Positions 1 to 64,000 of a stretch of DNA of 64,000 nt are shown here, piece after piece. The notes below the pieces were generated by a model. That model was given only the letters and a program-made list of their open reading frames with translations. It ran no database searches and was not told where the DNA came from. The position numbers and the translations under genes were made by a program. Source of the stretch: Tersicoccus phoenicis (lineage in GTDB: Bacteria > Actinomycetota > Actinomycetes > Actinomycetales > Micrococcaceae); contig NZ_MRDE01000053.1 in the NCBI RefSeq assembly GCF_001968835.1, positions 1 through 64,000 on the forward strand. Reading direction: 5' to 3'. Within the stretch, counting starts at the first letter, position 1, and every line of letters begins with the position of its first letter.

Positions 1-82
1 CCATCCCGAACCCGGAAGCTAAGACCCACTGCGCCGATGGTACTGCACTCGTGAGGGTGTGGGAGAGTAGGACACCGCCGGA
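1..82 (+). rRNA. rrf: 5S ribosomal RNA, 3' part
   Basis: The window begins inside a 5S rRNA. The stretch with GGTACTGCACTC, GAGGGTGTGGGAGAGTAGG and the closing ACACCGCCGGAC is the conserved 3' portion of actinobacterial 5S rRNA. The 5' part and any 23S/16S genes lie left of the window, so this is the tail of an rRNA operon transcribed rightwards. The exact 3' end is uncertain by a few bases. Confidence 0.9.
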
Positions 83-93
83 CAACCAGTAAC

Positions 94-143
94 CGGACGA
101 CCCGGGCCACCCGCAACGACGCGGAAACGGCCCGGGTCATCCG
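94..143 (+). terminator. rRNA operon terminator hairpin
   Basis: Arms at 94-108 and 129-143 pair over 15 positions, with a single G-U-type mismatch next to the GACCCGGGCC/GGCCCGGGTC core. A smaller CCGC/GCGG stem sits inside the loop. It starts about a dozen bases after the 5S rRNA and fits a strong intrinsic terminator. No clear T-run follows, as is usual in high-G+C actinomycetes. Confidence 0.75.
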
Positions 144-160
144 ACGTTAACGGCACTATC

Positions 161-1330
161 GTGGGCACGGTGAGAGAACAGTTACGGCCCGAGGGACCGT
201 TCGACACCCAGGCCGAGATCTCATCCGATTTCGTACCGCGACCGGCGCGAGCTGACATCCGGTTCGGGTTGGCGGCGGGGTCGGACTCGCAGCGACGCCG
301 GAGCGTCGTCGTCGGGGTGCTGCTCTTGGTGATCATCCTGCTCGCCGGTCTGGCGTGGGCGAAGTGGGTGCCGTACACGAGCCGAGCACAGACGCTGGTC
401 GGCACGCGCGCCTGGTCCGGTGGAGCCGTCTTCTCCGCGGCCGGTGTACCGGGCTCCAGCCCGTCGTTCGGCGGAGCGCTGGCCTTCACCGGTTCCTATC
501 TCGCCGCCGTCTGGCCGGCGGCCCTGGTCGGGATCACGGTGGGCGCCGCGCTCGAGACGCTGGTGCCGCGGCACTGGCTCGTCCGGTTGCTCTCACGGCG
601 CACGCGCTGGGGTCAGGGCGTGGCGGGCGGTCTGCTGTCCTTACCGACGATGATGTGCACGTGCTGCACCGCGCCGGTGGCTTCGAGCCTGCGTCGCCGC
701 GGCGTTCCCCTCGGTGCGAGCGTCGCCTACTGGCTCGGCAACCCCCTGCTCAACCCCGCGGTCCTGCTCTTCATCGCCCTGACGCTGCCCTGGCGGTTCG
801 TGGTCGTCCGTGCCGGCGTCGGCGCCGCCGTGGTCCTGATTGCCGCCATGCTGGCCGCCCGGTGGGCGCGCGGCGCAACGGAGCGGCCGTCCGTGGTGGT
901 CGTCGACGACGACCCGGCGTCCATCCCGCAACTGCTTCGCCGCTTCGCGGTCACCCTCGCCCGATACGTGGCCATCATCGCCCCCGAGTACGTGCTCCTG
1001 GTCTTCCTCACCGGGCTGCTGAGCGGCTGGCTCTCCGACTGGGCCGGCCTCGGCGACGCCGCCGGTCCGCTCGCGCTGCTCGTCGTCGGCGTCGTCGGGG
1101 CCGTTCTGGTGATCCCCACCGGTGGGGAGATCCCCGTCGTCGTGGGGCTGGTCGTGGCGGGCGCCAGCATGGGGGTGGCCGGAGTCCTGCTCATCACGCT
1201 ACCGGCCCTGAGCCTACCGTCGGTGATCATGGTCGCCCGCAGCTTCGGCTGGCGTGCGCTGCTGGCGACCGGCGTCGTCGTGATCGCCGGCGGTGTCACC
1301 GCGGGCGGTCTGCTCCTGGCGCTCGGCTGA
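161..1330 (+). CDS. DUF318 permease (YraQ/ArsP type)
   Basis: Predicted integral membrane permease of 389 residues. The N-terminus is cytosolic and hydrophilic (1-47), followed by about eight hydrophobic segments. The family signature is clear: MCTCCTAPV at 165-173 with Cys166, Cys168 and Cys169, then GNPLLNPAVL at 193-202, a glycine-rich IPTGGEIP at 318-325 and a late ALSLPS. DUF318 members include ArsP, which exports trivalent organoarsenicals, and others tied to metal efflux; the substrate here cannot be assigned. A hydrophilic loop near 233-262 separates the two halves, as in the family. The GTG at 161 has no good ribosome binding site and the GTG at 170 is an alternative. The gene stands alone between the rRNA terminator and a convergent sugar transporter. 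The arsR/arsC pair is about 37 kb away, so co-function in arsenic handling is speculative. Confidence 0.75.
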   Translation: MGTVREQLRPEGPFDTQAEISSDFVPRPARADIRFGLAAGSDSQRRRSVVVGVLLLVIILLAGLAWAKWVPYTSRAQTLVGTRAWSGGAVFSAAGVPGSSPSFGGALAFTGSYLAAVWPAALVGITVGAALETLVPRHWLVRLLSRRTRWGQGVAGGLLSLPTMMCTCCTAPVASSLRRRGVPLGASVAYWLGNPLLNPAVLLFIALTLPWRFVVVRAGVGAAVVLIAAMLAARWARGATERPSVVVVDDDPASIPQLLRRFAVTLARYVAIIAPEYVLLVFLTGLLSGWLSDWAGLGDAAGPLALLVVGVVGAVLVIPTGGEIPVVVGLVVAGASMGVAGVLLITLPALSLPSVIMVARSFGWRALLATGVVVIAGGVTAGGLLLALG

Positions 1331-1418
1331 GGGCCGCTCCGTCGATCGCCGCGTCGGGCACACAGCCGGCGGCCGCCCGCCGGAAGGTGAACGGCCGCCG
1401 TGCGGGGAGTACCGGGCC

Positions 1419-2918
1419 TCAGCCGGTACCGGCCGTCGCCTGGTTGCGCCCGCGACGCTCCACCTTGAAGTCGGTCGTCATGTCCTCGAGCTCCTTGCCC
1501 TTCGTCTCCGGGATCCGGAACCACACGAAGAAGAAGGAGAGCAGGGCGAAGAACGCGTACAGCCCATAGGTGAACGACAGGGACATGTCCCGCAGGATCG
1601 GGAAGCTCAGGGTGACCAGCCAGTTCGCGATCCAGTTGGCTGCGGTGGCGATCGCCATGGCGTAACCGCGGATGCTGTTCGGGAACATCTCGCCCAGCAG
1701 TACCCACATCACCGGCCCCCATGTGGCGCCGAAGAACACCACGAAGGCGTTGGCCCCGATCAGGGTGAGCTGGCCCCAGCCCGGTGCGAGCTGCAGCGAG
1801 CCGTCCACCATCGACGCCGTACCGAAGCCCATCGCCATCACCGCCAGGCACACCGCCATGCCGAGGGAGCCGACCAGCAGCAGCAGCCGACGCCCGATCC
1901 GGTCGACGAGGGCGATCGCGATGATGGTGACCAGGACGTTCACCACAGAAGTGATCACCGAGGCGGTGAACGAGAAGCTCTGGTCGAAGCCCACCGAACT
2001 CCACAACGAGGTGGAGTAGTAGAAGATGACGTTGATGCCGACGAACTGCTGGAAGGCGGCGAGCAGGATCCCGGTCCACACGATCGGCAGCAACAGGTAC
2101 TTCCTGTGCCGCACGTCCTGGTAGGACGGCTTGCTCTCCCGGCGCACCGACTCGCGGATCGCGGCCACCCGCTGCTCGACCTGCGGCCCGGTCTCCCCGA
2201 GCACCTCCTCGAGCACCTGGGCTGCCTTCTTGTCCCGTCCCCGACCGACCAAGAACCGCGGCGACTCCGGGATGCTCAACGCCATGATGCCGTAGACCAC
2301 CGAGGGCACGACGCCGACGAGGAACATCCAGCGCCAGGCGGCGATGCCGGCCCAGAAGGTGCTGCCCGCGCCGCCGGCGGAGGCTGCCAGCCAGGCGTCC
2401 GAGAGCAACGCGACGAAGATGCCGAGCACGATGGCCATCTGCTGCAGGGACGCCAACCGGCCGCGGAGTCGGGACGGGGCGATCTCGGAGATGTAGGTGG
2501 GTCCGATCACGGAGGCGATGCCGATGCCGATGCCGCCGACCAGCCGCCAGATCGCCAGGTCCCAAGCGGCGAAAGCGAAACCGGAGCCCAGCGAGGAGAT
2601 GAAGAACAGGATGGCGCCGACGAACATCACGCGCAGCCGGCCCCAGCGGTCCGCCGCCGGGCCCGCGAACCACGCCCCGATCGCCGAACCGATCAGGGCG
2701 ATGGCCACGACGACGCCGGTGAGCGCCGGGGCGAGGGAGAAGTCCGTCGCCAGAGCGTCGACGGCGCCGTTGATGACGGAACTGTCGAACCCGAAGAGGA
2801 AGCCGCCGACGGCGGCGGCGACCGAGATGATGACGGCCCGACCGGCGTGGGACTCCGGTTGGTAGCCGTACCTCGAATGGTCCGGGGACACCCCGTCTGC
2901 ACTGGTCGAATCGCTCAC
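1419..2918 (-). CDS. Sugar porter (MFS) transporter
   Basis: A 499-residue 12-helix sugar/proton symporter of the MFS sugar-porter family (XylE/GlcP/AraE relatives). Motifs in order: GGFLFGFDSSVINGA at 38-52 in helix 1, DRWGRLR at 90-96 in loop 2-3, PESPR at 217-221 ending the N-terminal half, QQFVGINVIFYYS at 290-302 in helix 7 (the sugar-binding QQ), DRIGRRLLL at 339-347, and PETKG near 475 after helix 12. I chose the GTG start at 2918 because a GGAGGCG site lies just upstream; the frame stays open further but that extension has no family similarity. The sugar is not predictable, glucose or a pentose being most common. Its own promoter must lie between 2919 and the hairpin at 3116. Confidence 0.9.
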   Translation of the reverse strand: MSDSTSADGVSPDHSRYGYQPESHAGRAVIISVAAAVGGFLFGFDSSVINGAVDALATDFSLAPALTGVVVAIALIGSAIGAWFAGPAADRWGRLRVMFVGAILFFISSLGSGFAFAAWDLAIWRLVGGIGIGIASVIGPTYISEIAPSRLRGRLASLQQMAIVLGIFVALLSDAWLAASAGGAGSTFWAGIAAWRWMFLVGVVPSVVYGIMALSIPESPRFLVGRGRDKKAAQVLEEVLGETGPQVEQRVAAIRESVRRESKPSYQDVRHRKYLLLPIVWTGILLAAFQQFVGINVIFYYSTSLWSSVGFDQSFSFTASVITSVVNVLVTIIAIALVDRIGRRLLLLVGSLGMAVCLAVMAMGFGTASMVDGSLQLAPGWGQLTLIGANAFVVFFGATWGPVMWVLLGEMFPNSIRGYAMAIATAANWIANWLVTLSFPILRDMSLSFTYGLYAFFALLSFFFVWFRIPETKGKELEDMTTDFKVERRGRNQATAGTG

Positions 2919-3115
2919 CGTTCCGCCTCCGTCGCTACGTCGTCGTCGTTGGTTGGCTGGCCTCCAACCTACTCCTGAGGCCGCAGCCGCGCGATGCCCG
3001 CCGAGTCCGCGCTGACCTGCGGTCGTACCCGCCGCACATGGCAGCTGAGGGACCGGTTGAGCGCCGCCGAGCGGATGGTCGGGACCGACCCCTACGCGGT
3101 GGTAGGATCGACGAC

Positions 3116-3142
3116 GGCCGGCACCTCTGGGGGGTGCCGGCC
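3116..3142 (-). terminator. Terminator hairpin after the DUF4032 gene
   Basis: A perfect 10-bp stem, GGCCGGCACC at 3116-3125 pairing with GGTGCCGGCC at 3133-3142, around a 7-base loop. It sits 40 bases past the stop of the minus-strand gene that ends at 3183. It separates that gene from the sugar transporter further downstream, so the two are probably not cotranscribed. Confidence 0.7.
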
Positions 3143-3182
3143 GCATGCATTCCCGGGCGGCCCGACCCGCGCTGGAGGGCGG

Positions 3183-4643
3183 TCAGTCGTCCTCGGTACT
3201 CAGTACCGCCAGGGTGCGGGTGTCCGGGTTGAGCAGGATGTTCGCCTCGTCCCGCCGGTGCCGCAGGATGTCCTCCAGGTAGGAGGTCACCGCCTCGGAG
3301 AGCGGGACGAACCGCTGTTGCTGCTCCGACATGTACCAGCGATGCTCCAGCACCTCGTGCACCACTTCGGGCGGCTCCAGTTTGCCCGCGAGGTCCCGCG
3401 GGATGGACCGCACGATCGGTTCGAACACCTGTTGCAGCCAGGTGTGCGCGGCATAGTCCTCGTCCAGGCCCGGGCAGGTGGCGGCCCGAAAGCTGTCCAT
3501 GTCGTTGAGCAGCCGCCGCGCCTGGTTCTCCTGCACGTCCAGGCCGGTCAGCCGCAGCAGGCGCCGGGTGTGATGACCCGCGTCCACGACCTTCGGCTGC
3601 AGCTCGAAGGTGGTGCCCTCGGGGCTGGTGGTGATCGAGTACTCCTCGACGTCGAACCCGAGGTCGTTCAGCCGCCGGATCCGCTCGGCGACCCGCCACT
3701 TGTCGGTGGCCCGGAACGACTCGATGTCCAGCAGTTCCGACCAGAGCCGCCGGTAGGAGTCCATGATCCGCTCACTGGTGTCGATCGGGTCGATCGCGTC
3801 GACCAGACCACCCTCCATCAGGTCCATCAGTTCCCCGGCGATGTTGACCCGGGCGATCTCCAGGTCGTACTCGCGCTGGCCTGCGGACAGCTCCGGGTGG
3901 ATCTCCCCGGTCTCCGCGTCCACCAGGTACGCCGCGAAGGAGCCCGCGTCCCGCCGGAACAAGGTGTTCGACAGTGAGACGTCCCCCCAGTAGAAGCCGA
4001 CGAGGTGCAGCCGGACGAGCAGCAGCGCCAGCGCGTCGATCAGCCGGGTCAGCGTGTCCGGCCGCAACTGCTGGGAGAACAGCGCCCGGTAGGGCAGGGA
4101 GAACTTCAGGTGCCGGGTGACCAGGGCGGTGGCCAGGTCCGCCCCGTCGGTACCGCGGCGGTTGCTCACGATCGCGACGGGCTCGACGCACGGGACGTCG
4201 AGGCGCTGCAGCCGGCGCAGCACGTGGAACTCATGCCGGGCGATGTGGTCGCTGGTCTCCTTGACGGCGACGACGGCGCCGGCGAGGTGAGCGAACCGGA
4301 CCACGTGCCGGGAGATGCCTCGCGGCAGTGACGCCAGGGTGCGTTCGGGCCACTGCTCCAGCGGCACGTCCCAGGGCAGGTCCAGCAGTTCGGGCACGGT
4401 CGCGGCCGCCGTGATGTTCAGCGATGCCGGTCTCCGGTCCTCCGGCCGGGATCGGTCACCGCCGTCGGACCGGGGCAACCGCCCTCCGGCGGACCACTCC
4501 TGGGGCGGCTCCCAGTCCGCCGCCTCGGGCGCGGTGGCACCGGTCGCCGTCGTCCCGGACGTCGTGCCGTCCGGGACGCGGCCCGACGCAGCGGACCCGC
4601 CGGCGCCCTCGGCGGGTGCGGGGGTTCCGGCGGGTCCGTTCAT
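3183..4643 (-). CDS. DUF4032 protein with kinase-like fold
   Basis: A 486-residue actinobacterial DUF4032 protein of unknown function. The first ~70 residues are low-complexity Gly/Ala/Thr-rich. A protein-kinase-like core follows: a VVAVKE strand carrying the candidate ATP-binding lysine, then FYWGDVSLSNTLF, which matches the catalytic-loop pattern HGDxxxxN, then YLVDAETGE in the place of the DFG segment. The C-terminal half is the DUF4032 domain. The pattern resembles lipopolysaccharide-kinase or aminoglycoside-phosphotransferase folds, so a small-molecule or sugar kinase is plausible, but no substrate is known. The ATG at 4643 was chosen for its AGGAGG site. It lies 104 bases downstream of ugpC in the same direction and may be cotranscribed. 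A terminator hairpin follows at 3116-3142. Confidence 0.75.
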   Translation of the reverse strand: MNGPAGTPAPAEGAGGSAASGRVPDGTTSGTTATGATAPEAADWEPPQEWSAGGRLPRSDGGDRSRPEDRRPASLNITAAATVPELLDLPWDVPLEQWPERTLASLPRGISRHVVRFAHLAGAVVAVKETSDHIARHEFHVLRRLQRLDVPCVEPVAIVSNRRGTDGADLATALVTRHLKFSLPYRALFSQQLRPDTLTRLIDALALLLVRLHLVGFYWGDVSLSNTLFRRDAGSFAAYLVDAETGEIHPELSAGQREYDLEIARVNIAGELMDLMEGGLVDAIDPIDTSERIMDSYRRLWSELLDIESFRATDKWRVAERIRRLNDLGFDVEEYSITTSPEGTTFELQPKVVDAGHHTRRLLRLTGLDVQENQARRLLNDMDSFRAATCPGLDEDYAAHTWLQQVFEPIVRSIPRDLAGKLEPPEVVHEVLEHRWYMSEQQQRFVPLSEAVTSYLEDILRHRRDEANILLNPDTRTLAVLSTEDD

Positions 4644-4747
4644 GCGTGCGCCTCCTGACGGAACTGTCTGCCGACTCGCGGAGCTGTCGTCCGAGGATCG
4701 GTTCGGTCGGTGCGGCCGGGAGGAGGATCCCGGCCGCACCGACCGAC

Positions 4748-5881
<1,134 letters not shown>

Positions 5882-6025
5882 GGTCGTGTCTTCCCTTCAC
5901 CGGCAGGTACGTGCCGGACGATCCGTCGTGAGCGGGGTTCGGGCACGCTGGCCGGTCGCGACGCCGGCTCCTGCACCGTGTTGTGACCTGGTTCACGCAC
6001 CCGCAGCCATTATGGCACAGTGGAC

Positions 6026-6038
6026 GTAAACGCTTGCG
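6026..6038. promoter_or_regulatory. Candidate LacI-family operator before ugpC
   Basis: GTAAACGCTTGCG centres on a CG step with AA/TT flanks, matching the pattern AACGNTT of LacI/GalR-family operators (CcpA- and MalR-like sites). The half-sites match at four of six positions. It lies about 145 bases before the ugpC start and 20 bases after the otsB stop. The assignment rests on motif shape alone. Confidence 0.35.
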
Positions 6039-6057
6039 GCACGGTAGCGGGAAGAAC

Positions 6058-6879
6058 TCATTCGTCCATGCTGGGCCCGAGGCCGTCCCGGTCCAGGAGC
6101 GGCATCTCCAGCGCCTCCCGGCGCAACCGCAGCACCTCGCCGAGCAGGTCCGCCACATCCTCCGGGTCCGGGACCCGGTAGTCGGCGCAGGTCCGCCCGT
6201 CGCCGACCTTCACGCCGACGTCGCCGGGGGTCAGGGCGGTGAACGCGGTCTCGTCGGTGACGTCGTCCCCGGCGAACAGGACGCCGGTGGCGCCCGTGAC
6301 GTCGCGCAGGGTCGCCAGGCCGTCCCCCTTGGACGCGGTCACGACCGACGCCTCGACGACCATCTTGCCGCGCATCACGTGCACGCCGTCGATCGCCTCC
6401 AGCGCGCGCAGGGCCGCGACGGTCGCTGTCCCGGCGACGTCGGGTGCGGCGCGACGGGTGTGCAGCACGACGCCGGCCGGCTTGCGCTCCAGACCGGTGC
6501 CCGGGTGCTCCTCGACGACGCGGGAGATCGTCTCGGTGACGACGGTGAGCAGGCCCCGCTGCTGCTCGTCCAGTTCCAGCGGTCTCGCGTCGGGGCCCAA
6601 CCAGGTCTCGGCGCCGTGGCTGGCCACCAGCAGCGTCCGTTCGTCGGGGCCGGCGACGTTCCGGAGGGAGGCGAGGGCCCGGCCCGACACCAGGGCGGTG
6701 CGGGTCTGCGGCAGGTCGTTCAGCCCCGCCAGCGCCGCGCCGGCCGCCGGCAGCGCACGCGCGTCCTCGGCCCGGTCGGTCAGCGGGGCCATGGTGCCGT
6801 CGAAGTCCATGCAGACCAGCAGCACCGGCGAGAAGGCCAGCCGCTCCAGGGCATGCTGCAGGCGTGGATCGGCCGGCAT
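6058..6879 (-). CDS. otsB: Trehalose-6-phosphate phosphatase
   Basis: HAD-superfamily phosphatase of 273 residues that dephosphorylates trehalose 6-phosphate to trehalose in the cytoplasm. The catalytic DFDGT motif is at 25-29 with nucleophile Asp25 and general acid Asp27. SGR at 65-67 supplies motif II, HGAE at 89-92 is the family's sugar-binding segment, Lys184 is motif III, and GDDVTDE at 204-210 holds the Mg-binding aspartates. The length is typical of stand-alone OtsB. It starts one base after the otsA stop, so the two are cotranscribed and probably translationally coupled, giving the complete OtsAB route from UDP-glucose and glucose 6-phosphate. Confidence 0.93.
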   Translation of the reverse strand: MPADPRLQHALERLAFSPVLLVCMDFDGTMAPLTDRAEDARALPAAGAALAGLNDLPQTRTALVSGRALASLRNVAGPDERTLLVASHGAETWLGPDARPLELDEQQRGLLTVVTETISRVVEEHPGTGLERKPAGVVLHTRRAAPDVAGTATVAALRALEAIDGVHVMRGKMVVEASVVTASKGDGLATLRDVTGATGVLFAGDDVTDETAFTALTPGDVGVKVGDGRTCADYRVPDPEDVADLLGEVLRLRREALEMPLLDRDGLGPSMDE

Positions 6880-6880
6880 G

Positions 6881-8323
6881 TCAGCGCTGCTCCTGCAACG
6901 CGGAGAGGAAGTCCGTGGACCAGCGCTGGACGTCGTGGTCGAGCACCTGCTTGCGCATCGCGCGCATCCGCCGCGCCGCCTCCCGCGGCTCCATGTGAAT
7001 GGCGCGCACGATCGCGTTCTTCACGCCGTCGATGTCGTGCGTGTTCACCAGCAGGGCCTGGCGCAGCTGCTCGGCCGCACCGGTGAACTCGCTGAGCACC
7101 AGCACGCCGCTGTTGCGGGTGCGTGCCGCGACGTACTCCTTGGCCACGAGGTTCATCCCGTCCCGCAGCGCCGTGACCAGCAGGACGTCGGCCGCCAGGT
7201 ACAGCGCCACCATCTCCTCGACCGGGTAGCTCTGGTGCAGGTAGCGGATCGCGGTCTTCTCCAGGGTGTCGAAGGTGCCGTTGATCCGTCCGACGGTGGA
7301 CTCGACCTCCTCCCGCAGCGTCTTGTAGTGCTCGACGCGTTCGCGGCTCGGGCTGGCCACCTGCACCAGGGTGCAGTCCTCCACGCTGACCCGCTGGTCC
7401 TCCAGCAGTTCGCCGAAGGCCTTCAGCCGGTGCGGGATGCCCTTCGTGTAGTCCAACCGGTCGACGCCGAGCAGCACCGTGGTGGGGTCGCCGAGCTCGT
7501 GCCGGATCTGCCGGGCGCGCTCGATCACGTCGGGGTCGGCGGCGAGTTCGGCGATGTGCTGGGCGTCGATGGCGATGGGGAAGGAACGTGCCTCCACCCG
7601 GCGCTCGCTGCCGTCCTCGTCGGTGACGGTGAAGATGCCCTGCCGGCTCGCGGTGCCGAGGAACCGCCGCACGCAGCGGGTGAAGTTCTGCGCGTCGCCG
7701 GGCCGCTGGAACCCGATCAGGTCGGCGCCGACCAGTCCTTCCAGCACCTGCTGGCGCCAGGGCAGTTGCGCGTAGATCTCCAGGGGCGGGAACGGGATGT
7801 GGTTGAAGAACCCGATCCGCAGGTCGGGGCGCAGTTGGCGCAGCATCGCCGGCACCAGCTGCAGCTGGTAGTCCTGCACCCACACCGTCGCGCCCTCGGC
7901 GGCGGCCTTCGCGGACGCCTCGGCGAAACGGCGGTTCACGCGCCGGTAGGCGTCCCACCAGGTGCGGTGGAACTCCGGGGGGGCGATGACGTCGTGGTAG
8001 AGCGGCCAGAGGGTCGCGTTGGCGAAGCCCTCGTAGTAGAGCTCGACCTCCTGCTGGGACAGGTCGACGGGGACCAGGTGCATGCCGCTGTGGTCGAACT
8101 CGTCGAGCGGTTCGTCGACGGCGCCGTTCCAGCCGACCCAGGCCCCGTCGGCCTGCGCCATCACGGGGGCGAGGGCGGTGACCAGGCCGCCGGGGGAGCG
8201 CCGCCAGTCGGACTCGCCGTCGACCACCACCCGGTCGACCGACAGCCGGTTGGAGACGACGATGAAGTCGTAGTCCCCGGTGGGCGTCGCCCCGGGCTGG
8301 GGCTGGGATTCGGTGACGGCCAT
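6881..8323 (-). CDS. otsA: Trehalose-6-phosphate synthase
   Basis: GT20 glycosyltransferase of 480 residues that condenses UDP-glucose with glucose 6-phosphate. Diagnostic blocks are [10 protein letters not shown] at 22-31, the SPGGL donor loop at 43-47, WVGWNG at 62-67, VQDYQLQL at 149-156, [10 protein letters not shown] at 171-180 and [13 protein letters not shown] at 287-299, containing the donor-binding Arg289 and Lys294. [11 protein letters not shown] block binding the UDP ribose and phosphate follows later. It is the first gene of the otsA-otsB pair. The upstream 8324-8485 region is shared with a divergent thioredoxin-fold gene and should hold the promoter. Length and motifs are complete. 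Confidence 0.95.
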
Positions 8324-8427
8324 GGCGCGAGCACGTCCTTTCCCGTGCCGCGAGGGGCACGGTTGCGCGGGGGAGTGGTCCTGTTCCTCAGCTTACTTGC
8401 CGTCGGCGGGCACTCAGGGTGGCTGCC

Positions 8428-8433
8428 TAGAAT
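8428..8433 (+). promoter_or_regulatory. -10 element TAGAAT for the thioredoxin-fold gene
   Basis: TAGAAT matches the actinobacterial -10 consensus TANNNT and lies 52 bases before the ATG at 8486, within the 162-base divergent region shared with otsA. No convincing -35 hexamer is visible 17-18 bases further upstream. Confidence 0.45.
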
Positions 8434-8485
8434 GAGGTGTCCACCGGTCGCCGCGCCGTGTCGCCGTTCCCATTGTCGAGGATGC

Positions 8486-9379
8486 ATGAGTCCGCAGAAC
8501 GAACCACGCCTGACCAAAGCCCAGCGCCAGGCCGCCGCCCGGGAGCGGGCACGGGTGCAGCGGGAACAGCAGCGCAGACGGGAACGCCGGACCCGGGTGC
8601 TCACCATCTGGGGCATCGTGGCGGCGGTCGCCGTGATCGCCGTGGTGATCGGATTGGTCGTGGCGAACGGGATCCGCGGTCAGGTCGCCGATTCCGGCCC
8701 GCGGCCGGCCAACGCCAACGCCTTCGGCGGGGTGACGCTGACCAAGCCGAATCAGCTGGCGACGTCGCCGGCCGCGGGCGATGTGAACGTGGCGGACACG
8801 CAGTCGCCGACCGCCAGCGCCAGCGCGAGCGGGTCGGTCCTGCCCCTGCCGCACGGAGTCGGGAAGGCTCCGGCCGGTCAGCCGGCTCAGATCATCGTGT
8901 TCGTCGATCTCGCCTGCCCCGTCTGCAAGAACTTCGAGGCGACCTACGCCAACCAGCTGGACAGCTGGATGAAGGAGGGGAAGGCCACCGTCGAGTACCG
9001 GGTGATCGGGCTGCTCGACGGCACCGCATCGACGACGAACTACTCGTCCCGTGGCGCGAACGCCGCGTACTGCGTGGCCAACACGGCGCCGACGAAGTTC
9101 CAGCGCTTCCTCACCAGCGCTTACGAGCAGCAGCCGCAGGAGGGCGGGCGGGGACTGTCCGACGACAAGCTCAACGAGATCGCCACCAGCGCCGGCGCGC
9201 CGGACCTGTCCAGCTGCATCAACAACGGGACCTACCGTCCGTTCGTGAAGTACGTGACGGACCAGAGCCGGCTCGACGGCGTGAGCGGAACCCCGACGGT
9301 GTTCGTCGACGGGCAGCGTTGGTCCAACTCCGGCGACTTCACCGCGTTCGCGCAGAAGATCATTACCGCCCGCAAGTGA
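8486..9379 (+). CDS. Membrane-anchored DsbA-like thiol-disulfide protein
   Basis: A 297-residue protein with a charged, coiled-coil-prone cytosolic N-terminus (8-38, rich in Arg/Gln/Glu), one transmembrane helix at about 39-60 and a Ser/Ala/Pro linker. The extracytoplasmic thioredoxin-fold domain begins near 120. The active site is ACPVCK with CPVC at 144-147, and GTPTVFVDG near the C-terminus supplies the cis-proline loop. This is the DsbA/DsbG-like layout (thioredoxin_4) common in actinomycetes, where such proteins oxidise or isomerise cysteines of secreted proteins. The ATG was chosen because GAGG lies just upstream and because the preceding frame has no family similarity. It is a single-gene unit with its own -10 element and a hairpin after it. 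Confidence 0.85.
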   Translation: MSPQNEPRLTKAQRQAAARERARVQREQQRRRERRTRVLTIWGIVAAVAVIAVVIGLVVANGIRGQVADSGPRPANANAFGGVTLTKPNQLATSPAAGDVNVADTQSPTASASASGSVLPLPHGVGKAPAGQPAQIIVFVDLACPVCKNFEATYANQLDSWMKEGKATVEYRVIGLLDGTASTTNYSSRGANAAYCVANTAPTKFQRFLTSAYEQQPQEGGRGLSDDKLNEIATSAGAPDLSSCINNGTYRPFVKYVTDQSRLDGVSGTPTVFVDGQRWSNSGDFTAFAQKIITARK

Positions 9380-9392
9380 CCCCGGTGTAGCG

Positions 9393-9409
9393 CACGGCCG
9401 TCGGCCGTG
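9393..9409 (+). terminator. Short hairpin after the thioredoxin-fold gene
   Basis: CACGGCC at 9393-9399 and GGCCGTG at 9403-9409 form a perfect 7-bp stem with a 3-base loop, 13 bases after the stop. There is no T-run, so termination is plausible but not proven. Confidence 0.5.
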
Positions 9410-9476
9410 GGCTACCCTTGGGTGGCTTCATCTGTGCGGCTCTGCCGGTTCGCGCCCGCGGGCGCGCCGGCATCCC

Positions 9477-9550
9477 GCCCCCTTAGCTCAGTCGGCCAGA
9501 GCATCTGTCTTGTAAACAGAGGGTCGCCGGTTCGAATCCGGCAGGGGGCT
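9477..9550 (+). tRNA. tRNA-Thr (anticodon TGT)
   Basis: A complete cloverleaf can be drawn. The acceptor stem is GCCCCCT with AGGGGGC and a T discriminator. The D arm is GCTC/GAGC, the anticodon stem TCTGT/ACAGA encloses loop CTTGTAA with anticodon TGT, and the T arm is GCCGG-TTCGAAT-CCGGC. CCA is not encoded. It reads ACA threonine codons. It directly precedes the surface-glycan locus. I saw no second copy of its 3' end to suggest an attachment site. Confidence 0.97.
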
Positions 9551-9600
9551 CGATGAGACGGTCGACGTAGCTTTCGGACCTCGCGCGATACATTGTCCAG

Positions 9601-10392
9601 GTGCAGCACGTGATCGTCACCATGTCCCGCGGGGATGCGCCCCGGCTCGCAGAGTGGGTGAACTACCACCAGAACCTCGGGTTCGATGAGTTCTACGTGG
9701 TGCTGGACAATCCCGTCGATAACTCGGCCGACATCCTCAGCGCTCTGCCAGGCGACATCGTCGTCGATGAGCGCCCGCCGTACGACGTCTACTGGAGCGG
9801 GGAGGAGTATGTCGACCAACCACGGCGCTGGGATTTGATGAAGGCGTGGAGGGCGGAGCGAAGTGCTGGTCTCGAGCGGTGGAACCTTCCGATCGGTGAC
9901 CCTCAAACGTTGCGGCAGACGCTCTACCTTGCAGGCGTCCTCAACCTCTATGCGGTTCGTGGTGACTGCTGGGTGACCGTCCTTGACGTGGATGAATTTC
10001 TGGTAGTTCCTTCGGGCGGATCAATCCGTGATCTGACCGGCGTCGCCACTGCGCCCCGGCTTCGCTTCAAGAACTACAACGTCGACACCCGTGAGTGGCA
10101 GATCGGCACTCCACTCCTAGCCTCCTGCGTTAATCGCTGGCACCAGGACGACATCGATGCTTACGGGAAGGGGTGGCAGCACCGCGTCAAGTCTCTGGTT
10201 CGGCACGATGCTCTGCTGCCGTTCGTGTCGGTGCATGCTGTCAGCCGTGGCCCATACGCCGTTGTGGACCCGGGCGTCGGGCGGTTGCATCACTATCGGG
10301 TCCCTGACCAGGCGATCCCCGAGCTGCCGTACCGAGTGGTTGACACGGCAGCAGCGAACATCACAAGGCGTTCGACGGAGTCGACGCGCTGA
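9601..10392 (+). CDS. GT92/DUF23-like glycosyltransferase, copy A
   Basis: A 263-residue protein of the Glyco_tranf_2_4 (GT92/DUF23-like) class. The N-terminus HVIVTMSRGDAPRLAEWV places an early Arg/Glu pair as in this class, followed by GFDEFYVVLDN. The catalytic metal-binding motif is LDVDEFLVVP, with DVDEF at 129-133, and a conserved GRLHHYRVPDQ lies near the C-terminus. It should transfer a sugar from a nucleotide donor in the cytoplasm; donor and acceptor are unknown. There is no ribosome binding site: TACATT at 9589-9594 ends six bases before the GTG, so the mRNA is probably leaderless. A close paralogue follows at 10534. It is the first gene of the glycan locus, 50 bases after tRNA-Thr. 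Confidence 0.75.
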   Translation: MQHVIVTMSRGDAPRLAEWVNYHQNLGFDEFYVVLDNPVDNSADILSALPGDIVVDERPPYDVYWSGEEYVDQPRRWDLMKAWRAERSAGLERWNLPIGDPQTLRQTLYLAGVLNLYAVRGDCWVTVLDVDEFLVVPSGGSIRDLTGVATAPRLRFKNYNVDTREWQIGTPLLASCVNRWHQDDIDAYGKGWQHRVKSLVRHDALLPFVSVHAVSRGPYAVVDPGVGRLHHYRVPDQAIPELPYRVVDTAAANITRRSTESTR

Positions 10393-10533
10393 TATAGACG
10401 TCCGAACAGGAACATTTCGTCCGTGCGGAACCCGTTCAGGGTCCTCGACCGCGCCGACAGCCCATGCACAAGCTGACCGGCGCGCAGTCGTCGCATAGCT
10501 GGGTTCGAGGTCCATCGACGGTACTCTGACGTG

Positions 10534-11325
10534 GTGGAACACGTGATCGTCACCATGTCCCGCGGGGACGCCCCCCGGCTCGCCGAGTGGGTGACCTACC
10601 ACCAAGACCTCGGCTTCGATGAGTTCTACGTGGTGCTGGACCACCCAGTGGACGACTCGGCGGAGATCCTGCGCGGGCTGCCCGGTGACATCACCGTCGA
10701 CGAGCGCGGACCGTACCGCGAGTACTGGGATGACAATCCACCGGCGAATCAGGCCGATCGCCAGGCTTTGGAGAGCGCTTGGCGCGACGAGAACGGCGAG
10801 GACATCGTTCGATGGAAGCTGCCGATCGTCGACGCACTGTCGTACCGGCAGCTTCTCTACCTTGCCGGCGTCTTGAATCTGTATGCGGTTCGTGGTGACT
10901 GCTGGGTGTCCGTTCTCGACGTCGACGAGTTCTTGGTGCTCCCCGGGGGCGGGTCCATCCAGGACTTGACCGCGGGATCCGACGCTCCTCGCCTCCGGTT
11001 CAAGAACTACAACTTCGATACCAGTGCATGGCGTCCGGGTGCTTCAGTTCTGGGTTCCAGCGTCAAGCGCTGGCACCAGGAGGACATCGATGCCTACGGC
11101 CATGGATGGGATCGCCGGGTCAAGGCCATCGTTCGCCACGACGCGCTGCTTCCCTTCGCCTCGGTGCATGCGATCAGCCGCGGCCAATTCATCGTGGTGG
11201 ATCCGGAGGTCGGCCGCCTCCACCACTACCGAGTCCCGGATCAGGCGCTCGAAGGGCTTCCGTACCGGGTGACGGACACTGCTGCCGCGGAAAGGGCGCA
11301 GCGGCTGGCCAGCGCGGCAGGCTGA
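10534..11325 (+). CDS. GT92/DUF23-like glycosyltransferase, copy B
   Basis: This is a tandem paralogue of the gene at 9601, colinear over its full length and nearly identical in long blocks such as HVIVTMSRGDAPRLAEW, GDCWV(S/T)VLDVDEFLV and GRLHHYRVPDQA. I moved the start to the second of two adjacent GTG codons. That gives exactly the same length as copy A (263 residues), aligns the N-termini, and leaves a six-base gap after the -10 candidate TACTCT at 10522-10527, as in copy A. It too appears leaderless. The middle (residues ~60-100) differs most from copy A, suggesting divergence in acceptor recognition. It ends about 55 bases before a short leader frame and the LCP gene. Confidence 0.75.
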   Translation: MEHVIVTMSRGDAPRLAEWVTYHQDLGFDEFYVVLDHPVDDSAEILRGLPGDITVDERGPYREYWDDNPPANQADRQALESAWRDENGEDIVRWKLPIVDALSYRQLLYLAGVLNLYAVRGDCWVSVLDVDEFLVLPGGGSIQDLTAGSDAPRLRFKNYNFDTSAWRPGASVLGSSVKRWHQEDIDAYGHGWDRRVKAIVRHDALLPFASVHAISRGQFIVVDPEVGRLHHYRVPDQALEGLPYRVTDTAAAERAQRLASAAG

Positions 11326-11380
11326 GGTCGGCCACCTGACCGTCGGCGTCTGCCTGCCGATGGTTGTCGATAGCGTGGTG

Positions 11381-11422
11381 ATGAGCACTGTGCTGGTTCG
11401 GAAGTGGGACAACAAGCTGTGA
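11381..11422 (+). CDS. Possible 13-residue leader peptide before the LCP gene
   Basis: ATG at 11381 opens MSTVLVRKWDNKL and stops with TGA at 11420-11422. That stop overlaps the GTG at 11419 in a GTGA junction. A -10-like TAGCGT lies at 11371-11376, so the transcript may be leaderless and start on this short frame. The overlap suggests translational coupling to the LCP gene, which has no ribosome binding site of its own. Short frames arise by chance, so confidence is low. Confidence 0.3.
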   Translation: MSTVLVRKWDNKL

Positions 11423-12465
11423 ATCTCGAGAGCGATCTGCTGGATCGACCGTCCGACGATGCCGCCGGTCCGCCCCGGCATTCCCGTCGGAAACTGTGGT
11501 GGAGCATCGGTCTGGTCATCGTCGCGCTGTTCGCCGTCGTCGCCCTCGTCGTCGGTCTGTATGTCGGCAACCTCGGCCGGTCCTTCGACACCAGGACCCA
11601 GAAGATCGAACGTGCGTTCCCGGCCGAGACCACGCGGCCGTCAGCCTCCGCCAACGGCGCCATGAACATCCTGCTGCTCGGCAGCGACAGCCGCGGTGCG
11701 GCCCCGTCCGAGGCGGCTGGCGGCAACGCCTCCGACCAACGTTCCGACAGCATGATCTGGGTGAACATCCCCGCCGACCGCAAACGCGTCTACCTGATGT
11801 CCGTCATGCGCGACACCTGGGTGGACATTCCCGGGCGCGGCCCGGCGAAGATCAATGCCGCCATGTCCTACGGGGGGATCCCGCTGGCCGCCCAGACGCT
11901 CGAAGGACTCTTCGGCGCCCGGCTCGACCACATCGCGCTCATCGACTTCGCCGGTTTCAAGGCCGTCACCGACGCCCTCGGTGGCGTACCGGTCAACGTC
12001 CCCATCGCGTTCTCCACCAAGGATCGCGCGTTCCCGCAGGGTATGCAGACGCTCGACGGCGACGCCGCGCTCGCCTTCGTGCGGGAGCGGAAGGCCTTCC
12101 CTGATGGTGACTACCAGCGGGTGAAGGACCAGCAGATCTTCGTCAAGGCCGTGCTCGGCCAGATCCTCAGCGCCGGCACGTTGACCAACCCCGGCAAGGT
12201 CACCGACCTCGTCGACAAGGTCTCGCCCTACCTGAGCGTGGATACGACGTTCGACTCGGCGGCCGTCGGCGCCCTCGCCGTCTCCCTGAACGGACTCCGA
12301 TCCAGCGACGTGCAGTCCTTCACGCTTCCGACCAAGGGGATCGGCACCTCCGCCGACGGCCAGTCGATCGTCCTACCCGACACCGCCGCCATCAGCGCGG
12401 TGGGGAAGGCGCTGCGGGACGACACCCTCGGGCAGTGGCTGAGCTCGCGGAGTTCCGGTGAGTGA
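11419..12465 (+). CDS. LytR-CpsA-Psr family glycopolymer ligase
   Basis: LCP enzyme of 348 residues. LCP proteins transfer undecaprenyl-phosphate-linked glycopolymers onto peptidoglycan on the outer face of the membrane. A cytosolic, basic N-terminus (to ~25) is followed by a transmembrane helix (27-49) and the LCP domain. Visible active-site elements are NILLLGSDSR at 83-92 with Asp90 and Arg92, QRSDSM at 107-112, SVMRDTWVDIPG at 128-139 with Arg131, and AKINAAMSYGG at 143-153. The later ALAFVRERK and QRVKDQQ blocks contain the conserved arginines that hold the pyrophosphate. The start is uncertain; GTG 11404 would add five residues. I prefer 11419 because it overlaps the stop of the short leader frame. 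It overlaps the next gene by 8 bases and probably attaches the polymer made by this locus. Confidence 0.9.
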   Translation: MNLESDLLDRPSDDAAGPPRHSRRKLWWSIGLVIVALFAVVALVVGLYVGNLGRSFDTRTQKIERAFPAETTRPSASANGAMNILLLGSDSRGAAPSEAAGGNASDQRSDSMIWVNIPADRKRVYLMSVMRDTWVDIPGRGPAKINAAMSYGGIPLAAQTLEGLFGARLDHIALIDFAGFKAVTDALGGVPVNVPIAFSTKDRAFPQGMQTLDGDAALAFVRERKAFPDGDYQRVKDQQIFVKAVLGQILSAGTLTNPGKVTDLVDKVSPYLSVDTTFDSAAVGALAVSLNGLRSSDVQSFTLPTKGIGTSADGQSIVLPDTAAISAVGKALRDDTLGQWLSSRSSGE

Positions 12466-13273
12466 CCGGCGCGCGGCCGCGCTCCTGGCCCGGGTGACGC
12501 CGGCGGTGCTCGCGGTCGGGTTGCTCCTGCCGTTCGGCTCGGCCGCGGCAACGGCGGCGCCAACAGATCCCGCCGCGCCGACCGTGCCCATGACGGACCC
12601 GGCGGCCGACCCGGCCACCCAACCCGTGCAGCCGGCACCGGTCCAGCCGGCGCCGGTCCAGCCGGCACCGGTCCACCAGGCACCGGTGCAGCCGGCACCG
12701 GCCCTGCAGGCACCGGCCCTGCAGGCACCGGCCCTGCAGGCACCGGCCCAGCCGGAGCCACAGCCGGCTCCGGCCGAGCAACCGCCCGCGCAGGAGAATC
12801 TCCCGCAGGTCGATCCCGTCACCGGCAGGCAGATCGACCCCGCCACGGGGTACCAGATCGACCCGGCAACCGGGTATCTGATCGATCCGGCCACGGGATA
12901 CCTCATCGACCCGACCACGGGTCTGCTGATCGACCCGGCCACCGGACAGCTCATCGAGCCGGTGCCACCGACGCCGACCGCCATCCCGACGCCGACGGCC
13001 ACTCCGGCACCGACGAAGGAGCCGACACCGACGAAGAAGCCGACCCCGACTCCGACCGTCACTCCTTCCGCCGCACAGACACCGACGGCAACAGCGACGC
13101 CGCAGTCAGCGACCTCGATGCCTACGGCGGATGTCGCGAAGGCGCGGACCACGACCAACACGAGCACCGTCGCGACGCAGACGATCACTGTCGCCGGTCT
13201 CCTGGTCCTCGGATTTCTGTATTTTCGACTTCTGCGTCGTGGTAGCCGTCGCACGGCGGGCGAGCGGAAGTAA
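12458..13273 (+). CDS. Repeat-rich surface protein with DPxTG octapeptides
   Basis: A 271-residue protein I do not recognise, with a clear architecture. A signal peptide spans 1-34, ending in ATAA-P. A Pro/Ala/Gln-rich stretch (55-112) is built from QPAPV and LQAPA pentads. Six perfect-length octapeptide units DP(A/V/T)TGxxI lie at 119-166. A Thr/Pro/Lys-rich wall-spanning-like region covers 170-225. A C-terminal transmembrane helix at about 243-257 is followed by a basic tail (LLRRGSRR). There is no LPxTG motif, so it should be membrane-anchored with the repeats outside. Its GTG overlaps the LCP stop by 8 bases, which implies coupled expression and a function near the wall, perhaps as a spacer or glycopolymer partner. 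Confidence 0.7.
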
Positions 13274-13276
13274 CGG

Positions 13277-14530
13277 ATGACGAGAGATTCAGTCAGACTG
13301 ACGGAACCGGATGCGCCGCTGCGCCTGCAGCTTTTGTGCCACTCCTACTGGCCGGAGCACAGCCCGCCTCAGCGGCGGTGGAGCACCCTGATCCAGGCGT
13401 TCCGGGGTCGCGGCTGGGACGTCGACGTCATTGCACCGGTCGCTCATTTCCCCGAGGGACGGCGCAGCCTTCCTCGGTCACTTGCCGGGCGCGCGTTTCG
13501 CATCCAGCCGGGCCCGCACGGTGAGCGCGTCCACCGTGTCCCGTTCGTCCCGCACGCGGGCACCGCTCACTTGGCCCGTCTGCTGGACCAGGTGGTCTCT
13601 GCCGTTCTCTCGATTCCCGTGGCCCTGGCCAGTCGCCGCCCTGACGTCCTCGTAGTGACGGTTCCCAGCCTGCCCATCCTGCTGGCCGGTCATGTGGTGT
13701 CCCGGCTGCGCCGTGTGCCGCTCGTAGTCGAGATGCGCGACGCCTGGCCGGACCTCGCCCGAGACGCACGCCTGGTTCAGGGCACGGCCAAGAGTCTCGT
13801 CGAGCGCGTCGTCGAGTTCATCCAGCAACGATCGGACCTCGTCGTCGCGGTCACCGATGGCTTCGCCCGCACTCTGCGCGAGCGAGGAGTCGACCCCGTC
13901 GTGACCATCAGCAACGGGGTAGACCTTGCCCGTGTGCCCGAACTGCCCCCGGTTGATTCGGGTCCGGGGCCGCTGCGCGCCCTCTATCTCGGCAATCATG
14001 GGCAGAGCCAACGCCTGGACGTGCTCGTCCGTGCGAGTGCCATCGTGGGGAAGGACATGGAACTGCGCCTGGTGGGCCACGGAGTTCAGCGGCCCGCGCT
14101 GATCGACCTGGCCAACGAACTCGACGCGCCGGTCGTCTTCCACGAGGCGCAGCACGGGCCTTCCGTGCTCGAGCAGTACACCGCAGCGGACACCTGCATC
14201 GTCTCTCTCCGGGACGACTGGAAGTCGTTCGACACCACAATCCCTTCCAAGACGTACGAAGTGCTCGCCGTCGGACGCCACGTGACCGCCGTGGTTCGCG
14301 GGGAGGCGGAGCGGATCATCCGCGACGCCGGCGCTGGCGACGTCGTCCCCGCGGACCCCGACGCAATCGCGAACCTCTGGCGTGAACTGGCCGCCGACCG
14401 TGATCGCCTGCGGGTAACCGGTGATGGACGACGGTGGGTGGCGGAGAACGCCGACTACGGCGCGTTGGCGGTCCGCTACGCCGAGGTGCTCACAGCACTG
14501 ACGAAGGAAGCTCAGGCGGCCCACCGATGA
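13277..14530 (+). CDS. GT4 family glycosyltransferase
   Basis: GT-B fold glycosyltransferase of 417 residues, GT4 class. The N-terminal acceptor domain begins with HSYWPEHSPPQRRW, the usual GT4 first loop, and contains GRGWDVDVIAPVAHFP. The C-terminal donor domain has LRALYLGNHGQSQRL, MELRLVGHG and YTAADTCIVSLR, followed by IPSKTYEVLAVG, which holds the family's donor-binding glutamate. It is cytosolic and probably membrane-associated. The ATG lies 3 bases after the previous stop, and its own stop overlaps the next start (ATGA), placing it inside a tightly packed operon. Sugar specificity is unknown. Confidence 0.85.
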   Translation: MTRDSVRLTEPDAPLRLQLLCHSYWPEHSPPQRRWSTLIQAFRGRGWDVDVIAPVAHFPEGRRSLPRSLAGRAFRIQPGPHGERVHRVPFVPHAGTAHLARLLDQVVSAVLSIPVALASRRPDVLVVTVPSLPILLAGHVVSRLRRVPLVVEMRDAWPDLARDARLVQGTAKSLVERVVEFIQQRSDLVVAVTDGFARTLRERGVDPVVTISNGVDLARVPELPPVDSGPGPLRALYLGNHGQSQRLDVLVRASAIVGKDMELRLVGHGVQRPALIDLANELDAPVVFHEAQHGPSVLEQYTAADTCIVSLRDDWKSFDTTIPSKTYEVLAVGRHVTAVVRGEAERIIRDAGAGDVVPADPDAIANLWRELAADRDRLRVTGDGRRWVAENADYGALAVRYAEVLTALTKEAQAAHR

Positions 14531-16320
14531 CGTTGGCCTCGCGTGGTCGTCGTCTGGCCTGCAATCTGGCACTGGCGGCGGACACGACGGTCCGCCGTCT
14601 ACGAGAGGATCCTGCCCTCTTCGTGTTACTCCTGTCGCGTAGGCTGCCGTCGTCCGTAGCAGGGAAGGTGGCCCACGCTGTGCTCAACGGCGCTCCGATC
14701 CCTGCCGGGAGCCGACTCGCGCTGACAGCGAGCCTCATTGCCGGCGATCACCGGGGTCTCGAAAGTCGGCTCCGCGCATCCGCGGCTCGACGGTCTCACG
14801 GCGGTCGTCGTCGGTGGGCTGCGGAGGTCGCTGTCGTGGCAGGCCGGCCCGATCTGGCCGATCCCCTCCTCGGCGCTGCAGCTCCGGCTCACGGCGCGCT
14901 TGCGCGAACGCTGGCCCGCCGACTCTGGTACGACGGAGACGTGACCGGCGCGATCTCGGCGCTGGACGGAGAAGGCCGGGCGGCACGTGCACTGCAGCAG
15001 CGCTTGATCTCCGAGCGTCAGGTCCTCTCCGGTTGGGCCCCGCGGCTGCCATCGGCACCCGTTGACCCGATCGGTAGCCGGGTACTGCACTTGCTGACCA
15101 ACTCCCTGCCCCATACCGGCAGCGGCTACGCGCAACGCTCCCACTCGATTCTGCTGGCGCAGCAGCACATCGGCCTGGATCCTCTCGCTGTCACGCGCAT
15201 CGGGTACCCAGTGCTGGTCGGGCGCGCCCTCGCGAGTGACCGCGATGTCGTGGACGGCGTTCCGTATCAGCGTCTGCTGGAGGGGCGGCTCCCGGCCACC
15301 ACGGAGCAACGCCTGCAACGACAGGCCGAGGCGGTCCTGCGTCTCGGCGAGCAGTTCCGCCCCGCCGTGGTACACACCACAACCGATTTCACGAACGCCC
15401 TGGTCGGCGGCGCGGTCGCGCGGTCGCTCGGAGTGCCCTGGGTCTACGAGGTCCGCGGGATGCTCGCTGATACCTGGGCCTCGACCCGCGGGGAGGTGGC
15501 CCGCCACAGCGAAAGGTACCGTCTGTCCAACGCTCGGGAAGCGGAGGCGATGTGCGCCGCCGATCTCGTCATCACTCTGGGCGAGGAGATGCGCGCACGC
15601 ATCATGGAGGCAGGCGTGGACCCCGCGCGCATCCTGCTCGCTCCCAACGGCGTCGGCGGGCCCTTCCTGGAGGAGCCGCTCGAACCTCGCGAAGCGAGGA
15701 AGCAGCTCGGCTTGGACCTTCCTGGGCCGGTGATCGGCACCGTCAGCAGCCTGGTCGACTACGAAGGTCTCGACACGCTCATCGACGCGACGGCGGTCCT
15801 GGCGCCGTCCTGGCCGACGCTACACTTGATGATCGTCGGGTCCGGCGCGGCGGAAGCCGCGTTGCGCCAGCGGGCGGCCCGGGCAGGGTTGACCGATCGG
15901 ATCACCTTCGTCGGGCGTGTACCGCGCGCCGAAGCGGCGGCCTACCATCAGGCGTTGGACATCTTCGTGGTTCCCCGTCGTGACCTGTCGGTGACGAGGA
16001 CCGTCACGCCGCTCAAGCCCGTTGAGGCATCTGCGAGCGCTCGACCGGTGGTGGCCAGTGACCTGCCGGCGCTCCGTGAGGTGGTCCAGGACGGTCGATC
16101 CGGTCTACTGGTCACGCCCGAGGATGCTGCGGCGCTCGCCATGGGACTGCGCCGCCTTCTGAGCGACGCTGCGGAGCGGGTCCGGATGGGTCGCGCAGGT
16201 CGGGCGCACGTGTTGGCCCATCGCACCTGGGAGGCGAACGCGAGGTCGTGTGCCGACGCGTACGAAAAAGTGAGAGGCAGAGGGCAGGGCAACGATGGAC
16301 GACGCGATGGCATCGACTGA
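14527..16320 (+). CDS. GT4 family glycosyltransferase with N-terminal extension
   Basis: A 597-residue protein in two parts. Residues 1-180 are an Arg/Ala-rich, mostly helical extension that I cannot assign. From about 180 on comes a GT-B glycosyltransferase: VLHLLTNSLPHTGSGYAQRS opens the acceptor domain, VVHTTTDFTNALVGGAVAR and VYEVRGMLADTW follow, and the donor domain carries VIGTVSSLVDYEGLDTLI, LMIVGSGAAE, ITFVGRVPRAE and PLKPVEASASARPVVASDLP with the donor-binding glutamate. The GTRG-like pattern EVRGM and the E-ASA segment are standard for GT4. The start at 14527 overlaps the preceding stop as ATGA; an upstream in-frame extension has no family similarity. Confidence 0.85.
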   Translation: MTLASRGRRLACNLALAADTTVRRLREDPALFVLLLSRRLPSSVAGKVAHAVLNGAPIPAGSRLALTASLIAGDHRGLESRLRASAARRSHGGRRRWAAEVAVVAGRPDLADPLLGAAAPAHGALARTLARRLWYDGDVTGAISALDGEGRAARALQQRLISERQVLSGWAPRLPSAPVDPIGSRVLHLLTNSLPHTGSGYAQRSHSILLAQQHIGLDPLAVTRIGYPVLVGRALASDRDVVDGVPYQRLLEGRLPATTEQRLQRQAEAVLRLGEQFRPAVVHTTTDFTNALVGGAVARSLGVPWVYEVRGMLADTWASTRGEVARHSERYRLSNAREAEAMCAADLVITLGEEMRARIMEAGVDPARILLAPNGVGGPFLEEPLEPREARKQLGLDLPGPVIGTVSSLVDYEGLDTLIDATAVLAPSWPTLHLMIVGSGAAEAALRQRAARAGLTDRITFVGRVPRAEAAAYHQALDIFVVPRRDLSVTRTVTPLKPVEASASARPVVASDLPALREVVQDGRSGLLVTPEDAAALAMGLRRLLSDAAERVRMGRAGRAHVLAHRTWEANARSCADAYEKVRGRGQGNDGRRDGID

Positions 16321-17194
16321 AGTCGCCCCTTCCCGAGACCAGCAGGACACCGTCGTGGAGATCGACGGTGACCGACTACATCGGGTCGGCGCTCGCCCGG
16401 GCCTCCGCGAATATCTGGTACGGCTGTGGGACTACCGGCAGTTCGTGTTCTACGACTCTCGCGCTCGCGTGGTCACCGGGACGCGACGCGACCGGTTGGG
16501 CAGCGCTTGGCTGATCCTGAACCCCGTGTTCAACGCCCTGACCTTCTACCTCATCTTCGGTCTGCTGCTGCGGACGAGCCGAGGCATCGACAACTTCGTC
16601 GGATACCTCATCATCGGCGTCTTCATCTTCCAGGTCAGCGCCGGCTCCATCACCACGGGGGCGCGGTCCGTACAGAGCAATCGGGCCCTGCTGCAGTCGT
16701 TCGCGTTCCCTCGGATCACCATGCCCGTCGCGGCCAGCGTGCGCGAGGCGCTCACGGCCGTGCCGCTGGTACTCGCCATGCTGCTGATGATCGTGGTCAT
16801 TCCGCCCTTCGAACAACCGACCTGGCGCTGGCTCCTCATCCTTCCGGCGCTCGCGCTGCAGTGGATGTTCAACTTCGGCGTCGGGCTGGTCCTGGCCCGG
16901 GTCATCACCCGTGTCCACGACATCTCCCATGTCATCCCGTTCGCGCTGCGCGGGTGGATGTACGCCTCGGCCGTGTTCTACTCCTTCGACCGTATGGTGG
17001 ATGATCCCGCGCTCCTCGCGGTGCTCAAGGCGAACCCGCTGTACTGCGTCCTGGACATTCTGCGGGACAGCATCCTGTACGCCCGTACCCCACCGCTCAC
17101 GAGTTGGGCCAACCTGACGATCTGGTCCCTGGCCGCCCTGCTCATCGGCGTCCTGTTCTTCTGGCACGGGGAGGAGAGCTATGGACGCGACTGA
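16295..17194 (+). CDS. ABC-2 polysaccharide exporter permease (Wzm/TagG-like)
   Basis: A 299-residue inner-membrane permease with six hydrophobic segments. It is of the ABC-2 type that exports polysaccharides or teichoic acids bound to undecaprenyl pyrophosphate. The family's amphipathic entry is present (DRLGSAWLILNPVFNALTF), as is LLQSFAFPRITMPV in the cytoplasmic gate region. Late segments include WMYASAVFYSF and NPLYCVLDILRDSIL, which match Wzm/TagG proteins. The ATG at 16295 lies inside the end of the previous gene; ATG 16307 is an alternative. The downstream ATPase overlaps by 14 bases. Together they form a complete exporter, pointing to a polymer assembled fully in the cytoplasm before export, unlike Wzx/Wzy systems. 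Confidence 0.87.
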   Translation: MDDAMASTEVAPSRDQQDTVVEIDGDRLHRVGARPGLREYLVRLWDYRQFVFYDSRARVVTGTRRDRLGSAWLILNPVFNALTFYLIFGLLLRTSRGIDNFVGYLIIGVFIFQVSAGSITTGARSVQSNRALLQSFAFPRITMPVAASVREALTAVPLVLAMLLMIVVIPPFEQPTWRWLLILPALALQWMFNFGVGLVLARVITRVHDISHVIPFALRGWMYASAVFYSFDRMVDDPALLAVLKANPLYCVLDILRDSILYARTPPLTSWANLTIWSLAALLIGVLFFWHGEESYGRD

Positions 17195-18077
17195 CCCGGC
17201 GGAGACCGATCCGACGGCGGCCCGGCCGTGCGTCGTCGTGGACCGGGCCACCGTGAGCTACCGGGTTCCGACCACCAGCAAACGTGCGGACGAAGGCCAT
17301 CAGGGATCGGGTCTGTACGACCGCCTGCGCAGACGGACCACCAAGGTCACAGTGAGTGCTCTCAACGAGATCTCGCTCGTGGTCAATCACGGTGAATCCG
17401 TCGGGGTCATCGGGCGGAACGGTTCCGGCAAGAGCACCCTGGTCAAGTTGATCAGCGGCCAGGCCAGGCCGTCGTCCGGAGCCATCTACGCGTCCAGCAC
17501 CCCCGCCATGCTCGGGGTCAACGCCGCTCTGGTCCCCTCCCTCTCCGGAGACCAGAACATCACGCTTGGCTGCCTGGCGATGGGGATGACGCCGCAGCAG
17601 GTCGATGAGAAGTTCGAGCAGATCGTCGAACTCACGGGTCTGGGCGACACGATCAATCTGCCCATGGCCACCTACTCGTCGGGCATGGCGTCGCGTCTGC
17701 AGTTCGCTATCGCGACCAGCATCGATCCCGAGATCCTGCTGATCGACGAGGCGTTGAACACCGGTGACGCTCAGTTCGTGGATCGGACGAAGGCCCGTAT
17801 GGACGAACTGCGGGACCAGGCGGGTTGCGTTGTCCTGGTGAGCCACTCGCTCCCGACCATCCGGAGCATGTGCTCCCGCGTACTCTGGCTCGACCGCGGT
17901 GACCTGGTGATGGACGGCGATCCGACCGAGGTCGCCCTGCAGTACGAAAACTTCGCTGTCCGGCTGAGCGCAGGCGACACCACCGGAGCCGACCAGATGA
18001 AGAGCGAGGCCATGGACGCTCTTGGCCGCGTTCATATCCGGATGGCGGGCCGCGAGAGCCGACGGCGCGCTCGATGA
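17181..18077 (+). CDS. ABC-2 polysaccharide exporter ATPase (Wzt/TagH-like)
   Basis: ATPase of 298 residues partnering the permease at 16295. Walker A is GRNGSGKST at 78-86, the signature is YSSGMASRL at 165-173 (the SSGM variant typical of Wzt/TagH rather than LSGGQ), Walker B is ILLIDE at 185-190 and the switch histidine is His222 in LVSHSLPTIR. The first ~55 residues carry the extension RVPTTSKRADEG...YDRLRRR, also seen in TagH-type ATPases. There is no long C-terminal carbohydrate-binding domain, so it probably does not recognise a terminal cap as some Wzt proteins do. A GGGGAGGAG site precedes the ATG. Its stop overlaps the next glycosyltransferase. Confidence 0.9.
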   Translation: MDATDPAETDPTAARPCVVVDRATVSYRVPTTSKRADEGHQGSGLYDRLRRRTTKVTVSALNEISLVVNHGESVGVIGRNGSGKSTLVKLISGQARPSSGAIYASSTPAMLGVNAALVPSLSGDQNITLGCLAMGMTPQQVDEKFEQIVELTGLGDTINLPMATYSSGMASRLQFAIATSIDPEILLIDEALNTGDAQFVDRTKARMDELRDQAGCVVLVSHSLPTIRSMCSRVLWLDRGDLVMDGDPTEVALQYENFAVRLSAGDTTGADQMKSEAMDALGRVHIRMAGRESRRRAR

Positions 18078-19993
18078 GCCTCCGTCTTCGCGTCCGCCAC
18101 GTGCGCACGGGCCTGTGGCACCTCCGCCGGGGTGGACCGACGGCACTGCGTCGCTGGCGACGGCGCCGACGCGCGGAGGCCGGTGGCCGCGGAAGGAGCT
18201 TCGACTTTGCCGGCGCGGAGGGCCGGTGGACCGGCCACGGTCGTCGGCGCAGACTCACGTTCGCGCCGTTCACTGCCATCACCGGGGCCGTCCGTCGCCC
18301 TGACGTGCGCGTCGGCGTCATCCTCGACGAGTTCTCCATGCGCGCGTTCGCTCCCGAGTGGACGCTCATCGCCCTGGACCCGCAGCGGTGGCGGGAACAA
18401 CTGCGTCTCCAGACGGTCGATTTTCTCTTCGTGGAAGCGGCGTGGGCCGGTAACGGCGGAGCCTGGCGGCATCTGCTCGCCGGTCCCGGGGAACCAGGGC
18501 GAGAACTGCGGGACCTCGTCGCGTGGTGCAGGGAAGCAGGGACCCCTACCGTCTTCTGGAACAAGGAAGATCCCGCGCACTACGCCGACTTCCGCTCGAC
18601 CGCTCACTTGTTCGACGTCGTCTTGACCACCGATGCGTCGATGGTCGACCGTTACCGACAGGACGCGCCGGCTCAGCAGGTTGGGGTTCTCCCGTTCGCC
18701 GCGCAGCCGACGATCCACAACCCGGTACGTCCGATGGCGGGCCACCGGAGTCGCGGCATCGCCTTTGCCGGGATGTACTTCGGGCACAAATTCCCGCAGC
18801 GGCGTCGGCATCTCGACGCCCTGCTGGCCGGGGCCATGAAATCAGCCGAGGCGACCGGTGACCAGTTGGAGATCTTTGCACGTCACGCGGACGTGGATGA
18901 TCGTTACCGCTTTCCCGAGCCGTTCAACCGGTTCGTGGTGGGATCGCTCGACTACGCTCGGATGCTCACCGCCTACCGGGCCTACCGTGTCTTCCTCAAC
19001 GTCAACACGATCGCGGACTCGCCGACGATGTGCGCGCGGCGGATGTTCGAACTGCCGGCCTCTGGGGTGCCCATGGTCACGGCTCCGAGCGACGCGATCG
19101 ATACCTTCTTCGCAGGCACCGGACTGGCCCCCGTCACGACAGCGGGCGAAGCCGCGTCCGCCGTTACCGACATTCTGCGGCGGCCGGCGGACGCCGACCG
19201 GGTTCTCCACCGGATCCAGCGCCGGATCTGGGACCACCACACGTACGCCCACCGCGCCGAAGAGGTGGTGCGCATCGCACTGCCGGGCCGACACAGACCC
19301 GTGACCTCACCCACTGTGAGTGCGGTCGTGAGTTGCTTCCGACCGCACCGGGTGGAGGATGTGCTTCGCGTGCTCGGCGCCCAGCGCGACGTCGATATGC
19401 AGGTCGTCCTGCTCACCCACGGTTTCGAGATCGACCGTGCTCACTGGACGGCCATTGCCGAGAATCACGGCCTCCGACATATCACCGTCCTGAGCGCTTC
19501 GCGAGATGTCAGCCTGGGTGAGTGCCTGAACCGGTGCGTCGAAGCTGCCGACGGGACGGTGATCGCCAAGATTGACGACGACGACGGTTACGGCCCGGAC
19601 TACCTGCACGACGCGCTGCACGCCCTCGCCTACTCCCACGCGAACGTCGTCGGGAAGCAGGCCCACTATTTGTACCTGCCGAATCGCGAGATGACCGTGC
19701 TGCGATCCCCTGAGGCCGAACACCGGTTCACTGCGCTGGTTCCGGGACCCACCATGGTGGGGGCTCGTGACATCTTCCGGCAGCATCCCTTCGCGGCGGT
19801 GACGCGAGGCGAGGACACCGGATTCCTGACCGACGTCTCGCGCGCGGGCGGTGTGATCTACTCAGCCGACAGATTCAACTACTATCGATATCGCGGTAGT
19901 ACCGATCACACGTGGCAGGTCTCAGAAGAATCGTTGCTGATCGGGAGCGAGAACGTGTTGATCGGTCATGCCGAGCAGCACTCACAGGTATAG
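18074..19993 (+). CDS. Two-domain glycosyltransferase (CgeB-like GT-B plus GT2)
   Basis: A 639-residue fusion. Residues ~70-400 resemble CgeB/DUF3880-type GT-B transferases: VGVILDEFSMRAF, VFWNKEDPAHYADF, GIAFAGMYFGHKFPQRR and MFELPASGVPMVTAPS. Residues ~410-639 are a GT2-type GT-A domain: VSAVVSCFRPHRVEDVL, then AKIDDDDGYGPDYLHDAL with the metal-binding aspartates, then RGEDTGFLTDVSRAGG as a late acidic motif. Two transferase modules in one chain suggest alternating addition of two residues, as in capsule or teichoic acid polymerases. The ATG overlaps the ATPase stop (ATGA). The N-terminal ~65 residues are strongly basic and could bind the membrane. Confidence 0.8.
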   Translation: MSLRLRVRHVRTGLWHLRRGGPTALRRWRRRRRAEAGGRGRSFDFAGAEGRWTGHGRRRRLTFAPFTAITGAVRRPDVRVGVILDEFSMRAFAPEWTLIALDPQRWREQLRLQTVDFLFVEAAWAGNGGAWRHLLAGPGEPGRELRDLVAWCREAGTPTVFWNKEDPAHYADFRSTAHLFDVVLTTDASMVDRYRQDAPAQQVGVLPFAAQPTIHNPVRPMAGHRSRGIAFAGMYFGHKFPQRRRHLDALLAGAMKSAEATGDQLEIFARHADVDDRYRFPEPFNRFVVGSLDYARMLTAYRAYRVFLNVNTIADSPTMCARRMFELPASGVPMVTAPSDAIDTFFAGTGLAPVTTAGEAASAVTDILRRPADADRVLHRIQRRIWDHHTYAHRAEEVVRIALPGRHRPVTSPTVSAVVSCFRPHRVEDVLRVLGAQRDVDMQVVLLTHGFEIDRAHWTAIAENHGLRHITVLSASRDVSLGECLNRCVEAADGTVIAKIDDDDGYGPDYLHDALHALAYSHANVVGKQAHYLYLPNREMTVLRSPEAEHRFTALVPGPTMVGARDIFRQHPFAAVTRGEDTGFLTDVSRAGGVIYSADRFNYYRYRGSTDHTWQVSEESLLIGSENVLIGHAEQHSQV

Positions 19994-20001
19994 GGGGGAA
20001 T

Positions 20002-21255
20002 GTGAATCAGACCGTAGACGTGGCCGTGGTGGGACTCGGATACATCGGGTTGCCGACGGCCGCGATCCTGGCCAGCAACGGTGTGAACGTCGTGGGCGTC
20101 GATGTGGACGCCGACACCGTTCGCGCCGTCAACGACGGGCGCGTGCCGTTCGTCGAACCCGACCTGGCGACCTATGTCGCCGGGGCGGTGACCAGCGGAA
20201 TGCTGTCGGCCACGACCGAGATGCCGCCGGCCTCCGCCTACATTCTGGCGGTTCCGACACCGTTCACGACCGATCACACGGCCGATCTGAGCTTCATCGA
20301 GGCGGCAGCGCGGGAGGTCGCTCCGCGGCTCATCGGTGGGGAATTGGTCGTGCTCGAGTCGACGTCTCCGCCCGGAGCAACGAAGCACCTCGGCGACTAC
20401 CTGATCGGGCTGCGCCCGGACCTCAGCCTCGATGGTGCCGACGGCCGACCAACCCTCCTCCTGGCCCATTGTCCCGAACGGGTGCTGCCGGGTCGCGTGA
20501 TGATCGAACTCGTCACGAACGACCGGATCGTCGGAGGACTCACACGCGAGGCCGCCGAACGCGCCGCCGAGCTGTATGCGACATTCTGCCAGGGCGAGAT
20601 ACACACAACCGACGCCACCACGGCGGAAATGAGCAAGCTCGTCGAGAACTCCTTTCGCGACGTCAACATCGCCTTCGCCAACGAACTCTCGGTGATCAGC
20701 GAGCGACTGGGCATCGACGTGTGGGAATTGATTCGATTGGCCAATCGCCACCCGCGCGTGAACATTCTGCAGCCCGGCCCAGGCGTCGGCGGGCACTGCA
20801 TCGCCGTCGACCCGTGGTTCATCGTGGCGGAAGCGCCGGAGGATGCTCGTCTGATAAGGACCGCGCGCGAGGTGAACGACGCGAAGCCCGGCTGGGTGGT
20901 CGACCGGGTTCTCCATGAGATCCAGCAGCTCCCGGCCGATGCCGAGATCGCGCTGCTCGGTCTCGCCTTCAAGGCCAACATCGACGATCTGCGCGAGTCA
21001 CCGTCGGTGGACATCACCGTCAGCGTGGCAAGGCGGCTTCCGGGCCGGCGCATCAATGTCGCCGAGCCCAACATCGATGCGCTGCCCCAGGCATTGTCGG
21101 GCTTTGACAATGTTCACCTCACGCCGGTCGACGACGCGATCACGCGCTCGGCTCTTGTCGTGGTCCTCGTCGATCACGATGAGGTACGACAGGTGAGGAG
21201 CGAGTCGTTGGTGGACAAGACAGTCGTCGACACCAAGGGTGTTCTGATCTCATGA
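20002..21255 (+). CDS. wecC: UDP-N-acetyl-D-mannosamine dehydrogenase
   Basis: Nucleotide-sugar dehydrogenase of 417 residues oxidising UDP-ManNAc to UDP-ManNAcA with two NAD+. The Rossmann motif is VVGLGYIGLPTA at 9-20. The central KLVEN motif at 212-216 and NRHPRVNILQPGPGVGGHC at 248-266, with catalytic Cys266 followed by IAVDPWFIV, are specific to the WecC branch rather than to UDP-glucose dehydrogenase. The C-terminal third binds the UDP sugar (GLAFKANIDDLRESPS). I chose GTG 20002, which a GGGGGG-type site precedes. The enzyme's substrate would come from the wecB gene at 28397. It overlaps the next gene by 4 bases. Confidence 0.9.
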   Translation: MNQTVDVAVVGLGYIGLPTAAILASNGVNVVGVDVDADTVRAVNDGRVPFVEPDLATYVAGAVTSGMLSATTEMPPASAYILAVPTPFTTDHTADLSFIEAAAREVAPRLIGGELVVLESTSPPGATKHLGDYLIGLRPDLSLDGADGRPTLLLAHCPERVLPGRVMIELVTNDRIVGGLTREAAERAAELYATFCQGEIHTTDATTAEMSKLVENSFRDVNIAFANELSVISERLGIDVWELIRLANRHPRVNILQPGPGVGGHCIAVDPWFIVAEAPEDARLIRTAREVNDAKPGWVVDRVLHEIQQLPADAEIALLGLAFKANIDDLRESPSVDITVSVARRLPGRRINVAEPNIDALPQALSGFDNVHLTPVDDAITRSALVVVLVDHDEVRQVRSESLVDKTVVDTKGVLIS

Positions 21256-21971
21256 GCATCGAGACCATGAGCGGCGCGACGACGCCGCGGGTGGCTCGCG
21301 GCATCCAGGTGACGGCGGACGTCGTTCTTCCCGATGCGCCCGTGCTGGTGCTCTGCGGCGGCGAGCCCAGCCCTGTTGCGTTCGCGTTGGCGTCCGAGCG
21401 CGACCTTCTGCTGGTGGACAGTGTCGCTCGGTGGGACAGCCTGGTCAGCCGCGATTTCGCGGTCCTGGTCACGACGGGCGGGCGCGACCTGGCTGCGGAG
21501 CTGATCCGGACGCGCCGATTCAACGATGTGCCCGCCGTACTGTGGAGCGTCGACGGCGGACTCGGTGACGCGTTCGACCTGGTCAGCGCGGTACAGCTCC
21601 CCACCGGGCATGCGGTCGTCGGCCTCATTGCGGGGCAGCGCGGTTGTGCTGCCGTCAGCGGGCCGTATGACGGGCCGATCGTCGACCCCGGAAGTTTCCG
21701 CGACGGCCTGAGCGTGCAGCACGACGTCACGCTCGCCGGTGCGGTCGCTCAGCAGGCGCGGCTGGCCCGGGAACTCGCAGACCTCCAGGGTCGGCACCTC
21801 TCTCTACTCCGTGCCCTCGACACTCGGCCGGTGGCGTCCACCGCGGCGGCGGGACCCGATCCGCGACTGGAGGCGGAACTCGGCATACTTCGCCGTCGCT
21901 ATGACGCGCTGTCCTCGTCCCGGCTGGGGCGCCTGACCCTGCGGTACTGGAGGTACAAGCGTGGGCACTGA
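21252..21971 (+). CDS. Unrecognised protein in the glycan operon (239 aa)
   Basis: I do not recognise a family. Residues ~25-145 look like an alternating alpha/beta domain: PVLVLCGGEPSPVAFALA, RDLLLVDSVARW, FAVLVTTGGRD, VPAVLWSVDGG and HAVVGLIAGQRG suggest a Rossmann-like core. A helical, Gln/Leu/Arg-rich segment (155-180) is probably a coiled coil, and a C-terminal basic helix SSRLGRLTLRYWRYKRGH resembles the membrane-binding tails of some glycosyltransferases. There is no signal peptide, so it is cytosolic. Its ATG overlaps wecC (ATGA) and its end overlaps the next GT2 gene by 11 bases, so it is firmly embedded in the operon and likely acts on the same polymer. Confidence 0.65.
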   Translation: MSIETMSGATTPRVARGIQVTADVVLPDAPVLVLCGGEPSPVAFALASERDLLLVDSVARWDSLVSRDFAVLVTTGGRDLAAELIRTRRFNDVPAVLWSVDGGLGDAFDLVSAVQLPTGHAVVGLIAGQRGCAAVSGPYDGPIVDPGSFRDGLSVQHDVTLAGAVAQQARLARELADLQGRHLSLLRALDTRPVASTAAAGPDPRLEAELGILRRRYDALSSSRLGRLTLRYWRYKRGH

Positions 21972-24270
21972 ATCGGAGTTCTCACTTGGCTCGGAGTCGG
22001 GCCGGTCCGCGATCGATGACCGTGACGAGCGCGCGGCACAGATTCGGCGCCTCGTGGGGGAGCTGGGCCAAGCTGGCCCCGGTGAGGAGCCAGTGTCCGG
22101 ACCCGAACTGCTTTCAGGCGTGTCGGTCGTCATCCCGTCCGCACGGGATGCGGCCGATATCGCCGGCTGCCTCGCGTCGCTCGCGGACCAGGACCTTTCC
22201 TCGGCCCAGTTCGAGGTCATCGTGGTCATCAACGGAACGTCCCCGGCCACCTTCGAGCACGTGCAGCAGTATCGCTCCGTATACCCGGATCTGCGGCTCA
22301 AGCTGATCTATCAGGAACGAGGGAGCGCGGGGGCGGCCCGAAACACCGGCATCGCGGCGGCACGGCACCAGTACCTCACCTTCGTGGACGACGACGACCG
22401 CGTGGGACCGCGCTTCCTGTCCACCCTCATGAGCCGTGCCGCTGTGGACACGGTCGTCATCGCGCCGATCATCAACGTCGATCCCAGTGGGGGCGAGGAT
22501 GCGAACAACCCGCTGAACCTCCAGATCACGGCGCGAGCGGCGAGGCCGTTCCCCCTCGTCTCGGCGGTCACGCTCTTGGGCTTCAACGCCTGCAAGCTGA
22601 TCCCCACCGCCGTCGCCCGGCAGCATCGCTATGCGGAACACCTGCGAAGCGGTGAGGACATCTGCTACATGGCGGCCGTGGCCCTCAGCCGGGAGTTCAC
22701 CGGCGTCGTCGGTGACATTGCGAGCGAGTCCGCCTACTTCCGGCAGCTCAGCGCCGGCTCCGTCTCGCGCCAGCACCAGGACTTCGACTTCGCGGTGCGC
22801 CAGCGGCTCGACGTCATCATCGACCTGGAACAGCGGCGTACGTGGACCGGGGCGGGAGCCGACGCCATGCTTCTCTCGCTCATCCGCGCCCAGGTGGGTT
22901 TTATCAGGCGGTTCCTGCAGGCAAATCCCGGGGAACGGAGGCATGTCGTCGACGCCGTGGTCGCGACGGGCATCCGGGACTTCCCTTGGGGCGAGGTGAA
23001 CGCTGGTCTGGCGAAGCACCTGGCCATCAGCTACTGCTTCGTTCCGTTCGAGGACACGAGCGCCACTGTCGCCGCCAAGGCAATCGCTGAACGCGGCAGA
23101 GTGGTGGACGTCATCCTCAACGACATGAGCTCGGTGCGGCGCACCGATCCGAGCCTGCGGACGATCGCGGGCCGTTACATCGCCACGGAGACCGTCATCG
23201 ACGCTCCGGCCTCTTTCGCCGGATGGCCGGCGATTCGGCAGTTCGTGGAGAAAGGGCTAGCAGAAGCGAATCGCCTCGCCAGCAAGGCGGGCGGCTACGA
23301 GACGCTCTACAGCCGGGTGCTGTGGGCAGGATCGCACTTCTTGGCGGGCCTGTTCAAGGCCGAGCACCCCGACGTCGTATGGACGGCGGAGTTCTCCGAT
23401 CCGCTGTCCTTCGGCGCCGATGGGGCGCCGCGACCCGGCACGATGCCCAAGGACGTTCTGCGGAAGCGGTTCTCCTCAGCGATCAAGGCAGCGGGATTCA
23501 CGCCCCCCCGCGAAGACAGTCTGTTCACGTGGTGTGAGTACCTGGCCTATGCGCTGGCCGACGAGCTGATCTTCACGAACGAGAACCAGCTCGACTTCAT
23601 GGTCTCGTACATCGAGGATCCGTCGCTGCGCACACGAGTGCGGGAACGGGCGGTCGTCAGGCCCCACCCGACACCGCCGGCTCACGGGTATACGGTCACC
23701 GAGTCCTCGTACGTGCTGTCCCCACGAGTGGTGAACATCGGGTACTTCGGTGCGTTCTACGACAATCGCGGCCTCGGCGAAGTGCTCACCGCTCTGGCCA
23801 ACTCCTCCGCATCCGTCCGGAGGCACACCCGCCTGCATGTCTTCAGCAAGCAACCGGATCAACTGCGGACCGCGGCAGCGGCGATGGGCATCGACGATGT
23901 CGTGATCAGCAACTCTTACCGACCGTACTTGGAGTTCCTCAATCTCTGCCGACGGTTCGACGTGCTTCTGGTCAATGACGTGACGACCGGCGCGGAATTG
24001 CCCATCAACCCGTTCCTGCCGTCCAAGTACTCGGACTACGCAGGGTCCGGCCGGCCCGTGTGGGGACTTGTGGACGAGGGCAGCCCCCTCAGTCGAAAGC
24101 CGCTGGCCTTCCGTTCGGAGTCCGGGAACGCGGTGGCTGCACGCGCAGTTCTCGCGGAAATCACTCGGTCCTTCTTGGCGGGAGAACTCCGGCACGCGGA
24201 GGACCCGGCCGGCGACGGTACCGACCACGATGGCCACTCCGGTCTGCTCGTTTCGACGGCCGGACCCTGA
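21961..24270 (+). CDS. Two-domain glycosyltransferase (GT2 plus GT-B-like)
   Basis: A 769-residue protein. The GT2 domain spans ~52-340: SGVSVVIPSARDAADI, GSAGAARNTGIAAARHQYLT and FVDDDDRVGP, with the metal-binding aspartates at 143-146, then EHLRSGEDICYMAAV. Residues ~400-769 resemble a GT-B transferase donor half: VVNIGYFGAFYDNRGLGEVL, LHVFSKQPDQL, VVISNSYRPYLEFLNLCRRF and PSKYSDYAGSGRPVWGL, which places the donor-binding region near PSKYSDY. A GT2 plus GT-B pair in one chain mirrors the gene at 18074 in opposite order. It is cytosolic, with an acidic leader (1-50). The GTG start overlaps the previous gene by 11 bases. Confidence 0.78.
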   Translation: MGTESEFSLGSESGRSAIDDRDERAAQIRRLVGELGQAGPGEEPVSGPELLSGVSVVIPSARDAADIAGCLASLADQDLSSAQFEVIVVINGTSPATFEHVQQYRSVYPDLRLKLIYQERGSAGAARNTGIAAARHQYLTFVDDDDRVGPRFLSTLMSRAAVDTVVIAPIINVDPSGGEDANNPLNLQITARAARPFPLVSAVTLLGFNACKLIPTAVARQHRYAEHLRSGEDICYMAAVALSREFTGVVGDIASESAYFRQLSAGSVSRQHQDFDFAVRQRLDVIIDLEQRRTWTGAGADAMLLSLIRAQVGFIRRFLQANPGERRHVVDAVVATGIRDFPWGEVNAGLAKHLAISYCFVPFEDTSATVAAKAIAERGRVVDVILNDMSSVRRTDPSLRTIAGRYIATETVIDAPASFAGWPAIRQFVEKGLAEANRLASKAGGYETLYSRVLWAGSHFLAGLFKAEHPDVVWTAEFSDPLSFGADGAPRPGTMPKDVLRKRFSSAIKAAGFTPPREDSLFTWCEYLAYALADELIFTNENQLDFMVSYIEDPSLRTRVRERAVVRPHPTPPAHGYTVTESSYVLSPRVVNIGYFGAFYDNRGLGEVLTALANSSASVRRHTRLHVFSKQPDQLRTAAAAMGIDDVVISNSYRPYLEFLNLCRRFDVLLVNDVTTGAELPINPFLPSKYSDYAGSGRPVWGLVDEGSPLSRKPLAFRSESGNAVAARAVLAEITRSFLAGELRHAEDPAGDGTDHDGHSGLLVSTAGP

Positions 24271-24310
24271 ATTGACGACATCTCCATCCGACCCGATCCG
24301 AAAGGCAGCG

Positions 24311-24754
24311 GTGAAACACAGCGCATCCTCTCCCGTCCGTACCGAGTCTGGTTTCGTCTTCCACTGGGATGTGCCACGACAGGCGGTTGACCTCGTGCTC
24401 GACTACCGGCGACCGGTGCAGCTGAAGTCGGCGGTGCTGATCGTGCATGTCCAGGCACCGAGTGGAGATGACATCACTGCCTCGTGCCCGCAGGTGTTCT
24501 GGTCGGCGGCACTCGACGAGCACTACGTCTACGCGCCTCCGGCCAGTGGCGTGGGTCCGGTCACCGTAGGTCGCCTCCATTCCGATGAGCCGGTCAGTGG
24601 CCTGCAGATCACCCCGCTGTCCTGGCCGGGCCGGGAACCGCTGCACGGCGACGTCTTCGGCCGGGCATGGCTGCGGCTCGGCCCCGCTCTCGGCCGCTCG
24701 GACGGGCCGCAGATCCACGTGATGTCGGCACTGCCCGAAGGAGGAGAACGATGA
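24311..24754 (+). CDS. Unrecognised small protein in the glycan operon
   Basis: A 147-residue protein with no family I recognise. It is rich in beta-forming runs (SGFVFHWDVPRQAVDLVLDY, LKSAVLIVHVQAPSG, PVSGLQITPLSWPG), which suggests a beta-sandwich, perhaps carbohydrate-binding or accessory. It has no signal peptide or membrane segment. I favour the GTG at 24311, which has AAAGG five to ten bases upstream. A TTG at 24272, two bases after the preceding stop, would add 13 residues. The stop overlaps the next start (ATGA), so it is cotranscribed and coupled with the dual GT2 gene, whose partner it may be. Confidence 0.55.
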   Translation: MKHSASSPVRTESGFVFHWDVPRQAVDLVLDYRRPVQLKSAVLIVHVQAPSGDDITASCPQVFWSAALDEHYVYAPPASGVGPVTVGRLHSDEPVSGLQITPLSWPGREPLHGDVFGRAWLRLGPALGRSDGPQIHVMSALPEGGER

Positions 24755-26907
24755 CGTCATCCATCGACATGTCCGTGGTGATCGGCTTCCGCGACTGGGG
24801 GATCCGTCGCCTCGAACTGGCCGTGCGGTCGATCCAGCGCTCCTTCGGTCCGCTCTCCGGTGAGGTGATCGTCTCGGACTACGGGTCGACCGAACACGCG
24901 GAGACCCAGCGGCGTCTGGAGTCTCTCGGTGCGCGCTACGTGTACACCGACGTCGACGGCCCGTGGTCACGATCACGCGCTCTCAACGCGGGATTCGCCG
25001 TGTCCCGGGGACGGGTTCTCGTGTCCACCGACGCCGACATGATCTTCAGTCCTGAGGCCATGGCGGTCATCGGACAGATGTCCCTCGCTGACCCGACTCT
25101 CGCCCTGCTGCTGCAGTGTCGAGACTTGCCCGAGCACTGGTCTGACACGGACGTACCGGACGACGACCAGCCCTGGCAGGTCTTCGAACGGGAATCGCGA
25201 CTCCGTCCGCGGTGGGGTATGGGCGGGATGATGGCCGCAACCAGAGAGGCCTTCGCGCGCGTCCGCGGCTTCGACGAGCGGATGCACACGTATGGCGGGG
25301 AGGACATCGATTTCGCCAATCGGGTCAAACGATCCGGCCACCGCCTGTTGTGGATCGATGATCCCCGAGTGCGGATGTATCACATGTGGCACGCTCCCAC
25401 CCGGGCGGGCGTCGTCCAGACCCCCGAAGGCGCCGCGGCCGTCGAAGCGAACAAGAAGATCGTGTACGAGGACAAGACGTTCGCCCGGAATGTGCCGGTG
25501 TGGCAGTACCGGTTACCGGACGCGCCCCCGCTGGTCACCGTCGCGATCTGCACCTACAACCGAGCGGAGTTCTTGCGCGAAAGCATCCAGTCGGTGCTGG
25601 CACAGACCCTGCAGGATTTCGAGATCATCGTCGTGGACGACGGTTCCACCGACCACACCCGCGAGGTGGTCGAGCAATTCGGTGACCCACGGATCCGCTA
25701 CTTCTACCAGCAACAAGGTGGCATATCGGCTGCCCGCAACAAGGCCGCCGATGAAGCGCGAGGGTTCTACACCGCGGTGCACGACGACGACGACCTGATG
25801 ACGCCGTGGCGGCTCGAACGCCACTTCCAGGCAATTCATTCGGGTGCCCACGGGTCCTTCGGCTCGTTCGTCAATTTCGATGACCACACCGGTGCGATGG
25901 AGATCGTCGCCTCGAAGAAGCTGAACAGTGGAACCATCTTCGAGACTGGCGGAGCACCCGGCCACGGCACCTGGCTGGTGCAGACCGACATCGTCCGCCG
26001 ACTGAGGTACGACGAATCGCTGACGAGCGGTGTCGACAACAACCTCGCCCTGCGCATGATCCGGTCAGGCGTCGTGATGAACCACGCTGGCGAGATCATG
26101 ATGCTCCGGCGCACCCATGCCGGCCGCATCACCGTTACGGACGGTGCTGCTCAGGGGAACGCCGCCAGGCAGACGAACTTGATGTTCACCTACCGCACCA
26201 CGAAGTGGGGCGGCGACAAGATGTTGGCGGAGCGCAAAGACGACTACGTGCCGGTACGTGGCATGGACGACCTGGAGGCCCTTCTTCCTTACCTACCTGA
26301 TCACCTCGTGCGACGGACCGTCAGTGTGATGGTGACCGGAGAGGGCGAGCTGCCGTGGGATTTCATCGACCGGATGAGCTCCTGGTTGATCGAACGCGAT
26401 GAGAACGGGACCCAACGGAGGCTATGGGGAGAGCTGGAGGACGCCACGCTCGCCGACATGCTCGTGCTACGAGCCAGCGGCGCTCAGTGTGTGATCAGCA
26501 CGACACGCCGTCTCCCGGTCAGTCCGGCGGACCAGTCGGCCCTCGCCCAGGAATCCGCGATCCGGACCTCTGCAGTCGCACCCGAAGTCACCGCGCTCCA
26601 GAACGTCCTTGAGGAATATGCGACGGAGGTGGGTGCGACGAAGAGGCAGGTGCTCGGTTGGATCGAACTGGAGAGCGTCGTTGACCGACCCGCGCAGACG
26701 ATCGACCACCGCGTCCTGCGGTTCGACAGCGATGGGAGGGAACGCATCTTCTGCCTGATGCGATTCGCGGACCTACGAGAAGCCGATCGACTGCAGGCGG
26801 AGCAGGGGTGGGCCGTGGTCAACCTGTTGCTCGCCGAAGAGCTGGAAACCGCGTTGCACGACATGACCACCGAACGCGAATTCGATCTGCAGGAGCTGGC
26901 ACGATGA
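24751..26907 (+). CDS. Glycosyltransferase with two GT2 domains
   Basis: A 718-residue protein with two GT-A domains. The first (7-215) is like the N-terminal unit of chondroitin-type polymerases: VVIGFRDWGIRRLELAVRSI, SRSRALNAGF, VSTDADMIFS with DAD at 94-96, and GFDERMHTYGGEDIDFANRV, the galactosyltransferase-type DxxDxxxE block. The second (260-480) is classic GT2: VTVAICTYNRAEFLRESIQS, VVDDGSTDHT with DDG at 296-298, and HDDDDLM at 344-350. The last ~220 residues are unassigned. The tandem arrangement suggests one enzyme that alternates two sugars and hence makes a disaccharide-repeat polymer. A strong GGAGGAG site precedes the ATG, and the stop overlaps the next gene. Confidence 0.85.
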   Translation: MTSSIDMSVVIGFRDWGIRRLELAVRSIQRSFGPLSGEVIVSDYGSTEHAETQRRLESLGARYVYTDVDGPWSRSRALNAGFAVSRGRVLVSTDADMIFSPEAMAVIGQMSLADPTLALLLQCRDLPEHWSDTDVPDDDQPWQVFERESRLRPRWGMGGMMAATREAFARVRGFDERMHTYGGEDIDFANRVKRSGHRLLWIDDPRVRMYHMWHAPTRAGVVQTPEGAAAVEANKKIVYEDKTFARNVPVWQYRLPDAPPLVTVAICTYNRAEFLRESIQSVLAQTLQDFEIIVVDDGSTDHTREVVEQFGDPRIRYFYQQQGGISAARNKAADEARGFYTAVHDDDDLMTPWRLERHFQAIHSGAHGSFGSFVNFDDHTGAMEIVASKKLNSGTIFETGGAPGHGTWLVQTDIVRRLRYDESLTSGVDNNLALRMIRSGVVMNHAGEIMMLRRTHAGRITVTDGAAQGNAARQTNLMFTYRTTKWGGDKMLAERKDDYVPVRGMDDLEALLPYLPDHLVRRTVSVMVTGEGELPWDFIDRMSSWLIERDENGTQRRLWGELEDATLADMLVLRASGAQCVISTTRRLPVSPADQSALAQESAIRTSAVAPEVTALQNVLEEYATEVGATKRQVLGWIELESVVDRPAQTIDHRVLRFDSDGRERIFCLMRFADLREADRLQAEQGWAVVNLLLAEELETALHDMTTEREFDLQELAR

Positions 26908-27542
26908 TCATCACGTGGGGAAGCGAGTACATCGGGCACGTCGGCTTCACTGCCAATCCCGAGGACTACGACGCGGAGCCGCCGATCCGTTCCCTGTGGT
27001 TCGACGCCGGTCCCGTCGCTATGAATGCCGACCGCGAAGCGGTGGCGCTCGCGCTGACCTTCGGGCGATACGCCAGTGGCCGGTTCCAGGTCGTGCACAA
27101 GTTCTCCCCCGTGGTGGCGCACGCGATCGAGGCGTCCATGCAACCCGTGTGGACAACGCCGTCACCGATCGAGTACTACCCCAAGGCACTTCCAATCGGT
27201 TCGCGCACCTTGGACGTGCACTGGACGGACGAACCAGCCCCGTCGCTGAACTTGGGAAACGAAGCGCAGCTGGCCATCCAGCGATCCGACCGCAGCGCCG
27301 GATCGATGCGCGGACTCAACCGCATGACCCTGTCGTCCAACGCGTGGCTGCACGCGGACACGCGGGGGTCGGAGCTGGTGCAGATCTTCCCGCTGATCGC
27401 CGTGGCGGTGCTCTTCGCGGAGGACTTGAACGCTGACGTCCTGCGCATCCGCGGCCAGTTCGACGAGTCCAGCGACGAGTGGATCAACTTGGTCCGGCTT
27501 CTCGCCACGGCACGTCTGGGGATCACCCAGGTGCCCGCCTGA
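26904..27542 (+). CDS. Unrecognised protein ending the plus-strand glycan operon
   Basis: A 212-residue cytosolic protein that I do not recognise. It has no signal peptide, no membrane helix and no nucleotide-binding loop. Tryptophan, proline and beta-type runs dominate the first half (MIITWGSEYIGHVGFTAN, IRSLWFDAGPVAMN). A helical block with ELVQIFPLIAVAVLFAEDLN lies near the C-terminus. The ATG overlaps the stop of the dual GT2 gene (ATGA). A hairpin at 27550-27578 closes the unit, so this is the last gene of a run of overlapping genes starting at 12458 or earlier. Confidence 0.6.
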   Translation: MIITWGSEYIGHVGFTANPEDYDAEPPIRSLWFDAGPVAMNADREAVALALTFGRYASGRFQVVHKFSPVVAHAIEASMQPVWTTPSPIEYYPKALPIGSRTLDVHWTDEPAPSLNLGNEAQLAIQRSDRSAGSMRGLNRMTLSSNAWLHADTRGSELVQIFPLIAVAVLFAEDLNADVLRIRGQFDESSDEWINLVRLLATARLGITQVPA

Positions 27543-27549
27543 CCCTTGC

Positions 27550-27578
27550 GCTCGCCGGGAGATGAGATCTCGGCGAGC
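27550..27578. terminator. Bidirectional terminator between convergent glycan operons
   Basis: GCTCGCCG at 27550-27557 pairs with CGGCGAGC at 27571-27578. An inner AGAT/ATCT stem closes a 3-base loop, leaving two bulged G residues. It lies between stops at 27542 (plus) and 27588 (minus) and could end both transcripts. Confidence 0.65.
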
Positions 27579-27587
27579 ACGGTGGCC

Positions 27588-28400
27588 TCAGGCCGTCGTC
27601 GACATGACCGCGCAGGTGTCTCGCGCCCAGGTGGAGGAGCCGGCGTTCCGGGCTCCTGACCACACGACCGCGCCATCCATCGTCTGCGCCACTGCCTCCA
27701 CCTCGCTTCGCCACATAGCCCGGGGAAGCAGGGCTTTGGTGGGGGAAGCGGCGGCGTGGAACTGCGGCCAGATGAACGGATAAATCCGCTTGGCCGGATC
27801 CACCCGTTGGGCCTCGGCGCGTACGGAGTCGAGATGTGCCCGCCAAGCGGTGAACGAGCTGCGGGTGGTGTACAGGGTCGGGAAGAAGGCATCCTGCAGC
27901 GGAGCCAGCGCCTTCGCGAGATCCCGATGCGCCGGGTCGGTGTTGCCCAGGACGCCGTAGACGCCCACGATGCGATTGGGGAAGACCTGCCGGGTCCAGG
28001 TCAGGAAGCGCTTCAGCTTGTCGTACCGGCGCTCGGCCACGTGCCTCGCGCCCTTCAGATAGAGTGTCTCGAAGTCGAGGATCACCGGGCCGCCACGGTC
28101 GACGGCACGACGCAGCATGGATTGGTAAGCGGCGCGATCGGGCAGTGCCAACTCCTGCTTCGCTGATGTCTGGCCCGTCAACGCCATGACCCTACTCTCG
28201 TACACCGTGTACGACGTCGAGGTGCGGCAGGCGCTCAGGTCGCTGTCTCGGTAGTACGTGTTGTCGAACAGCCGGAAGTGCGCGCCGGCCGAACGCGGCC
28301 CTCGTGAAGAATCCCCGGGGCGGCCCGTGGAGGCGGAACAACCGCTCAGGGCGACTCCCGTGACCAGCAGGATCACGGCCAGCGATCGGGGTGCGGTCAC
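27588..28400 (-). CDS. Lipoprotein with TIM-barrel-like domain
   Basis: A 270-residue predicted lipoprotein. The signal sequence ends in the lipobox LSGC with Cys21, so it is anchored outside the membrane. The mature part alternates strands and helices as in glycoside-hydrolase TIM barrels: FRLFDNTYYRDSDLSACRT, GGPVILDFETLYLKGARH with an Asp-Phe-Glu triad, RIVGVYGVLG, DAFFPTLYTT, RIYPFIWPQFH and MDGAVVWSG. This layout recalls hyaluronidase-like and related barrels, but I cannot name the family. Asp-Glu in LDFETL are candidate acids. Its GTG overlaps the wecB stop, so it is translated with wecB. A glycan-trimming or polymer-releasing enzyme of the same locus is a reasonable inference. Confidence 0.6.
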   Translation of the reverse strand: MTAPRSLAVILLVTGVALSGCSASTGRPGDSSRGPRSAGAHFRLFDNTYYRDSDLSACRTSTSYTVYESRVMALTGQTSAKQELALPDRAAYQSMLRRAVDRGGPVILDFETLYLKGARHVAERRYDKLKRFLTWTRQVFPNRIVGVYGVLGNTDPAHRDLAKALAPLQDAFFPTLYTTRSSFTAWRAHLDSVRAEAQRVDPAKRIYPFIWPQFHAAASPTKALLPRAMWRSEVEAVAQTMDGAVVWSGARNAGSSTWARDTCAVMSTTA

Positions 28401-29644
28401 GACGCGGCCAACAGTCCCGATCCGTCATCGAGGGCGGCGCCCGGCGCGAGAACCAGGGAATCGGACGCCATGGTGGCCGCTGACGCGCCTACCAGGGCGG
28501 CCTTCGGCTGGAAGTCGGGCACCCGGGTACCTCGGCCGAGCAGGTGCAGCAACGCAGCCACGGACCGCTCGGCTGCCATGCCGTCGCCGTAAGGGTTCAC
28601 CGCCTGCGCCATGGCCGTATAGTGCACCGGGTCGTGGAGGAGAAGCGACACCTCGTTGACGATGGCTCGCTCATCGGTCCCGATCAGACGCACGGTCCCC
28701 GCGGTGACCGCCTCGGGACGTTCAGTGTTCTCCCGCATCACCAGGACCGGCTTGCCCAAGCTCGGTGCCTCCTCCTGGACGCCCCCCGAGTCAGTGAGGA
28801 CCAGGTGGGCCACAGAAAGCATGCGGGTGAACTCCGCGTAGCCCAACGGCTCCGTGATGATGACATTGTCGAGGCCGGTGACGTGAGGACGAATAGCCTG
28901 CCGGACAGCGGGGTTCTTGTGCATGGGTAGAACGATGACGACGTCCGGTTCGGTGCGCGCAATCCTGGCCAGTGCACGGCCGATGCCGCGCATCGTCTCC
29001 CCGTGGTTCTCCCGGCGGTGCGTGGTGACGAGGATGCCGCGGCGACCGGACGCAGCGAGCTGTTCCAGCCTCGGCTCCGTGAAGGCCACCTGGTGGCCGG
29101 CCGTGCTCAGGAGTGCGTCGATGACGGTGTTGCCGGTGACGGCGATCTGCCGAGGGTCGACGCCCTCCCGGATGAGATTCTCCCGGCTGGTATACGTGGG
29201 GGCGAGGTGCAGGGACGAGATCTGTCCGGTGATCCGGCGGTTCGCTTCCTCCGGAAAGGGCGAGGCCAGGTCGCCGCTGCGAAGCCCGGCTTCGACGTGT
29301 ACTACGGGGATCTGCCGCTGGAATGCAGCCAGGGCTGCTGCCGTGGACGTCGTCGTGTCACCGTGCACGAGGACCACGTCGGGCCGCGCGGTAGCGAACA
29401 GGAGATCCAGACCGGTCAGAGTCCGCGCCATGATGCCCGCCAGGGTCTGGCTGGGCTGGATAATATTCAGGTCGTGCGCGGGCGTGATGGAGAACAACTT
29501 GAGGACCTGATCAAGCATCTCGCGATGTTGACCGGTCACCGTGACTACGCACTCGAGGTCGTCAGCAGCCTCGATCGCCTTGATGATCGGAGCCATCTTG
29601 ATGGCCTCCGGACGCGTGCCAAAGACGGGCATGACCGTGAACAT
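28397..29644 (-). CDS. wecB: UDP-N-acetylglucosamine 2-epimerase
   Basis: Non-hydrolysing epimerase of 415 residues that interconverts UDP-GlcNAc and UDP-ManNAc, providing the substrate for wecC at 20002. Diagnostic blocks are VFGTRPEAIK at 7-16, VHGDTTTS at 93-100 with Asp96, HVEAGLRSGD at 116-125 with Glu118, and FPEEANRR at 130-137 with Glu132. A later DSGGVQEEAPSLGKPVLVMR holds the UDP. The C-terminus is ~40 residues longer than usual, Ala/Leu-rich and unassigned. I chose the ATG at 29644, which has GGGGG just upstream. It overlaps the lipoprotein gene. The A/T-rich run before the gene (29650-29700) may carry its promoter. Confidence 0.92.
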   Translation of the reverse strand: MFTVMPVFGTRPEAIKMAPIIKAIEAADDLECVVTVTGQHREMLDQVLKLFSITPAHDLNIIQPSQTLAGIMARTLTGLDLLFATARPDVVLVHGDTTTSTAAALAAFQRQIPVVHVEAGLRSGDLASPFPEEANRRITGQISSLHLAPTYTSRENLIREGVDPRQIAVTGNTVIDALLSTAGHQVAFTEPRLEQLAASGRRGILVTTHRRENHGETMRGIGRALARIARTEPDVVIVLPMHKNPAVRQAIRPHVTGLDNVIITEPLGYAEFTRMLSVAHLVLTDSGGVQEEAPSLGKPVLVMRENTERPEAVTAGTVRLIGTDERAIVNEVSLLLHDPVHYTAMAQAVNPYGDGMAAERSVAALLHLLGRGTRVPDFQPKAALVGASAATMASDSLVLAPGAALDDGSGLLAAS

Positions 29645-29730
29645 GGTTCCCCCAGAAACCGAGAAAATTTTCGTCGATTTCAACGTAGTGCACTCTTCCC
29701 GTTTTCGCCACCTGACCTGCCATGATGGTC

Positions 29731-30297
29731 TCAGGAGCAAGGCGGTGCGAGGACGGCTTCGACCAGCCCTCCGCTCTCGGAGACGAATCGCTCGAACCAC
29801 TGCCACGGATTCAGCTGCGGTTCGCTGACCACCATGCTGATCCGCGCGTCGGTGCAGGAACCGATCAGCATCCGCGCGCGCGTCGCGTGGTATCGGGATG
29901 TCACCACGGTGACCGAGGTCCAGTGGTGCTGAGCGATCAGCTTGCCGATCGCTCGCGCCTCGCCGCCAGTGTCATCGGTAACGGGTCGGAAGCAGATCTC
30001 CCCGGTGGGCTGAGGACTGCGCCGACATCGCGCGTCGGCGCTTGCGTTGCCGAGAGTGTCCGTGTGCGAAAGGACGAGGATCGGCATGCCGGTCGCGGCG
30101 CGGACGTCATCGGCGACAGGCAACCGCTCCCGGCTGGCGCCACCCAACATGACCACGGCATCGGTATGCGGAGCGAAACCCGACTCGACGCCGACGAAGA
30201 GCGCGAGACAGGCCACCAGCCACACCAGGAAGGTGACCACCACAACGCAGGTGCCCCGAAGCACGAGCCGACGGGGACGACAGTTGGCTGAGGGCAT
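29731..30297 (-). CDS. YdcF-family (DUF218) membrane protein
   Basis: A 188-residue protein of the DUF218/YdcF-ElyC-SanA family. One N-terminal transmembrane helix (~15-35) is followed by the DUF218 domain: DAVVMLGGASRERLPVADD, MPILVLSHTDTLGN, then GGEARAIGKL and VTVVTSRYHATRARM. Family members act at the membrane in envelope homeostasis or lipid-carrier recycling, but the reaction is not established. Two cysteines in the loop region (ARC...GEIC) are typical of actinobacterial members. It lies upstream of wecB on the same strand, about 90 bases away, so it probably belongs to the minus-strand glycan group. Confidence 0.8.
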   Translation of the reverse strand: MPSANCRPRRLVLRGTCVVVVTFLVWLVACLALFVGVESGFAPHTDAVVMLGGASRERLPVADDVRAATGMPILVLSHTDTLGNASADARCRRSPQPTGEICFRPVTDDTGGEARAIGKLIAQHHWTSVTVVTSRYHATRARMLIGSCTDARISMVVSEPQLNPWQWFERFVSESGGLVEAVLAPPCS

Positions 30298-30425
30298 CCG
30301 ATCAGTCTAAGGATTTTCGGCGCTGCAGCGCCCGGGTCCCGTGGGGTCCGTCTCGCCGTCACCGGGCGGTAGTGGACAGCGGACAATCGCGAAAATCTTG
30401 GCGAACCTTGGTGCAGGTCCGGTGA

Positions 30426-31601
30426 TCAAGTGACAACAACCGGGTGGTAGGGAGCGAGCAGCGAACGAACCTGTTGAAACTCTACCCAGTCCAATTCGGT
30501 GTATGGACGCACACCGGCGCTCGCAAGATTCCGTGCCAGCCCAGCCGCGAGATCGGCAGGAAAATTCAGGTAGAGCGTCGTATCTGCGCGTTCGTAGAAC
30601 GTGAGGTGCAACCTGCTGGAACTGGCCAAGATGTGATCTGGAATGCCTGAGACCAACTCGTCCGCCAAATCTGGGCCACCGTGGCGAGCAACATAGATAG
30701 AGAGGAAGTCGAGAGCGAAGTTCTGCCCGAAGGAAAAGTGTGGAGTAGAGGGTTTAGTGACGTCCGGAGTAGTGATATCCCATCCGAAGCGTGCAGAAAC
30801 CACTCGAGCGAGGACCTTCTTTCGGTAGAGCTTTTCTTCACCGGGGCTCGCGAGGGATCGTAAAGATGGTGCGATGAGGTCGGGGTGGTAGTGCGCCAGG
30901 ACGATCAGCGTGCCCACCTCAGTCAGGCCAGCCACGTATGGGGCGTTGGTCAGTCCAGCCATGTGAAAAGGGGGGAACGTCTTGTTGGCTGCGGCCGCCG
31001 GGGTCTGTCGAAGATTGTCCGGACTTGCCTCGAGGATGCTCCCGAATGTGTGGTACTTGGCACGTGAATGGGCAGCAGCGAGAATTGCTCCGCATCCCAT
31101 GAAGGACCAGGAGTTGTTCTTGAGCGGCGTCTCCAACAGGTTTGTCGAGACAGTGAGCGTATCGAAATGCTGGAAGAATTCTCGCTCTCGACCGAACCTT
31201 CCCCCGAAGTCCATCGAAACGAGCCTTGTGTCACGAGGCATGAGAGAGTACGCTGCCAAGGAGTCGAAGCCTCCGCTGAAACTCAGAAGAATGCCTTTTC
31301 GCTTTGACGACTGCATTGCCCTTCGCCCGGAAGTCTTCACTTCGGCGAGGGTGAACTTTTCGATTGCTCTCGCGGTTTCGTCCGAGGGGCTGAGATCCAA
31401 TTCGATCCGCTCGAACGCTCTTCCGCACAACGTTGAAAGTGCGATGGCGATCGAGTCTTGCGTGAGTCCTATCGGCTGGCTGAACTCAAACCAGAGAGGG
31501 TAGGATCCGTCCTGCGGGCCGCCACGGAGTTCGCAGTTCACATCAATCCGTGTTGCGTCCGTTACGCGAAGATCACCAAAACGTACGCTGGCTCTGTCCA
31601 T
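30426..31601 (-). CDS. PP-loop ATP-pyrophosphatase-like protein, low G+C
   Basis: A 391-residue protein with a clear PP-loop, LSFSGGFDSLAAYS, in which SGGFDS at 109-114 matches SGGxDS of N-type ATP pyrophosphatases (QueC, asparagine synthetase, N-acetyl-sugar amidotransferases). Following strands VSMDFGGRFGRE and NSWSFMGCGAILAAAHSRAK are compatible with an adenylating domain. The first ~95 residues are an unassigned N-terminal domain. Such enzymes adenylate a carboxylate or carbonyl and then add nitrogen or sulfur; amidating a uronic acid sugar would fit this locus but is speculation. The ATG has AGAGGG upstream. Base composition stands out: 30 of 60 bases in 30721-30780 and 31 of 60 in 31261-31320 are G+C, against about 70% around it, suggesting recent acquisition. 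Confidence 0.72.
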   Translation of the reverse strand: MDRASVRFGDLRVTDATRIDVNCELRGGPQDGSYPLWFEFSQPIGLTQDSIAIALSTLCGRAFERIELDLSPSDETARAIEKFTLAEVKTSGRRAMQSSKRKGILLSFSGGFDSLAAYSLMPRDTRLVSMDFGGRFGREREFFQHFDTLTVSTNLLETPLKNNSWSFMGCGAILAAAHSRAKYHTFGSILEASPDNLRQTPAAAANKTFPPFHMAGLTNAPYVAGLTEVGTLIVLAHYHPDLIAPSLRSLASPGEEKLYRKKVLARVVSARFGWDITTPDVTKPSTPHFSFGQNFALDFLSIYVARHGGPDLADELVSGIPDHILASSSRLHLTFYERADTTLYLNFPADLAAGLARNLASAGVRPYTELDWVEFQQVRSLLAPYHPVVVT

Positions 31602-31687
31602 GATCCCTCTTTTTTTGCTGTTCCGGATTGCTCCACCGTGACGAGGGCGAGCCAGCGCGGCCACGGGTGACAGAGCTGGCCGCCGAA

Positions 31688-31723
31688 TGCAACGGTGTCT
31701 GAGGTTTGGCGAACACCGTTGCA
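31688..31723 (-). terminator. Terminator after ugd
   Basis: A perfect 11-bp inverted repeat, TGCAACGGTGT at 31688-31698 with ACACCGTTGCA at 31713-31723, has a 14-base loop. It starts 14 bases past the ugd stop on the minus strand and precedes the PP-loop gene, which would therefore need its own promoter in 31602-31687. Confidence 0.65.
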
Positions 31724-31736
31724 CCCGGGGATCTCG

Positions 31737-33086
31737 TCAGGGGCGGCCGAGTGCCCGGTAGGTCCAGCCGGCGGCCCGCCAGGTGGTGGGGTCGAGCACG
31801 TTGCGCCCGTCCAGGATCCGGCGGGCACGGACCAGGGTCGCCGTCTTCTCCGGGTCCAGGCCGGTGTAATCCCCCCATTCGGTCAGCAGGAGGACGGCGT
31901 CAGCGCCGGCGAGCGCGAACTGCAGGTCTGGCTCGTACCGCAGGTCGGGATATCGCTGTTCGGCGTTGGTGAGGGCTTGAGGGTCGGTGACGACGACGTT
32001 GCCGCCCTGGAGCTGGATCTGGGCGGCGACGTTCAGGGCGGGGGAGTCCCGCACGTCGTCGCTCTCGGGTTTGAAGGCGGCACCGAGAACGGTGATGGTC
32101 TTGCCCAGGAACGAGCCGTCGCACACCTCCCGGGCCAGTTCGACCATCCGGATCCGGCGGCGCATGTTGATGGAATCGACCTCCCGCAGGAACGTCAGGG
32201 CCTGGTCCGCGCCGAGCTCCCCGGCCCGGGCCATGAAGGCCCGGATGTCCTTGGGCAGGCACCCGCCGCCGAAGCCGAGCCCGGCGTTGAGGAACTTCCG
32301 GCCGATCCGGTCGTCCAGGCCGATCGCGTCGGCCAGCTCGGTGACGTCCGCGCCGGCCGCTTCGCACAGTTCGGCCATCGCGTTGATGAAGGAGATCTTC
32401 GTGGCCAGAAACGAGTTGGCGGCGGTCTTGACCAGCTCGGCGGTGGGGTAGTCGGTGACCAGCCGGGCGGACCCACCGGCCAGCGGCGCGGCGTAGATCT
32501 CGTCCAGCACGGCCGCGGTGGTCTCCCGGTGCTCGTCGTCGGGGATGCCGTAGACGAGCCGGTCGGGGTGCAGGGTGTCGGTGACGGCGTGGCCTTCGCG
32601 CAGGAACTCGGGGTTCCACACCAGCCGCGCTTCGGGCACGGTGCGGTGCAGGTCCTCGGCCAGGCGCCCGGCGGTGCCGACCGGGACCGTCGACTTGCCG
32701 ATGATCAGGTCCCCGGGGGCCAGGTACGCGGCGGCGGACGCGAAGGCGGCGTCGACGTACCGCAGGTCGGCGGCGTTCTCACCCTTGCGCTGCGGGGTGC
32801 CCACGCACACGAAGTGCGCCCGGGCCCCGGCGATCTGCTCCAGGTCGGTGGTGAACCGCAGACTCCCGGCGCCGGCGCCGGTACCGGCACCGTGGGCGGT
32901 GCAGCCTGCCTGGATGTCGGCGAGCAGCTCGTTCAGTCCCGGCTCGTAGAACGGTGCCGCCGCGGACTGCAGGGCGGCGATCTTCCGCTCGTCCACGTCG
33001 ACCCCGACCACGTCGTGTCCCAGCCGGGCCATGCACGCCGCGTGCACCACCCCCAGATACCCGCACCCGATCACCGAGATCTTCAC
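31737..33086 (-). CDS. ugd: UDP-glucose 6-dehydrogenase
   Basis: A 449-residue enzyme oxidising UDP-glucose to UDP-glucuronate with two NAD+. The N-terminal Rossmann motif is VIGCGYLGVVHA at 5-16, and VGTPQ at 95-99 is the family's cofactor block. Active-site residues are NPEFLREG at 158-165 with Glu161, Lys220 and Asn224 in ELVKTAANSF, and the thiol nucleophile Cys276 in GFGGGCLPKD. A short Gly/Ala insertion (GAGTGAGAG near 66-74) is unusual but outside the active site. The GTG at 33086 was chosen because a GGAGAGGGG site precedes it. UDP-GlcA could be a second uronate in the polymer made by this locus. The gene ends in a hairpin at 31688-31723. Confidence 0.93.
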   Translation of the reverse strand: MKISVIGCGYLGVVHAACMARLGHDVVGVDVDERKIAALQSAAAPFYEPGLNELLADIQAGCTAHGAGTGAGAGSLRFTTDLEQIAGARAHFVCVGTPQRKGENAADLRYVDAAFASAAAYLAPGDLIIGKSTVPVGTAGRLAEDLHRTVPEARLVWNPEFLREGHAVTDTLHPDRLVYGIPDDEHRETTAAVLDEIYAAPLAGGSARLVTDYPTAELVKTAANSFLATKISFINAMAELCEAAGADVTELADAIGLDDRIGRKFLNAGLGFGGGCLPKDIRAFMARAGELGADQALTFLREVDSINMRRRIRMVELAREVCDGSFLGKTITVLGAAFKPESDDVRDSPALNVAAQIQLQGGNVVVTDPQALTNAEQRYPDLRYEPDLQFALAGADAVLLLTEWGDYTGLDPEKTATLVRARRILDGRNVLDPTTWRAAGWTYRALGRP

Positions 33087-33223
33087 AGCCTGTCCCCTCT
33101 CCTTCTGCAAGCACCACAGTAGAGGCGCCTCGCCTCCGTTCCCGAATCGGCGTGGCGCTCGGAGGCGCCTTCCATAGGAGGAAGGCAGTGCTACGGGGTC
33201 GCCGCACTCCTTCCAGGCAGGCG

Positions 33224-33259
33224 GCAGGGGCCGGACGCATCGTTGCGTCCGGCCCCTGC
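33224..33259 (-). terminator. Strong hairpin after fdhA
   Basis: A perfect 16-bp stem, GCAGGGGCCGGACGCA at 33224-33239 and its complement at 33244-33259, closes a 4-base TCGT loop. It lies 43 bases past the fdhA stop on the minus strand and separates fdhA from ugd. Confidence 0.8.
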
Positions 33260-33301
33260 TGTCCCCCCTTGTTCCCCCGATTTCCCCCGTCCGACGCCGC
33301 G

Positions 33302-34516
33302 TCAGGCGGCGACGGACCCATGCGGGTCGATGACGTACTTCTTGGCCGCGCCCGAATCGAAGTCGGCGTAGGCCTGCGGCGCCTCGTCCAGGCTGATCAC
33401 CGTGGCGTTGACCGCCTTGGCGATCTGCACCCGGTCGTGCAGGATCGCCTGCATCAGCCCGCGGTGGTATTTCATCACCGGGCACTGACCCGTGGTGAAG
33501 GACAGGGACTTCGCCCATCCGGTGCCCAGGGACAGGGACAGCGAGCCCTTCTGCGCCGCCTCGTCGATGCCGCCCGGGTCGCCGGTGACGTACAGGCCCG
33601 GGATGCCCAGCGCCCCGCCGGCGGCCGTGACGTCCATCAGCGTGTTCAGCACGGTGGCCGGCGCCTCCTGCGCGCCGCGACCGTGGCCCTTCGCCTCGAA
33701 CCCGACGGCGTCGACGCCGCAGTCCACCTCGTTCACCCCGAGGATCTGCTCGATCTGGTCGACCGGATCACCCTCGGAGAGGTCGATCGTCTCGCAACCG
33801 AAGCTGCGGGCCTGTTCCAGCCGCTGCGCGTTCATGTCGCCGACGATGACGACGGCGGCCCCGAGCAGCTGCGCACTCGTGGCTGCGGCCAACCCGACCG
33901 GTCCGGCCCCGGCCACGTAGACGGTGGAGCCGACCCCGACGCCGGCGGTCACCGCGCCGTGGAACCCGGTGGGGAAGATGTCCGAGAGCATGGTCAGGTC
34001 CAGGATCTTCTCCATCGCCTGGTCCTTGTCCGGGAACTTCAGCAGGTTCCAGTCCGCGTAGGGCACCATCACGTAGTCGGCCTGGCCGCCGACCCAGCCG
34101 CCCATGTCCACGTACCCGTAGGCGCTGCCGGGCCGATCCGGGTTGACGTTCTGGCAGATGCCGGTCTTGCGTTCCTTGCAGTTGCGGCAGCGGCCGCACG
34201 CGATGTTGAACGGCACCGAGCAGAGGTCGCCGACCTTGATGTACTCGACGCCGGGCCCCGTCTCGATCACCTCACCGGTGATCTCGTGGCCGAGGACCAG
34301 GTTCGGCGGGGCGGTGGTCCGGCCGCGGACCATGTGCTGGTCCGAGCCGCAGATGTTGGTGGTCACGACCTTCAGGATCGCCCCGTGCGGCAGTTTCCTG
34401 CCCACGTTCGCCGGGTTGACGCCCGGACCGTCCTTCAGTTCCCACGTGGGGTAGTCGATGTCGTGGACCTCGACCTTCCCCGGGCTCATGTAGCTGACTC
34501 CGCGGTTGTCCGCCAT
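33302..34516 (-). CDS. fdhA: Glutathione-independent formaldehyde dehydrogenase
   Basis: Zinc-dependent medium-chain dehydrogenase of 404 residues. The family oxidises formaldehyde with tightly bound NAD+ and needs no glutathione (the Pseudomonas FdhA type). Catalytic zinc ligands are Cys56 in NICGSDQH and His77-Glu78 in GHEITGEV. The structural zinc cysteines are 107, 110, 113 and 121. The VPFNIACGRCRNC block and the long insert GSAYGYVDMGGWVGGQADYV are diagnostic for this subfamily against ordinary alcohol dehydrogenases. The NAD site is VAGAGPVGLAAA near 197-208. The ATG at 34516 has a GGAGA site. It is a single-gene unit with a strong terminator. Mycothiol-dependent detoxification would be the usual actinomycete route, so this may be an additional one. 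Confidence 0.88.
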   Translation of the reverse strand: MADNRGVSYMSPGKVEVHDIDYPTWELKDGPGVNPANVGRKLPHGAILKVVTTNICGSDQHMVRGRTTAPPNLVLGHEITGEVIETGPGVEYIKVGDLCSVPFNIACGRCRNCKERKTGICQNVNPDRPGSAYGYVDMGGWVGGQADYVMVPYADWNLLKFPDKDQAMEKILDLTMLSDIFPTGFHGAVTAGVGVGSTVYVAGAGPVGLAAATSAQLLGAAVVIVGDMNAQRLEQARSFGCETIDLSEGDPVDQIEQILGVNEVDCGVDAVGFEAKGHGRGAQEAPATVLNTLMDVTAAGGALGIPGLYVTGDPGGIDEAAQKGSLSLSLGTGWAKSLSFTTGQCPVMKYHRGLMQAILHDRVQIAKAVNATVISLDEAPQAYADFDSGAAKKYVIDPHGSVAA

Positions 34517-34700
34517 GATGTCTCCTTCACCGTCGTCGTTGACTGGTACTGGAACGAGACGTCGGTTGCGGCCCAGCAACGCATCGGCGCCCGTCCTGCG
34601 AGCCTAGGCCGGAAACCGCCTTCTGTGAAGCGGTTCACAGTACGCAGGCCGGGGAAACCGGACCTGCTCGGCTCGTGACCGATGCGCTACGCTCGCGCAC

Positions 34701-35009
34701 ATGAGCACGGTCGCGGTCCAGGAGCTCCGCAATCACACGGCCGAGGTCCTGCGTCGGGTGTCCGACGGCAGCCGCATCACTGTCACCGTGCACGGCAGGC
34801 CGGTCGCCGAGATCAGTCCCGTGCGCGCCGCTCGTCCACAGTTCTTCACGAGGGCCGACCTGGCCGGCCTGCTCTCCCGGCATCAAGCGGATGCCGGACT
34901 TCGCGACGATCTCGACGATCTCGCCGGCGAGACCGCCGCCCGAACAGGAGACACCCATGGCGAAGGAGAAGGACGCGACCGTCCTGACGGTGCCCGGTCC
35001 GGAGGGTGA
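34701..35009 (+). CDS. Orphan Phd/YefM-type antitoxin
   Basis: A 102-residue protein whose first ~55 residues match the Phd/YefM-VapB antitoxin fold: VAVQELRNHTAEVLRRVSDG, then ITVTVHGRPVAEISP. These antitoxins bind operator DNA through the N-terminus and inhibit a partner toxin through the C-terminus. TACGCT at 34688-34693 ends seven bases before the ATG, so the mRNA is probably leaderless. No toxin gene follows: instead the last 53 bases overlap the LigD-type polymerase gene in another frame. The C-terminal tail (RTGDTHGEGEGRD) may be dictated by that overlap. It may regulate itself or pair with a toxin elsewhere. Confidence 0.65.
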   Translation: MSTVAVQELRNHTAEVLRRVSDGSRITVTVHGRPVAEISPVRAARPQFFTRADLAGLLSRHQADAGLRDDLDDLAGETAARTGDTHGEGEGRDRPDGARSGG

Positions 35010-35997
35010 CCGGCAGGTGCGGATCTCCAGCCCCACCCGGGTGCTGTGGCCCGACGCCGGGCTGACCAAGCTGGATCTGGCGCACTACCTGATCGCCGTC
35101 GCCGAGCCCTTCCTGGCCGCGAACGGCGGCCGGCCCGTCTCCCTGCAGCGGTTCTCCGGCGACGTGACGGGGGAGGAGTTCTTCTCCAAGAACCCGCCGC
35201 GCGGCGCCCCGGACTACGTCGACGCCGTCACCGTCACCTACCCGAGCGGCCGGTCCCACCCGCAGGTGGTGCTCACCGAGATCGCCGCCGCCGTCTGGGC
35301 CGCCCAGATGAACACCGTCGTCTTCCACCCGTGGGCCTCCCGCGCGGTCGACCCCGACCACCCGGACCAGCTGCGCATCGACCTCGACCCGCAACCGGGC
35401 ACCGGGTTCGCCGACGCGGTCACCGCCGCACACGCGTTGCGCGCCGTGCTCACCGAGGCCGGCCTGACCGGGTACCTGAAGACCTCGGGCAACCGCGGCC
35501 TGCACGTCTACGCCCCGATCGAACCGGCGCACGAGTTCCTCGAGGTCCGGCACGCCGTCATCGCCATCGGCCGGGAACTCGAACGCCGGATGCCCGACGC
35601 GGTCACCACCAGCTGGTGGAAGGAGGAGCGCGGGACGAAGATCTTCGTCGACTTCAACCAGGCCAACCGCGACCGCACCATCGCCGGCGCGTACAGCCCC
35701 CGCGCCCTGCCGCACGCCTCCGTCTCGTGCCCGGTCACCTGGGACGAGCTCGACGACGTCGACCCGCGGGAGCTGACCATCGCCACCGTGCCGAACCGGG
35801 TCACCACCGTCGGCGACCCGTGGGCGGACATGCACGCCTCCCCGGGCCGGCTCGACACGGCACTGGGCTGGTGGCAGCGCGACCTCGACGCCGGACTGGG
35901 CGAGCTGGCGTTCCCACCGGACTTCCCGAAGATGCCGGGGGAGCCGCCGCGGGTCCAGCCGAGCAGGGCGAGGAAGCCGGCCCCGGTGCAGGACTGA
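34957..35997 (+). CDS. LigD-type primase-polymerase (stand-alone PolDom)
   Basis: A 346-residue AEP-type polymerase, the separate form of the LigD polymerase domain used in bacterial non-homologous end joining or base repair. Domain motifs: SSPTRVLWPDAGLTKLDL at the start, FFSKNPPRGAPDY near 75-87, the catalytic DLDP at 142-145 with metal-binding aspartates 142 and 144, and KTSGNRGLHVYAPI at 175-188 with His183. The third acidic residue lies in FVDFNQANRDRTI, before AGAYSPR. It prefers ribonucleotides for gap filling, as known for the family. The ATG has a CAGGAG site. It is convergent with a DNA ligase, stops lying 3 bases apart. No ku gene is in the window. Confidence 0.9.
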   Translation: MAKEKDATVLTVPGPEGDRQVRISSPTRVLWPDAGLTKLDLAHYLIAVAEPFLAANGGRPVSLQRFSGDVTGEEFFSKNPPRGAPDYVDAVTVTYPSGRSHPQVVLTEIAAAVWAAQMNTVVFHPWASRAVDPDHPDQLRIDLDPQPGTGFADAVTAAHALRAVLTEAGLTGYLKTSGNRGLHVYAPIEPAHEFLEVRHAVIAIGRELERRMPDAVTTSWWKEERGTKIFVDFNQANRDRTIAGAYSPRALPHASVSCPVTWDELDDVDPRELTIATVPNRVTTVGDPWADMHASPGRLDTALGWWQRDLDAGLGELAFPPDFPKMPGEPPRVQPSRARKPAPVQD

Positions 35998-36000
35998 CGC

Positions 36001-37053
36001 TCAGAGCAGCACGTCGTTCAGGTCCCAGGCGACCGGGACCTCGAGCTGGTCGTAGGTGCAGGACGCCGGGTCCCGGTCCGGCCGCCATCGGGCGAACTGG
36101 GCGGTGTGCCGGAACCGCATCCCCTCCATCTGGTCGTACTGGACCTCGAGCACCCGCTCGGGCCGCAGCCGGACGAACGACGTGTCCTTGTTCGAGGAGA
36201 ACCGGTTGCGCTCACCCTCGCCGGTGACCGGATCGCCGTGCACGTCCCGCTCGACGACGTCGTCGAGTTCGTCGATCAGCTCCAGTCGGCGCGCGTCGCT
36301 GAACGCGGACACCCCGCCCACACTCAGCAGCGTCCCGTCGTGGTAGAGGCCCACGAGGATCGACCCGACACCGCGCCCGCTCTTGTGGACGCGGTAGCCC
36401 AGCGCCACGACGTCGGCGGTGCGGTGGTGCTTGACCTTGAGCATGGTCCGCTTGTTCGGGGTGTACGGCGAGGCGAGCCCCTTGGCGACGACGCCGTCCA
36501 GGCCGGCCCCCTCGAACTCCTCCAGCCAGCGCCGAGCGGTCGCGACGTCGTCCGTGGTCTGACTCAGGTGCAGGGGAGCTTCCAGTGGGCCGACCAGCTT
36601 CTCCAACCGAGCGCGGCGCTCGGACAACGGTTCATCCAGCAGGCTCGTGCCCGATTCGGCCAGCAGGTCGAACGCCACGAACGACGCCGGCGTCTCCTCC
36701 GCCAGGCGGTTGACCCGGCTGGCGGCCGGGTGGATGCGCTGGCTCAGGGCCTCCCAGTCCAGCCGTTCGGAACCGCGCTCGCCGGTCCGCACGATCAGCT
36801 CGCCGTCGAGCACGCACGGCACGATGACCTGCGCGGCGATCTGGGCGACCACCTCCGGGAAGTACCGGGTCAGCATCTTCGACCCGCGGCTGCCGATCTG
36901 CACGTCGTTCCCGTCGGCGTAGATGATGGCCCGGAAGCCGTCCCACTTCGGTTCGTACTGCAGGCCGCCCGGCACGCTGTCCGGTTCGGGCACGGCCGCG
37001 ACGGCCTTGGCGAGCATCGGGGCGACGGGGGACGCGGCGGTGACGGCGGTCAT
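36001..37053 (-). CDS. ATP-dependent DNA ligase (LigC type)
   Basis: A 350-residue ATP-dependent ligase of the size of actinobacterial LigC. The adenylation motif I is EPKWDGFRA with nucleophile Lys36. GSRGSKMLTRYFPE gives motif Ia, VLDGELIV motif III, VAFDLLAESG motif IIIa, GLDGVVAKGL motif IV and MLKVKHHRTADVV motif V. The C-terminal OB-fold half includes ERVLEVQYDQMEGMRFRH. It seals breaks in stand-alone or Ku-linked repair. I chose ATG 37053; an upstream in-frame extension is not conserved. Facing the PolDom gene, it gives two pieces of a LigD-like toolkit as separate proteins. Confidence 0.9.
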   Translation of the reverse strand: MTAVTAASPVAPMLAKAVAAVPEPDSVPGGLQYEPKWDGFRAIIYADGNDVQIGSRGSKMLTRYFPEVVAQIAAQVIVPCVLDGELIVRTGERGSERLDWEALSQRIHPAASRVNRLAEETPASFVAFDLLAESGTSLLDEPLSERRARLEKLVGPLEAPLHLSQTTDDVATARRWLEEFEGAGLDGVVAKGLASPYTPNKRTMLKVKHHRTADVVALGYRVHKSGRGVGSILVGLYHDGTLLSVGGVSAFSDARRLELIDELDDVVERDVHGDPVTGEGERNRFSSNKDTSFVRLRPERVLEVQYDQMEGMRFRHTAQFARWRPDRDPASCTYDQLEVPVAWDLNDVLL

Positions 37054-37180
37054 GGCTCGATTCTGTCCGGCGCCCGGCGACGGCGCCAGCGCACCGGCCC
37101 CGGGAGATCCACGTTCACGACGCCGGCGGCACGGGTTCCTGTTGACGGCCGGCCGTACGATGGACGTACAGGAGGAGACG

Positions 37181-37465
37181 ATGGTTGACCCAGGTGACCG
37201 CCGTCGCAGTCGGCGGATGGAACTGCGGACGACCGGCGAGGAGCGAGCGCTGATCGACCGAGCAGTGGCGGTATCGGGCACCGATCTGACCGAATTCGTC
37301 GTCACGCACGCGTCGGAGGCCGCCCGCCGTGTCCTGGCCGACCGTCAGTCGTTCGGGCTCGACGCGACGGCGCTCGAGCAGTGGGAGGACCTCAACGCAC
37401 GACCCGCGCGTGAGCTGCCCGGTCTGGCCGCCTTGTTCCGCCGGCCTTCGCCGTTCGGCGGATGA
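37181..37465 (+). CDS. DUF1778 (TacA-type) antitoxin
   Basis: A 94-residue ribbon-helix-helix antitoxin. The N-terminal part RMELRTTGEERALIDRAVAV followed by TDLTEFVVTHASEAARRVL is the DUF1778 signature: a beta strand pairing for DNA binding, then two helices. The C-terminus (LNARPARELPGLAALFRRP) is the toxin-neutralising tail. A strong GGAGGAG site precedes the ATG, and TACGAT at 37155-37160 is a -10 candidate. The stop overlaps the toxin gene (ATGA), the standard antitoxin-toxin layout. Confidence 0.88.
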   Translation: MVDPGDRRRSRRMELRTTGEERALIDRAVAVSGTDLTEFVVTHASEAARRVLADRQSFGLDATALEQWEDLNARPARELPGLAALFRRPSPFGG

Positions 37466-37974
37466 GCTACCGGGAGCCTGAGCCGTTGGGGCCGGCCCAT
37501 GTCCTCGACGCCTTCGCATGCGGTTCAGCCGAACAGACCGAGTGGCTGCGGCGCAACGCTGCGCAGTCGACGTCGACGGGAACGACCAAGGTCTTCGTCG
37601 TCACCGAATCCGACTCGGACCGTGTGGTCGCGTACTACGCCTGGTGCATGGCTCACCTGGCGATCAGCGAAGCGCCGGAACGCCTGCGCAAGGGCGCCGG
37701 ACGATATCCGCAGCCGGTTGCCCTGCTCGCGCGGCTCGGTGTGGACCTCGAGCACGAAGGGCGAGGCCTCGGTGCCGGGCTCCTGATCGACGTCATCTCC
37801 CGGCTGGCCACACTGTCGGACGGCATCGGTTGCCGTGGCCTCCTGGTGCATGCCGAGTCGCAGACCGCCCGTGACTTCTACCGTCACCTGGTGCCGGAGT
37901 TCGAGCAGAGTCCCACTGACGAGCTGCACCTGGTGCTGCTGCTCAAGGACATCAAACGCACGCTCCGCCTGTGA
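37462..37974 (+). CDS. GNAT acetyltransferase toxin (TacT type)
   Basis: A 170-residue GNAT-fold protein paired with a DUF1778 antitoxin. In this family the toxin acetylates the amino group of charged tRNAs and blocks translation. It starts with the typical hydrophilic EPEPLGPAHVLDAFACGSAE and NAAQSTSTGTTKVFV, and has the acetyl-CoA loop EGRGLGAGLLIDV at 99-111. The conserved catalytic tyrosine lies in ARDFYRHLVPEF (Tyr140). The length is typical. Its start overlaps the antitoxin stop, so the two are coupled and probably autorepressed by the complex. Motifs are intact, so it looks functional. Confidence 0.88.
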   Translation: MSYREPEPLGPAHVLDAFACGSAEQTEWLRRNAAQSTSTGTTKVFVVTESDSDRVVAYYAWCMAHLAISEAPERLRKGAGRYPQPVALLARLGVDLEHEGRGLGAGLLIDVISRLATLSDGIGCRGLLVHAESQTARDFYRHLVPEFEQSPTDELHLVLLLKDIKRTLRL

Positions 37975-38039
37975 CCGCGGGTCTGCCCGCATGTCGACCG
38001 GGGGCGCGGTGGACTGGTGACCGTTCCCTGGGACGCGGG

Positions 38040-38390
38040 CTACTGCAGTGTCTGCAGGGCCGTCAGGGCGGGTTCGACGGAGCCCGGGACGATCGAGTAG
38101 TAGCTCCAGGTTCCCCGGCGCTCCCGCCGCAGGACCCCCGCATCGACGAGCAGCTTGAGGTGGTGGCTGATGGTCGGCTGGCTGAGGTCGAACGGCTCGC
38201 TCAACTCACAGACGCAGCACTCCCGGGCGGACGACCGCACCATGGACACGAGCCGGAGCCGGGTCGGGTCGGCCAGTGCCTTCAGCACGGCGGCGGCCCG
38301 GGCAGCCGCCGCCTCGTCCAGCGCCTCCAGGCGGGTGGGCGTGCAGGGGAGGATCTCCTCGGTGGCGGCGAGCGTCTCGGCGGCGTGCAT
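38040..38390 (-). CDS. arsR: ArsR/SmtB-family arsenic-responsive repressor
   Basis: A 116-residue winged-helix repressor. The metalloid site is ECCVCEL with Cys58, Cys59 and Cys61, matching the ELCVCDL type of arsenite sensors. The recognition helix is LSQPTISHHLKLL at 69-81, followed by the wing GVLRRERRGTWSYYS. A GGGAG site lies upstream of the chosen ATG. It is divergent from arsC, the two starts lying about 155 bases apart. Arsenite binding would release the operator and induce both. No arsenite exporter is next to it. Confidence 0.88.
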   Translation of the reverse strand: MHAAETLAATEEILPCTPTRLEALDEAAAARAAAVLKALADPTRLRLVSMVRSSARECCVCELSEPFDLSQPTISHHLKLLVDAGVLRRERRGTWSYYSIVPGSVEPALTALQTLQ

Positions 38391-38409
38391 CTCCCCAGTA
38401 TGGCTTGGA

Positions 38410-38438
38410 TTGACATTCTTCGATACAGCACGGATGCT
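38410..38438 (+). promoter_or_regulatory. Candidate arsC promoter and ArsR operator
   Basis: TTGACA at 38410-38415, a 17-base spacer and GATGCT at 38433-38438 form a plausible sigma-70-like promoter towards arsC. The spacer stretch ATTCTTCGATACA is A/T-rich for this genome and lies between the divergent arsR and arsC starts, so it is the likely ArsR binding region. No clean palindrome is seen. Confidence 0.4.
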
Positions 38439-38545
38439 GAGCGTCGGGGCATCGATCCAGCCTGAGGCGCGCTCGCCGTCGCCGAGCCACCGCCCCGTTG
38501 ATCGCGCCTGTCGCTTGAGATCCGCCTGCATCGAGAGAAGAGAGC

Positions 38546-38962
38546 ATGAGTACCGACACCAGGCCCGCCGTCCTGTTCGTCTGCGTCCACAACGCGGGGC
38601 GCTCCCAGATGGCCGCCGCCTACCTGACCCGCCTCTCCGCGGGCGGTATCGAGGTCCGCTCCGCCGGCTCGGAGCCCGCCGATCAGGTCAACCCCGCGGC
38701 GGTGGAGGCGATGCTCGAGGAGGGCATCGACATTCGCCGCGAGACGCCCACGATCCTCACCACCGAGGCGGTCAAGGACGCGGACGTCGTCATCACCATG
38801 GGCTGCGGCGACACCTGTCCGATCTTCCCGGGCAAGCGGTACGAGGACTGGGAGCTGGAGGATCCTGCCGGCAAGGGCGTGGACGCCGTCCGGCCGATCC
38901 GCGACGACATCAAGCGCCGGGTCGAAGCCCTCATCGCCGAACTGCTGCCGACGGGCAACTGA
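38546..38962 (+). CDS. arsC: Arsenate reductase, LMW-phosphatase type
   Basis: A 138-residue reductase converting arsenate to arsenite. The phosphatase-like loop is FVCVHNAGRS with nucleophile Cys13 and Arg19. The general acid Asp106 is in WELEDPAGKG. Redox cysteines Cys87 and Cys91 occur in TMGCGDTCPIFPG, the pattern of the thioredoxin-coupled (pI258) class and its actinobacterial relatives, where mycothiol/mycoredoxin or thioredoxin can serve as reductant. It is divergent from arsR and convergent with the LysR-like effector-domain gene. The arsenite exporter must lie elsewhere. Confidence 0.92.
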   Translation: MSTDTRPAVLFVCVHNAGRSQMAAAYLTRLSAGGIEVRSAGSEPADQVNPAAVEAMLEEGIDIRRETPTILTTEAVKDADVVITMGCGDTCPIFPGKRYEDWELEDPAGKGVDAVRPIRDDIKRRVEALIAELLPTGN

Positions 38963-38983
38963 GAGCGTCAGGAAGTCCCGACA

Positions 38984-39634
38984 TCAACGACGTCGGCCCC
39001 GGCCGCGTTGATTGCGGCCCTTTCCCGTGCGGGGCCCGTCAGACCGGCGCGGCTGCGGCTTCCGCCCGGAATCGGATGCACCCCCGGCCAACGGCTGACG
39101 GGAACTGCTCGCCGTACGGCCGCGCAGCACGCCGATGAACTCCTCGATCACCGGGTCCTCGTCCGCGGCCCACCACGCGACGCCCACCCGGGTCGGTTCG
39201 GCGTCGATCACGGGTCGCAGCACCACCGCGCGGTTGTTGACGACGCGGGCCAGCGGGAGGGGCAGGACGGCGATCCCGGCTCCGGTGGCCACCACGTCCA
39301 GCAGCGCGGCGGTGCTCAGATCACCGGGGTCCAGCACGGTCTCCTGCGCCAGGTCGGCGAGGGTGAGGGCGTCGAAGGCGGCGATGACGTGGTCGCGGGC
39401 GGCGGCGACGGCCATGTCCTCGACGTAGAGGTCGATCACGTGCATCGCCTCGGTGCGCTGCAGGTCTCGGCCGAGCAGGAGCCGGACCCGGCCGTCGGTG
39501 AGGGCGGCCAGCTGGTCCCGCTGGGTGAGGGGGTGCTCGGTGAGGGGCAGCTCGGGATGGCGTTCACGCCAGCGGCGCAGCCACTTGCCCGGCGTCGTGC
39601 CCTCGACGAATCCGACGTCGAGGTTCTCGCTCAT
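38984..39634 (-). CDS. LysR substrate-binding domain protein without HTH
   Basis: A 216-residue protein that corresponds to the periplasmic-binding-like effector domain of LysR regulators: LDVGFVEGTTPGKWLRRWRE as the first strand-helix unit, VRLLLGRD, MHVIDLYVEDMAVAAARDH, VLDPGDLSTAALLDVVATG and GIAVLPLPLARVVNN. The DNA-binding helix-turn-helix region is absent. It does not seem truncated: a GGGAGGA site precedes the ATG and no HTH-coding remnant is seen upstream. Such effector-only proteins recur in actinomycetes, but their role is unclear (ligand sensing through a partner, or storage). The C-terminus (SSSRQPLAGGAS...) is basic and disordered. Confidence 0.75.
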   Translation of the reverse strand: MSENLDVGFVEGTTPGKWLRRWRERHPELPLTEHPLTQRDQLAALTDGRVRLLLGRDLQRTEAMHVIDLYVEDMAVAAARDHVIAAFDALTLADLAQETVLDPGDLSTAALLDVVATGAGIAVLPLPLARVVNNRAVVLRPVIDAEPTRVGVAWWAADEDPVIEEFIGVLRGRTASSSRQPLAGGASDSGRKPQPRRSDGPRTGKGRNQRGRGRRR

Positions 39635-40126
39635 GGTCGTTCCTCCCGGCCCGGCGTTCGTCGTCCGGGCAGCAGGAGCCACCCTAGCCAACGCCGAGGG
39701 AGGACCCGGAGGGACGGGACGCGCGGCGGCCGTGCGTCCGGTGCCGGACATGAGGGAGGCGGTGAACGGGTACGACGTGCGTTCGCGTCATACCGGTTCA
39801 CCGCCTGGCGGGTCCCCCTCGCCCGCACGAGCGACGACGACCCCTCGTCGCCACTCGTTGTCATATCCCCGTCGCACCATCGTGGCCGACGGGGCCCGCG
39901 ACTCGGTAGAGGGAAAACCCTTGACTTCTCGCCGGCGCGGTCCGGGCGGTCGGCCGGGACCGTCGCTTCGGGACTGCGGCTCGGGGCCGGACCGCCGACG
40001 GGGCTCGGACCGCCGGCGGGGCCGACTCGGTGCCACCCTGACGGGATCCGTGCGCGCCCGTCGCTAGACTGTTCGGCGGCTCGGCTGCGGACGCCGTCCC
40101 GTCACCGTCACGATCCGAGGTTCTCC
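39635..40126. other. 492-base divergent intergenic region
   Basis: No convincing gene is seen between the LysR-like effector gene and the FemAB gene. It holds the long palindrome at 39757-39804 (listed separately), a TTGACT at 39920-39925, and TAGACT at 40065-40070, a likely -10 for the FemAB gene 62 bases ahead. The rest is G+C-rich with no recognisable RNA. Confidence 0.6.
39757..39804. repeat. 48-base imperfect palindrome
   Basis: GGCGGTGAAC at 39757-39766 pairs with GTTCACCGCC at 39795-39804. GGTA (39768-39771) pairs with TACC (39790-39793), and GACG (39773-39776) with CGTC (39785-39788), around an 8-base TGCGTTCG loop. Only two opposed positions mismatch. It lies about 120 bases upstream of the effector-domain gene and 320 before the FemAB gene, so it is not at the end of either. 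Confidence 0.75.
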
Positions 40127-41200
40127 TTGCCCGCCTTCACCGCCCGATTCGCCTCCGACGGCGAGATCGCCCGCTGGGACGAGCTCGTGCTCGCCAACCC
40201 CGGCGGCGGCAATCTGTTGCAGTCCGAGGCCTTCATCGACGTCAAGAAGCGGTACGGCTGGACCCCGCGGTACCTGGTGCTCGAGTCCGGGGAGACCACC
40301 GTCGCCTGCCTCGCCCTGGAGAAGACGTTCCCGGTCCTCGGCACGCTCTGGTACCTGATCAAGGGGCCCGACGTCGGGGATGCCGCGGCGGTCATCGACG
40401 CGCTCGACGCCGTCAAGGAGCTGGTGCGCCGGGAGCGGCTGCGGGTCTTCGCCGTCAAGATCGAGCCGGACCTCGTCGACGACGAGCGCTCGCGGGCCTT
40501 GTTCTCCCGCGCCGGACTGGTCAAGACGTTCAACATCCAGCCGAACGACAGCACCGCCGTCCTCGACGTCGCCCCCGACGAGCGGCAGCTGCTGCGCACC
40601 CTGCATTCCCGTGGTCGCAACGCCATCCGACGCGCGCAGCGCGAGGGCGTCGAGGTGGTCCGGATGCCGGCGGACGAGGACACCTACCGGCAGATGTTCG
40701 CCATGATGGGGCAGGTGGGGCAGGGCAAGGCCAACGTGGCACTGCGCTCCTACGACTACTACCGCCGGTTCTGGCAGAACTTCGCCGACCGCGGGCAGGG
40801 CCGGATGTACTTCGTGTTCGAGGACGGAGCGCCGGCCGTCGGTGCCTTCGTGATCAACTACGGCCACAAGGGCACCTACAAGGACGGCGGCTCGATCCCG
40901 CGGCGCAAGGCCTACGGCGACTCCCACCTCGTGCAGTGGACCGCCATCAACGACCTGAAGGCCGAGGGCGTCACCTCCTACGACTTCTGCGGCACGCCGC
41001 CGTCGGACCGGCTCAAGGACACCAGCCACCCGCATCACGGGCTCGGCCTGTTCAAGACCAGCTTCACGAAGACCGTGGTCGACTACGTCGGCTGCTGGGA
41101 TCTGGTGATCAACCCGGTGGCGTACCGGGCGTGGAGCAGCATCGGCGAGCGGGCGTTCCGGCAGCTCTGGTGGCGCCGGCATCGCCAGCCGTTCTACTGA
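40127..41200 (+). CDS. FemAB-family aminoacyl- or peptidyl-transferase
   Basis: A 357-residue protein of two GNAT-like halves, the FemX/FemAB family that adds amino acids from tRNA to peptidoglycan stem peptides, or similar lipid II modifiers. The N-terminal half has NLLQSEAFIDVKKRYGWTPR. The middle block HSRGRNAIRRAQREGVEVV is the conserved FemAB substrate region. The second half has RMYFVFEDGAPAVGAFVINYG, SYDFCGTPPSDR and GLGLFKTSFTKTVVDYVG, close to the family's typical end. The start is TTG with GAGG about ten bases upstream, chosen because no ATG or GTG fits the N-terminus. TAGACT at 40065 is the likely promoter -10. The added residue cannot be predicted. Confidence 0.85.
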   Translation: MPAFTARFASDGEIARWDELVLANPGGGNLLQSEAFIDVKKRYGWTPRYLVLESGETTVACLALEKTFPVLGTLWYLIKGPDVGDAAAVIDALDAVKELVRRERLRVFAVKIEPDLVDDERSRALFSRAGLVKTFNIQPNDSTAVLDVAPDERQLLRTLHSRGRNAIRRAQREGVEVVRMPADEDTYRQMFAMMGQVGQGKANVALRSYDYYRRFWQNFADRGQGRMYFVFEDGAPAVGAFVINYGHKGTYKDGGSIPRRKAYGDSHLVQWTAINDLKAEGVTSYDFCGTPPSDRLKDTSHPHHGLGLFKTSFTKTVVDYVGCWDLVINPVAYRAWSSIGERAFRQLWWRRHRQPFY

Positions 41201-41270
41201 TCGACTGATCGGCCCGCCGCCGGGACGGCCCTGTGGTAGGCAAGCACGGATACTCGCGGGAGAGGACGAG

Positions 41271-42809
41271 GTGTCAGCGAACCAGCAAACCGGGCAGACC
41301 CGCCGGACCGAGAGCCGCGATCCGGCGACCCGGCGCACGACGCGCATCATGGCCGTCAAACCGGGGCCGGCCACCCGACCGATCACCCTGCCCGGCGCCG
41401 CGCAGTCGCGCTCGAACTACGCCGCCAAGAGAGTGCTGCGCCGGTTGATCCAGGGGGACGCCCCGCCCACCGCGCCGATGAGCCTGGTCGAACGGCTCGC
41501 CGGCAGCCCGTACGCCAACCCGACGATCCGCGTCGACGCCGTCGAGGACAGCGCCCGCAAGACGCTCGACTTCGCCCTCGAGCTCGCCGAGTCCCTGTTC
41601 CGGTACGGCGCGGGCGCCCTCGAGGTGGAGACCAGCGTCATCGCGGTCACCGCCTCCTTCGGGCTGCGCAACGTCGACGTGGACATCAACAACCAGTCCG
41701 TCACCATCAACTACGCCGGGCCCTACATCACCCCGATCACCGTGCTGCGCGTGGTCCGTTCCTGGTCGGACAACTACGCGGCGCTCGCCGACCTGCACCG
41801 CCTGGTCTCCGACATCATCGTCGGGGATCTGGACCGGGAGACCGCGGCGATCCGGATGGATCAGATCACCTCCCGGCACAAGCCCTTCCCGCGCTGGGCG
41901 GTCCGCCTCGCCGCCGGCGGGTTCACCACCATGCTGGTGCTGACCATGGGCGGGGGACTGGTCGCTGCGCTGCTGTCCTTCGTGACCACCGCGCTGGTCA
42001 CCGTCGTCGAGCAGCGGCTGGGCAGTTGGCGGATTCCCGAGTTCTTCAGCCGGGCGGCCGCCTCCGCCCTGATCGCCGGCCTGGCCCAGGTGGCGTGGGT
42101 CTCCCACGTTCCGGTGACCCAGGGCGTCGTCATCGCCGGTGGCCTGGTGCTGCTGCTGCCGACCATGCGGCTGGTCTCCGCCACCCAGGACGCGGTCAAC
42201 GGCTTCCCGGTCAGCGCGGCCGGACGGTACCTGTCGGCCATGCTCGTGTTCGCGGCGATCGCCGCGGGCATCGCGGTCTCCCTGGTGGTGGGGGTGAACC
42301 TGGGGGTGCCGCGGCTGGACATCAACGTGATGATCGCCAGCACCTTCCCCTGGCCGGTGATTCTCGTGCTGTCGGTGCTCTCGGCGGTGTTCATCGCGAT
42401 CACCCTGCAGACCCGACCGGACCTACTCCTGCCCACGGCGGCCGTCACCGGGGTGGCCTACGTCGTGATGATGGGGGCCGGGTGGACGGGGCTCGGCGCC
42501 CGGCTCGCCCCCGCCGCCGCGAGCGTCTTCATCGGCATGGCCGCCCGCGTCGTCGCCCTCCGGATGCACGCCCCGTCCTCGGTGATCGCCATCCCGTCCA
42601 TCATGTTCATGTTCCCCGGCATGAGCATCTTCCAGGCGGTGTACGGGATCGCTATCGAGGGATCCAATCTGGCGGCGGGTGCGACAGCGCTGTTCAACGC
42701 CCTGACCGTGATCCTCGCCCTGGCGGCGGGGGTGGTGCTGGGTGACAACCTGGCCCGGCCGTTCGCCAAGGGCCCGGGCGAACGACGACGGCGCAACCGT
42801 CGCCGGTAG
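41271..42809 (+). CDS. ThrE-type threonine/serine exporter family protein
   Basis: A 512-residue membrane protein of the ThrE family, in which both domains (DUF1212 and ThrE_2) are fused in one chain. The N-terminal ~85 residues are hydrophilic. The DUF1212 cytosolic part has TLDFALELAESLFRYGAGA and VRVVRSWSDNYAALADLHRL. The C-terminal ~300 residues carry ten or so hydrophobic segments, with GFPVSAAGRY and AIPSIMFMFPGMSIFQAVYG, a hallmark of ThrE_2. The family exports threonine and serine in Corynebacterium; other substrates are possible. The GTG start has GGGAGAGG upstream. It is followed by the 105-base repeat region at 42817. Confidence 0.85.
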   Translation: MSANQQTGQTRRTESRDPATRRTTRIMAVKPGPATRPITLPGAAQSRSNYAAKRVLRRLIQGDAPPTAPMSLVERLAGSPYANPTIRVDAVEDSARKTLDFALELAESLFRYGAGALEVETSVIAVTASFGLRNVDVDINNQSVTINYAGPYITPITVLRVVRSWSDNYAALADLHRLVSDIIVGDLDRETAAIRMDQITSRHKPFPRWAVRLAAGGFTTMLVLTMGGGLVAALLSFVTTALVTVVEQRLGSWRIPEFFSRAAASALIAGLAQVAWVSHVPVTQGVVIAGGLVLLLPTMRLVSATQDAVNGFPVSAAGRYLSAMLVFAAIAAGIAVSLVVGVNLGVPRLDINVMIASTFPWPVILVLSVLSAVFIAITLQTRPDLLLPTAAVTGVAYVVMMGAGWTGLGARLAPAAASVFIGMAARVVALRMHAPSSVIAIPSIMFMFPGMSIFQAVYGIAIEGSNLAAGATALFNALTVILALAAGVVLGDNLARPFAKGPGERRRRNRRR

Positions 42810-42816
42810 CCGGCTC

Positions 42817-43113
42817 GCTGTGCCGAGTGTGCGGGTGGCGCGCTCATGCGGGCCGGATGACGGCGATTTCCGGCCACTCGACGAAGGCGGCACGTAGACA
42901 TCGGCCGCCGCCGGTAGTGCTCGCTGCGTCGAGTGTGCGGGTGAGGCGTTCATTCGGGCCGGATGACGGCGATTTCCGGCCACTCGGCGACGGGGCCTGT
43001 CTGGCAGTCGGCGTCGTCACGCGTCTGCTGTGTCGAGTGTGCGGGTGAGGCGTTCATTCGGGCCGGATGACGGCGATTTCCGGCCACTCGGCGACGGGGG
43101 CACGTAGACATCG
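42817..43113. repeat. Three ~85-base direct repeats with internal palindrome
   Basis: Three copies begin at 42817, 42922 and 43027, a 105-base period. Each has GAGTGTGCGGGTG, then CATNCGGGCCGGATGACGGC, then GATTTCCGGCCACTCG. GGCCGGA and TCCGGCC in each copy form a 7-bp inverted repeat around 11 bases. Copies 1 and 3 end in the same CACGTAGACATCG. The region fills the space between thrE and the convergent ung stop. The perfectly regular 105-base spacing suggests a tandem triplication with divergent linkers. Confidence 0.85.
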
Positions 43114-43125
43114 CGGGCGCCGGCG

Positions 43126-43809
43126 TCAGGACAGCGACCAGTCCACCTCCGGCGCGCCCAGCTCCGCCAGCAGCGCATTGCTGCGGGAGAACGGTCGTGA
43201 TCCGAAGAAGCCGCGGGAGGCGGACAGGGGACTGGGATGTGCGGAGGCGATCCGCGGGGTGTCACCGAGCAGTGGGGCCAGATTCTGCGCATCCCGACCC
43301 CACAGGATCGCCACCAGGGGCCGGTCGCGCGCGACCAGGGCGCGGATCGCGGCCTCGGTGACCGTTTCCCAGCCCTTGCCGCGGTGGGAACCGGCCGCAC
43401 CGGGCCGGACCGTCAGGACCCGGTTGAGCAGCATGATGCCCTGACTGTTCCAGGCGCTGAGGTCCCCGTGCTCGGCCGGCGCCTGGCCGAGGTCGTTCTG
43501 CAGTTCCCGGTAGATGTTGGCCAAGCTGCGGGGCAGCGGCCGGACGTCACGTTCGACGGCGAAGGACAGCCCGACCGCGTGACCGGGCGTCGGGTAGGGG
43601 TCCTGCCCGACGATCAGCACCCGGACGTCGGCGAGCGGCTGCTCGAAGGCCCGCAGCACGCGGTTGCCCGCGGGCAGGTAGCCGCGACCGGCGGCCAGCT
43701 CGTCGCGCAGGAAGTCACCCAGGGCGTGCACGGTCGGTTCGACGGGAGCGAGGGCTTCGGCCCAGTCCGGCGCGACGAGATCGGTGAGGGGTCTGGGCAT
43801 GGTCACCAT
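43126..43809 (-). CDS. ung: Uracil-DNA glycosylase
   Basis: Family 1 UDG of 227 residues that excises uracil from DNA. The water-activating loop is [12 protein letters not shown] at 67-78 with Asp70. The uracil-recognition strand includes [11 protein letters not shown] and SHRGKGWE, and the minor-groove intercalation loop is [19 protein letters not shown], with the conserved His before Pro-Ser-Pro-Leu. The length is typical. The start is between ATG 43809, GTG 43806 and ATG 43800; 43809 is chosen for an AGG five bases upstream. It is convergent with the repeat region and thrE. Confidence 0.95.
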
Positions 43810-43983
43810 TGTGCCTGGAGCGCCGCCCGGTCGGTGGTCGACGCGGGCTCGGGCGCAGCCCCGCCGACGGTGTCGCCTCGACCGCGCCGACTGCGTCGAA
43901 CGGGCGAATGACAGCGGTGTGATTCGTCGGTAGTCTGGGCCGGTGAGCCGGGCGTCGTCGTGCCCGGTGAGGGAAGGGGTGCG

Positions 43984-44280
43984 ATGACCGCCGACGACCG
44001 CGCGCCGCGGGACGAGAGTGACGCGACCGCAGCGCTGTCCGAGCGCGACGCCGCGATGCTCACCCTGGAGCGTCAGTGGTGGAAGTACGCGGGGGCAAAG
44101 GAGCAGGTCATTCGCCAGACGTTCGACCTGTCCGCGACGCACTACTACCAGATCCTCAACTCCCTCATCGATACCGAGGCCGCGCTCGTGCACGATCCCA
44201 TGCTGGTCAAGCGGCTGCGGCGGCAGCGCGCATCCCGGCAGCGCGCCCGCACCGAGCGCCGGCTCGGCGGCTCGGCCTGA
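43984..44280 (+). CDS. DUF3263 protein
   Basis: A 98-residue DUF3263 protein. The domain covers most of it: [20 protein letters not shown], then [20 protein letters not shown], where a helix-turn-helix-like segment with ATHYYQ is diagnostic. Function is unknown; a small DNA-binding role is often suggested from the HTH-like pattern. In mycobacteria the homologue also sits upstream of a groEL2 gene, and here groEL follows at 44712, so the neighbourhood is conserved. A GAAGGGG site precedes the ATG. TAGTCT at 43931-43936 is a -10 candidate. The basic tail ([16 protein letters not shown]) could bind nucleic acid. Confidence 0.85.
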
Positions 44281-44327
44281 TCGACGCCGGGCTTCTCGCG
44301 CGTGACGCCGCATGTCCGGCCTCGCCT

Positions 44328-44375
44328 CCGTCCTCGCCGGGCGCCGTCGTCGCCGGGCGCCGTCCTCGCCGGGCG
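44328..44375. repeat. Three 16-base tandem repeats before groEL
   Basis: CCGTCCTCGCCGGGCG occurs at 44328-44343 and 44360-44375, with a one-base variant at 44344-44359. A direct repeat of GATGATCAAC follows at 44392-44401 and 44411-44420. The region lies between the DUF3263 stop and the CIRCE elements; no gene is seen in 44281-44711. Confidence 0.7.
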
Positions 44376-44473
44376 CCGCCGTCGCCTCCGGGATGATCAA
44401 CTGCTTCCGAGATGATCAACCGCGTCGCGGCTCGCCGCCGTTGGCGGAACCTCGGGACGCTGCCGCCCCCGCG

Positions 44474-44535
44474 CTTGCACTCGACCATGCCGAGTGCTAA
44501 TGATGGTGTTAGCACTCGGTCACGTCGACTGCCAG
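44474..44535 (+). promoter_or_regulatory. Tandem CIRCE elements (HrcA operators) of groEL
   Basis: Element 1: CTTGCACTC at 44474-44482, nine bases, then GAGTGCTAA at 44492-44500, nearly perfect to TTAGCACTC-N9-GAGTGCTAA. Element 2: TTAGCACTC at 44509-44517, nine bases, then the degenerate GACTGCCAG at 44527-44535. HrcA binds such elements and represses chaperonin genes until heat shock. They sit 177-238 bases before the groEL start, implying a long leader. Confidence 0.85.
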
Positions 44536-44684
44536 TCTCAAGTTCACTGGGGCGGGGTCGTCGTGGGTCGGGGAAAGGCTGCCCACGGTGAGATCGGGCG
44601 GGTCGCACTGAAGATGGTGCCGGCTCGCGAGATCGTCCGTCGCGGGCATCGGGGCAGCCACGTTCATCAACGACTCGACAGTGA

Positions 44685-46340
<1,656 letters not shown>

Positions 46341-46551
46341 GCCGACCGCGTCACCAGGCCTCGCGAGCGGCGCAGTTGCGCAGGGTCTGATCGGCGCGGC
46401 GTCAGCAGCGGCGCAGTGTCTGATCGGACAAGCTGAACGGAGCCCCTGGACCCACGTGGTTCAGGGGCTCCGTCGCGTTCGGCAATCTTCCGACCGCATC
46501 ACGTGTTCGTGGTGCCGGCCCATGATCGACCTCGGCTACGCTCGCACGCTA

Positions 46552-46690
46552 GCCCGGATAGTGCCCCTGTAGTTCGGGCTCTGGCGCTCTGGCCCGGACA
46601 GTGGGCTTGTTGTTCGGGCCCCCGTGCGAAGCCTGTCCGGGCTCTGGCGTTCTGGCCCGGACAGTGGGCTTGTTGTTCGGGCCCCCGTGC
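46552..46690. repeat. 63-base-period intergenic repeat after groEL
   Basis: Two 52-base copies, 46576-46627 and 46639-46690, differ by one base and share GGCCCGGACAGTGGGCTTG and TTGTTCGGGCCCCCGTGC. A degenerate partial copy (GCCCGGATAGTGCCCC...) begins at 46552. Each copy holds GGCCCGGACA and, further on, a reversed GGGCC. The 393-base region 46341-46733 has no other gene; its first part is featureless to me. Confidence 0.8.
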
Positions 46691-46733
46691 CCGGCGGCGT
46701 TCTGGGTCCACGACGGCCCCCTAGACTCGACCG

Positions 46734-47618
46734 GTGACCGTGTTGATCGATCCGCCTCGCTGGCCGGCCCACGGCACAGAGTTCTCCCATCTGGTCTCGG
46801 ACACCGATTTGACCGAGTTGCACGCCGTCGCCCGTCGGCTGGGGCTCAGCGAGCGCGCCTTCGACGGCGACCATTACGACGTCCCGGCGCGGCTGCATGA
46901 CCGCGCCGTCGCGCTCGGCGTTGTGCCGGTCGAGGCCAAGGAACTGACTCGGCGGTTGATCGCCAGCGGACTGCGGATCCGAGCCGTCGACCGGCCTCGC
47001 CGCCTGAACCTCGTCCTCACCCATCGCTGGAACGTTCTGCTGCCGGGCAACACGCAGCTGGGAGCCGGGCTGCTGGCCCGGTGGAGCGAACCGCATCGGC
47101 GTTACCACGACACCCGGCACTTGGTCGGATGCCTGAACGCCCTCGGAGCGCTGGAGTACGGCGGGGAGGAGTTCGGGCCCCAGCCGCGAGCCGTGTGGCT
47201 CGCCGCGTGGTTCCACGACGCCATGTACCGCGGGGTCGCCGGTGAGGACGAGGAGCAGTCCGCAGGTCTGGCCGAGCGGGAGCTGGCAAGGGCGGGACTC
47301 GTCGTCGGAGAGATCGCCGAGGTGGGCCGCCTGATTCGGGTGACCGCCGGACACGACCCGGCCGTGGACGACGCCGCGGGCCGGGTGTTGTGTGACGCGG
47401 ATCTGGCGGTCCTCGGCCGCGACCCCGTGGGCTACCGCCGCTACCTGGCCGACGTGCGGGCCGAATACGCCCACCTGGACGACGCCACGTTCGCCGCCGG
47501 CCGCCGCGCCGTCGTCGAGCAGTTGCTCGCTCTCGACCCACTGTTCCGCACCCGCACCGGTGCCTCACGGTGGGCCGACGCCGCCCGACGGAACCTGAGC
47601 GCTGAGCTGCGCGGTTGA
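46734..47618 (+). CDS. DUF4031-HD domain fusion protein
   Basis: A 294-residue protein in two parts. Residues 1-90 are a DUF4031 domain: VLIDPPRWPAHGTEFSHLVS, then LHAVARRLGLSERAFDGDHY and a basic end. Residues ~95-290 are a predicted metal-dependent HD phosphohydrolase: RRYHDTRHLVGCL with His125 and His129, then AAWFHDAMY with His161-Asp162 as the HD pair, then TAGHDP and LCDADLAVLG supplying later ligands. HD domains hydrolyse phosphate esters or nucleotides; the substrate is unknown, and a nucleotide or signalling phosphate is possible. TAGACT at 46722-46727 ends six bases before the GTG, so the mRNA is probably leaderless. It is followed by the RNase HI-type gene. Confidence 0.8.
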   Translation: MTVLIDPPRWPAHGTEFSHLVSDTDLTELHAVARRLGLSERAFDGDHYDVPARLHDRAVALGVVPVEAKELTRRLIASGLRIRAVDRPRRLNLVLTHRWNVLLPGNTQLGAGLLARWSEPHRRYHDTRHLVGCLNALGALEYGGEEFGPQPRAVWLAAWFHDAMYRGVAGEDEEQSAGLAERELARAGLVVGEIAEVGRLIRVTAGHDPAVDDAAGRVLCDADLAVLGRDPVGYRRYLADVRAEYAHLDDATFAAGRRAVVEQLLALDPLFRTRTGASRWADAARRNLSAELRG

Positions 47619-47693
47619 TCGGCGGCCGCGGTTTCACCACCCGGCTCGCATCGTGTCGCGGACCTGTCGGTGTGCTCTGTCAGGATGGAGACC

Positions 47694-48707
47694 ATGACGA
47701 TCATTGCTGCCGCCGACGGGTCTGCCCTCGGTAATCCGGGTCCGGCGGGCTGGTCCTGGTATGTGGACGAGGACTGCTGGGCTGCGGGCGGGTGGCCGCA
47801 CGGGACGAACAACATGGGCGAGCTCATGGCCGTGCTGGATCTGCTGGAGTCGACGTCGGGCGTACCCGAGCGGCTGCAGATCCTGTGCGACTCGCAGTAC
47901 GTGATCAACTGCGTGACGAAGTGGACGCCGGGATGGAAGCGCCGCGGCTGGCGCAAGGCCGATGGCAAGCCGGTCCAGAACGTCGACCTGCTCAAGCGGA
48001 TCGACGCTGCGATGGTGGGCCGTGACATCGCGTTCGACTGGGTCAAGGGCCACGCCGGTCATGACCTCAACGAGGCCGCCGACGAGCGTGCTCGCGCCGC
48101 CGCCACGGCGTACGCGCGATCCCTGCCCGTCGACACCGGTCCGGGCTTCCGTGCGCCCGTTGCCGCCGGAACCGTTCCGGCCGGCCCCGCCGATACGGTG
48201 ACTGCCGTGCGCGACGTCGTGCCCGCCGGCGTCCCGGGCGTCGGGCCGGCCCCGCGCGCCGACGCGTCGCCGCGCCCCGAAGCGACCGGCCGGTTCTCCG
48301 CCTCGACCGACGAGTTGGAAGCGGATCTGTTCTCGGTCCTCGCCGACGACACCGACATCGCGCAGCTGGAGGATGAGGAACTGGTCGTCCAGTACGAGCA
48401 GGAACTGCTCGACCCGCGGGTTCGCTCCGACGTCGCCCGGCTCGCGGCCCTGTTGCACCCGGATTTCACCGAGGTGGGCGCCTCCGGCCGGGTCTGGGAC
48501 CGGGACTCGATGATCGACCTGGTCAGCAACGCCGACAGTGGGCTGGTGCAGTTCGAGCAGCTGCAGCTCGACCGTATCGACCCGTCCACGATCCTGCTCC
48601 TGTGGCGGAGCACTCGCGACGGCGAGTCGGCGGTCCGCAGTTCCTGGTGGGTACGGGACGGGCAGCAGTGGCGTCTCCGGTTCCACCAGGGAACGCCCTC
48701 GACCTAG
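47694..48707 (+). CDS. RNase HI-DUF4440 fusion protein
   Basis: A 337-residue protein with an N-terminal RNase HI domain (1-140) that cuts the RNA strand of RNA-DNA hybrids. Catalytic residues are Asp8 in AAADGSALGNPGPAG, Glu43 in NNMGELMAVLDL, Asp66 in LCDSQYVIN and Asp130 in GHDLNEAADERA, all present. A Pro/Ala/Val-rich linker (145-210) follows. The C-terminal ~120 residues are a DUF4440/SnoaL-like NTF2 fold: LLHPDFTEVGASGRVWDRDS and WWVRDGQQWRLRFHQG. The ATG has GGAG nine bases upstream. The fusion recurs in actinomycetes, but what the NTF2-like half binds is unknown. It shares a direction with the DUF4031-HD gene. Confidence 0.85.
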   Translation: MTIIAAADGSALGNPGPAGWSWYVDEDCWAAGGWPHGTNNMGELMAVLDLLESTSGVPERLQILCDSQYVINCVTKWTPGWKRRGWRKADGKPVQNVDLLKRIDAAMVGRDIAFDWVKGHAGHDLNEAADERARAAATAYARSLPVDTGPGFRAPVAAGTVPAGPADTVTAVRDVVPAGVPGVGPAPRADASPRPEATGRFSASTDELEADLFSVLADDTDIAQLEDEELVVQYEQELLDPRVRSDVARLAALLHPDFTEVGASGRVWDRDSMIDLVSNADSGLVQFEQLQLDRIDPSTILLLWRSTRDGESAVRSSWWVRDGQQWRLRFHQGTPST

Positions 48708-48743
48708 GGCCGCCCGGCACCGGGCCAGCACCCCTCGGTCAAC

Positions 48744-48836
48744 CGTCGCCCGAACGCGACCCGCTGGCACCCACCGGTCGCCGAAACGCGACCCGTCGCA
48801 CCGGTCACCCGCCGCCCGGACGCGAGCCGCCGTCAC
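48744..48836. repeat. Imperfect ~33-base repeats before the WXG100 stop
   Basis: Three related units begin near 48744, 48777 and 48812. They share GTCGCCCGAACGCGACCCG, GTCGCCGAAACGCGACCCG and CCGCCCGGACGCGAGCCG, each followed by a CACC-containing run. The units lie between the convergent RNase HI and WXG100 genes, and the last overlaps the WXG100 stop. Similarity decreases along the array. Confidence 0.5.
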
Positions 48837-49126
48837 CTGCCGAGGAACAGCGCCGCGTTGCGGGCTTCGGCCTCCTCGTAGCCGACGGCCGCCGCGTTCA
48901 GCGCCGCCGTGATCGACTCCAGCGACGCCTCGACCGTTGCCTCGGTGGTTCGCCAGTCCGCCACGACCGTCTGGAACAGGGCAGCGGCCTGCCCGGTCCA
49001 CGAGCCCTCGAGGGCCTGAAGGCCCGCGTGCATGGTGGCAACCTCGGCGCGGATCCGCTCGATCGTCCCGCGTACCGCCGTGCTTTTGGCCTGCAGGGCG
49101 GCGCTGTCGACCGTGAACACTGCCAT
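48833..49126 (-). CDS. WXG100 (ESAT-6-like) protein
   Basis: A 97-residue four-helix-bundle type protein of the WXG100 family, substrates of type VII secretion. The central turn is GSWTGQAAALF with Trp43-Thr44-Gly45, a WTG variant of WXG. The secretion-signal-like YxxxD/E tail is GYEEAEARN with Tyr83 and an acidic residue four later. Both flanking regions are helical. It has no signal peptide. The ATG is preceded by a weak GGGATC site. The other members of an ESX system (EccC, EccD, mycosin, a second WXG100) are not in the window, so it is an isolated member. Confidence 0.85.
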   Translation of the reverse strand: MAVFTVDSAALQAKSTAVRGTIERIRAEVATMHAGLQALEGSWTGQAAALFQTVVADWRTTEATVEASLESITAALNAAAVGYEEAEARNAALFLGR

Positions 49127-49369
49127 CGTGATCCCGTCCTCTCCTGTGCTGTGTTGCGGGGATGATCCGAACATAGGAGCGACCGAGATCCGTGCTGGCC
49201 CGCGCGCCAACGGATGTGGACAACGGGAGGCGACCGGCGACCTGGGGAGGGAGACTGCGGCGTGTCCACCAGTGCCGAGCTCGCCGGTTTCTGACGAACA
49301 GCGGGTGAAAAACCACGACCACTCGGGGGAAAGCGGCGAGGTCACCGGGTGCGGTGTACCTCGAAGGGT

Positions 49370-50962
49370 TCAGCGGCCCCCGCGCCCCCGCAGCGCTCGC
49401 CGCAACCGGCCCGTGGTCGTGACCGCGGTGCTGCCGGCCGGGCGGCCACCGTGATCGCCGCCGCGGCCGACGTCCTGCCCGGCGGACGGAGCCTGCGGGC
49501 CCTCGTCCTCGGGCACCTCGTGGTCGGAGAACGGGAGCCGCACGCTGAACGTCGCACCCCCGTCGGGCGTCTCGGAGAGGCGCACCGACCCGTCGTGCTG
49601 GGCCACGATCGCCGCGACGATGGCCAGGCCGAGCCCGGTGCCACCGGTCTCCCGGGCGCGGGATGTGTCGGCCCGGAAGAAGCGCTCGAAGACGCGGGCG
49701 GCGTCGGCGTCGGAGATGCCCGGACCATGGTCGCGGATCTCGATCACGGAGTCCCGTGCCCCGCCGACGGTCTCGGCGGTGCCGACGGCGATGTCGATGG
49801 CCGAGCCCTCCGGTGTGTACCGCAGGGCGTTGGTCATCAGGTTGCCCACCACCTGGCGCAATCTGCTCTCGTCACCGAGCACCGGCGCCGGCTGCGGTCT
49901 GCCGCCATTGAGCCCGATCACCGTGACGCGTCGGTCTGGAGCGTTCACCCGCGCGTCGACGGCGGCGTCGTTGCCGAGCAGGTGCAGGTCGAACGGTCGT
50001 GCCCGGGTGGGCCGGGCGTCGTCGATCCGGGCCAGCACCAGCAGATCCTCGACCAGTTCGCTCATCCGGGTCGCCTCGCTCTCGATCCGGCTCATCGCGG
50101 TGCCGACCTCCTCCTCGGTACGCAGGCCACCGTGCCGGTAGAACTCCGAGAAGCCCCGGATGGTCACCAAGGGGGTGCGCAGTTCGTGGGAGGCGTCCGA
50201 GACGAACCGGCGCATCTTGACCTCGGAGGCCTTCTGTGCGGCGAAAGCGGTCTCGATGTGCGCCAGCATCGCGTTCAGGGACCGGCTGAGGCGCCCCATC
50301 TCGGTCTGCGGGCCGGCCGGGTCGAGCCGGCGGGAGAGGTCCCCGGCGGCGATCGCGGCGGCCGTCCGCTCGACCTTGACCAGCGGCCGGAACGCGCGCG
50401 TCACTGCCAGGTACGCCACCGCGGAGGAGAGGGTGACGAGGGCGATCCCGAGCAGCAGGATCAGCCACGCCGCCGACTCCACCACATCGTTGACTTGAGT
50501 CAGCGGGGTGGCGATAGCGACGGAGCCATCACCTGCCTGCAGCGCCCGGACCATCACCCGCCACCCTGCGCTGCCATTGGTGGACCCTGCCACGTTGAAC
50601 CCGCCGCCGGTCTGCCGTACCTGGTCGATGGTCATGCGCGGGATCCGTGGCACATCGGCGGTGGCTGATGTCCTCGACGTCTGTGCGGTGGGATTGCCGT
50701 TGGCGTCCATCAGCACCCCGTAGAACCGGCTGAACACCAACTGGTTGAACGAGGGATCAGCGGTGCCCTGATTCACCTGGTAGAGGTACACCGACATCGG
50801 CTGCACATAGTTCACCAGGTCGGAGTCCGCCCGCTGGACGAGCACGTTCTTCAGGGTGGTGACCGTCAACGTGCCGAGCAGGGCGATGACGACGGCGATC
50901 AGCAGGGACGTCATCGCCACGAGCTGGCTGCGCAGCGACGCGTTCTTCCACCGGTTCAGCAC
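49370..50962 (-). CDS. Two-component sensor histidine kinase (HAMP)
   Basis: A 530-residue membrane sensor kinase, OmpR-class partner. Layout: helix TM1 at 14-36, an extracytoplasmic sensor region (~40-162), TM2 at 165-187, HAMP at 188-241, a dimerisation helix with SDASHELRTPL carrying His259, and the ATPase domain with N-box RLRQVVGNLMTNALRYTP, then DHGPGISDADAARVF and GGTGLGLAIVAAI. The final ~50 residues are a disordered, Gly/Arg-rich tail. It resembles the mycobacterial TcrY/TrcS/MprB kinases. It lies 12 bases after the response-regulator gene (the start at 50962 follows the stop at 50975), so the two are one operon. Confidence 0.92.
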   Translation of the reverse strand: MLNRWKNASLRSQLVAMTSLLIAVVIALLGTLTVTTLKNVLVQRADSDLVNYVQPMSVYLYQVNQGTADPSFNQLVFSRFYGVLMDANGNPTAQTSRTSATADVPRIPRMTIDQVRQTGGGFNVAGSTNGSAGWRVMVRALQAGDGSVAIATPLTQVNDVVESAAWLILLLGIALVTLSSAVAYLAVTRAFRPLVKVERTAAAIAAGDLSRRLDPAGPQTEMGRLSRSLNAMLAHIETAFAAQKASEVKMRRFVSDASHELRTPLVTIRGFSEFYRHGGLRTEEEVGTAMSRIESEATRMSELVEDLLVLARIDDARPTRARPFDLHLLGNDAAVDARVNAPDRRVTVIGLNGGRPQPAPVLGDESRLRQVVGNLMTNALRYTPEGSAIDIAVGTAETVGGARDSVIEIRDHGPGISDADAARVFERFFRADTSRARETGGTGLGLAIVAAIVAQHDGSVRLSETPDGGATFSVRLPFSDHEVPEDEGPQAPSAGQDVGRGGDHGGRPAGSTAVTTTGRLRRALRGRGGR

Positions 50963-50974
50963 CGAGCGGCCGTC

Positions 50975-51685
50975 CTACCGCCGGTCGGCGGTGCGCAACA
51001 GGTACCCGACGCCTCGCTTGGTCTGGATCAGGGCGGGCACGTCCGGGTTGCGGTCGATCTTGCGGCGCAGGTAGGAGATGTAGGACTCGACGATCGACGC
51101 GTCGCCGTTGAAGTCGTACTCCCACACGTGGTCGAGGATCTGCGCCTTGGACAGCACCCGGTTGGGATTGAGCATCAGGTAGCGCAGCAACTTGAACTCG
51201 GTGGGGGAGAGCTCGATGACCTCCCCACCGCGGCGCACCTCGTGGGCGTCGTCGTCCAGTTCCAAGTCGTCGACGCGGATGATCGCCTCGTCGTCGAGCA
51301 GCGGCTGGGTGCGGCGCAGCACGGCGCGGATGCGGGCGACCACCTCGTCCAGGCTGAACGGCTTGGTGACGTAGTCGTCCCCACCGACGGTCAGTCCGGT
51401 GACCTTGTCCTCCGTGTCGTCCCGGGCGGTCAGGAAGAGCACGGGGCAGTGCCGACCGGAGGCGCGCAGCTTCCGGGTGACGGTGAAGCCGTCCATGTCG
51501 GGCAGCATCACGTCGAGGACCACCAGATCCGGACCGTGGGTCTCGGCGGCGGTCAGCGCGTCCCGCCCGTTGCCGGCGGCGACGACGTCGAATCCGGCGA
51601 ACCGCAGCGACGTGGACAGCAGTTCGCGAATATTGGGCTCGTCGTCGACGACGAGCAGCTTGGCTTCGGGCTGGGCGCTTTTCAC
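50975..51685 (-). CDS. OmpR-family response regulator
   Basis: A 236-residue regulator. The receiver domain has acidic Asp14-Asp15, phosphoacceptor Asp58 in LVVLDVMLPDMDG, Thr87 and Lys108 in DYVTKPF. The C-terminal winged helix has LSPTEFKLLRYLMLNPNRV, then HVWEYDFNGDASIVESYI and LRRKIDRN, ending in RGVGYLL. The start is GTG 51685, preceded by GGAGA; the frame runs open further upstream without family similarity. It is upstream of the kinase gene and cotranscribed. The regulated genes are not identifiable here. Confidence 0.93.
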   Translation of the reverse strand: MKSAQPEAKLLVVDDEPNIRELLSTSLRFAGFDVVAAGNGRDALTAAETHGPDLVVLDVMLPDMDGFTVTRKLRASGRHCPVLFLTARDDTEDKVTGLTVGGDDYVTKPFSLDEVVARIRAVLRRTQPLLDDEAIIRVDDLELDDDAHEVRRGGEVIELSPTEFKLLRYLMLNPNRVLSKAQILDHVWEYDFNGDASIVESYISYLRRKIDRNPDVPALIQTKRGVGYLLRTADRR

Positions 51686-51758
51686 GACACGATCTTCTCC
51701 GTTTTCTCTGGGAATGAGCTGGATGCCACTCGCGAGACGCCTGGAGGCATGGCGGGAT

Positions 51759-53405
51759 TCAACGGTCGGCGGGCAGGTCGTCCGCGTCGAGGATGGAGTA
51801 CGCGTAACCCTGTTCGGCGAGGAAACGCTGTCGGCGGGCGGCGTACTCCTGGTCGGTGGTGTCCCGAGCGACGACCGTGTAGAAGTGCGCGGCACGCCCG
51901 TCAGGCTTGGGGCGAAGCAGCCGGCCCAGCCGCTGGGCTTCCTCCTGCCGGGAGCCGAACGACCCGGAGACCTGGATGGCCACGGTCGCGTCCGGCAGGT
52001 CGAGGGAGAAGTTGGCCACCTTGGAGACGACGAGCGTCTGTTGTTCCCCGGCGCGGAACGCGTCGAACAGCCGCTGCCGGGCCGCGACCGACGTCGAGCC
52101 GGTGATGACGGGCGCCCCGAGCCGATCACCCAGTTCGTTCAGTTGATCCAGGTACTGGCCGATGACGAGGGTCTGCTCGCCGCGGTGGCGCTCGGCCAGC
52201 GCCTCGACCACCCCGAGCTTGGTCTCGCTGGTCGCGCACAGCCGGTACTTGTCGGCGTCGTCGGCCATCGCGTACGCCATCCGCTCGTCGCGCGGCAGGT
52301 CGACGCGGACCTCGATGCACTCCGCCGGAGCGATGTAGCCCTGCGCCTCGATGTCCTTCCACGGGGCGTCGTACCGCTTCGGCCCGATCAGGGAGAACAC
52401 CTCGCCCTCGCGCCCGTCCTCGCGCACCAGGGTGGCGGTCAGGCCGAGCCGGCGCCGAGCCTGCAGATCGGCGGTCAGCTTGAACATGGGGGCCGGCAGC
52501 AGGTGCACCTCGTCGTAGATGATCAGGCCCCAGTCGTTGCCGTCGACCAGTTCGAGGTTCGGGTAGAGGCCCCCACGCCGGGTGGTCAACACCTGGTAGG
52601 TGGCGATGGTGACGGGTCGGACCTGCTTGACGGCGCCGGAGTACTCGCCGATCTCATCCTCGGTCAGCGTGGTGCGGCGCAGCAGTTCCGCGCGCCACTG
52701 CCGGGCGGAGACGGTGTTGGTGACCAGGATCAGGGTGGTGGTGCAGCCGACCGCCATCGCGCCGGCGCCGACGAGGGTCTTGCCGGCGCCGCAGGGCAGC
52801 ACGACGACGCCGGAGCCGCCCGCCCAGAAGTTCTCGATCGCCTGCTGCTGGTACGGGCGCAGGGACCAGTTCGCCTGGTCGAGCCCGATCAGGTGCGGCG
52901 TGCCGTCCACGTAACCGGCCCGGTCCTCCGCGGGCCAGCCCAGCCGCAGCAGTGCCTGCTTCAGCGCCCCGCGTCCGGACGAGTGGACGACCACCGTCTC
53001 GCCGTCGATCCGGGGCCCGAGCAGCGGTTCGATCTTCGGGGCGTGCAGGATCTCCTCGAGCACCGGGTAGTCGTCGCTGCGCAGCACCAGCCCGTGCAGC
53101 TCGTCCTGCTCCAGCACGACGCGGCCGTACCGCGACATGGTGTCCTCGATGTCGACGAGCAGGGCGTGCGGGACCGGGAAGCGGGAGAAACGCAGCAGCG
53201 TGTCGAGGACCTGCTCGGCGTCCAGACCGGCGGACCGGGCGTTCCACAGGCCGATCGGGGTGAGCCGGTAGGTGTGCATGTGCTCGGGCGCCCGCTCCAG
53301 CTCGGCGAATGGCGCGATGGCGTGCCGGGCCTCGTCGGCCTGGTCGTGGTCCACCTCCAGCAGGATGGTCTTGTCGCTCTGGACGATCAGGGGGCCGGTG
53401 CTCAC
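51759..53405 (-). CDS. XPB-type DNA repair helicase
   Basis: A 548-residue superfamily 2 helicase of the actinobacterial/archaeal XPB type, a 3'-to-5' ATP-dependent helicase linked to nucleotide excision repair. The N-terminal ~170 residues hold the damage-recognition-like domain. Walker A is LPCGAGKT at 203-210, Walker B/motif II is YDEVH with DEVH at 298-301, motif III is GLTATLVRED, and the second RecA lobe has ALAERHRGEQTLVIGQYLDQ, ITGSTSVAARQRLF and GRLLRPKPDG (motif VI). The GTG start has GAGG about a dozen bases upstream. The larger gene next to it (53458-55878), on the same strand and upstream, encodes the helicase-associated partner usually found next to bacterial XPB. Confidence 0.95.
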   Translation of the reverse strand: MSTGPLIVQSDKTILLEVDHDQADEARHAIAPFAELERAPEHMHTYRLTPIGLWNARSAGLDAEQVLDTLLRFSRFPVPHALLVDIEDTMSRYGRVVLEQDELHGLVLRSDDYPVLEEILHAPKIEPLLGPRIDGETVVVHSSGRGALKQALLRLGWPAEDRAGYVDGTPHLIGLDQANWSLRPYQQQAIENFWAGGSGVVVLPCGAGKTLVGAGAMAVGCTTTLILVTNTVSARQWRAELLRRTTLTEDEIGEYSGAVKQVRPVTIATYQVLTTRRGGLYPNLELVDGNDWGLIIYDEVHLLPAPMFKLTADLQARRRLGLTATLVREDGREGEVFSLIGPKRYDAPWKDIEAQGYIAPAECIEVRVDLPRDERMAYAMADDADKYRLCATSETKLGVVEALAERHRGEQTLVIGQYLDQLNELGDRLGAPVITGSTSVAARQRLFDAFRAGEQQTLVVSKVANFSLDLPDATVAIQVSGSFGSRQEEAQRLGRLLRPKPDGRAAHFYTVVARDTTDQEYAARRQRFLAEQGYAYSILDADDLPADR

Positions 53406-53457
53406 GGGCGGTACCTCGGGGTCGACGACGGGACGGGTCTGGCGGATGCGGGGCGCC

Positions 53458-55878
53458 TCACGCGGGCAGCACCTCGACGATGCGGGGCAGGCTGATCACT
53501 CGTTCGGCGTCCCGGTGCGGGTCGAACGCGCGCAGCCGGCCACCGGTGACCGAGAGGGGAACCAGGACGTCGCGGCGCTGATTCCCCCCGGCGTCGACGG
53601 TGACGATGGTCAGCGGCCGACCGGCACGACTCGCGGTGCGGATCAGGTGCAGGTCCAGCAGGGTCGCCGTCTCCGGATCCGGCCGGGCCGCCCGGGCCGG
53701 ATCCGCGGCCCGCCGGCGCAGCGCGGCGACCGCCGCGACGGCCCGCGCCCCCGGATCCGTCCCAGGGTCCGGGTCCGAGTCCGTCCCCGCGTCCGGGCCG
53801 GTTCGCGGATCTGTTCCCCGGACTGGCTGGAGCGCGGCCCGCGCCTCGACGTCGGGCGTCGCGGCCGCCTCCGCCGTCAGGCGCTGCGCCCCGAGCGGCC
53901 GCTGCGCGTCGTCGCGGGTGGAGCGGACGCCGGCCCGGTCCAGCTCGGCGCGCAGCGCCTCCGGAGGCAGGGCACTGACGGCGACGGTCGGTGCGAGCCG
54001 GCGCAGCTGCAGGCGATCGGCGACGGGACCGTCGGCGAGGGAGAGCAGCGCGTCCAGGTCCGCCGGGTCGGTGACGCTCACGTATCCGGACGCCGTGCCG
54101 AGCCGGACCCGGCCGCTGCGCGCGGCCGTGTCCTCCACCAGGTACACCAGAGGCTGGGGGAGCGGGCCGGGGCTGAGCCGAGCCAGATCCGACAGCAGCG
54201 TCGCGGCGTCGTGCCCGGCGTCGAGCGCCCGCTGGACGGACGCAGCCGAGAACCGGTACTGCTCGGCGGGACCGTTGCCCTCCCGGTCTGCCATGCCCGC
54301 CAGCAGCCGCACCGCATCACGGCTGAGCGGACCCGGGGCGACGGCAGTGAGATCCGCCTGCAGCAGCACGGTCTCCACCGGCGCGGGCAGGACCGCCTCG
54401 AGCCGCGCCGTGGCGCCGGCGTCGTCCCCGACGGCGATCCGCTCCCCGGCGTCGGTCAGGGCAGCCGCCCCGGTCAGGCCGAGGATCCGTGCTTCGGCCA
54501 GGACGGCCGGCACCAGGGGCACCAGCCGGGCGGCGGACCGCGGCCACCGCCAGGTCACCCGTTCGCGGACGACGTCCTCGGTGAGCGCGATCCCCGGCTC
54601 GGCCGCGGACACGTCGGCGAGGGTGGCGAGCAGGCGCTCGCGGACCGCGCTCGCGTCCGGCCGTCCCGCTTCGGCGGACAGCGGCGCGACGGTGGTCCCG
54701 TCCGGGCGCGTGCTGCCGGCGAGCGCGGGCACCCGCCGGGAGGCCCGCCAGGCCGCCGCGAGCCGGGTCCACTGCTCTGCGCGGGCGGCCTCCAGCCAGG
54801 GGTGAGCCTCGACGGCGCGGTGCTCGGGGCGCGCCTCGTCGGGGACGAGCAGACCGATGACGGCGGCCAACTCGACCAGCACCCCCGCGGCGGGCTCGTC
54901 GACCCCCAGGCTGCGCGCGACCCGCCGCAGTTCGCGCACGCCGACCCCGCCGGCCCGCAGGGTGGCCAGCGGGCGGCGGGCGGTCTCCTCGTGCAGCACG
55001 GTGATCAGGCGCAGACACGCGGTGACCGCCGCCAGCGCGGCATTGTCGCGCACCGCGGCAGGGACCCGGGGGCCGTCGATGCGCGGGGGGTCGAGGGGCA
55101 GGTGCGGATGGACGGCACCGCCCCGCGCGGCGAGGCCGGCCTCCCGGGGCAGTTCCACGTGCTCGCCGTCGATCGGCAGGAGGACGCCGTGGTGCAGCAA
55201 CCAGGCGACCGGGTCCGTCACTTCACCGTCGGACTCGTCAGCGGAGTCGAGGGCGGGCCGAGCATGTCGCAGTTCGGCGATCGGGGTGGTCCGGAACCGG
55301 TCGAGCAGCTCGGCGGTGCCCGGCGGTGCGGCGGTCAGCAGCGCGCGGGCCCGGGCCACGGAGCCCGGAGCCCCGTCCCGGCGGTTCGCCGGGACGCGCT
55401 GCAGCGCAGCGGCCGCGGTGGCCGAGACGGCCGCGAGCCGGGCGGTCCTGCGACCGAGGCCGGCGGGATGGTGGCCGAGCGCGTCGACGAGGGTGCCGGC
55501 CGGCCGGAGCGCACCGACGCCGCCGTCATCGGCATGGCTGTCGACCCGGCTCAGCAACCGGAGGGCACCCAGATCGGTGATCAGGACCGCCAAGGCATCG
55601 GCGGGTACTCCGGGCAGGGCGTCGGCCAGGACGTCGAGGGCGACCGGAGCGCCATCGTGCAGGTCGGAGAGGACGACGACGGCCTCGAGCACGCCCAGAT
55701 GCGGCCGGTCCAGCGCTTCGACAGCGCGTTGCAGGGACAGGCGGGACAGGGCTCGCGCCGCTAGCGCAGCAACGTCAGTGGCTCCGGCGAGCAGATCGGG
55801 ACGGGCTTCGAGCAGCCGGACCAACTCGGGGTCCGGGGAGGCCGCGAGGTCGGCGGCGAGGTCGGTGACCTCGTTCAC
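53458..55878 (-). CDS. XPB-associated helicase C-terminal-like protein
   Basis: An 806-residue protein typical of actinomycetes next to XPB, carrying the XPB/Ssl2-type helicase-associated C-terminal domain. Most of the length is helical Leu/Ala/Arg-rich with winged-helix-like units (for example ALAVLITDLGALRLLSRVD and REAGLAARGGAVHPHLPLD). The conserved last block includes AGRPLTIVTVDAGGNQRRDV and ERVISLPRIVEVLPA. A Pro/Asp/Gly-rich insert (GTDSDPDPGTDPGA) lies near residue 680. No Walker motif is seen. The GTG overlaps the small membrane protein gene upstream by 4 bases. Its job is presumably to modulate XPB. Confidence 0.85.
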   Translation of the reverse strand: MNEVTDLAADLAASPDPELVRLLEARPDLLAGATDVAALAARALSRLSLQRAVEALDRPHLGVLEAVVVLSDLHDGAPVALDVLADALPGVPADALAVLITDLGALRLLSRVDSHADDGGVGALRPAGTLVDALGHHPAGLGRRTARLAAVSATAAAALQRVPANRRDGAPGSVARARALLTAAPPGTAELLDRFRTTPIAELRHARPALDSADESDGEVTDPVAWLLHHGVLLPIDGEHVELPREAGLAARGGAVHPHLPLDPPRIDGPRVPAAVRDNAALAAVTACLRLITVLHEETARRPLATLRAGGVGVRELRRVARSLGVDEPAAGVLVELAAVIGLLVPDEARPEHRAVEAHPWLEAARAEQWTRLAAAWRASRRVPALAGSTRPDGTTVAPLSAEAGRPDASAVRERLLATLADVSAAEPGIALTEDVVRERVTWRWPRSAARLVPLVPAVLAEARILGLTGAAALTDAGERIAVGDDAGATARLEAVLPAPVETVLLQADLTAVAPGPLSRDAVRLLAGMADREGNGPAEQYRFSAASVQRALDAGHDAATLLSDLARLSPGPLPQPLVYLVEDTAARSGRVRLGTASGYVSVTDPADLDALLSLADGPVADRLQLRRLAPTVAVSALPPEALRAELDRAGVRSTRDDAQRPLGAQRLTAEAAATPDVEARAALQPVRGTDPRTGPDAGTDSDPDPGTDPGARAVAAVAALRRRAADPARAARPDPETATLLDLHLIRTASRAGRPLTIVTVDAGGNQRRDVLVPLSVTGGRLRAFDPHRDAERVISLPRIVEVLPA

Positions 55879-56183
55879 GGCCGGTCGCGCCTCCCGGCGG
55901 TGCTGCCGCGCGCGGCGGTGCTGCGGCGACCGGCGACGGCGTCGACCACCAGGGCGACCCCGAGCAGGAAGGCAATCGGTAGTCCGATCATCGTGATCCA
56001 GGTGAGGCCGGCCCAGGGTTGGGCACCCGCCATCGTCGTGAAGAGGAGGGTGAGCAGGGCCGCGACGGAGACGAGAGCGACGACGGCCGCGCTGATTGCG
56101 ACGGCGTGACGCGCCGGCCGGGGCGGTGCCGGGGTGGTGGCCGTGCTCGGCATCGTCCGGCGTGCAGAAGAACGCGAGGACAT
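55875..56183 (-). CDS. Small two-helix membrane protein
   Basis: A 102-residue protein with a Ser/Thr/Arg-rich N-terminus, two predicted membrane helices (about 28-50 and 63-84) and a basic tail. I do not recognise the family. The stop overlaps the start of the XPB-associated gene by 4 bases, so it is cotranscribed with it. The ATG at 56183 lacks a strong site. It may be a bystander, as its composition is ordinary for a small membrane gene. Confidence 0.6.
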   Translation of the reverse strand: MSSRSSARRTMPSTATTPAPPRPARHAVAISAAVVALVSVAALLTLLFTTMAGAQPWAGLTWITMIGLPIAFLLGVALVVDAVAGRRSTAARGSTAGRRDRP

Positions 56184-56422
56184 GCCGGTAACGCTATCAG
56201 TGGCCGGCTACGGTGCCGGCGGTCACAGCGGCTACTGTAGAAGCACAGACTTTATCCGGCGGGCCGCCGTCGGTGGACGGGCTGCGGGGGCTCCCGCAGC
56301 CAGCAGCGGGCTTCGGGTCCGCCATCCCGGACGCGCGGCCGCTACCGCCGGTGCGCGTGTGACGCGTACCGGCGTCGACGATCGGGTGTGCGGGGGACGT
56401 GCGCCGAAGGAGTGAGGTAGAC

Positions 56423-56806
56423 GTGCCGTTCGGCAAGGTGAAGTGGTTCGACGCGGACCGCGGTTTCGGGTTCTTGGCCACGGACGACGGCCAGGAGGTG
56501 TTCCTGCACGCGTCGGCGCTGCCCGCGGACCGGAAGGACGTCAAGCCGGGCACCCGGATGGAGTTCGGGATCGCGGATGGCAAGCGGGGTGCGCAGGCGC
56601 TTTCCGTCCGGGTCCTGGACGCACCGCCCTCGGTGGTCCGCGCGTCGCGCAAGTCCGCCGAGGACATGGCGGTGATCATCGAGGACCTGATCAAGGTGCT
56701 CGACCAGGTCTCCAACGGGTTGCGTCGCGGCCGGTATCCCGAGAAGGGGTCCGCCACCAAGGTCGCCTCCCTGCTGCGCAAGGTCGCTGACGACCTCGAT
56801 GCCTGA
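56423..56806 (+). CDS. Cold-shock domain protein with C-terminal extension
   Basis: A 127-residue cold-shock protein of the long actinobacterial type (mycobacterial CspB-like length). The OB-fold nucleic-acid binding motifs are KWFDADRGFGFL at 7-18 (RNP1) and VFLHAS at 26-31 (RNP2), which bind single-stranded RNA or DNA. After ~70 residues an extension follows (KSAEDMAVIIEDLIKVLDQV), which is helical. The GTG start has GGAGTGAGG upstream. A minus-strand gene starts at 56183, so the promoter lies in 56184-56422. The stop overlaps the DUF3027 gene by 8 bases, suggesting joint expression. Confidence 0.9.
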   Translation: MPFGKVKWFDADRGFGFLATDDGQEVFLHASALPADRKDVKPGTRMEFGIADGKRGAQALSVRVLDAPPSVVRASRKSAEDMAVIIEDLIKVLDQVSNGLRRGRYPEKGSATKVASLLRKVADDLDA

Positions 56807-57665
56807 GCCGCACGAACCGGAGCGGCCGGACATCGCCGACGACCCGACCGGCGCCGCGGCCGTCGCCTCACCCGAACCGGTCGACACGCTCGCTCCCGTG
56901 GAGCCCGTGGACGACCTCATTGACGCCGCGCCCGTGGACGACGCCACCGGCACGCCGGCGGCCGCGTCGGTCCGGGTGGCCTCGCGCCGTCGTGCCCGTC
57001 CGGACGCCGTCCTGATGGAGGCGCGGGACGTCGCCCGCGCCGCGCTGGCCGACATCGCCCGGGACGAGCAGATCGGTGCGCACCGGGGCACGACGATCGA
57101 CGGCGACCGCCTCGTGACCCACGCCTTCGCCTCCCTCCTGCCCGGCTACGTCGGCTGGAACTGGTTCGCGGTGCTCGCCCGGACGCCCCGGTCCCGGACG
57201 GTCACGGTCTGCGAGATCGGGCTGACGCCGGGGGAAGGCGCCTTATTGGCCCCGCCGTGGGTGCCGTGGGCCGACCGGCTACGCCCCGAGGACCAGGAAG
57301 CCGCAGCGGCTCCCGACGCCGAGCACACGACACCGGGAACTAGCGAAGCCGAGCAACCGGCATCGGACATCCCAGAAGCCGAGCACCCGCAGCCGGAGAG
57401 CACAGCGCCGGGTCACACCGGGGACCGGTCCGCGGACCAAGCGAATCCGGACGCGGCGACGCCGGGGGCCGGGGTGGACCGCACCGAGATCGTCGACGAC
57501 GACGCCACCCTGCTGTCCCGGCCGGAGGTCGACCACCGGGAACTGCCGGGCGAGGAGGACGACGAGCCTGCCGCGGACCTCTCCGCCGAGGCCGAGGACG
57601 TCCGTGCCGAAGCGGACACCGAGGACGCCGTCGCCGATGCGGCCGCGGAGGCCACCGAAGCGTGA
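56799..57665 (+). CDS. DUF3027 protein
   Basis: A 288-residue DUF3027 protein of unknown function. The conserved core spans ~70-165: ARDVARAALADIARDEQIG, then THAFASLLPGYVGWNWF with LLPGYVGWNWF at 113-123, then VTVCEIGLTPGEGALLAPPW and VPWADRLRPED. The flanks are disordered: the first 60 residues Pro/Asp-rich, the last 120 with repeated EAEHxxP-like and acidic stretches. It overlaps the cold-shock gene by 8 bases and the MFS gene by 4. The partnership with a cold-shock gene is common in actinomycetes, but no reaction is known. Confidence 0.85.
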   Translation: MPEPHEPERPDIADDPTGAAAVASPEPVDTLAPVEPVDDLIDAAPVDDATGTPAAASVRVASRRRARPDAVLMEARDVARAALADIARDEQIGAHRGTTIDGDRLVTHAFASLLPGYVGWNWFAVLARTPRSRTVTVCEIGLTPGEGALLAPPWVPWADRLRPEDQEAAAAPDAEHTTPGTSEAEQPASDIPEAEHPQPESTAPGHTGDRSADQANPDAATPGAGVDRTEIVDDDATLLSRPEVDHRELPGEEDDEPAADLSAEAEDVRAEADTEDAVADAAAEATEA

Positions 57666-58915
57666 GGTCGACGTTCCGATCGTTCCAGTTCCTCAACTAT
57701 CGGCTCTGGTTCGTCGGCGCACTCGTCTCGAACATCGGCACCTGGATGCAGCGGACCGCCCAGGACTGGCTGGTCTACAACGAGCTGACACACCAGGACG
57801 CCTCGGCCATGGGCGTCGTGATGGCCTTGCAGTTCGGCCCCCAGTTGGTGCTCGCGCCCGTCGCCGGTCTGCTCGCGGACCGGATGAACCGCCGGCACCT
57901 GCTCGTCGCGACGCAGACCGCGATGGCACTGCTCGCCGTCGGGCTCGGGGCGCTGGTGATCTCCGGCTCGGCCCAGCTGTGGCAGGTCTACGCGTTCGCT
58001 CTCGCTCTCGGGGTCGTCGCCACCGTCGACGGCCCGGCCCGGCAGACGGTCGTCTCCGAGCTGGTCCGCGACGAATTCGTGCCCAACGCGGTGGCGCTGA
58101 ACAGCATGTCGTTCAACGTCGCCCGCATGATCGGTCCCGCGGTCGCCGGCGTCCTCGTCGCCGTCATCGGCTCCGGCTGGGTGTTCCTGCTCAACGCGCT
58201 CAGTTTCGCCGTCATGATCGCGGCTATCCGCGTGCTGCGCACGGACCAACTGCGGGTGCTGCCCCGGGCGGTGGCCGGACGCGGTCTGATCCGGGAGGGA
58301 TTCCGCTACGTGCGGGGCCGCCCGGACATCATCGCGGTGCTCGTCGCGATCTTCCTGATCGGCACCTTCGGCATGAACTTCGCCGTCTTCATCGCCGCGA
58401 TGGCCCGAACCCAGTTCGGTCTGGACGCCGACGGCTTCGGGGTGCTCTCCTCCGTGATGGCGATCGGGTCCGTGGCGGGCACGCTCGCCTCCGCCCGACG
58501 AGAACGACCTCGGCTGCGGTTCATCTTCGGTGCCGGTGGCCTGTTCGGGCTGACCTGCGTGCTCGCGGCGCTCTCGCCCACACCGGTACTGTTCGGCGGG
58601 GCCCTGATCCTGTGCGGGCTGACGGCCCTGACGGTGATGACCTCGGCCAACGCCTACGTGCAGACCAGCACCGAGCCGGTGATGCGCGGTCGGGTGATGG
58701 CCCTCTACTTCGCGATCTTCATGGGCGGCACGCCTGTCGGGGCACCCGTCGTCGGCTGGATCTCCGACCGCTTCGGTCCACCGTGGGCGCTGTCCGCCGC
58801 CGCCGCGTCCGGGGTCGCGGCGGCACTGGTGGGGCTGATCTGGTACTGGCGCAGTCAGCACCTGCGGATCGCCTTCGACCGCACGTCCCGGTTCCGCGTC
58901 TCCCTTCACCGTTGA
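57662..58915 (+). CDS. MFS exporter (EntS-like, MFS_3)
   Basis: A 417-residue major-facilitator protein with 12 hydrophobic segments. The N-terminal half opens with FQFLNYRLWFVGALVSNIGTW, and the loop 2-3 motif is GLLADRMNRRHLL at 69-81. The second half starts near FVRGRPDIIAVLVAIF and has FGMNFAVFIAAMARTQFGL and AGTLASARRERPR. This is the EntS/MFS_3 branch of exporters, acting on siderophores, drugs or metabolites. The GTG overlaps the DUF3027 stop (GTGA). The substrate is not assignable. Confidence 0.85.
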   Translation: MRSTFRSFQFLNYRLWFVGALVSNIGTWMQRTAQDWLVYNELTHQDASAMGVVMALQFGPQLVLAPVAGLLADRMNRRHLLVATQTAMALLAVGLGALVISGSAQLWQVYAFALALGVVATVDGPARQTVVSELVRDEFVPNAVALNSMSFNVARMIGPAVAGVLVAVIGSGWVFLLNALSFAVMIAAIRVLRTDQLRVLPRAVAGRGLIREGFRYVRGRPDIIAVLVAIFLIGTFGMNFAVFIAAMARTQFGLDADGFGVLSSVMAIGSVAGTLASARRERPRLRFIFGAGGLFGLTCVLAALSPTPVLFGGALILCGLTALTVMTSANAYVQTSTEPVMRGRVMALYFAIFMGGTPVGAPVVGWISDRFGPPWALSAAAASGVAAALVGLIWYWRSQHLRIAFDRTSRFRVSLHR

Positions 58916-58983
58916 GCCTCGCTGAGCCCGTCGGGCGTGCGCATGCACTCGGGCCTGCGGTCCGTCCCTCGGGCATTCCGGCG

Positions 58984-59046
58984 ACTGGTCACTTGACGGC
59001 CGTTTCACGCCCGATTCGGAGCGAGAACACCCGGTAAGTGACCAGT
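58984..59046. repeat. 11-bp inverted repeat with 41-base spacer
   Basis: ACTGGTCACTT at 58984-58994 and its exact complement AAGTGACCAGT at 59036-59046. The spacer includes TTCACGCCCGATTCGGAGCGAGAA. It lies between the convergent MFS and serC genes. The loop is long for a terminator. A simpler reading is a pair of binding sites or a degenerate mobile-repeat end. Confidence 0.7.
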
Positions 59047-59049
59047 CAG

Positions 59050-59115
59050 CGTGCAAGGGAGCGTGCGAGGGAGCGTGAGGGAGCGCGTGCGAGGGAGCGT
59101 GAGGGAGCCTGCGCG
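59050..59115. repeat. Short AGGGAGCGTG direct repeats
   Basis: The decamer AGGGAGCGTG and close forms recur about five times in 59055-59115, immediately after the inverted repeat and before the serC stop. The run looks like slippage-derived tandem sequence. No function is evident. Confidence 0.6.
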
Positions 59116-59149
59116 GGAGTCGGTGGGGGCTCGGGGAGCGCTGGCGCGC

Positions 59150-60635
<1,486 letters not shown>

Positions 60636-61328
60636 GTGACCGATCTCATCGACACCACCGAGATGTACCTGCGCACCATCCTCGAACTGGAGGAGGAGGG
60701 CATCGTGCCCATGCGGGCGCGGATCGCGGAGCGGCTGGGCCATTCCGGTCCCACGGTGTCGCAGACCGTGGCACGGATGGAGCGGGACGGACTCGTGCAC
60801 GTGACCGAGGAACGGCGGCTCGACCTGAGTGCGGTCGGGCGGCGCCGGGCGACCGGGGTGATGCGCAAACACCGGCTGGCCGAGCGGCTGCTGCACGACG
60901 TCATCGGGTTGGACTGGGCGTACGTGCACGAGGAGGCGTGCCGCTGGGAGCACGTCATGAGCGAGCGCGTCGAACGCCGGCTGCTCGGGCTGCTGCAGCA
61001 GCCGACCGAGTCCCCCTACGGCAACCCGATCCCCGGCCTGACCGAGATCGGCGGTCCCGACGTCGGCGCCTTCACCGACGGGGTCACCTCCCTGACCGCA
61101 CGCGTCGCGACGTCGGGCGGAGAGACCACCGAGCAGATCGCCCGGCTGGCCGAGCCCGTGCAGTTCGACCCCGAGTTCCTCGCCCAGATGGCCGAGTACG
61201 GCATCCGCCCCGGGGCTCGGGTCCGGGTCAGCGCGGCCGGCCGGTATGTGCGCATCAGCAACGACGAGCACGGAACCCTCGAACTCGCCAACGACATGGC
61301 GAGCCATATCTTCGTCGCCGACCGCTGA
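60636..61328 (+). CDS. ideR: Iron-dependent repressor IdeR (DtxR family)
   Basis: A 230-residue metal-dependent repressor. The opening MTDLIDTTEMYLRTILELEE matches mycobacterial IdeR almost residue for residue, and SGPTVSQTVARMERDG is the recognition helix. All metal ligands fall at the known positions: Met10, Cys102, Glu105 and His106 (site 2), His79, Glu83 and His98 (site 1), in MRKHRLAE and YVHEEACRWEHVM. The C-terminal third is the SH3-like domain (RPGARVRVSAAGRYV). With Fe2+ it blocks siderophore and iron-uptake genes and activates storage genes. A GGAAGG site precedes the GTG. It is a single gene with its own promoter. Confidence 0.95.
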   Translation: MTDLIDTTEMYLRTILELEEEGIVPMRARIAERLGHSGPTVSQTVARMERDGLVHVTEERRLDLSAVGRRRATGVMRKHRLAERLLHDVIGLDWAYVHEEACRWEHVMSERVERRLLGLLQQPTESPYGNPIPGLTEIGGPDVGAFTDGVTSLTARVATSGGETTEQIARLAEPVQFDPEFLAQMAEYGIRPGARVRVSAAGRYVRISNDEHGTLELANDMASHIFVADR

Positions 61329-61559
61329 CTCGCGGGCCGGGTGCGACGGTCGCCAGGGGTCCGAGCACCGCCGAGTCGCCCTGGAGCCGGCGTTCTGCGG
61401 ATCGCCAATGCGGGTAACGGATCGGTGACTCTCGACTTCTGCAGGAGCCGCTTTCCCGGGCTTCACGTGCAGTTACCGGCCGGTTGTGATCGGAACGTGA
61501 CATTTCGATTTCACTACGGTACGGTCGTACCCGTGCCCGCTCCAATCTGCGGCAGGCAC
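61329..61559. other. Upstream part of the NlpC/P60 leader
   Basis: Part of the 413-base region between ideR and the NlpC/P60 gene. It is less G+C-rich than its surroundings (61480-61530 with TTTCGATTTCACTACGGTA) and probably holds the promoter of the riboswitch transcript; TACGGT at 61517-61522 or TACCCG nearby are candidates. No gene is recognised. Confidence 0.45.
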
Positions 61560-61735
61560 CCTGTCCCGGCTGTCGAGCCCTGCCACCGGAACCGGTCCGT
61601 TCACTTCATTTCACTGGCAGGGACGGGGGAACCAATTCCGGTCTCCTTCGAGGCCTTGGGGTCAAGCATCCGATCGCGGATGCCGGGTGCTCCCACCCGA
61701 ACCCGACAGCTCACCCCGTAGACAAAGGGAGAGGT
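61560..61735 (+). ncRNA. c-di-AMP riboswitch (ydaO-yuaA type)
   Basis: The leader of the NlpC/P60 gene carries the conserved blocks of the ydaO-yuaA family in order: GGCAGGGACGGGGGAACC near 61616-61633, TTGGGGTCAAGC near 61656-61667, a variable hairpin (CATCCGATCGCGGATG), then CCGAACCCGACAGCTCACC near 61697-61715, CCCGTAG, and GGGAGAGGTAG before the ATG. The 5' CCCTGCCA near 61578-61585 can pair with TGGCAGGG near 61615-61622. In actinomycetes these elements sit before wall hydrolase and Rpf genes and, when c-di-AMP binds, reduce expression. Exact ends are approximate. Confidence 0.88.
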
Positions 61736-61741
61736 AGAACC

Positions 61742-62518
61742 ATGTCGTCATCGACTGCCCGTCACCGCGCCTCCATGACCGCCCGGGCCCACCTGACCAA
61801 CGCGTCGAAAGCCGCCGCCGCGAACCGCGGCGTCGTCCGGACCGGAGCCGTTGCGGCGGCCGCCGCCGGCATCCTGATGGCTTCCGTCGCACCGGCCAAC
61901 GCCAGTGCGAGCGTCAACACCGGTGCGACCGGCGCACCGACGTCCAGCACCACCACCAGCACGTCGGCCGGGATCACAACCTGGACCGCGAACGGCATCA
62001 CCTACACGTGGACCGGTCCGAACATCCAGGACGCGTACCGCTACTTCGGCCTGACCGGTGGTAACGGAGCGGCCACGACGAACGCTGCCCCGGCCGCCAC
62101 CGGGAAGACCCCGACCGCGAGCTACAGCGGCGCCGCCACGGCCGCCCCCGCTGCTGCCCCGGACAAGGCCCCGCGGGCCACCGGCGGCAACCAGGCCATC
62201 GTCGACGCCGCCTACGCCGGCCTCGGACGCCAGTACGTCTGGGGCGGCACCAGCCCGACCACCGGCTGGGACTGCTCCGGCTTCGTGCAGTGGGCCTACG
62301 CCCAGGCGGGCAAGAAGCTGCCGCGGACGGAGCAGTGGACCGCCATGACCCGGACCGCCACACCGGCCCCCGGTGACCTCGTCGTGGGGAACGGTGGCTC
62401 GCACGTCGGCATCTACATCGGCAACGGCCAGGAGATCAGTGCGCTGAACCCGACTCAGGGCACCCTGAAGCACTCGGTCAGCGCCATCTCCGTCGACGGG
62501 TACTACACCCTGGGCTGA
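61742..62518 (+). CDS. Secreted NlpC/P60 peptidoglycan hydrolase
   Basis: A 258-residue secreted protein. A long signal region (31-54) ends in APANA, so export by Sec is expected. A Thr/Ser/Ala-rich linker with a WTANGITYTWTGPNIQ segment follows. The catalytic NlpC/P60 domain (150-258) opens with AIVDAAYAGLGRQYVWGGT and has Cys178 in GWDCSGFV, His221 in SHVGIYIG and a candidate third residue Asn236 in ALNPTQG. Such enzymes cut the D-Glu to DAP (or similar) bond of stem peptides during growth and separation. The c-di-AMP riboswitch upstream couples it to wall or osmotic stress. A GGGAGAGG site precedes the ATG. Confidence 0.93.
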   Translation: MSSSTARHRASMTARAHLTNASKAAAANRGVVRTGAVAAAAAGILMASVAPANASASVNTGATGAPTSSTTTSTSAGITTWTANGITYTWTGPNIQDAYRYFGLTGGNGAATTNAAPAATGKTPTASYSGAATAAPAAAPDKAPRATGGNQAIVDAAYAGLGRQYVWGGTSPTTGWDCSGFVQWAYAQAGKKLPRTEQWTAMTRTATPAPGDLVVGNGGSHVGIYIGNGQEISALNPTQGTLKHSVSAISVDGYYTLG

Positions 62519-62544
62519 TCCGCCCGTCCAACCACTCCGGTAAG

Positions 62545-62572
62545 CCCTCCGGCGGTTCGTTCCGCCGGGGGG
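62545..62572 (+). terminator. Terminator after the first NlpC/P60 gene
   Basis: CCCTCCGGCGG at 62545-62555 pairs with CCGCCGGGGGG at 62562-62572 (one G-U) around a 6-base TTCGTT loop, 26 bases after the stop. It likely ends the riboswitch-controlled transcript before the second hydrolase gene. Confidence 0.8.
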
Positions 62573-62632
62573 CTGCGGTGAGCGGGGCGATCTGACGCCC
62601 GAGCGGATCCGCGCGTTTCGAAAGAGAGACGA

Positions 62633-63709
62633 ATGTCCACTCCCACCCCTCCCCGGCACCGCTCGGCGGGTCCCCGCGCTGCCGCCGTGCTTGCCCAGGC
62701 GATCTCGCTGCAGTCCGGCAAGGTCGGCCGTCGGGCCGCTGTTGTCGCCGCCGCATCGAGCCTGGTCCTGGTCTCCAGCGTCGCCGCCCAGGCGGAGACC
62801 GCTCAGCAGTCGGCCGCCGCGCAGCAGCCGACCAGCCAGGCGGTCGCCGCCGGCAAGGTCGGCGCGGTGACCGCGCCCGTCACCGCCAAGGTGGACTTCA
62901 CTCGCACCCCGGTCGCCGCCAAGCCGTCGCCGAAGGCGAAGCCGGTAGTCAAACCGACCGCTCCGACCCAGGCCCAGGTTCAGCAGCAGCTTCGCGCCGA
63001 GCGCGTCGCGGCTCAGCAGGCGCAGGCTCAGCAGGCGCAGGCCCAGCAGCTGGCGGCTCAGCGGGCGCAGGCCCAGCAGCTGGCGGCTCAGCGGGCGCAG
63101 GCCCAGCAGCTGGCGGCTCAGCGGGCGCAGGCCCAGCAGCTGGCGGCCCAGCAGCTGGCGGCCCAGCAGGCGCAGGCCCAGCAGCTGGCGGCTCAGCGGG
63201 CGCAGGCCCAGCAGGCGCAGGCCCAGCAGCGGGCGGCTCAGCAGGCGCAGGCCCAGCAGGCGCAGGCCCAGCGTGCGGCGGCTCAGCAGGCGCAGGCGCG
63301 CCAGGCCGCCGCTCCCCGGCCGGCCCCGGTCCAGCCCGCTGCGGCGCCGGCTCCGGCCCCCAAGCCGGCGGCCTCCGCCTCGGGCCGAGGCGCGGCGATC
63401 GTCAGTGCCGCGCTCGGCCAGATCGGCGTCACGCAGGACTGCACCATGCTGGTGACCAATTCACTGCGTGCCGTGGGCATCAACTTCCGCGGCTGGCCGG
63501 CCGACTACTTCAAGCTTGGATCGCGGATCTCGGCCGATCAAGCCCAGCCCGGAGACCTCGTCTACTATGCCGACGGCGGTGCCGGACGGCCGCACATCGG
63601 CGTCTTCATCGGCGGTGGCCAAGCGGTGCACGGCGGTTGGAACGGAAACCAGACCGTCAAGTTCAGTGTCAACGTCGGCTCCGGGCCGGTGTACATCCGG
63701 CTCCGCTGA
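62633..63709 (+). CDS. Secreted NlpC/P60-like protein with Gln/Ala repeats
   Basis: A 358-residue secreted protein. A signal region (33-54) ends in AAQA. A linker with Lys/Pro/Thr (85-112) and a long Gln/Ala/Arg-rich segment at 127-224 follow, with a 10-residue period QQLAAQRAQA. A Pro/Ala linker (225-250) and a C-terminal NlpC/P60-like domain complete it: AAIVSAALGQIGVTQDCTML with Cys270, then QPGDLVYYADG and HIGVFIGGGQAVHGG with His321. The active-site pair Cys/His is present. The repeat DNA is itself a tandem 30-base array (63011-63304). The ATG has GAAAGAGAG upstream. It has its own short leader and no riboswitch of its own. Confidence 0.88.
   Translation: MSTPTPPRHRSAGPRAAAVLAQAISLQSGKVGRRAAVVAAASSLVLVSSVAAQAETAQQSAAAQQPTSQAVAAGKVGAVTAPVTAKVDFTRTPVAAKPSPKAKPVVKPTAPTQAQVQQQLRAERVAAQQAQAQQAQAQQLAAQRAQAQQLAAQRAQAQQLAAQRAQAQQLAAQQLAAQQAQAQQLAAQRAQAQQAQAQQRAAQQAQAQQAQAQRAAAQQAQARQAAAPRPAPVQPAAAPAPAPKPAASASGRGAAIVSAALGQIGVTQDCTMLVTNSLRAVGINFRGWPADYFKLGSRISADQAQPGDLVYYADGGAGRPHIGVFIGGGQAVHGGWNGNQTVKFSVNVGSGPVYIRLR
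63011..63304 (+). repeat. 30-base tandem repeat array inside the NlpC/P60-like gene
   Basis: The unit CAGCAGCTGGCGGCTCAGCG plus GGCGCAGGCC repeats with small changes, encoding QQLAAQRAQA. The first four units are almost identical, later units diverge (AQAQQ variants). The near-identity suggests recent expansion, and unit number may vary between strains. Confidence 0.85.
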
Positions 63710-63722
63710 CCGCGTTCGCCCG

Positions 63723-63751
63723 ACGACCCCCCGCCCTCGGCGGGGGGTCGT
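63723..63751 (+). terminator. Strong terminator after the second NlpC/P60-like gene
   Basis: ACGACCCCCCGCC at 63723-63735 pairs perfectly with GGCGGGGGGTCGT at 63739-63751 around a 3-base CTC loop, 14 bases after the stop. It is followed by CGTCGTCTCC. Confidence 0.88.
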
Positions 63752-63875
63752 CGTCGTCTCCGGCGCCGACCCGGACCCGTGCCGTGAGTCCGGCCGGCTC
63801 CCTGCGCTAGGGTCGGAGCCAGGACCGGTGACCCTCGATGTCGCCGATTGGTGACGACGACTGACGGAGGGTGCT

Positions 63876-64000
63876 GTGCCCTATGCAGACCTGAACTGGC
63901 ATCGCGCCCACGAGTTGGCTTACCAGAGTGTCCAGCCCCTCGTGGCCGAGACCGTGCCCGTGGACCGGGCCATCGGGCGGGTGCTCGCCGAGGACGTCGA
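63876..64000 (+). CDS. moeA: Molybdopterin molybdotransferase, 5' end only
   Basis: The window ends inside this gene. The 41 readable codons give VPYADLNWHRAHELAYQS, then PLVAETVPVDRAIGRVLAED. The W-x-x-A start and the VPVDRAIGRVLAEDV block are the conserved MoeA opening (PLxxExVPLxxAxGRVLAEDV). MoeA inserts molybdate into adenylated molybdopterin. A GGAGG site at 63866-63870 precedes the GTG. TAGGGT at 63808-63813 is a weak promoter candidate. The MoeA call rests on the N-terminus only, but the pattern is characteristic. Confidence 0.85.
   Translation, partial: MPYADLNWHRAHELAYQSVQPLVAETVPVDRAIGRVLAEDV

Follow-up and report, generated by a model that had tools for sequence, protein, structure and literature searches.

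The window (the whole stretch of DNA that was analyzed, 64,000 nucleotides) carries a PP-loop ATP-pyrophosphatase-like gene whose product belongs to an undescribed, patchily distributed protein family, and members of this family are linked to the genes for WecB, WecC, and a large glycosyltransferase. We propose, with a probability of roughly 0.5, that this product, as a member of a new PP-loop family, is an ATP-dependent uronamide synthetase, which would amidate the uronate ManNAcA (N-acetylmannosaminuronic acid). The main support for the amidation reading is gene context. Catalysis and product are proposed, as are the nitrogen donor and the substrate, which may be a UDP-sugar or the polymer. 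We rate the finding as a new enzyme family that would carry out a known type of reaction and not as a new kind of system.

The reading frame and the composition of the gene were analyzed in the window (Table 1). A preliminary description, made from the letters alone, had placed a gene with an SGGFDS loop here; it proved to be a real open reading frame of 391 residues that ends where that description put its end. The frame is open further 5', up to a GTG at 31724, and the homologue alignments begin near the ATG at 31601. The AGAGGG site that had been given to the gene as its own was found 3 bases 5' of this ATG. In the product, the loop stands in the context LLSFSGGFDS after a hydrophobic strand, the arrangement that marks a PP-loop ATP pyrophosphatase. 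An AlphaFold model of the protein, built from a two-sequence alignment, had a mean pLDDT of 37, too low for a judgment on the Rossmann-like nucleotide-binding fold.

The G+C content of the gene was 56.7%, against 69.2% for the 64-kb window. A scan of the whole window showed that the 1176-base stretch of lowest G+C (56.4%, start 30457) lies almost wholly on the gene, and that all 1176-base stretches below 60% start within 30042-30734. Sixty-base pieces with at most 31 G+C made up 14.2% of those inside the gene and 0.3% of those elsewhere in the window, which fits the two samples of 30 and 31 G+C of 60 reported earlier. The GC3 of the gene was 0.638, or 0.630 when the longer frame is taken; this was the lowest value of the 45 called genes longer than 450 bases (mean 0.852, sd 0.064), and that of the other listed glycan genes of the window was 0.75-0.92. 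A lower GC3 (0.483) was seen for a frame at 26915-27436, but this frame shares bases with the called gene 26808-27542 (0.79) and is probably not the frame that is read. The neighborhood had been put at about 70% G+C, which is right for the Ugd side (71%) but too high for YdcF and WecB (65-67%).

The gene had also been thought to stand alone between a terminator and a YdcF-like gene. The YdcF-like neighbor is there; however, Ugd, YdcF, and WecB all share the minus strand of the PP-loop gene, so it does not clearly stand alone. The 139-base stretch upstream of the gene (31602-31740) folds with a z of -3.3 and holds a strong hairpin (31688-31723), but the hairpin has no T-run and a terminator scan of the gap found nothing, so that the terminator is not confirmed.

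Table 1. Features of the window; the roles of the neighbor genes are putative and follow from their families, and the gene calls come from a simple open reading frame caller, which set some starts too far upstream and put some genes on the wrong strand
Feature	Coordinates	Strand	Basis or remark
PP-loop ATP-pyrophosphatase-like gene, 391 aa	30426..31601	-	SGGFDS; homologue alignment; lowest GC3 among called genes
SGGFDS PP-loop codons, residues 109-114	31260..31277	-	direct reading; alignment
AGAGGG, ribosome-binding-like site	31605..31610	-	direct reading; 3 bases before ATG
Perfect 11-base inverted repeat	31688..31723		between Ugd and PP-loop gene; no T-run
Ugd, UDP-glucose dehydrogenase-like	31737..33518	-	true start near 33.1 kb, given a domain that begins at residue 146
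DUF218/YdcF-like gene	29731..30297	-	E 1.1e-7; downstream neighbor of PP-loop gene
WecB, UDP-GlcNAc 2-epimerase	28397..29806	-	PF02350, E 2.8e-116; true start probably further in
GT2 glycosyltransferase, two GT2 stretches	24667..26907	+	homologous to genes in L025, L026, L028
Large glycosyltransferase, GT2 domain plus long part without Pfam match	21961..24270	+	partner gene of PP-loop clade
239-aa gene without assigned family	21252..21971	+	30% to a gene in L022
WecC-type UDP-ManNAc dehydrogenase	19912..21255	+	true start near 20.0 kb; 54% to Aeromonas WecC-like gene
Glycosyltransferase	18074..19993	+	PF13524
ABC exporter ATPase (Wzt-like)	17181..18077	+	family match
ABC-2 exporter permease (Wzm-like)	16295..17194	+	family match
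LytR-CpsA-Psr (LCP) ligase, wall attachment	11404..12465	+	PF03816, E 2.6e-39

The protein was then compared with family models and sequence collections. No match was found in Pfam up to E 10, and NCBIfam gave only a weak NAD synthase match over the PP-loop (E 0.29). PDB searches by sequence and by profile found no family match. Two profile matches to nucleoproteins (E 0.7-0.8) were rejected as chance, as was a vigilin match of the DUF6395 homologue described below (E 0.96). No relative of the protein was found by tblastn against plasmids and phages or in three viral-contig pattern scans (2, 199, and 41 pattern matches), and blastn against E. coli genomes also found nothing. About 85,000 species genomes were scanned with a peptide pattern, a method that picks up only close relatives; it returned one relative, from Aeromonas bestiarum, with 47% identity. 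Single-protein searches found the gene in one of three genomes of the genus, with no match in the other two, and phylum-wide in its own genome only (1/396).

With a two-row profile, the family was detected in 10 of 295 genomes, from 8 of 32 genera, of the taxonomic family of the source, and at the level of Gammaproteobacteria in the Aeromonas alone (1/369). In the order, a 13-row profile had matches in 5 of 327 genomes, namely two known ones, two new ones (G1230 and G1179), and one with a DUF6395 protein (G1072, weak). All 16 aligned rows, among them that of the DUF6395 homologue, have SGG-DS, E228, K257, and K261 without variation. The DNA ligase of the window is closest to plasmid copies from actinobacteria (49-53%), so the Aeromonas member very likely places the family in a second phylum.

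In a tree of the 16 rows, nine members formed a clade with support 99/99: the window gene and those of Aeromonas, L037, L038, and L019-L023 (L, locus; G, genome). Midpoint rooting was used; branches are long for L038, L026, and L039, and the letter composition of the Aeromonas row is unusual. A broken copy (L028:8230-9293, plus strand) is the sole copy of carrier genome G865, and a second, decayed copy in L021 (L021:5676-5993 and L021:9019-9309, minus strand) lies beside the intact one; the gene has therefore been gained and lost within glycan loci. The earlier suggestion was of a recent acquisition. The atypical composition and the patchy distribution fit acquisition, but no donor was identified and the core relatives are 54-58% identical, which does not bear out the word recent. 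In addition, the relatives were lower in G+C than their own fetched stretches in 10 of 12 rows and higher in 2, some rows including extra bases. Since the relatives tend to low G+C, this property is partly a family trait. In L022 (6373-11195), two divergent PP-loop paralogues lie on either side of a transposase gene with rve and Mu-transposase C domains. The member L038:7047-8717, shortly after the large glycosyltransferase gene, has an N-terminal extension of about 150 residues that by eye looks like a membrane anchor and a coiled coil.

The linkage of the family to uronate genes was examined. A WecC-type UDP-ManNAc dehydrogenase was present in 10 of 10 carrier genomes, one of which (G865) has only the broken PP-loop copy, against 148 of 295 genomes family-wide, where 148 may be a lower bound because only the best candidates of a first look were scored. 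Presence was called at E <= 1e-120 with a five-row WecC profile, in which the window gene 19912 is one of four rows that come from carriers in the counted set (window, G877, G993, and G882). This profile gave E 4e-220 or better to its own rows and 6e-54 or worse to three Ugd-type genes. The chance of 10 in 10 is about 0.0009 if the genomes are taken as independent, which they are not, though 8 genera are involved. The distance between WecC and the PP-loop gene was at most 33 kb in seven of the ten carriers (3.5 to 32 kb) and 549 kb in G808, and in G836 and G964 the two genes are on different contigs. WecB was found in the fetched stretches of the window, L002, L019, L020, L021, L022, L026, and L028. 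The stretches of L023, L024, L025, L027, L037, L038, and L039 gave no WecB.

The large glycosyltransferase was present in the fetched stretch of 8 of the 9 members of the well-supported clade; the sole miss was L020 (genome G964), where about 133 kb from two contigs were read. It had no match in the stretches of L024, L026, L027, and L028, and only a weak one in L025 (27% over 217). The PP-loop gene overlaps the large glycosyltransferase gene by 4 bases in L002 and by 1 base in L022, and in L019 a PP-loop paralogue begins directly after the glycosyltransferase stop. The large glycosyltransferase also occurs without a PP-loop gene, on a Paracoccus fistulariae plasmid directly after wecB and wecC, and on a Rossellomorea plasmid with a nucleotide sugar dehydrogenase, an ABC exporter, and an LCP protein. 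The large transferase therefore accompanies the uronate, with the PP-loop gene as an optional extra. The context of the family points to one substrate, ManNAcA.

The capsule locus of Aeromonas bestiarum (L002) was compared with the window. Its run holds genes for a Poly_export protein, a glycosyltransferase, WecB (taken from a separate annotation because the scripted call, like the first call in L027, was on the wrong strand), WecC, the large transferase, the PP-loop protein, a glycosyltransferase, and two Capsule_synth proteins (KpsC/KpsS-type). Apart from L002:264-1487, a gene without Pfam match at the start of the run, the PP-loop gene is the only gene of the run that is unaccounted for, and uronate modification is the simplest role left for it. 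For another strain of the species (K296), the literature lists a study of the O-polysaccharide. In the window, the order PP-loop gene, YdcF, WecB is the same as in L020, and the Ugd is closest to the dehydrogenases of L025 and L028, not to WecC. The preliminary description had suggested that the enzyme might amidate a uronate of the polymer, without saying which uronate. This idea is partly supported: both the window group and Aeromonas have a gene context that speaks for a polymer with a uronate. This uronate is likely to be ManNAcA, with WecB and WecC both in the window, and amidation is the step that we infer.

According to the proposed mechanism, WecB and WecC would make ManNAcA, which would bind to the PP-loop enzyme either as UDP-ManNAcA or as a residue already built into the nascent chain. 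At the SGGFDS loop, its C6 carboxylate would be adenylated by ATP and pyrophosphate would leave; ammonia would then displace AMP to give the ManNAcA amide, a neutral sugar. The large glycosyltransferase would build the uronate into the polymer, the ABC exporter would move the polymer out, and the LCP ligase would attach it to the wall. Micrococcus luteus has a ManNAcA-glucose wall polymer (PMC3005890). Tannerella forsythia makes ManNAcA amide, and its cluster holds wecB, wecC, and asnB (PMC6120980, PMC4030854), although the authors assign asnB to a different step, that of an acetamidino group. No ammonia-supplying partner was recognized among the neighbors except a glutaminase beside L027. There (L027:8840-11895), this glutaminase, which has a cyclic-nucleotide-binding domain and is a possible ammonia source, is encoded after a distant family member and on its strand.

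The same WecC and glycosyltransferase context would also suit a reaction in which the adenylated uronate is joined to another amine (an amino acid, ethanolamine, or an aminopolyol) to form a substituted uronamide, and a C. jejuni capsule contains amidated glucuronic acid (PMC11800379). However, no gene for the synthesis of an amine partner was recognized among the neighbors compared, and we consider this reaction unlikely. Other members raise the question of whether the enzyme serves a uronate polymer but adenylates another acid or works at a different step, such as chain termination or the activation of an acyl group. In L025, the member is near a PL8 polysaccharide lyase gene, and Ugd instead of WecC is in the fetched stretch, WecC being 32 kb away; the substrate may therefore vary across the family. 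The members of L024 and L027 are in no obvious glycan locus, and the apparent membrane anchor of L038 would also fit a different step. Against this stands the presence of WecC in every carrier genome, and a different acid or step seems rather improbable. Heparinase II/III proteins are encoded near the L026 member and near the DUF6395 gene of L039.

The family has a homologue in the same order (L039:8945-10468), which matched DUF6395 (PF19932), labelled a domain of unknown function, with E 3.9e-47. An earlier search for DUF6395 in the genome of the window and in 210 genomes of the Aeromonas class gave no match, but its controls gave none either, so this silence carries no weight. In hhalign this protein aligned with the PP-loop family at P 1.3e-15 (probability 98.6%). 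The two have SGG-DS, an LTEVGT stretch, K257, and K261 in common, but the DUF6395 protein has the cysteines SC-CLRC-KC (SCLLGSYERPCLRCDKCLRKE) at the site where the family has SLASPGEEK-YRK. The PF19932 cut-off (25 bits) was not reached: the PP-loop protein had no match, and 4 of 13 members matched at E up to 1, the best at 0.0049. As judged from the alignments, the DUF6395 tie of the family is firm, and DUF6395 is probably the C-terminal part of a glycan-locus PP-loop enzyme. In the L039 protein itself, an SGGTDS PP-loop precedes the DUF6395 domain and there is a cysteine motif like that of QueC; heparinase II/III-like and LCP genes lie in the same stretch. No mention of DUF6395 was found in the open PMC literature.

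The hhalign comparison with known enzymes covered the QueC and WbuX families. Fifteen family members aligned with 20 QueC loci at P 0.0013 (38 columns, probability 18.7%). The aligned columns take in the PP-loop and the family's MDFGGRFxRE, which stands opposite FDYGQRHxxE of QueC. With eight WbuX-type loci, one of which (L071) is below the cut-off of that family, the value was P 0.022 over 63 columns, and controls against WecB, WecC, and the large glycosyltransferase gave P 0.5, 0.38, and 0.52. The cysteine stretch of the L039 DUF6395 protein matched the QueC zinc site at P 0.0045 (19 columns), a value narrowly better than that of the same protein against WbuX, which was P 0.008 over the PP-loop. 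The preliminary description had named a profile comparison as the check on its reading; in the present comparison with QueC and WbuX, the QueC tie is only suggestive. Because a true DUF6395 homologue carries a QueC-like cysteine motif, we take the family to consist of PP-loop enzymes that are zinc-less, related to DUF6395, and weakly linked to QueC.

AsnB/WbpS amidotransferases consist of glutaminase and Asn_synthase domains. The PP-loop protein has no Pfam match to either domain up to E 10, which rules out an AsnB identity. It is also shorter, with 391 residues against 605 for T. forsythia AsnB. The likeness is in the reaction proposed for the protein, from uronate to uronamide within a surface glycan locus, which is that of the WbpS/WbqG/AsnB-type synthetases (PMC7468200, PMC6025236). 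Uronamide formation requires AsnB-related WbpS-type genes in P. gingivalis and also in E. coli O121, where the gene is called WbqG; for P. aeruginosa, WbpS has been proposed (PMC7468200), and an H. pullorum wbpS mutant fits the role (PMC6025236).

The NASATs (WbpG, PseA, and WbuX; TIGR03573) are, like the present protein, PP-loop proteins of surface-sugar loci; they are thought to act on an N-acetyl group and are marked by a tetracysteine, CXXCXn[GN]XCXXC (PMC10607449). If the family did the same, the N-acetyl group would be the target and the product would be an acetamidino sugar. The tetracysteine is absent from the family alignment, there was no TIGR03573 match, and hhalign gave only the P of 0.022 mentioned above; the missing motif rules out a NASAT identity, and acetamidino chemistry is improbable.

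QueC converts a carboxylate to an amide and then to a nitrile with ATP, using ammonia as nitrogen donor (PMC13329287, PMC13060819), and its signatures are YxQxHxxE and the zinc site C(x)8CxxCxxC (PMC13329287). The family resembles it in SGGxDS, in the MDFGGRFxRE/FDYGQRHxxE match, and possibly in carboxylate-to-amide chemistry, but has about 100 extra residues before the loop and its home in glycan loci. In place of YxQxHxxE, the family has FGGRFxRE, in which only the E is kept. The zinc site is absent from the PP-loop protein and the 14 other family rows, with a variant in the DUF6395 homologue. The PF06508 (QueC) cut-off was not reached either; the PP-loop protein had no match and one of 13 members matched at E 0.29. 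Since both motifs are absent, the PP-loop protein is not a queuosine enzyme. The preliminary description had also allowed for an earlier role in modified-base synthesis; a weak QueC-like signal around the PP-loop is all that was recovered of this, and given the repeated linkage to glycan genes and the occurrence in only 10 of 295 genomes, a queuosine/7-deazaguanine or tRNA enzyme that is in the locus by chance is very improbable.

If the family amidates ManNAcA, the negative charge of the uronate would be removed from a wall or capsule polymer, which could alter recognition by antibodies and phages. The uronamide synthetases in the literature cited here are AsnB-type, and a glutaminase-free family would be separate from them. 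Polymer chemistry would become predictable from sequence where the gene now matches no family model, a glycan role would be added to QueC-like scaffolds, and DUF6395 becomes testable. More tentatively, the zinc-less, glutaminase-free, DUF6395/QueC-related family may be a further, undescribed route to amide sugars, one that neutralizes ManNAcA in Gram-negative capsules and in the wall polymers that high-G+C bacteria make, has spread horizontally, and is paired with a dedicated large glycosyltransferase; this broader picture is somewhat less likely to be right than wrong. At the far edge, some members might make a nitrile sugar, which is conceivable because QueC carries its amide on to the nitrile. 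No co-mention of PP-loop, uronic acid, amidotransferase, and polysaccharide was found in the open PMC literature, and the term QueC-like was absent among the literature matches listed. The main text of a 2026 survey of the QueC family contains neither 'polysaccharide' nor 'glycan' (PMC13329287).

Two further features of the window were noted. The neighboring genes 9601-10392 and 10531-11325 share a single GT92/GT2-like gene of L025 as their closest match. Beyond the glycan genes, at 34891-37305, genes for a LigD-type primase-polymerase and an ATP-dependent DNA ligase adjoin on opposite strands.
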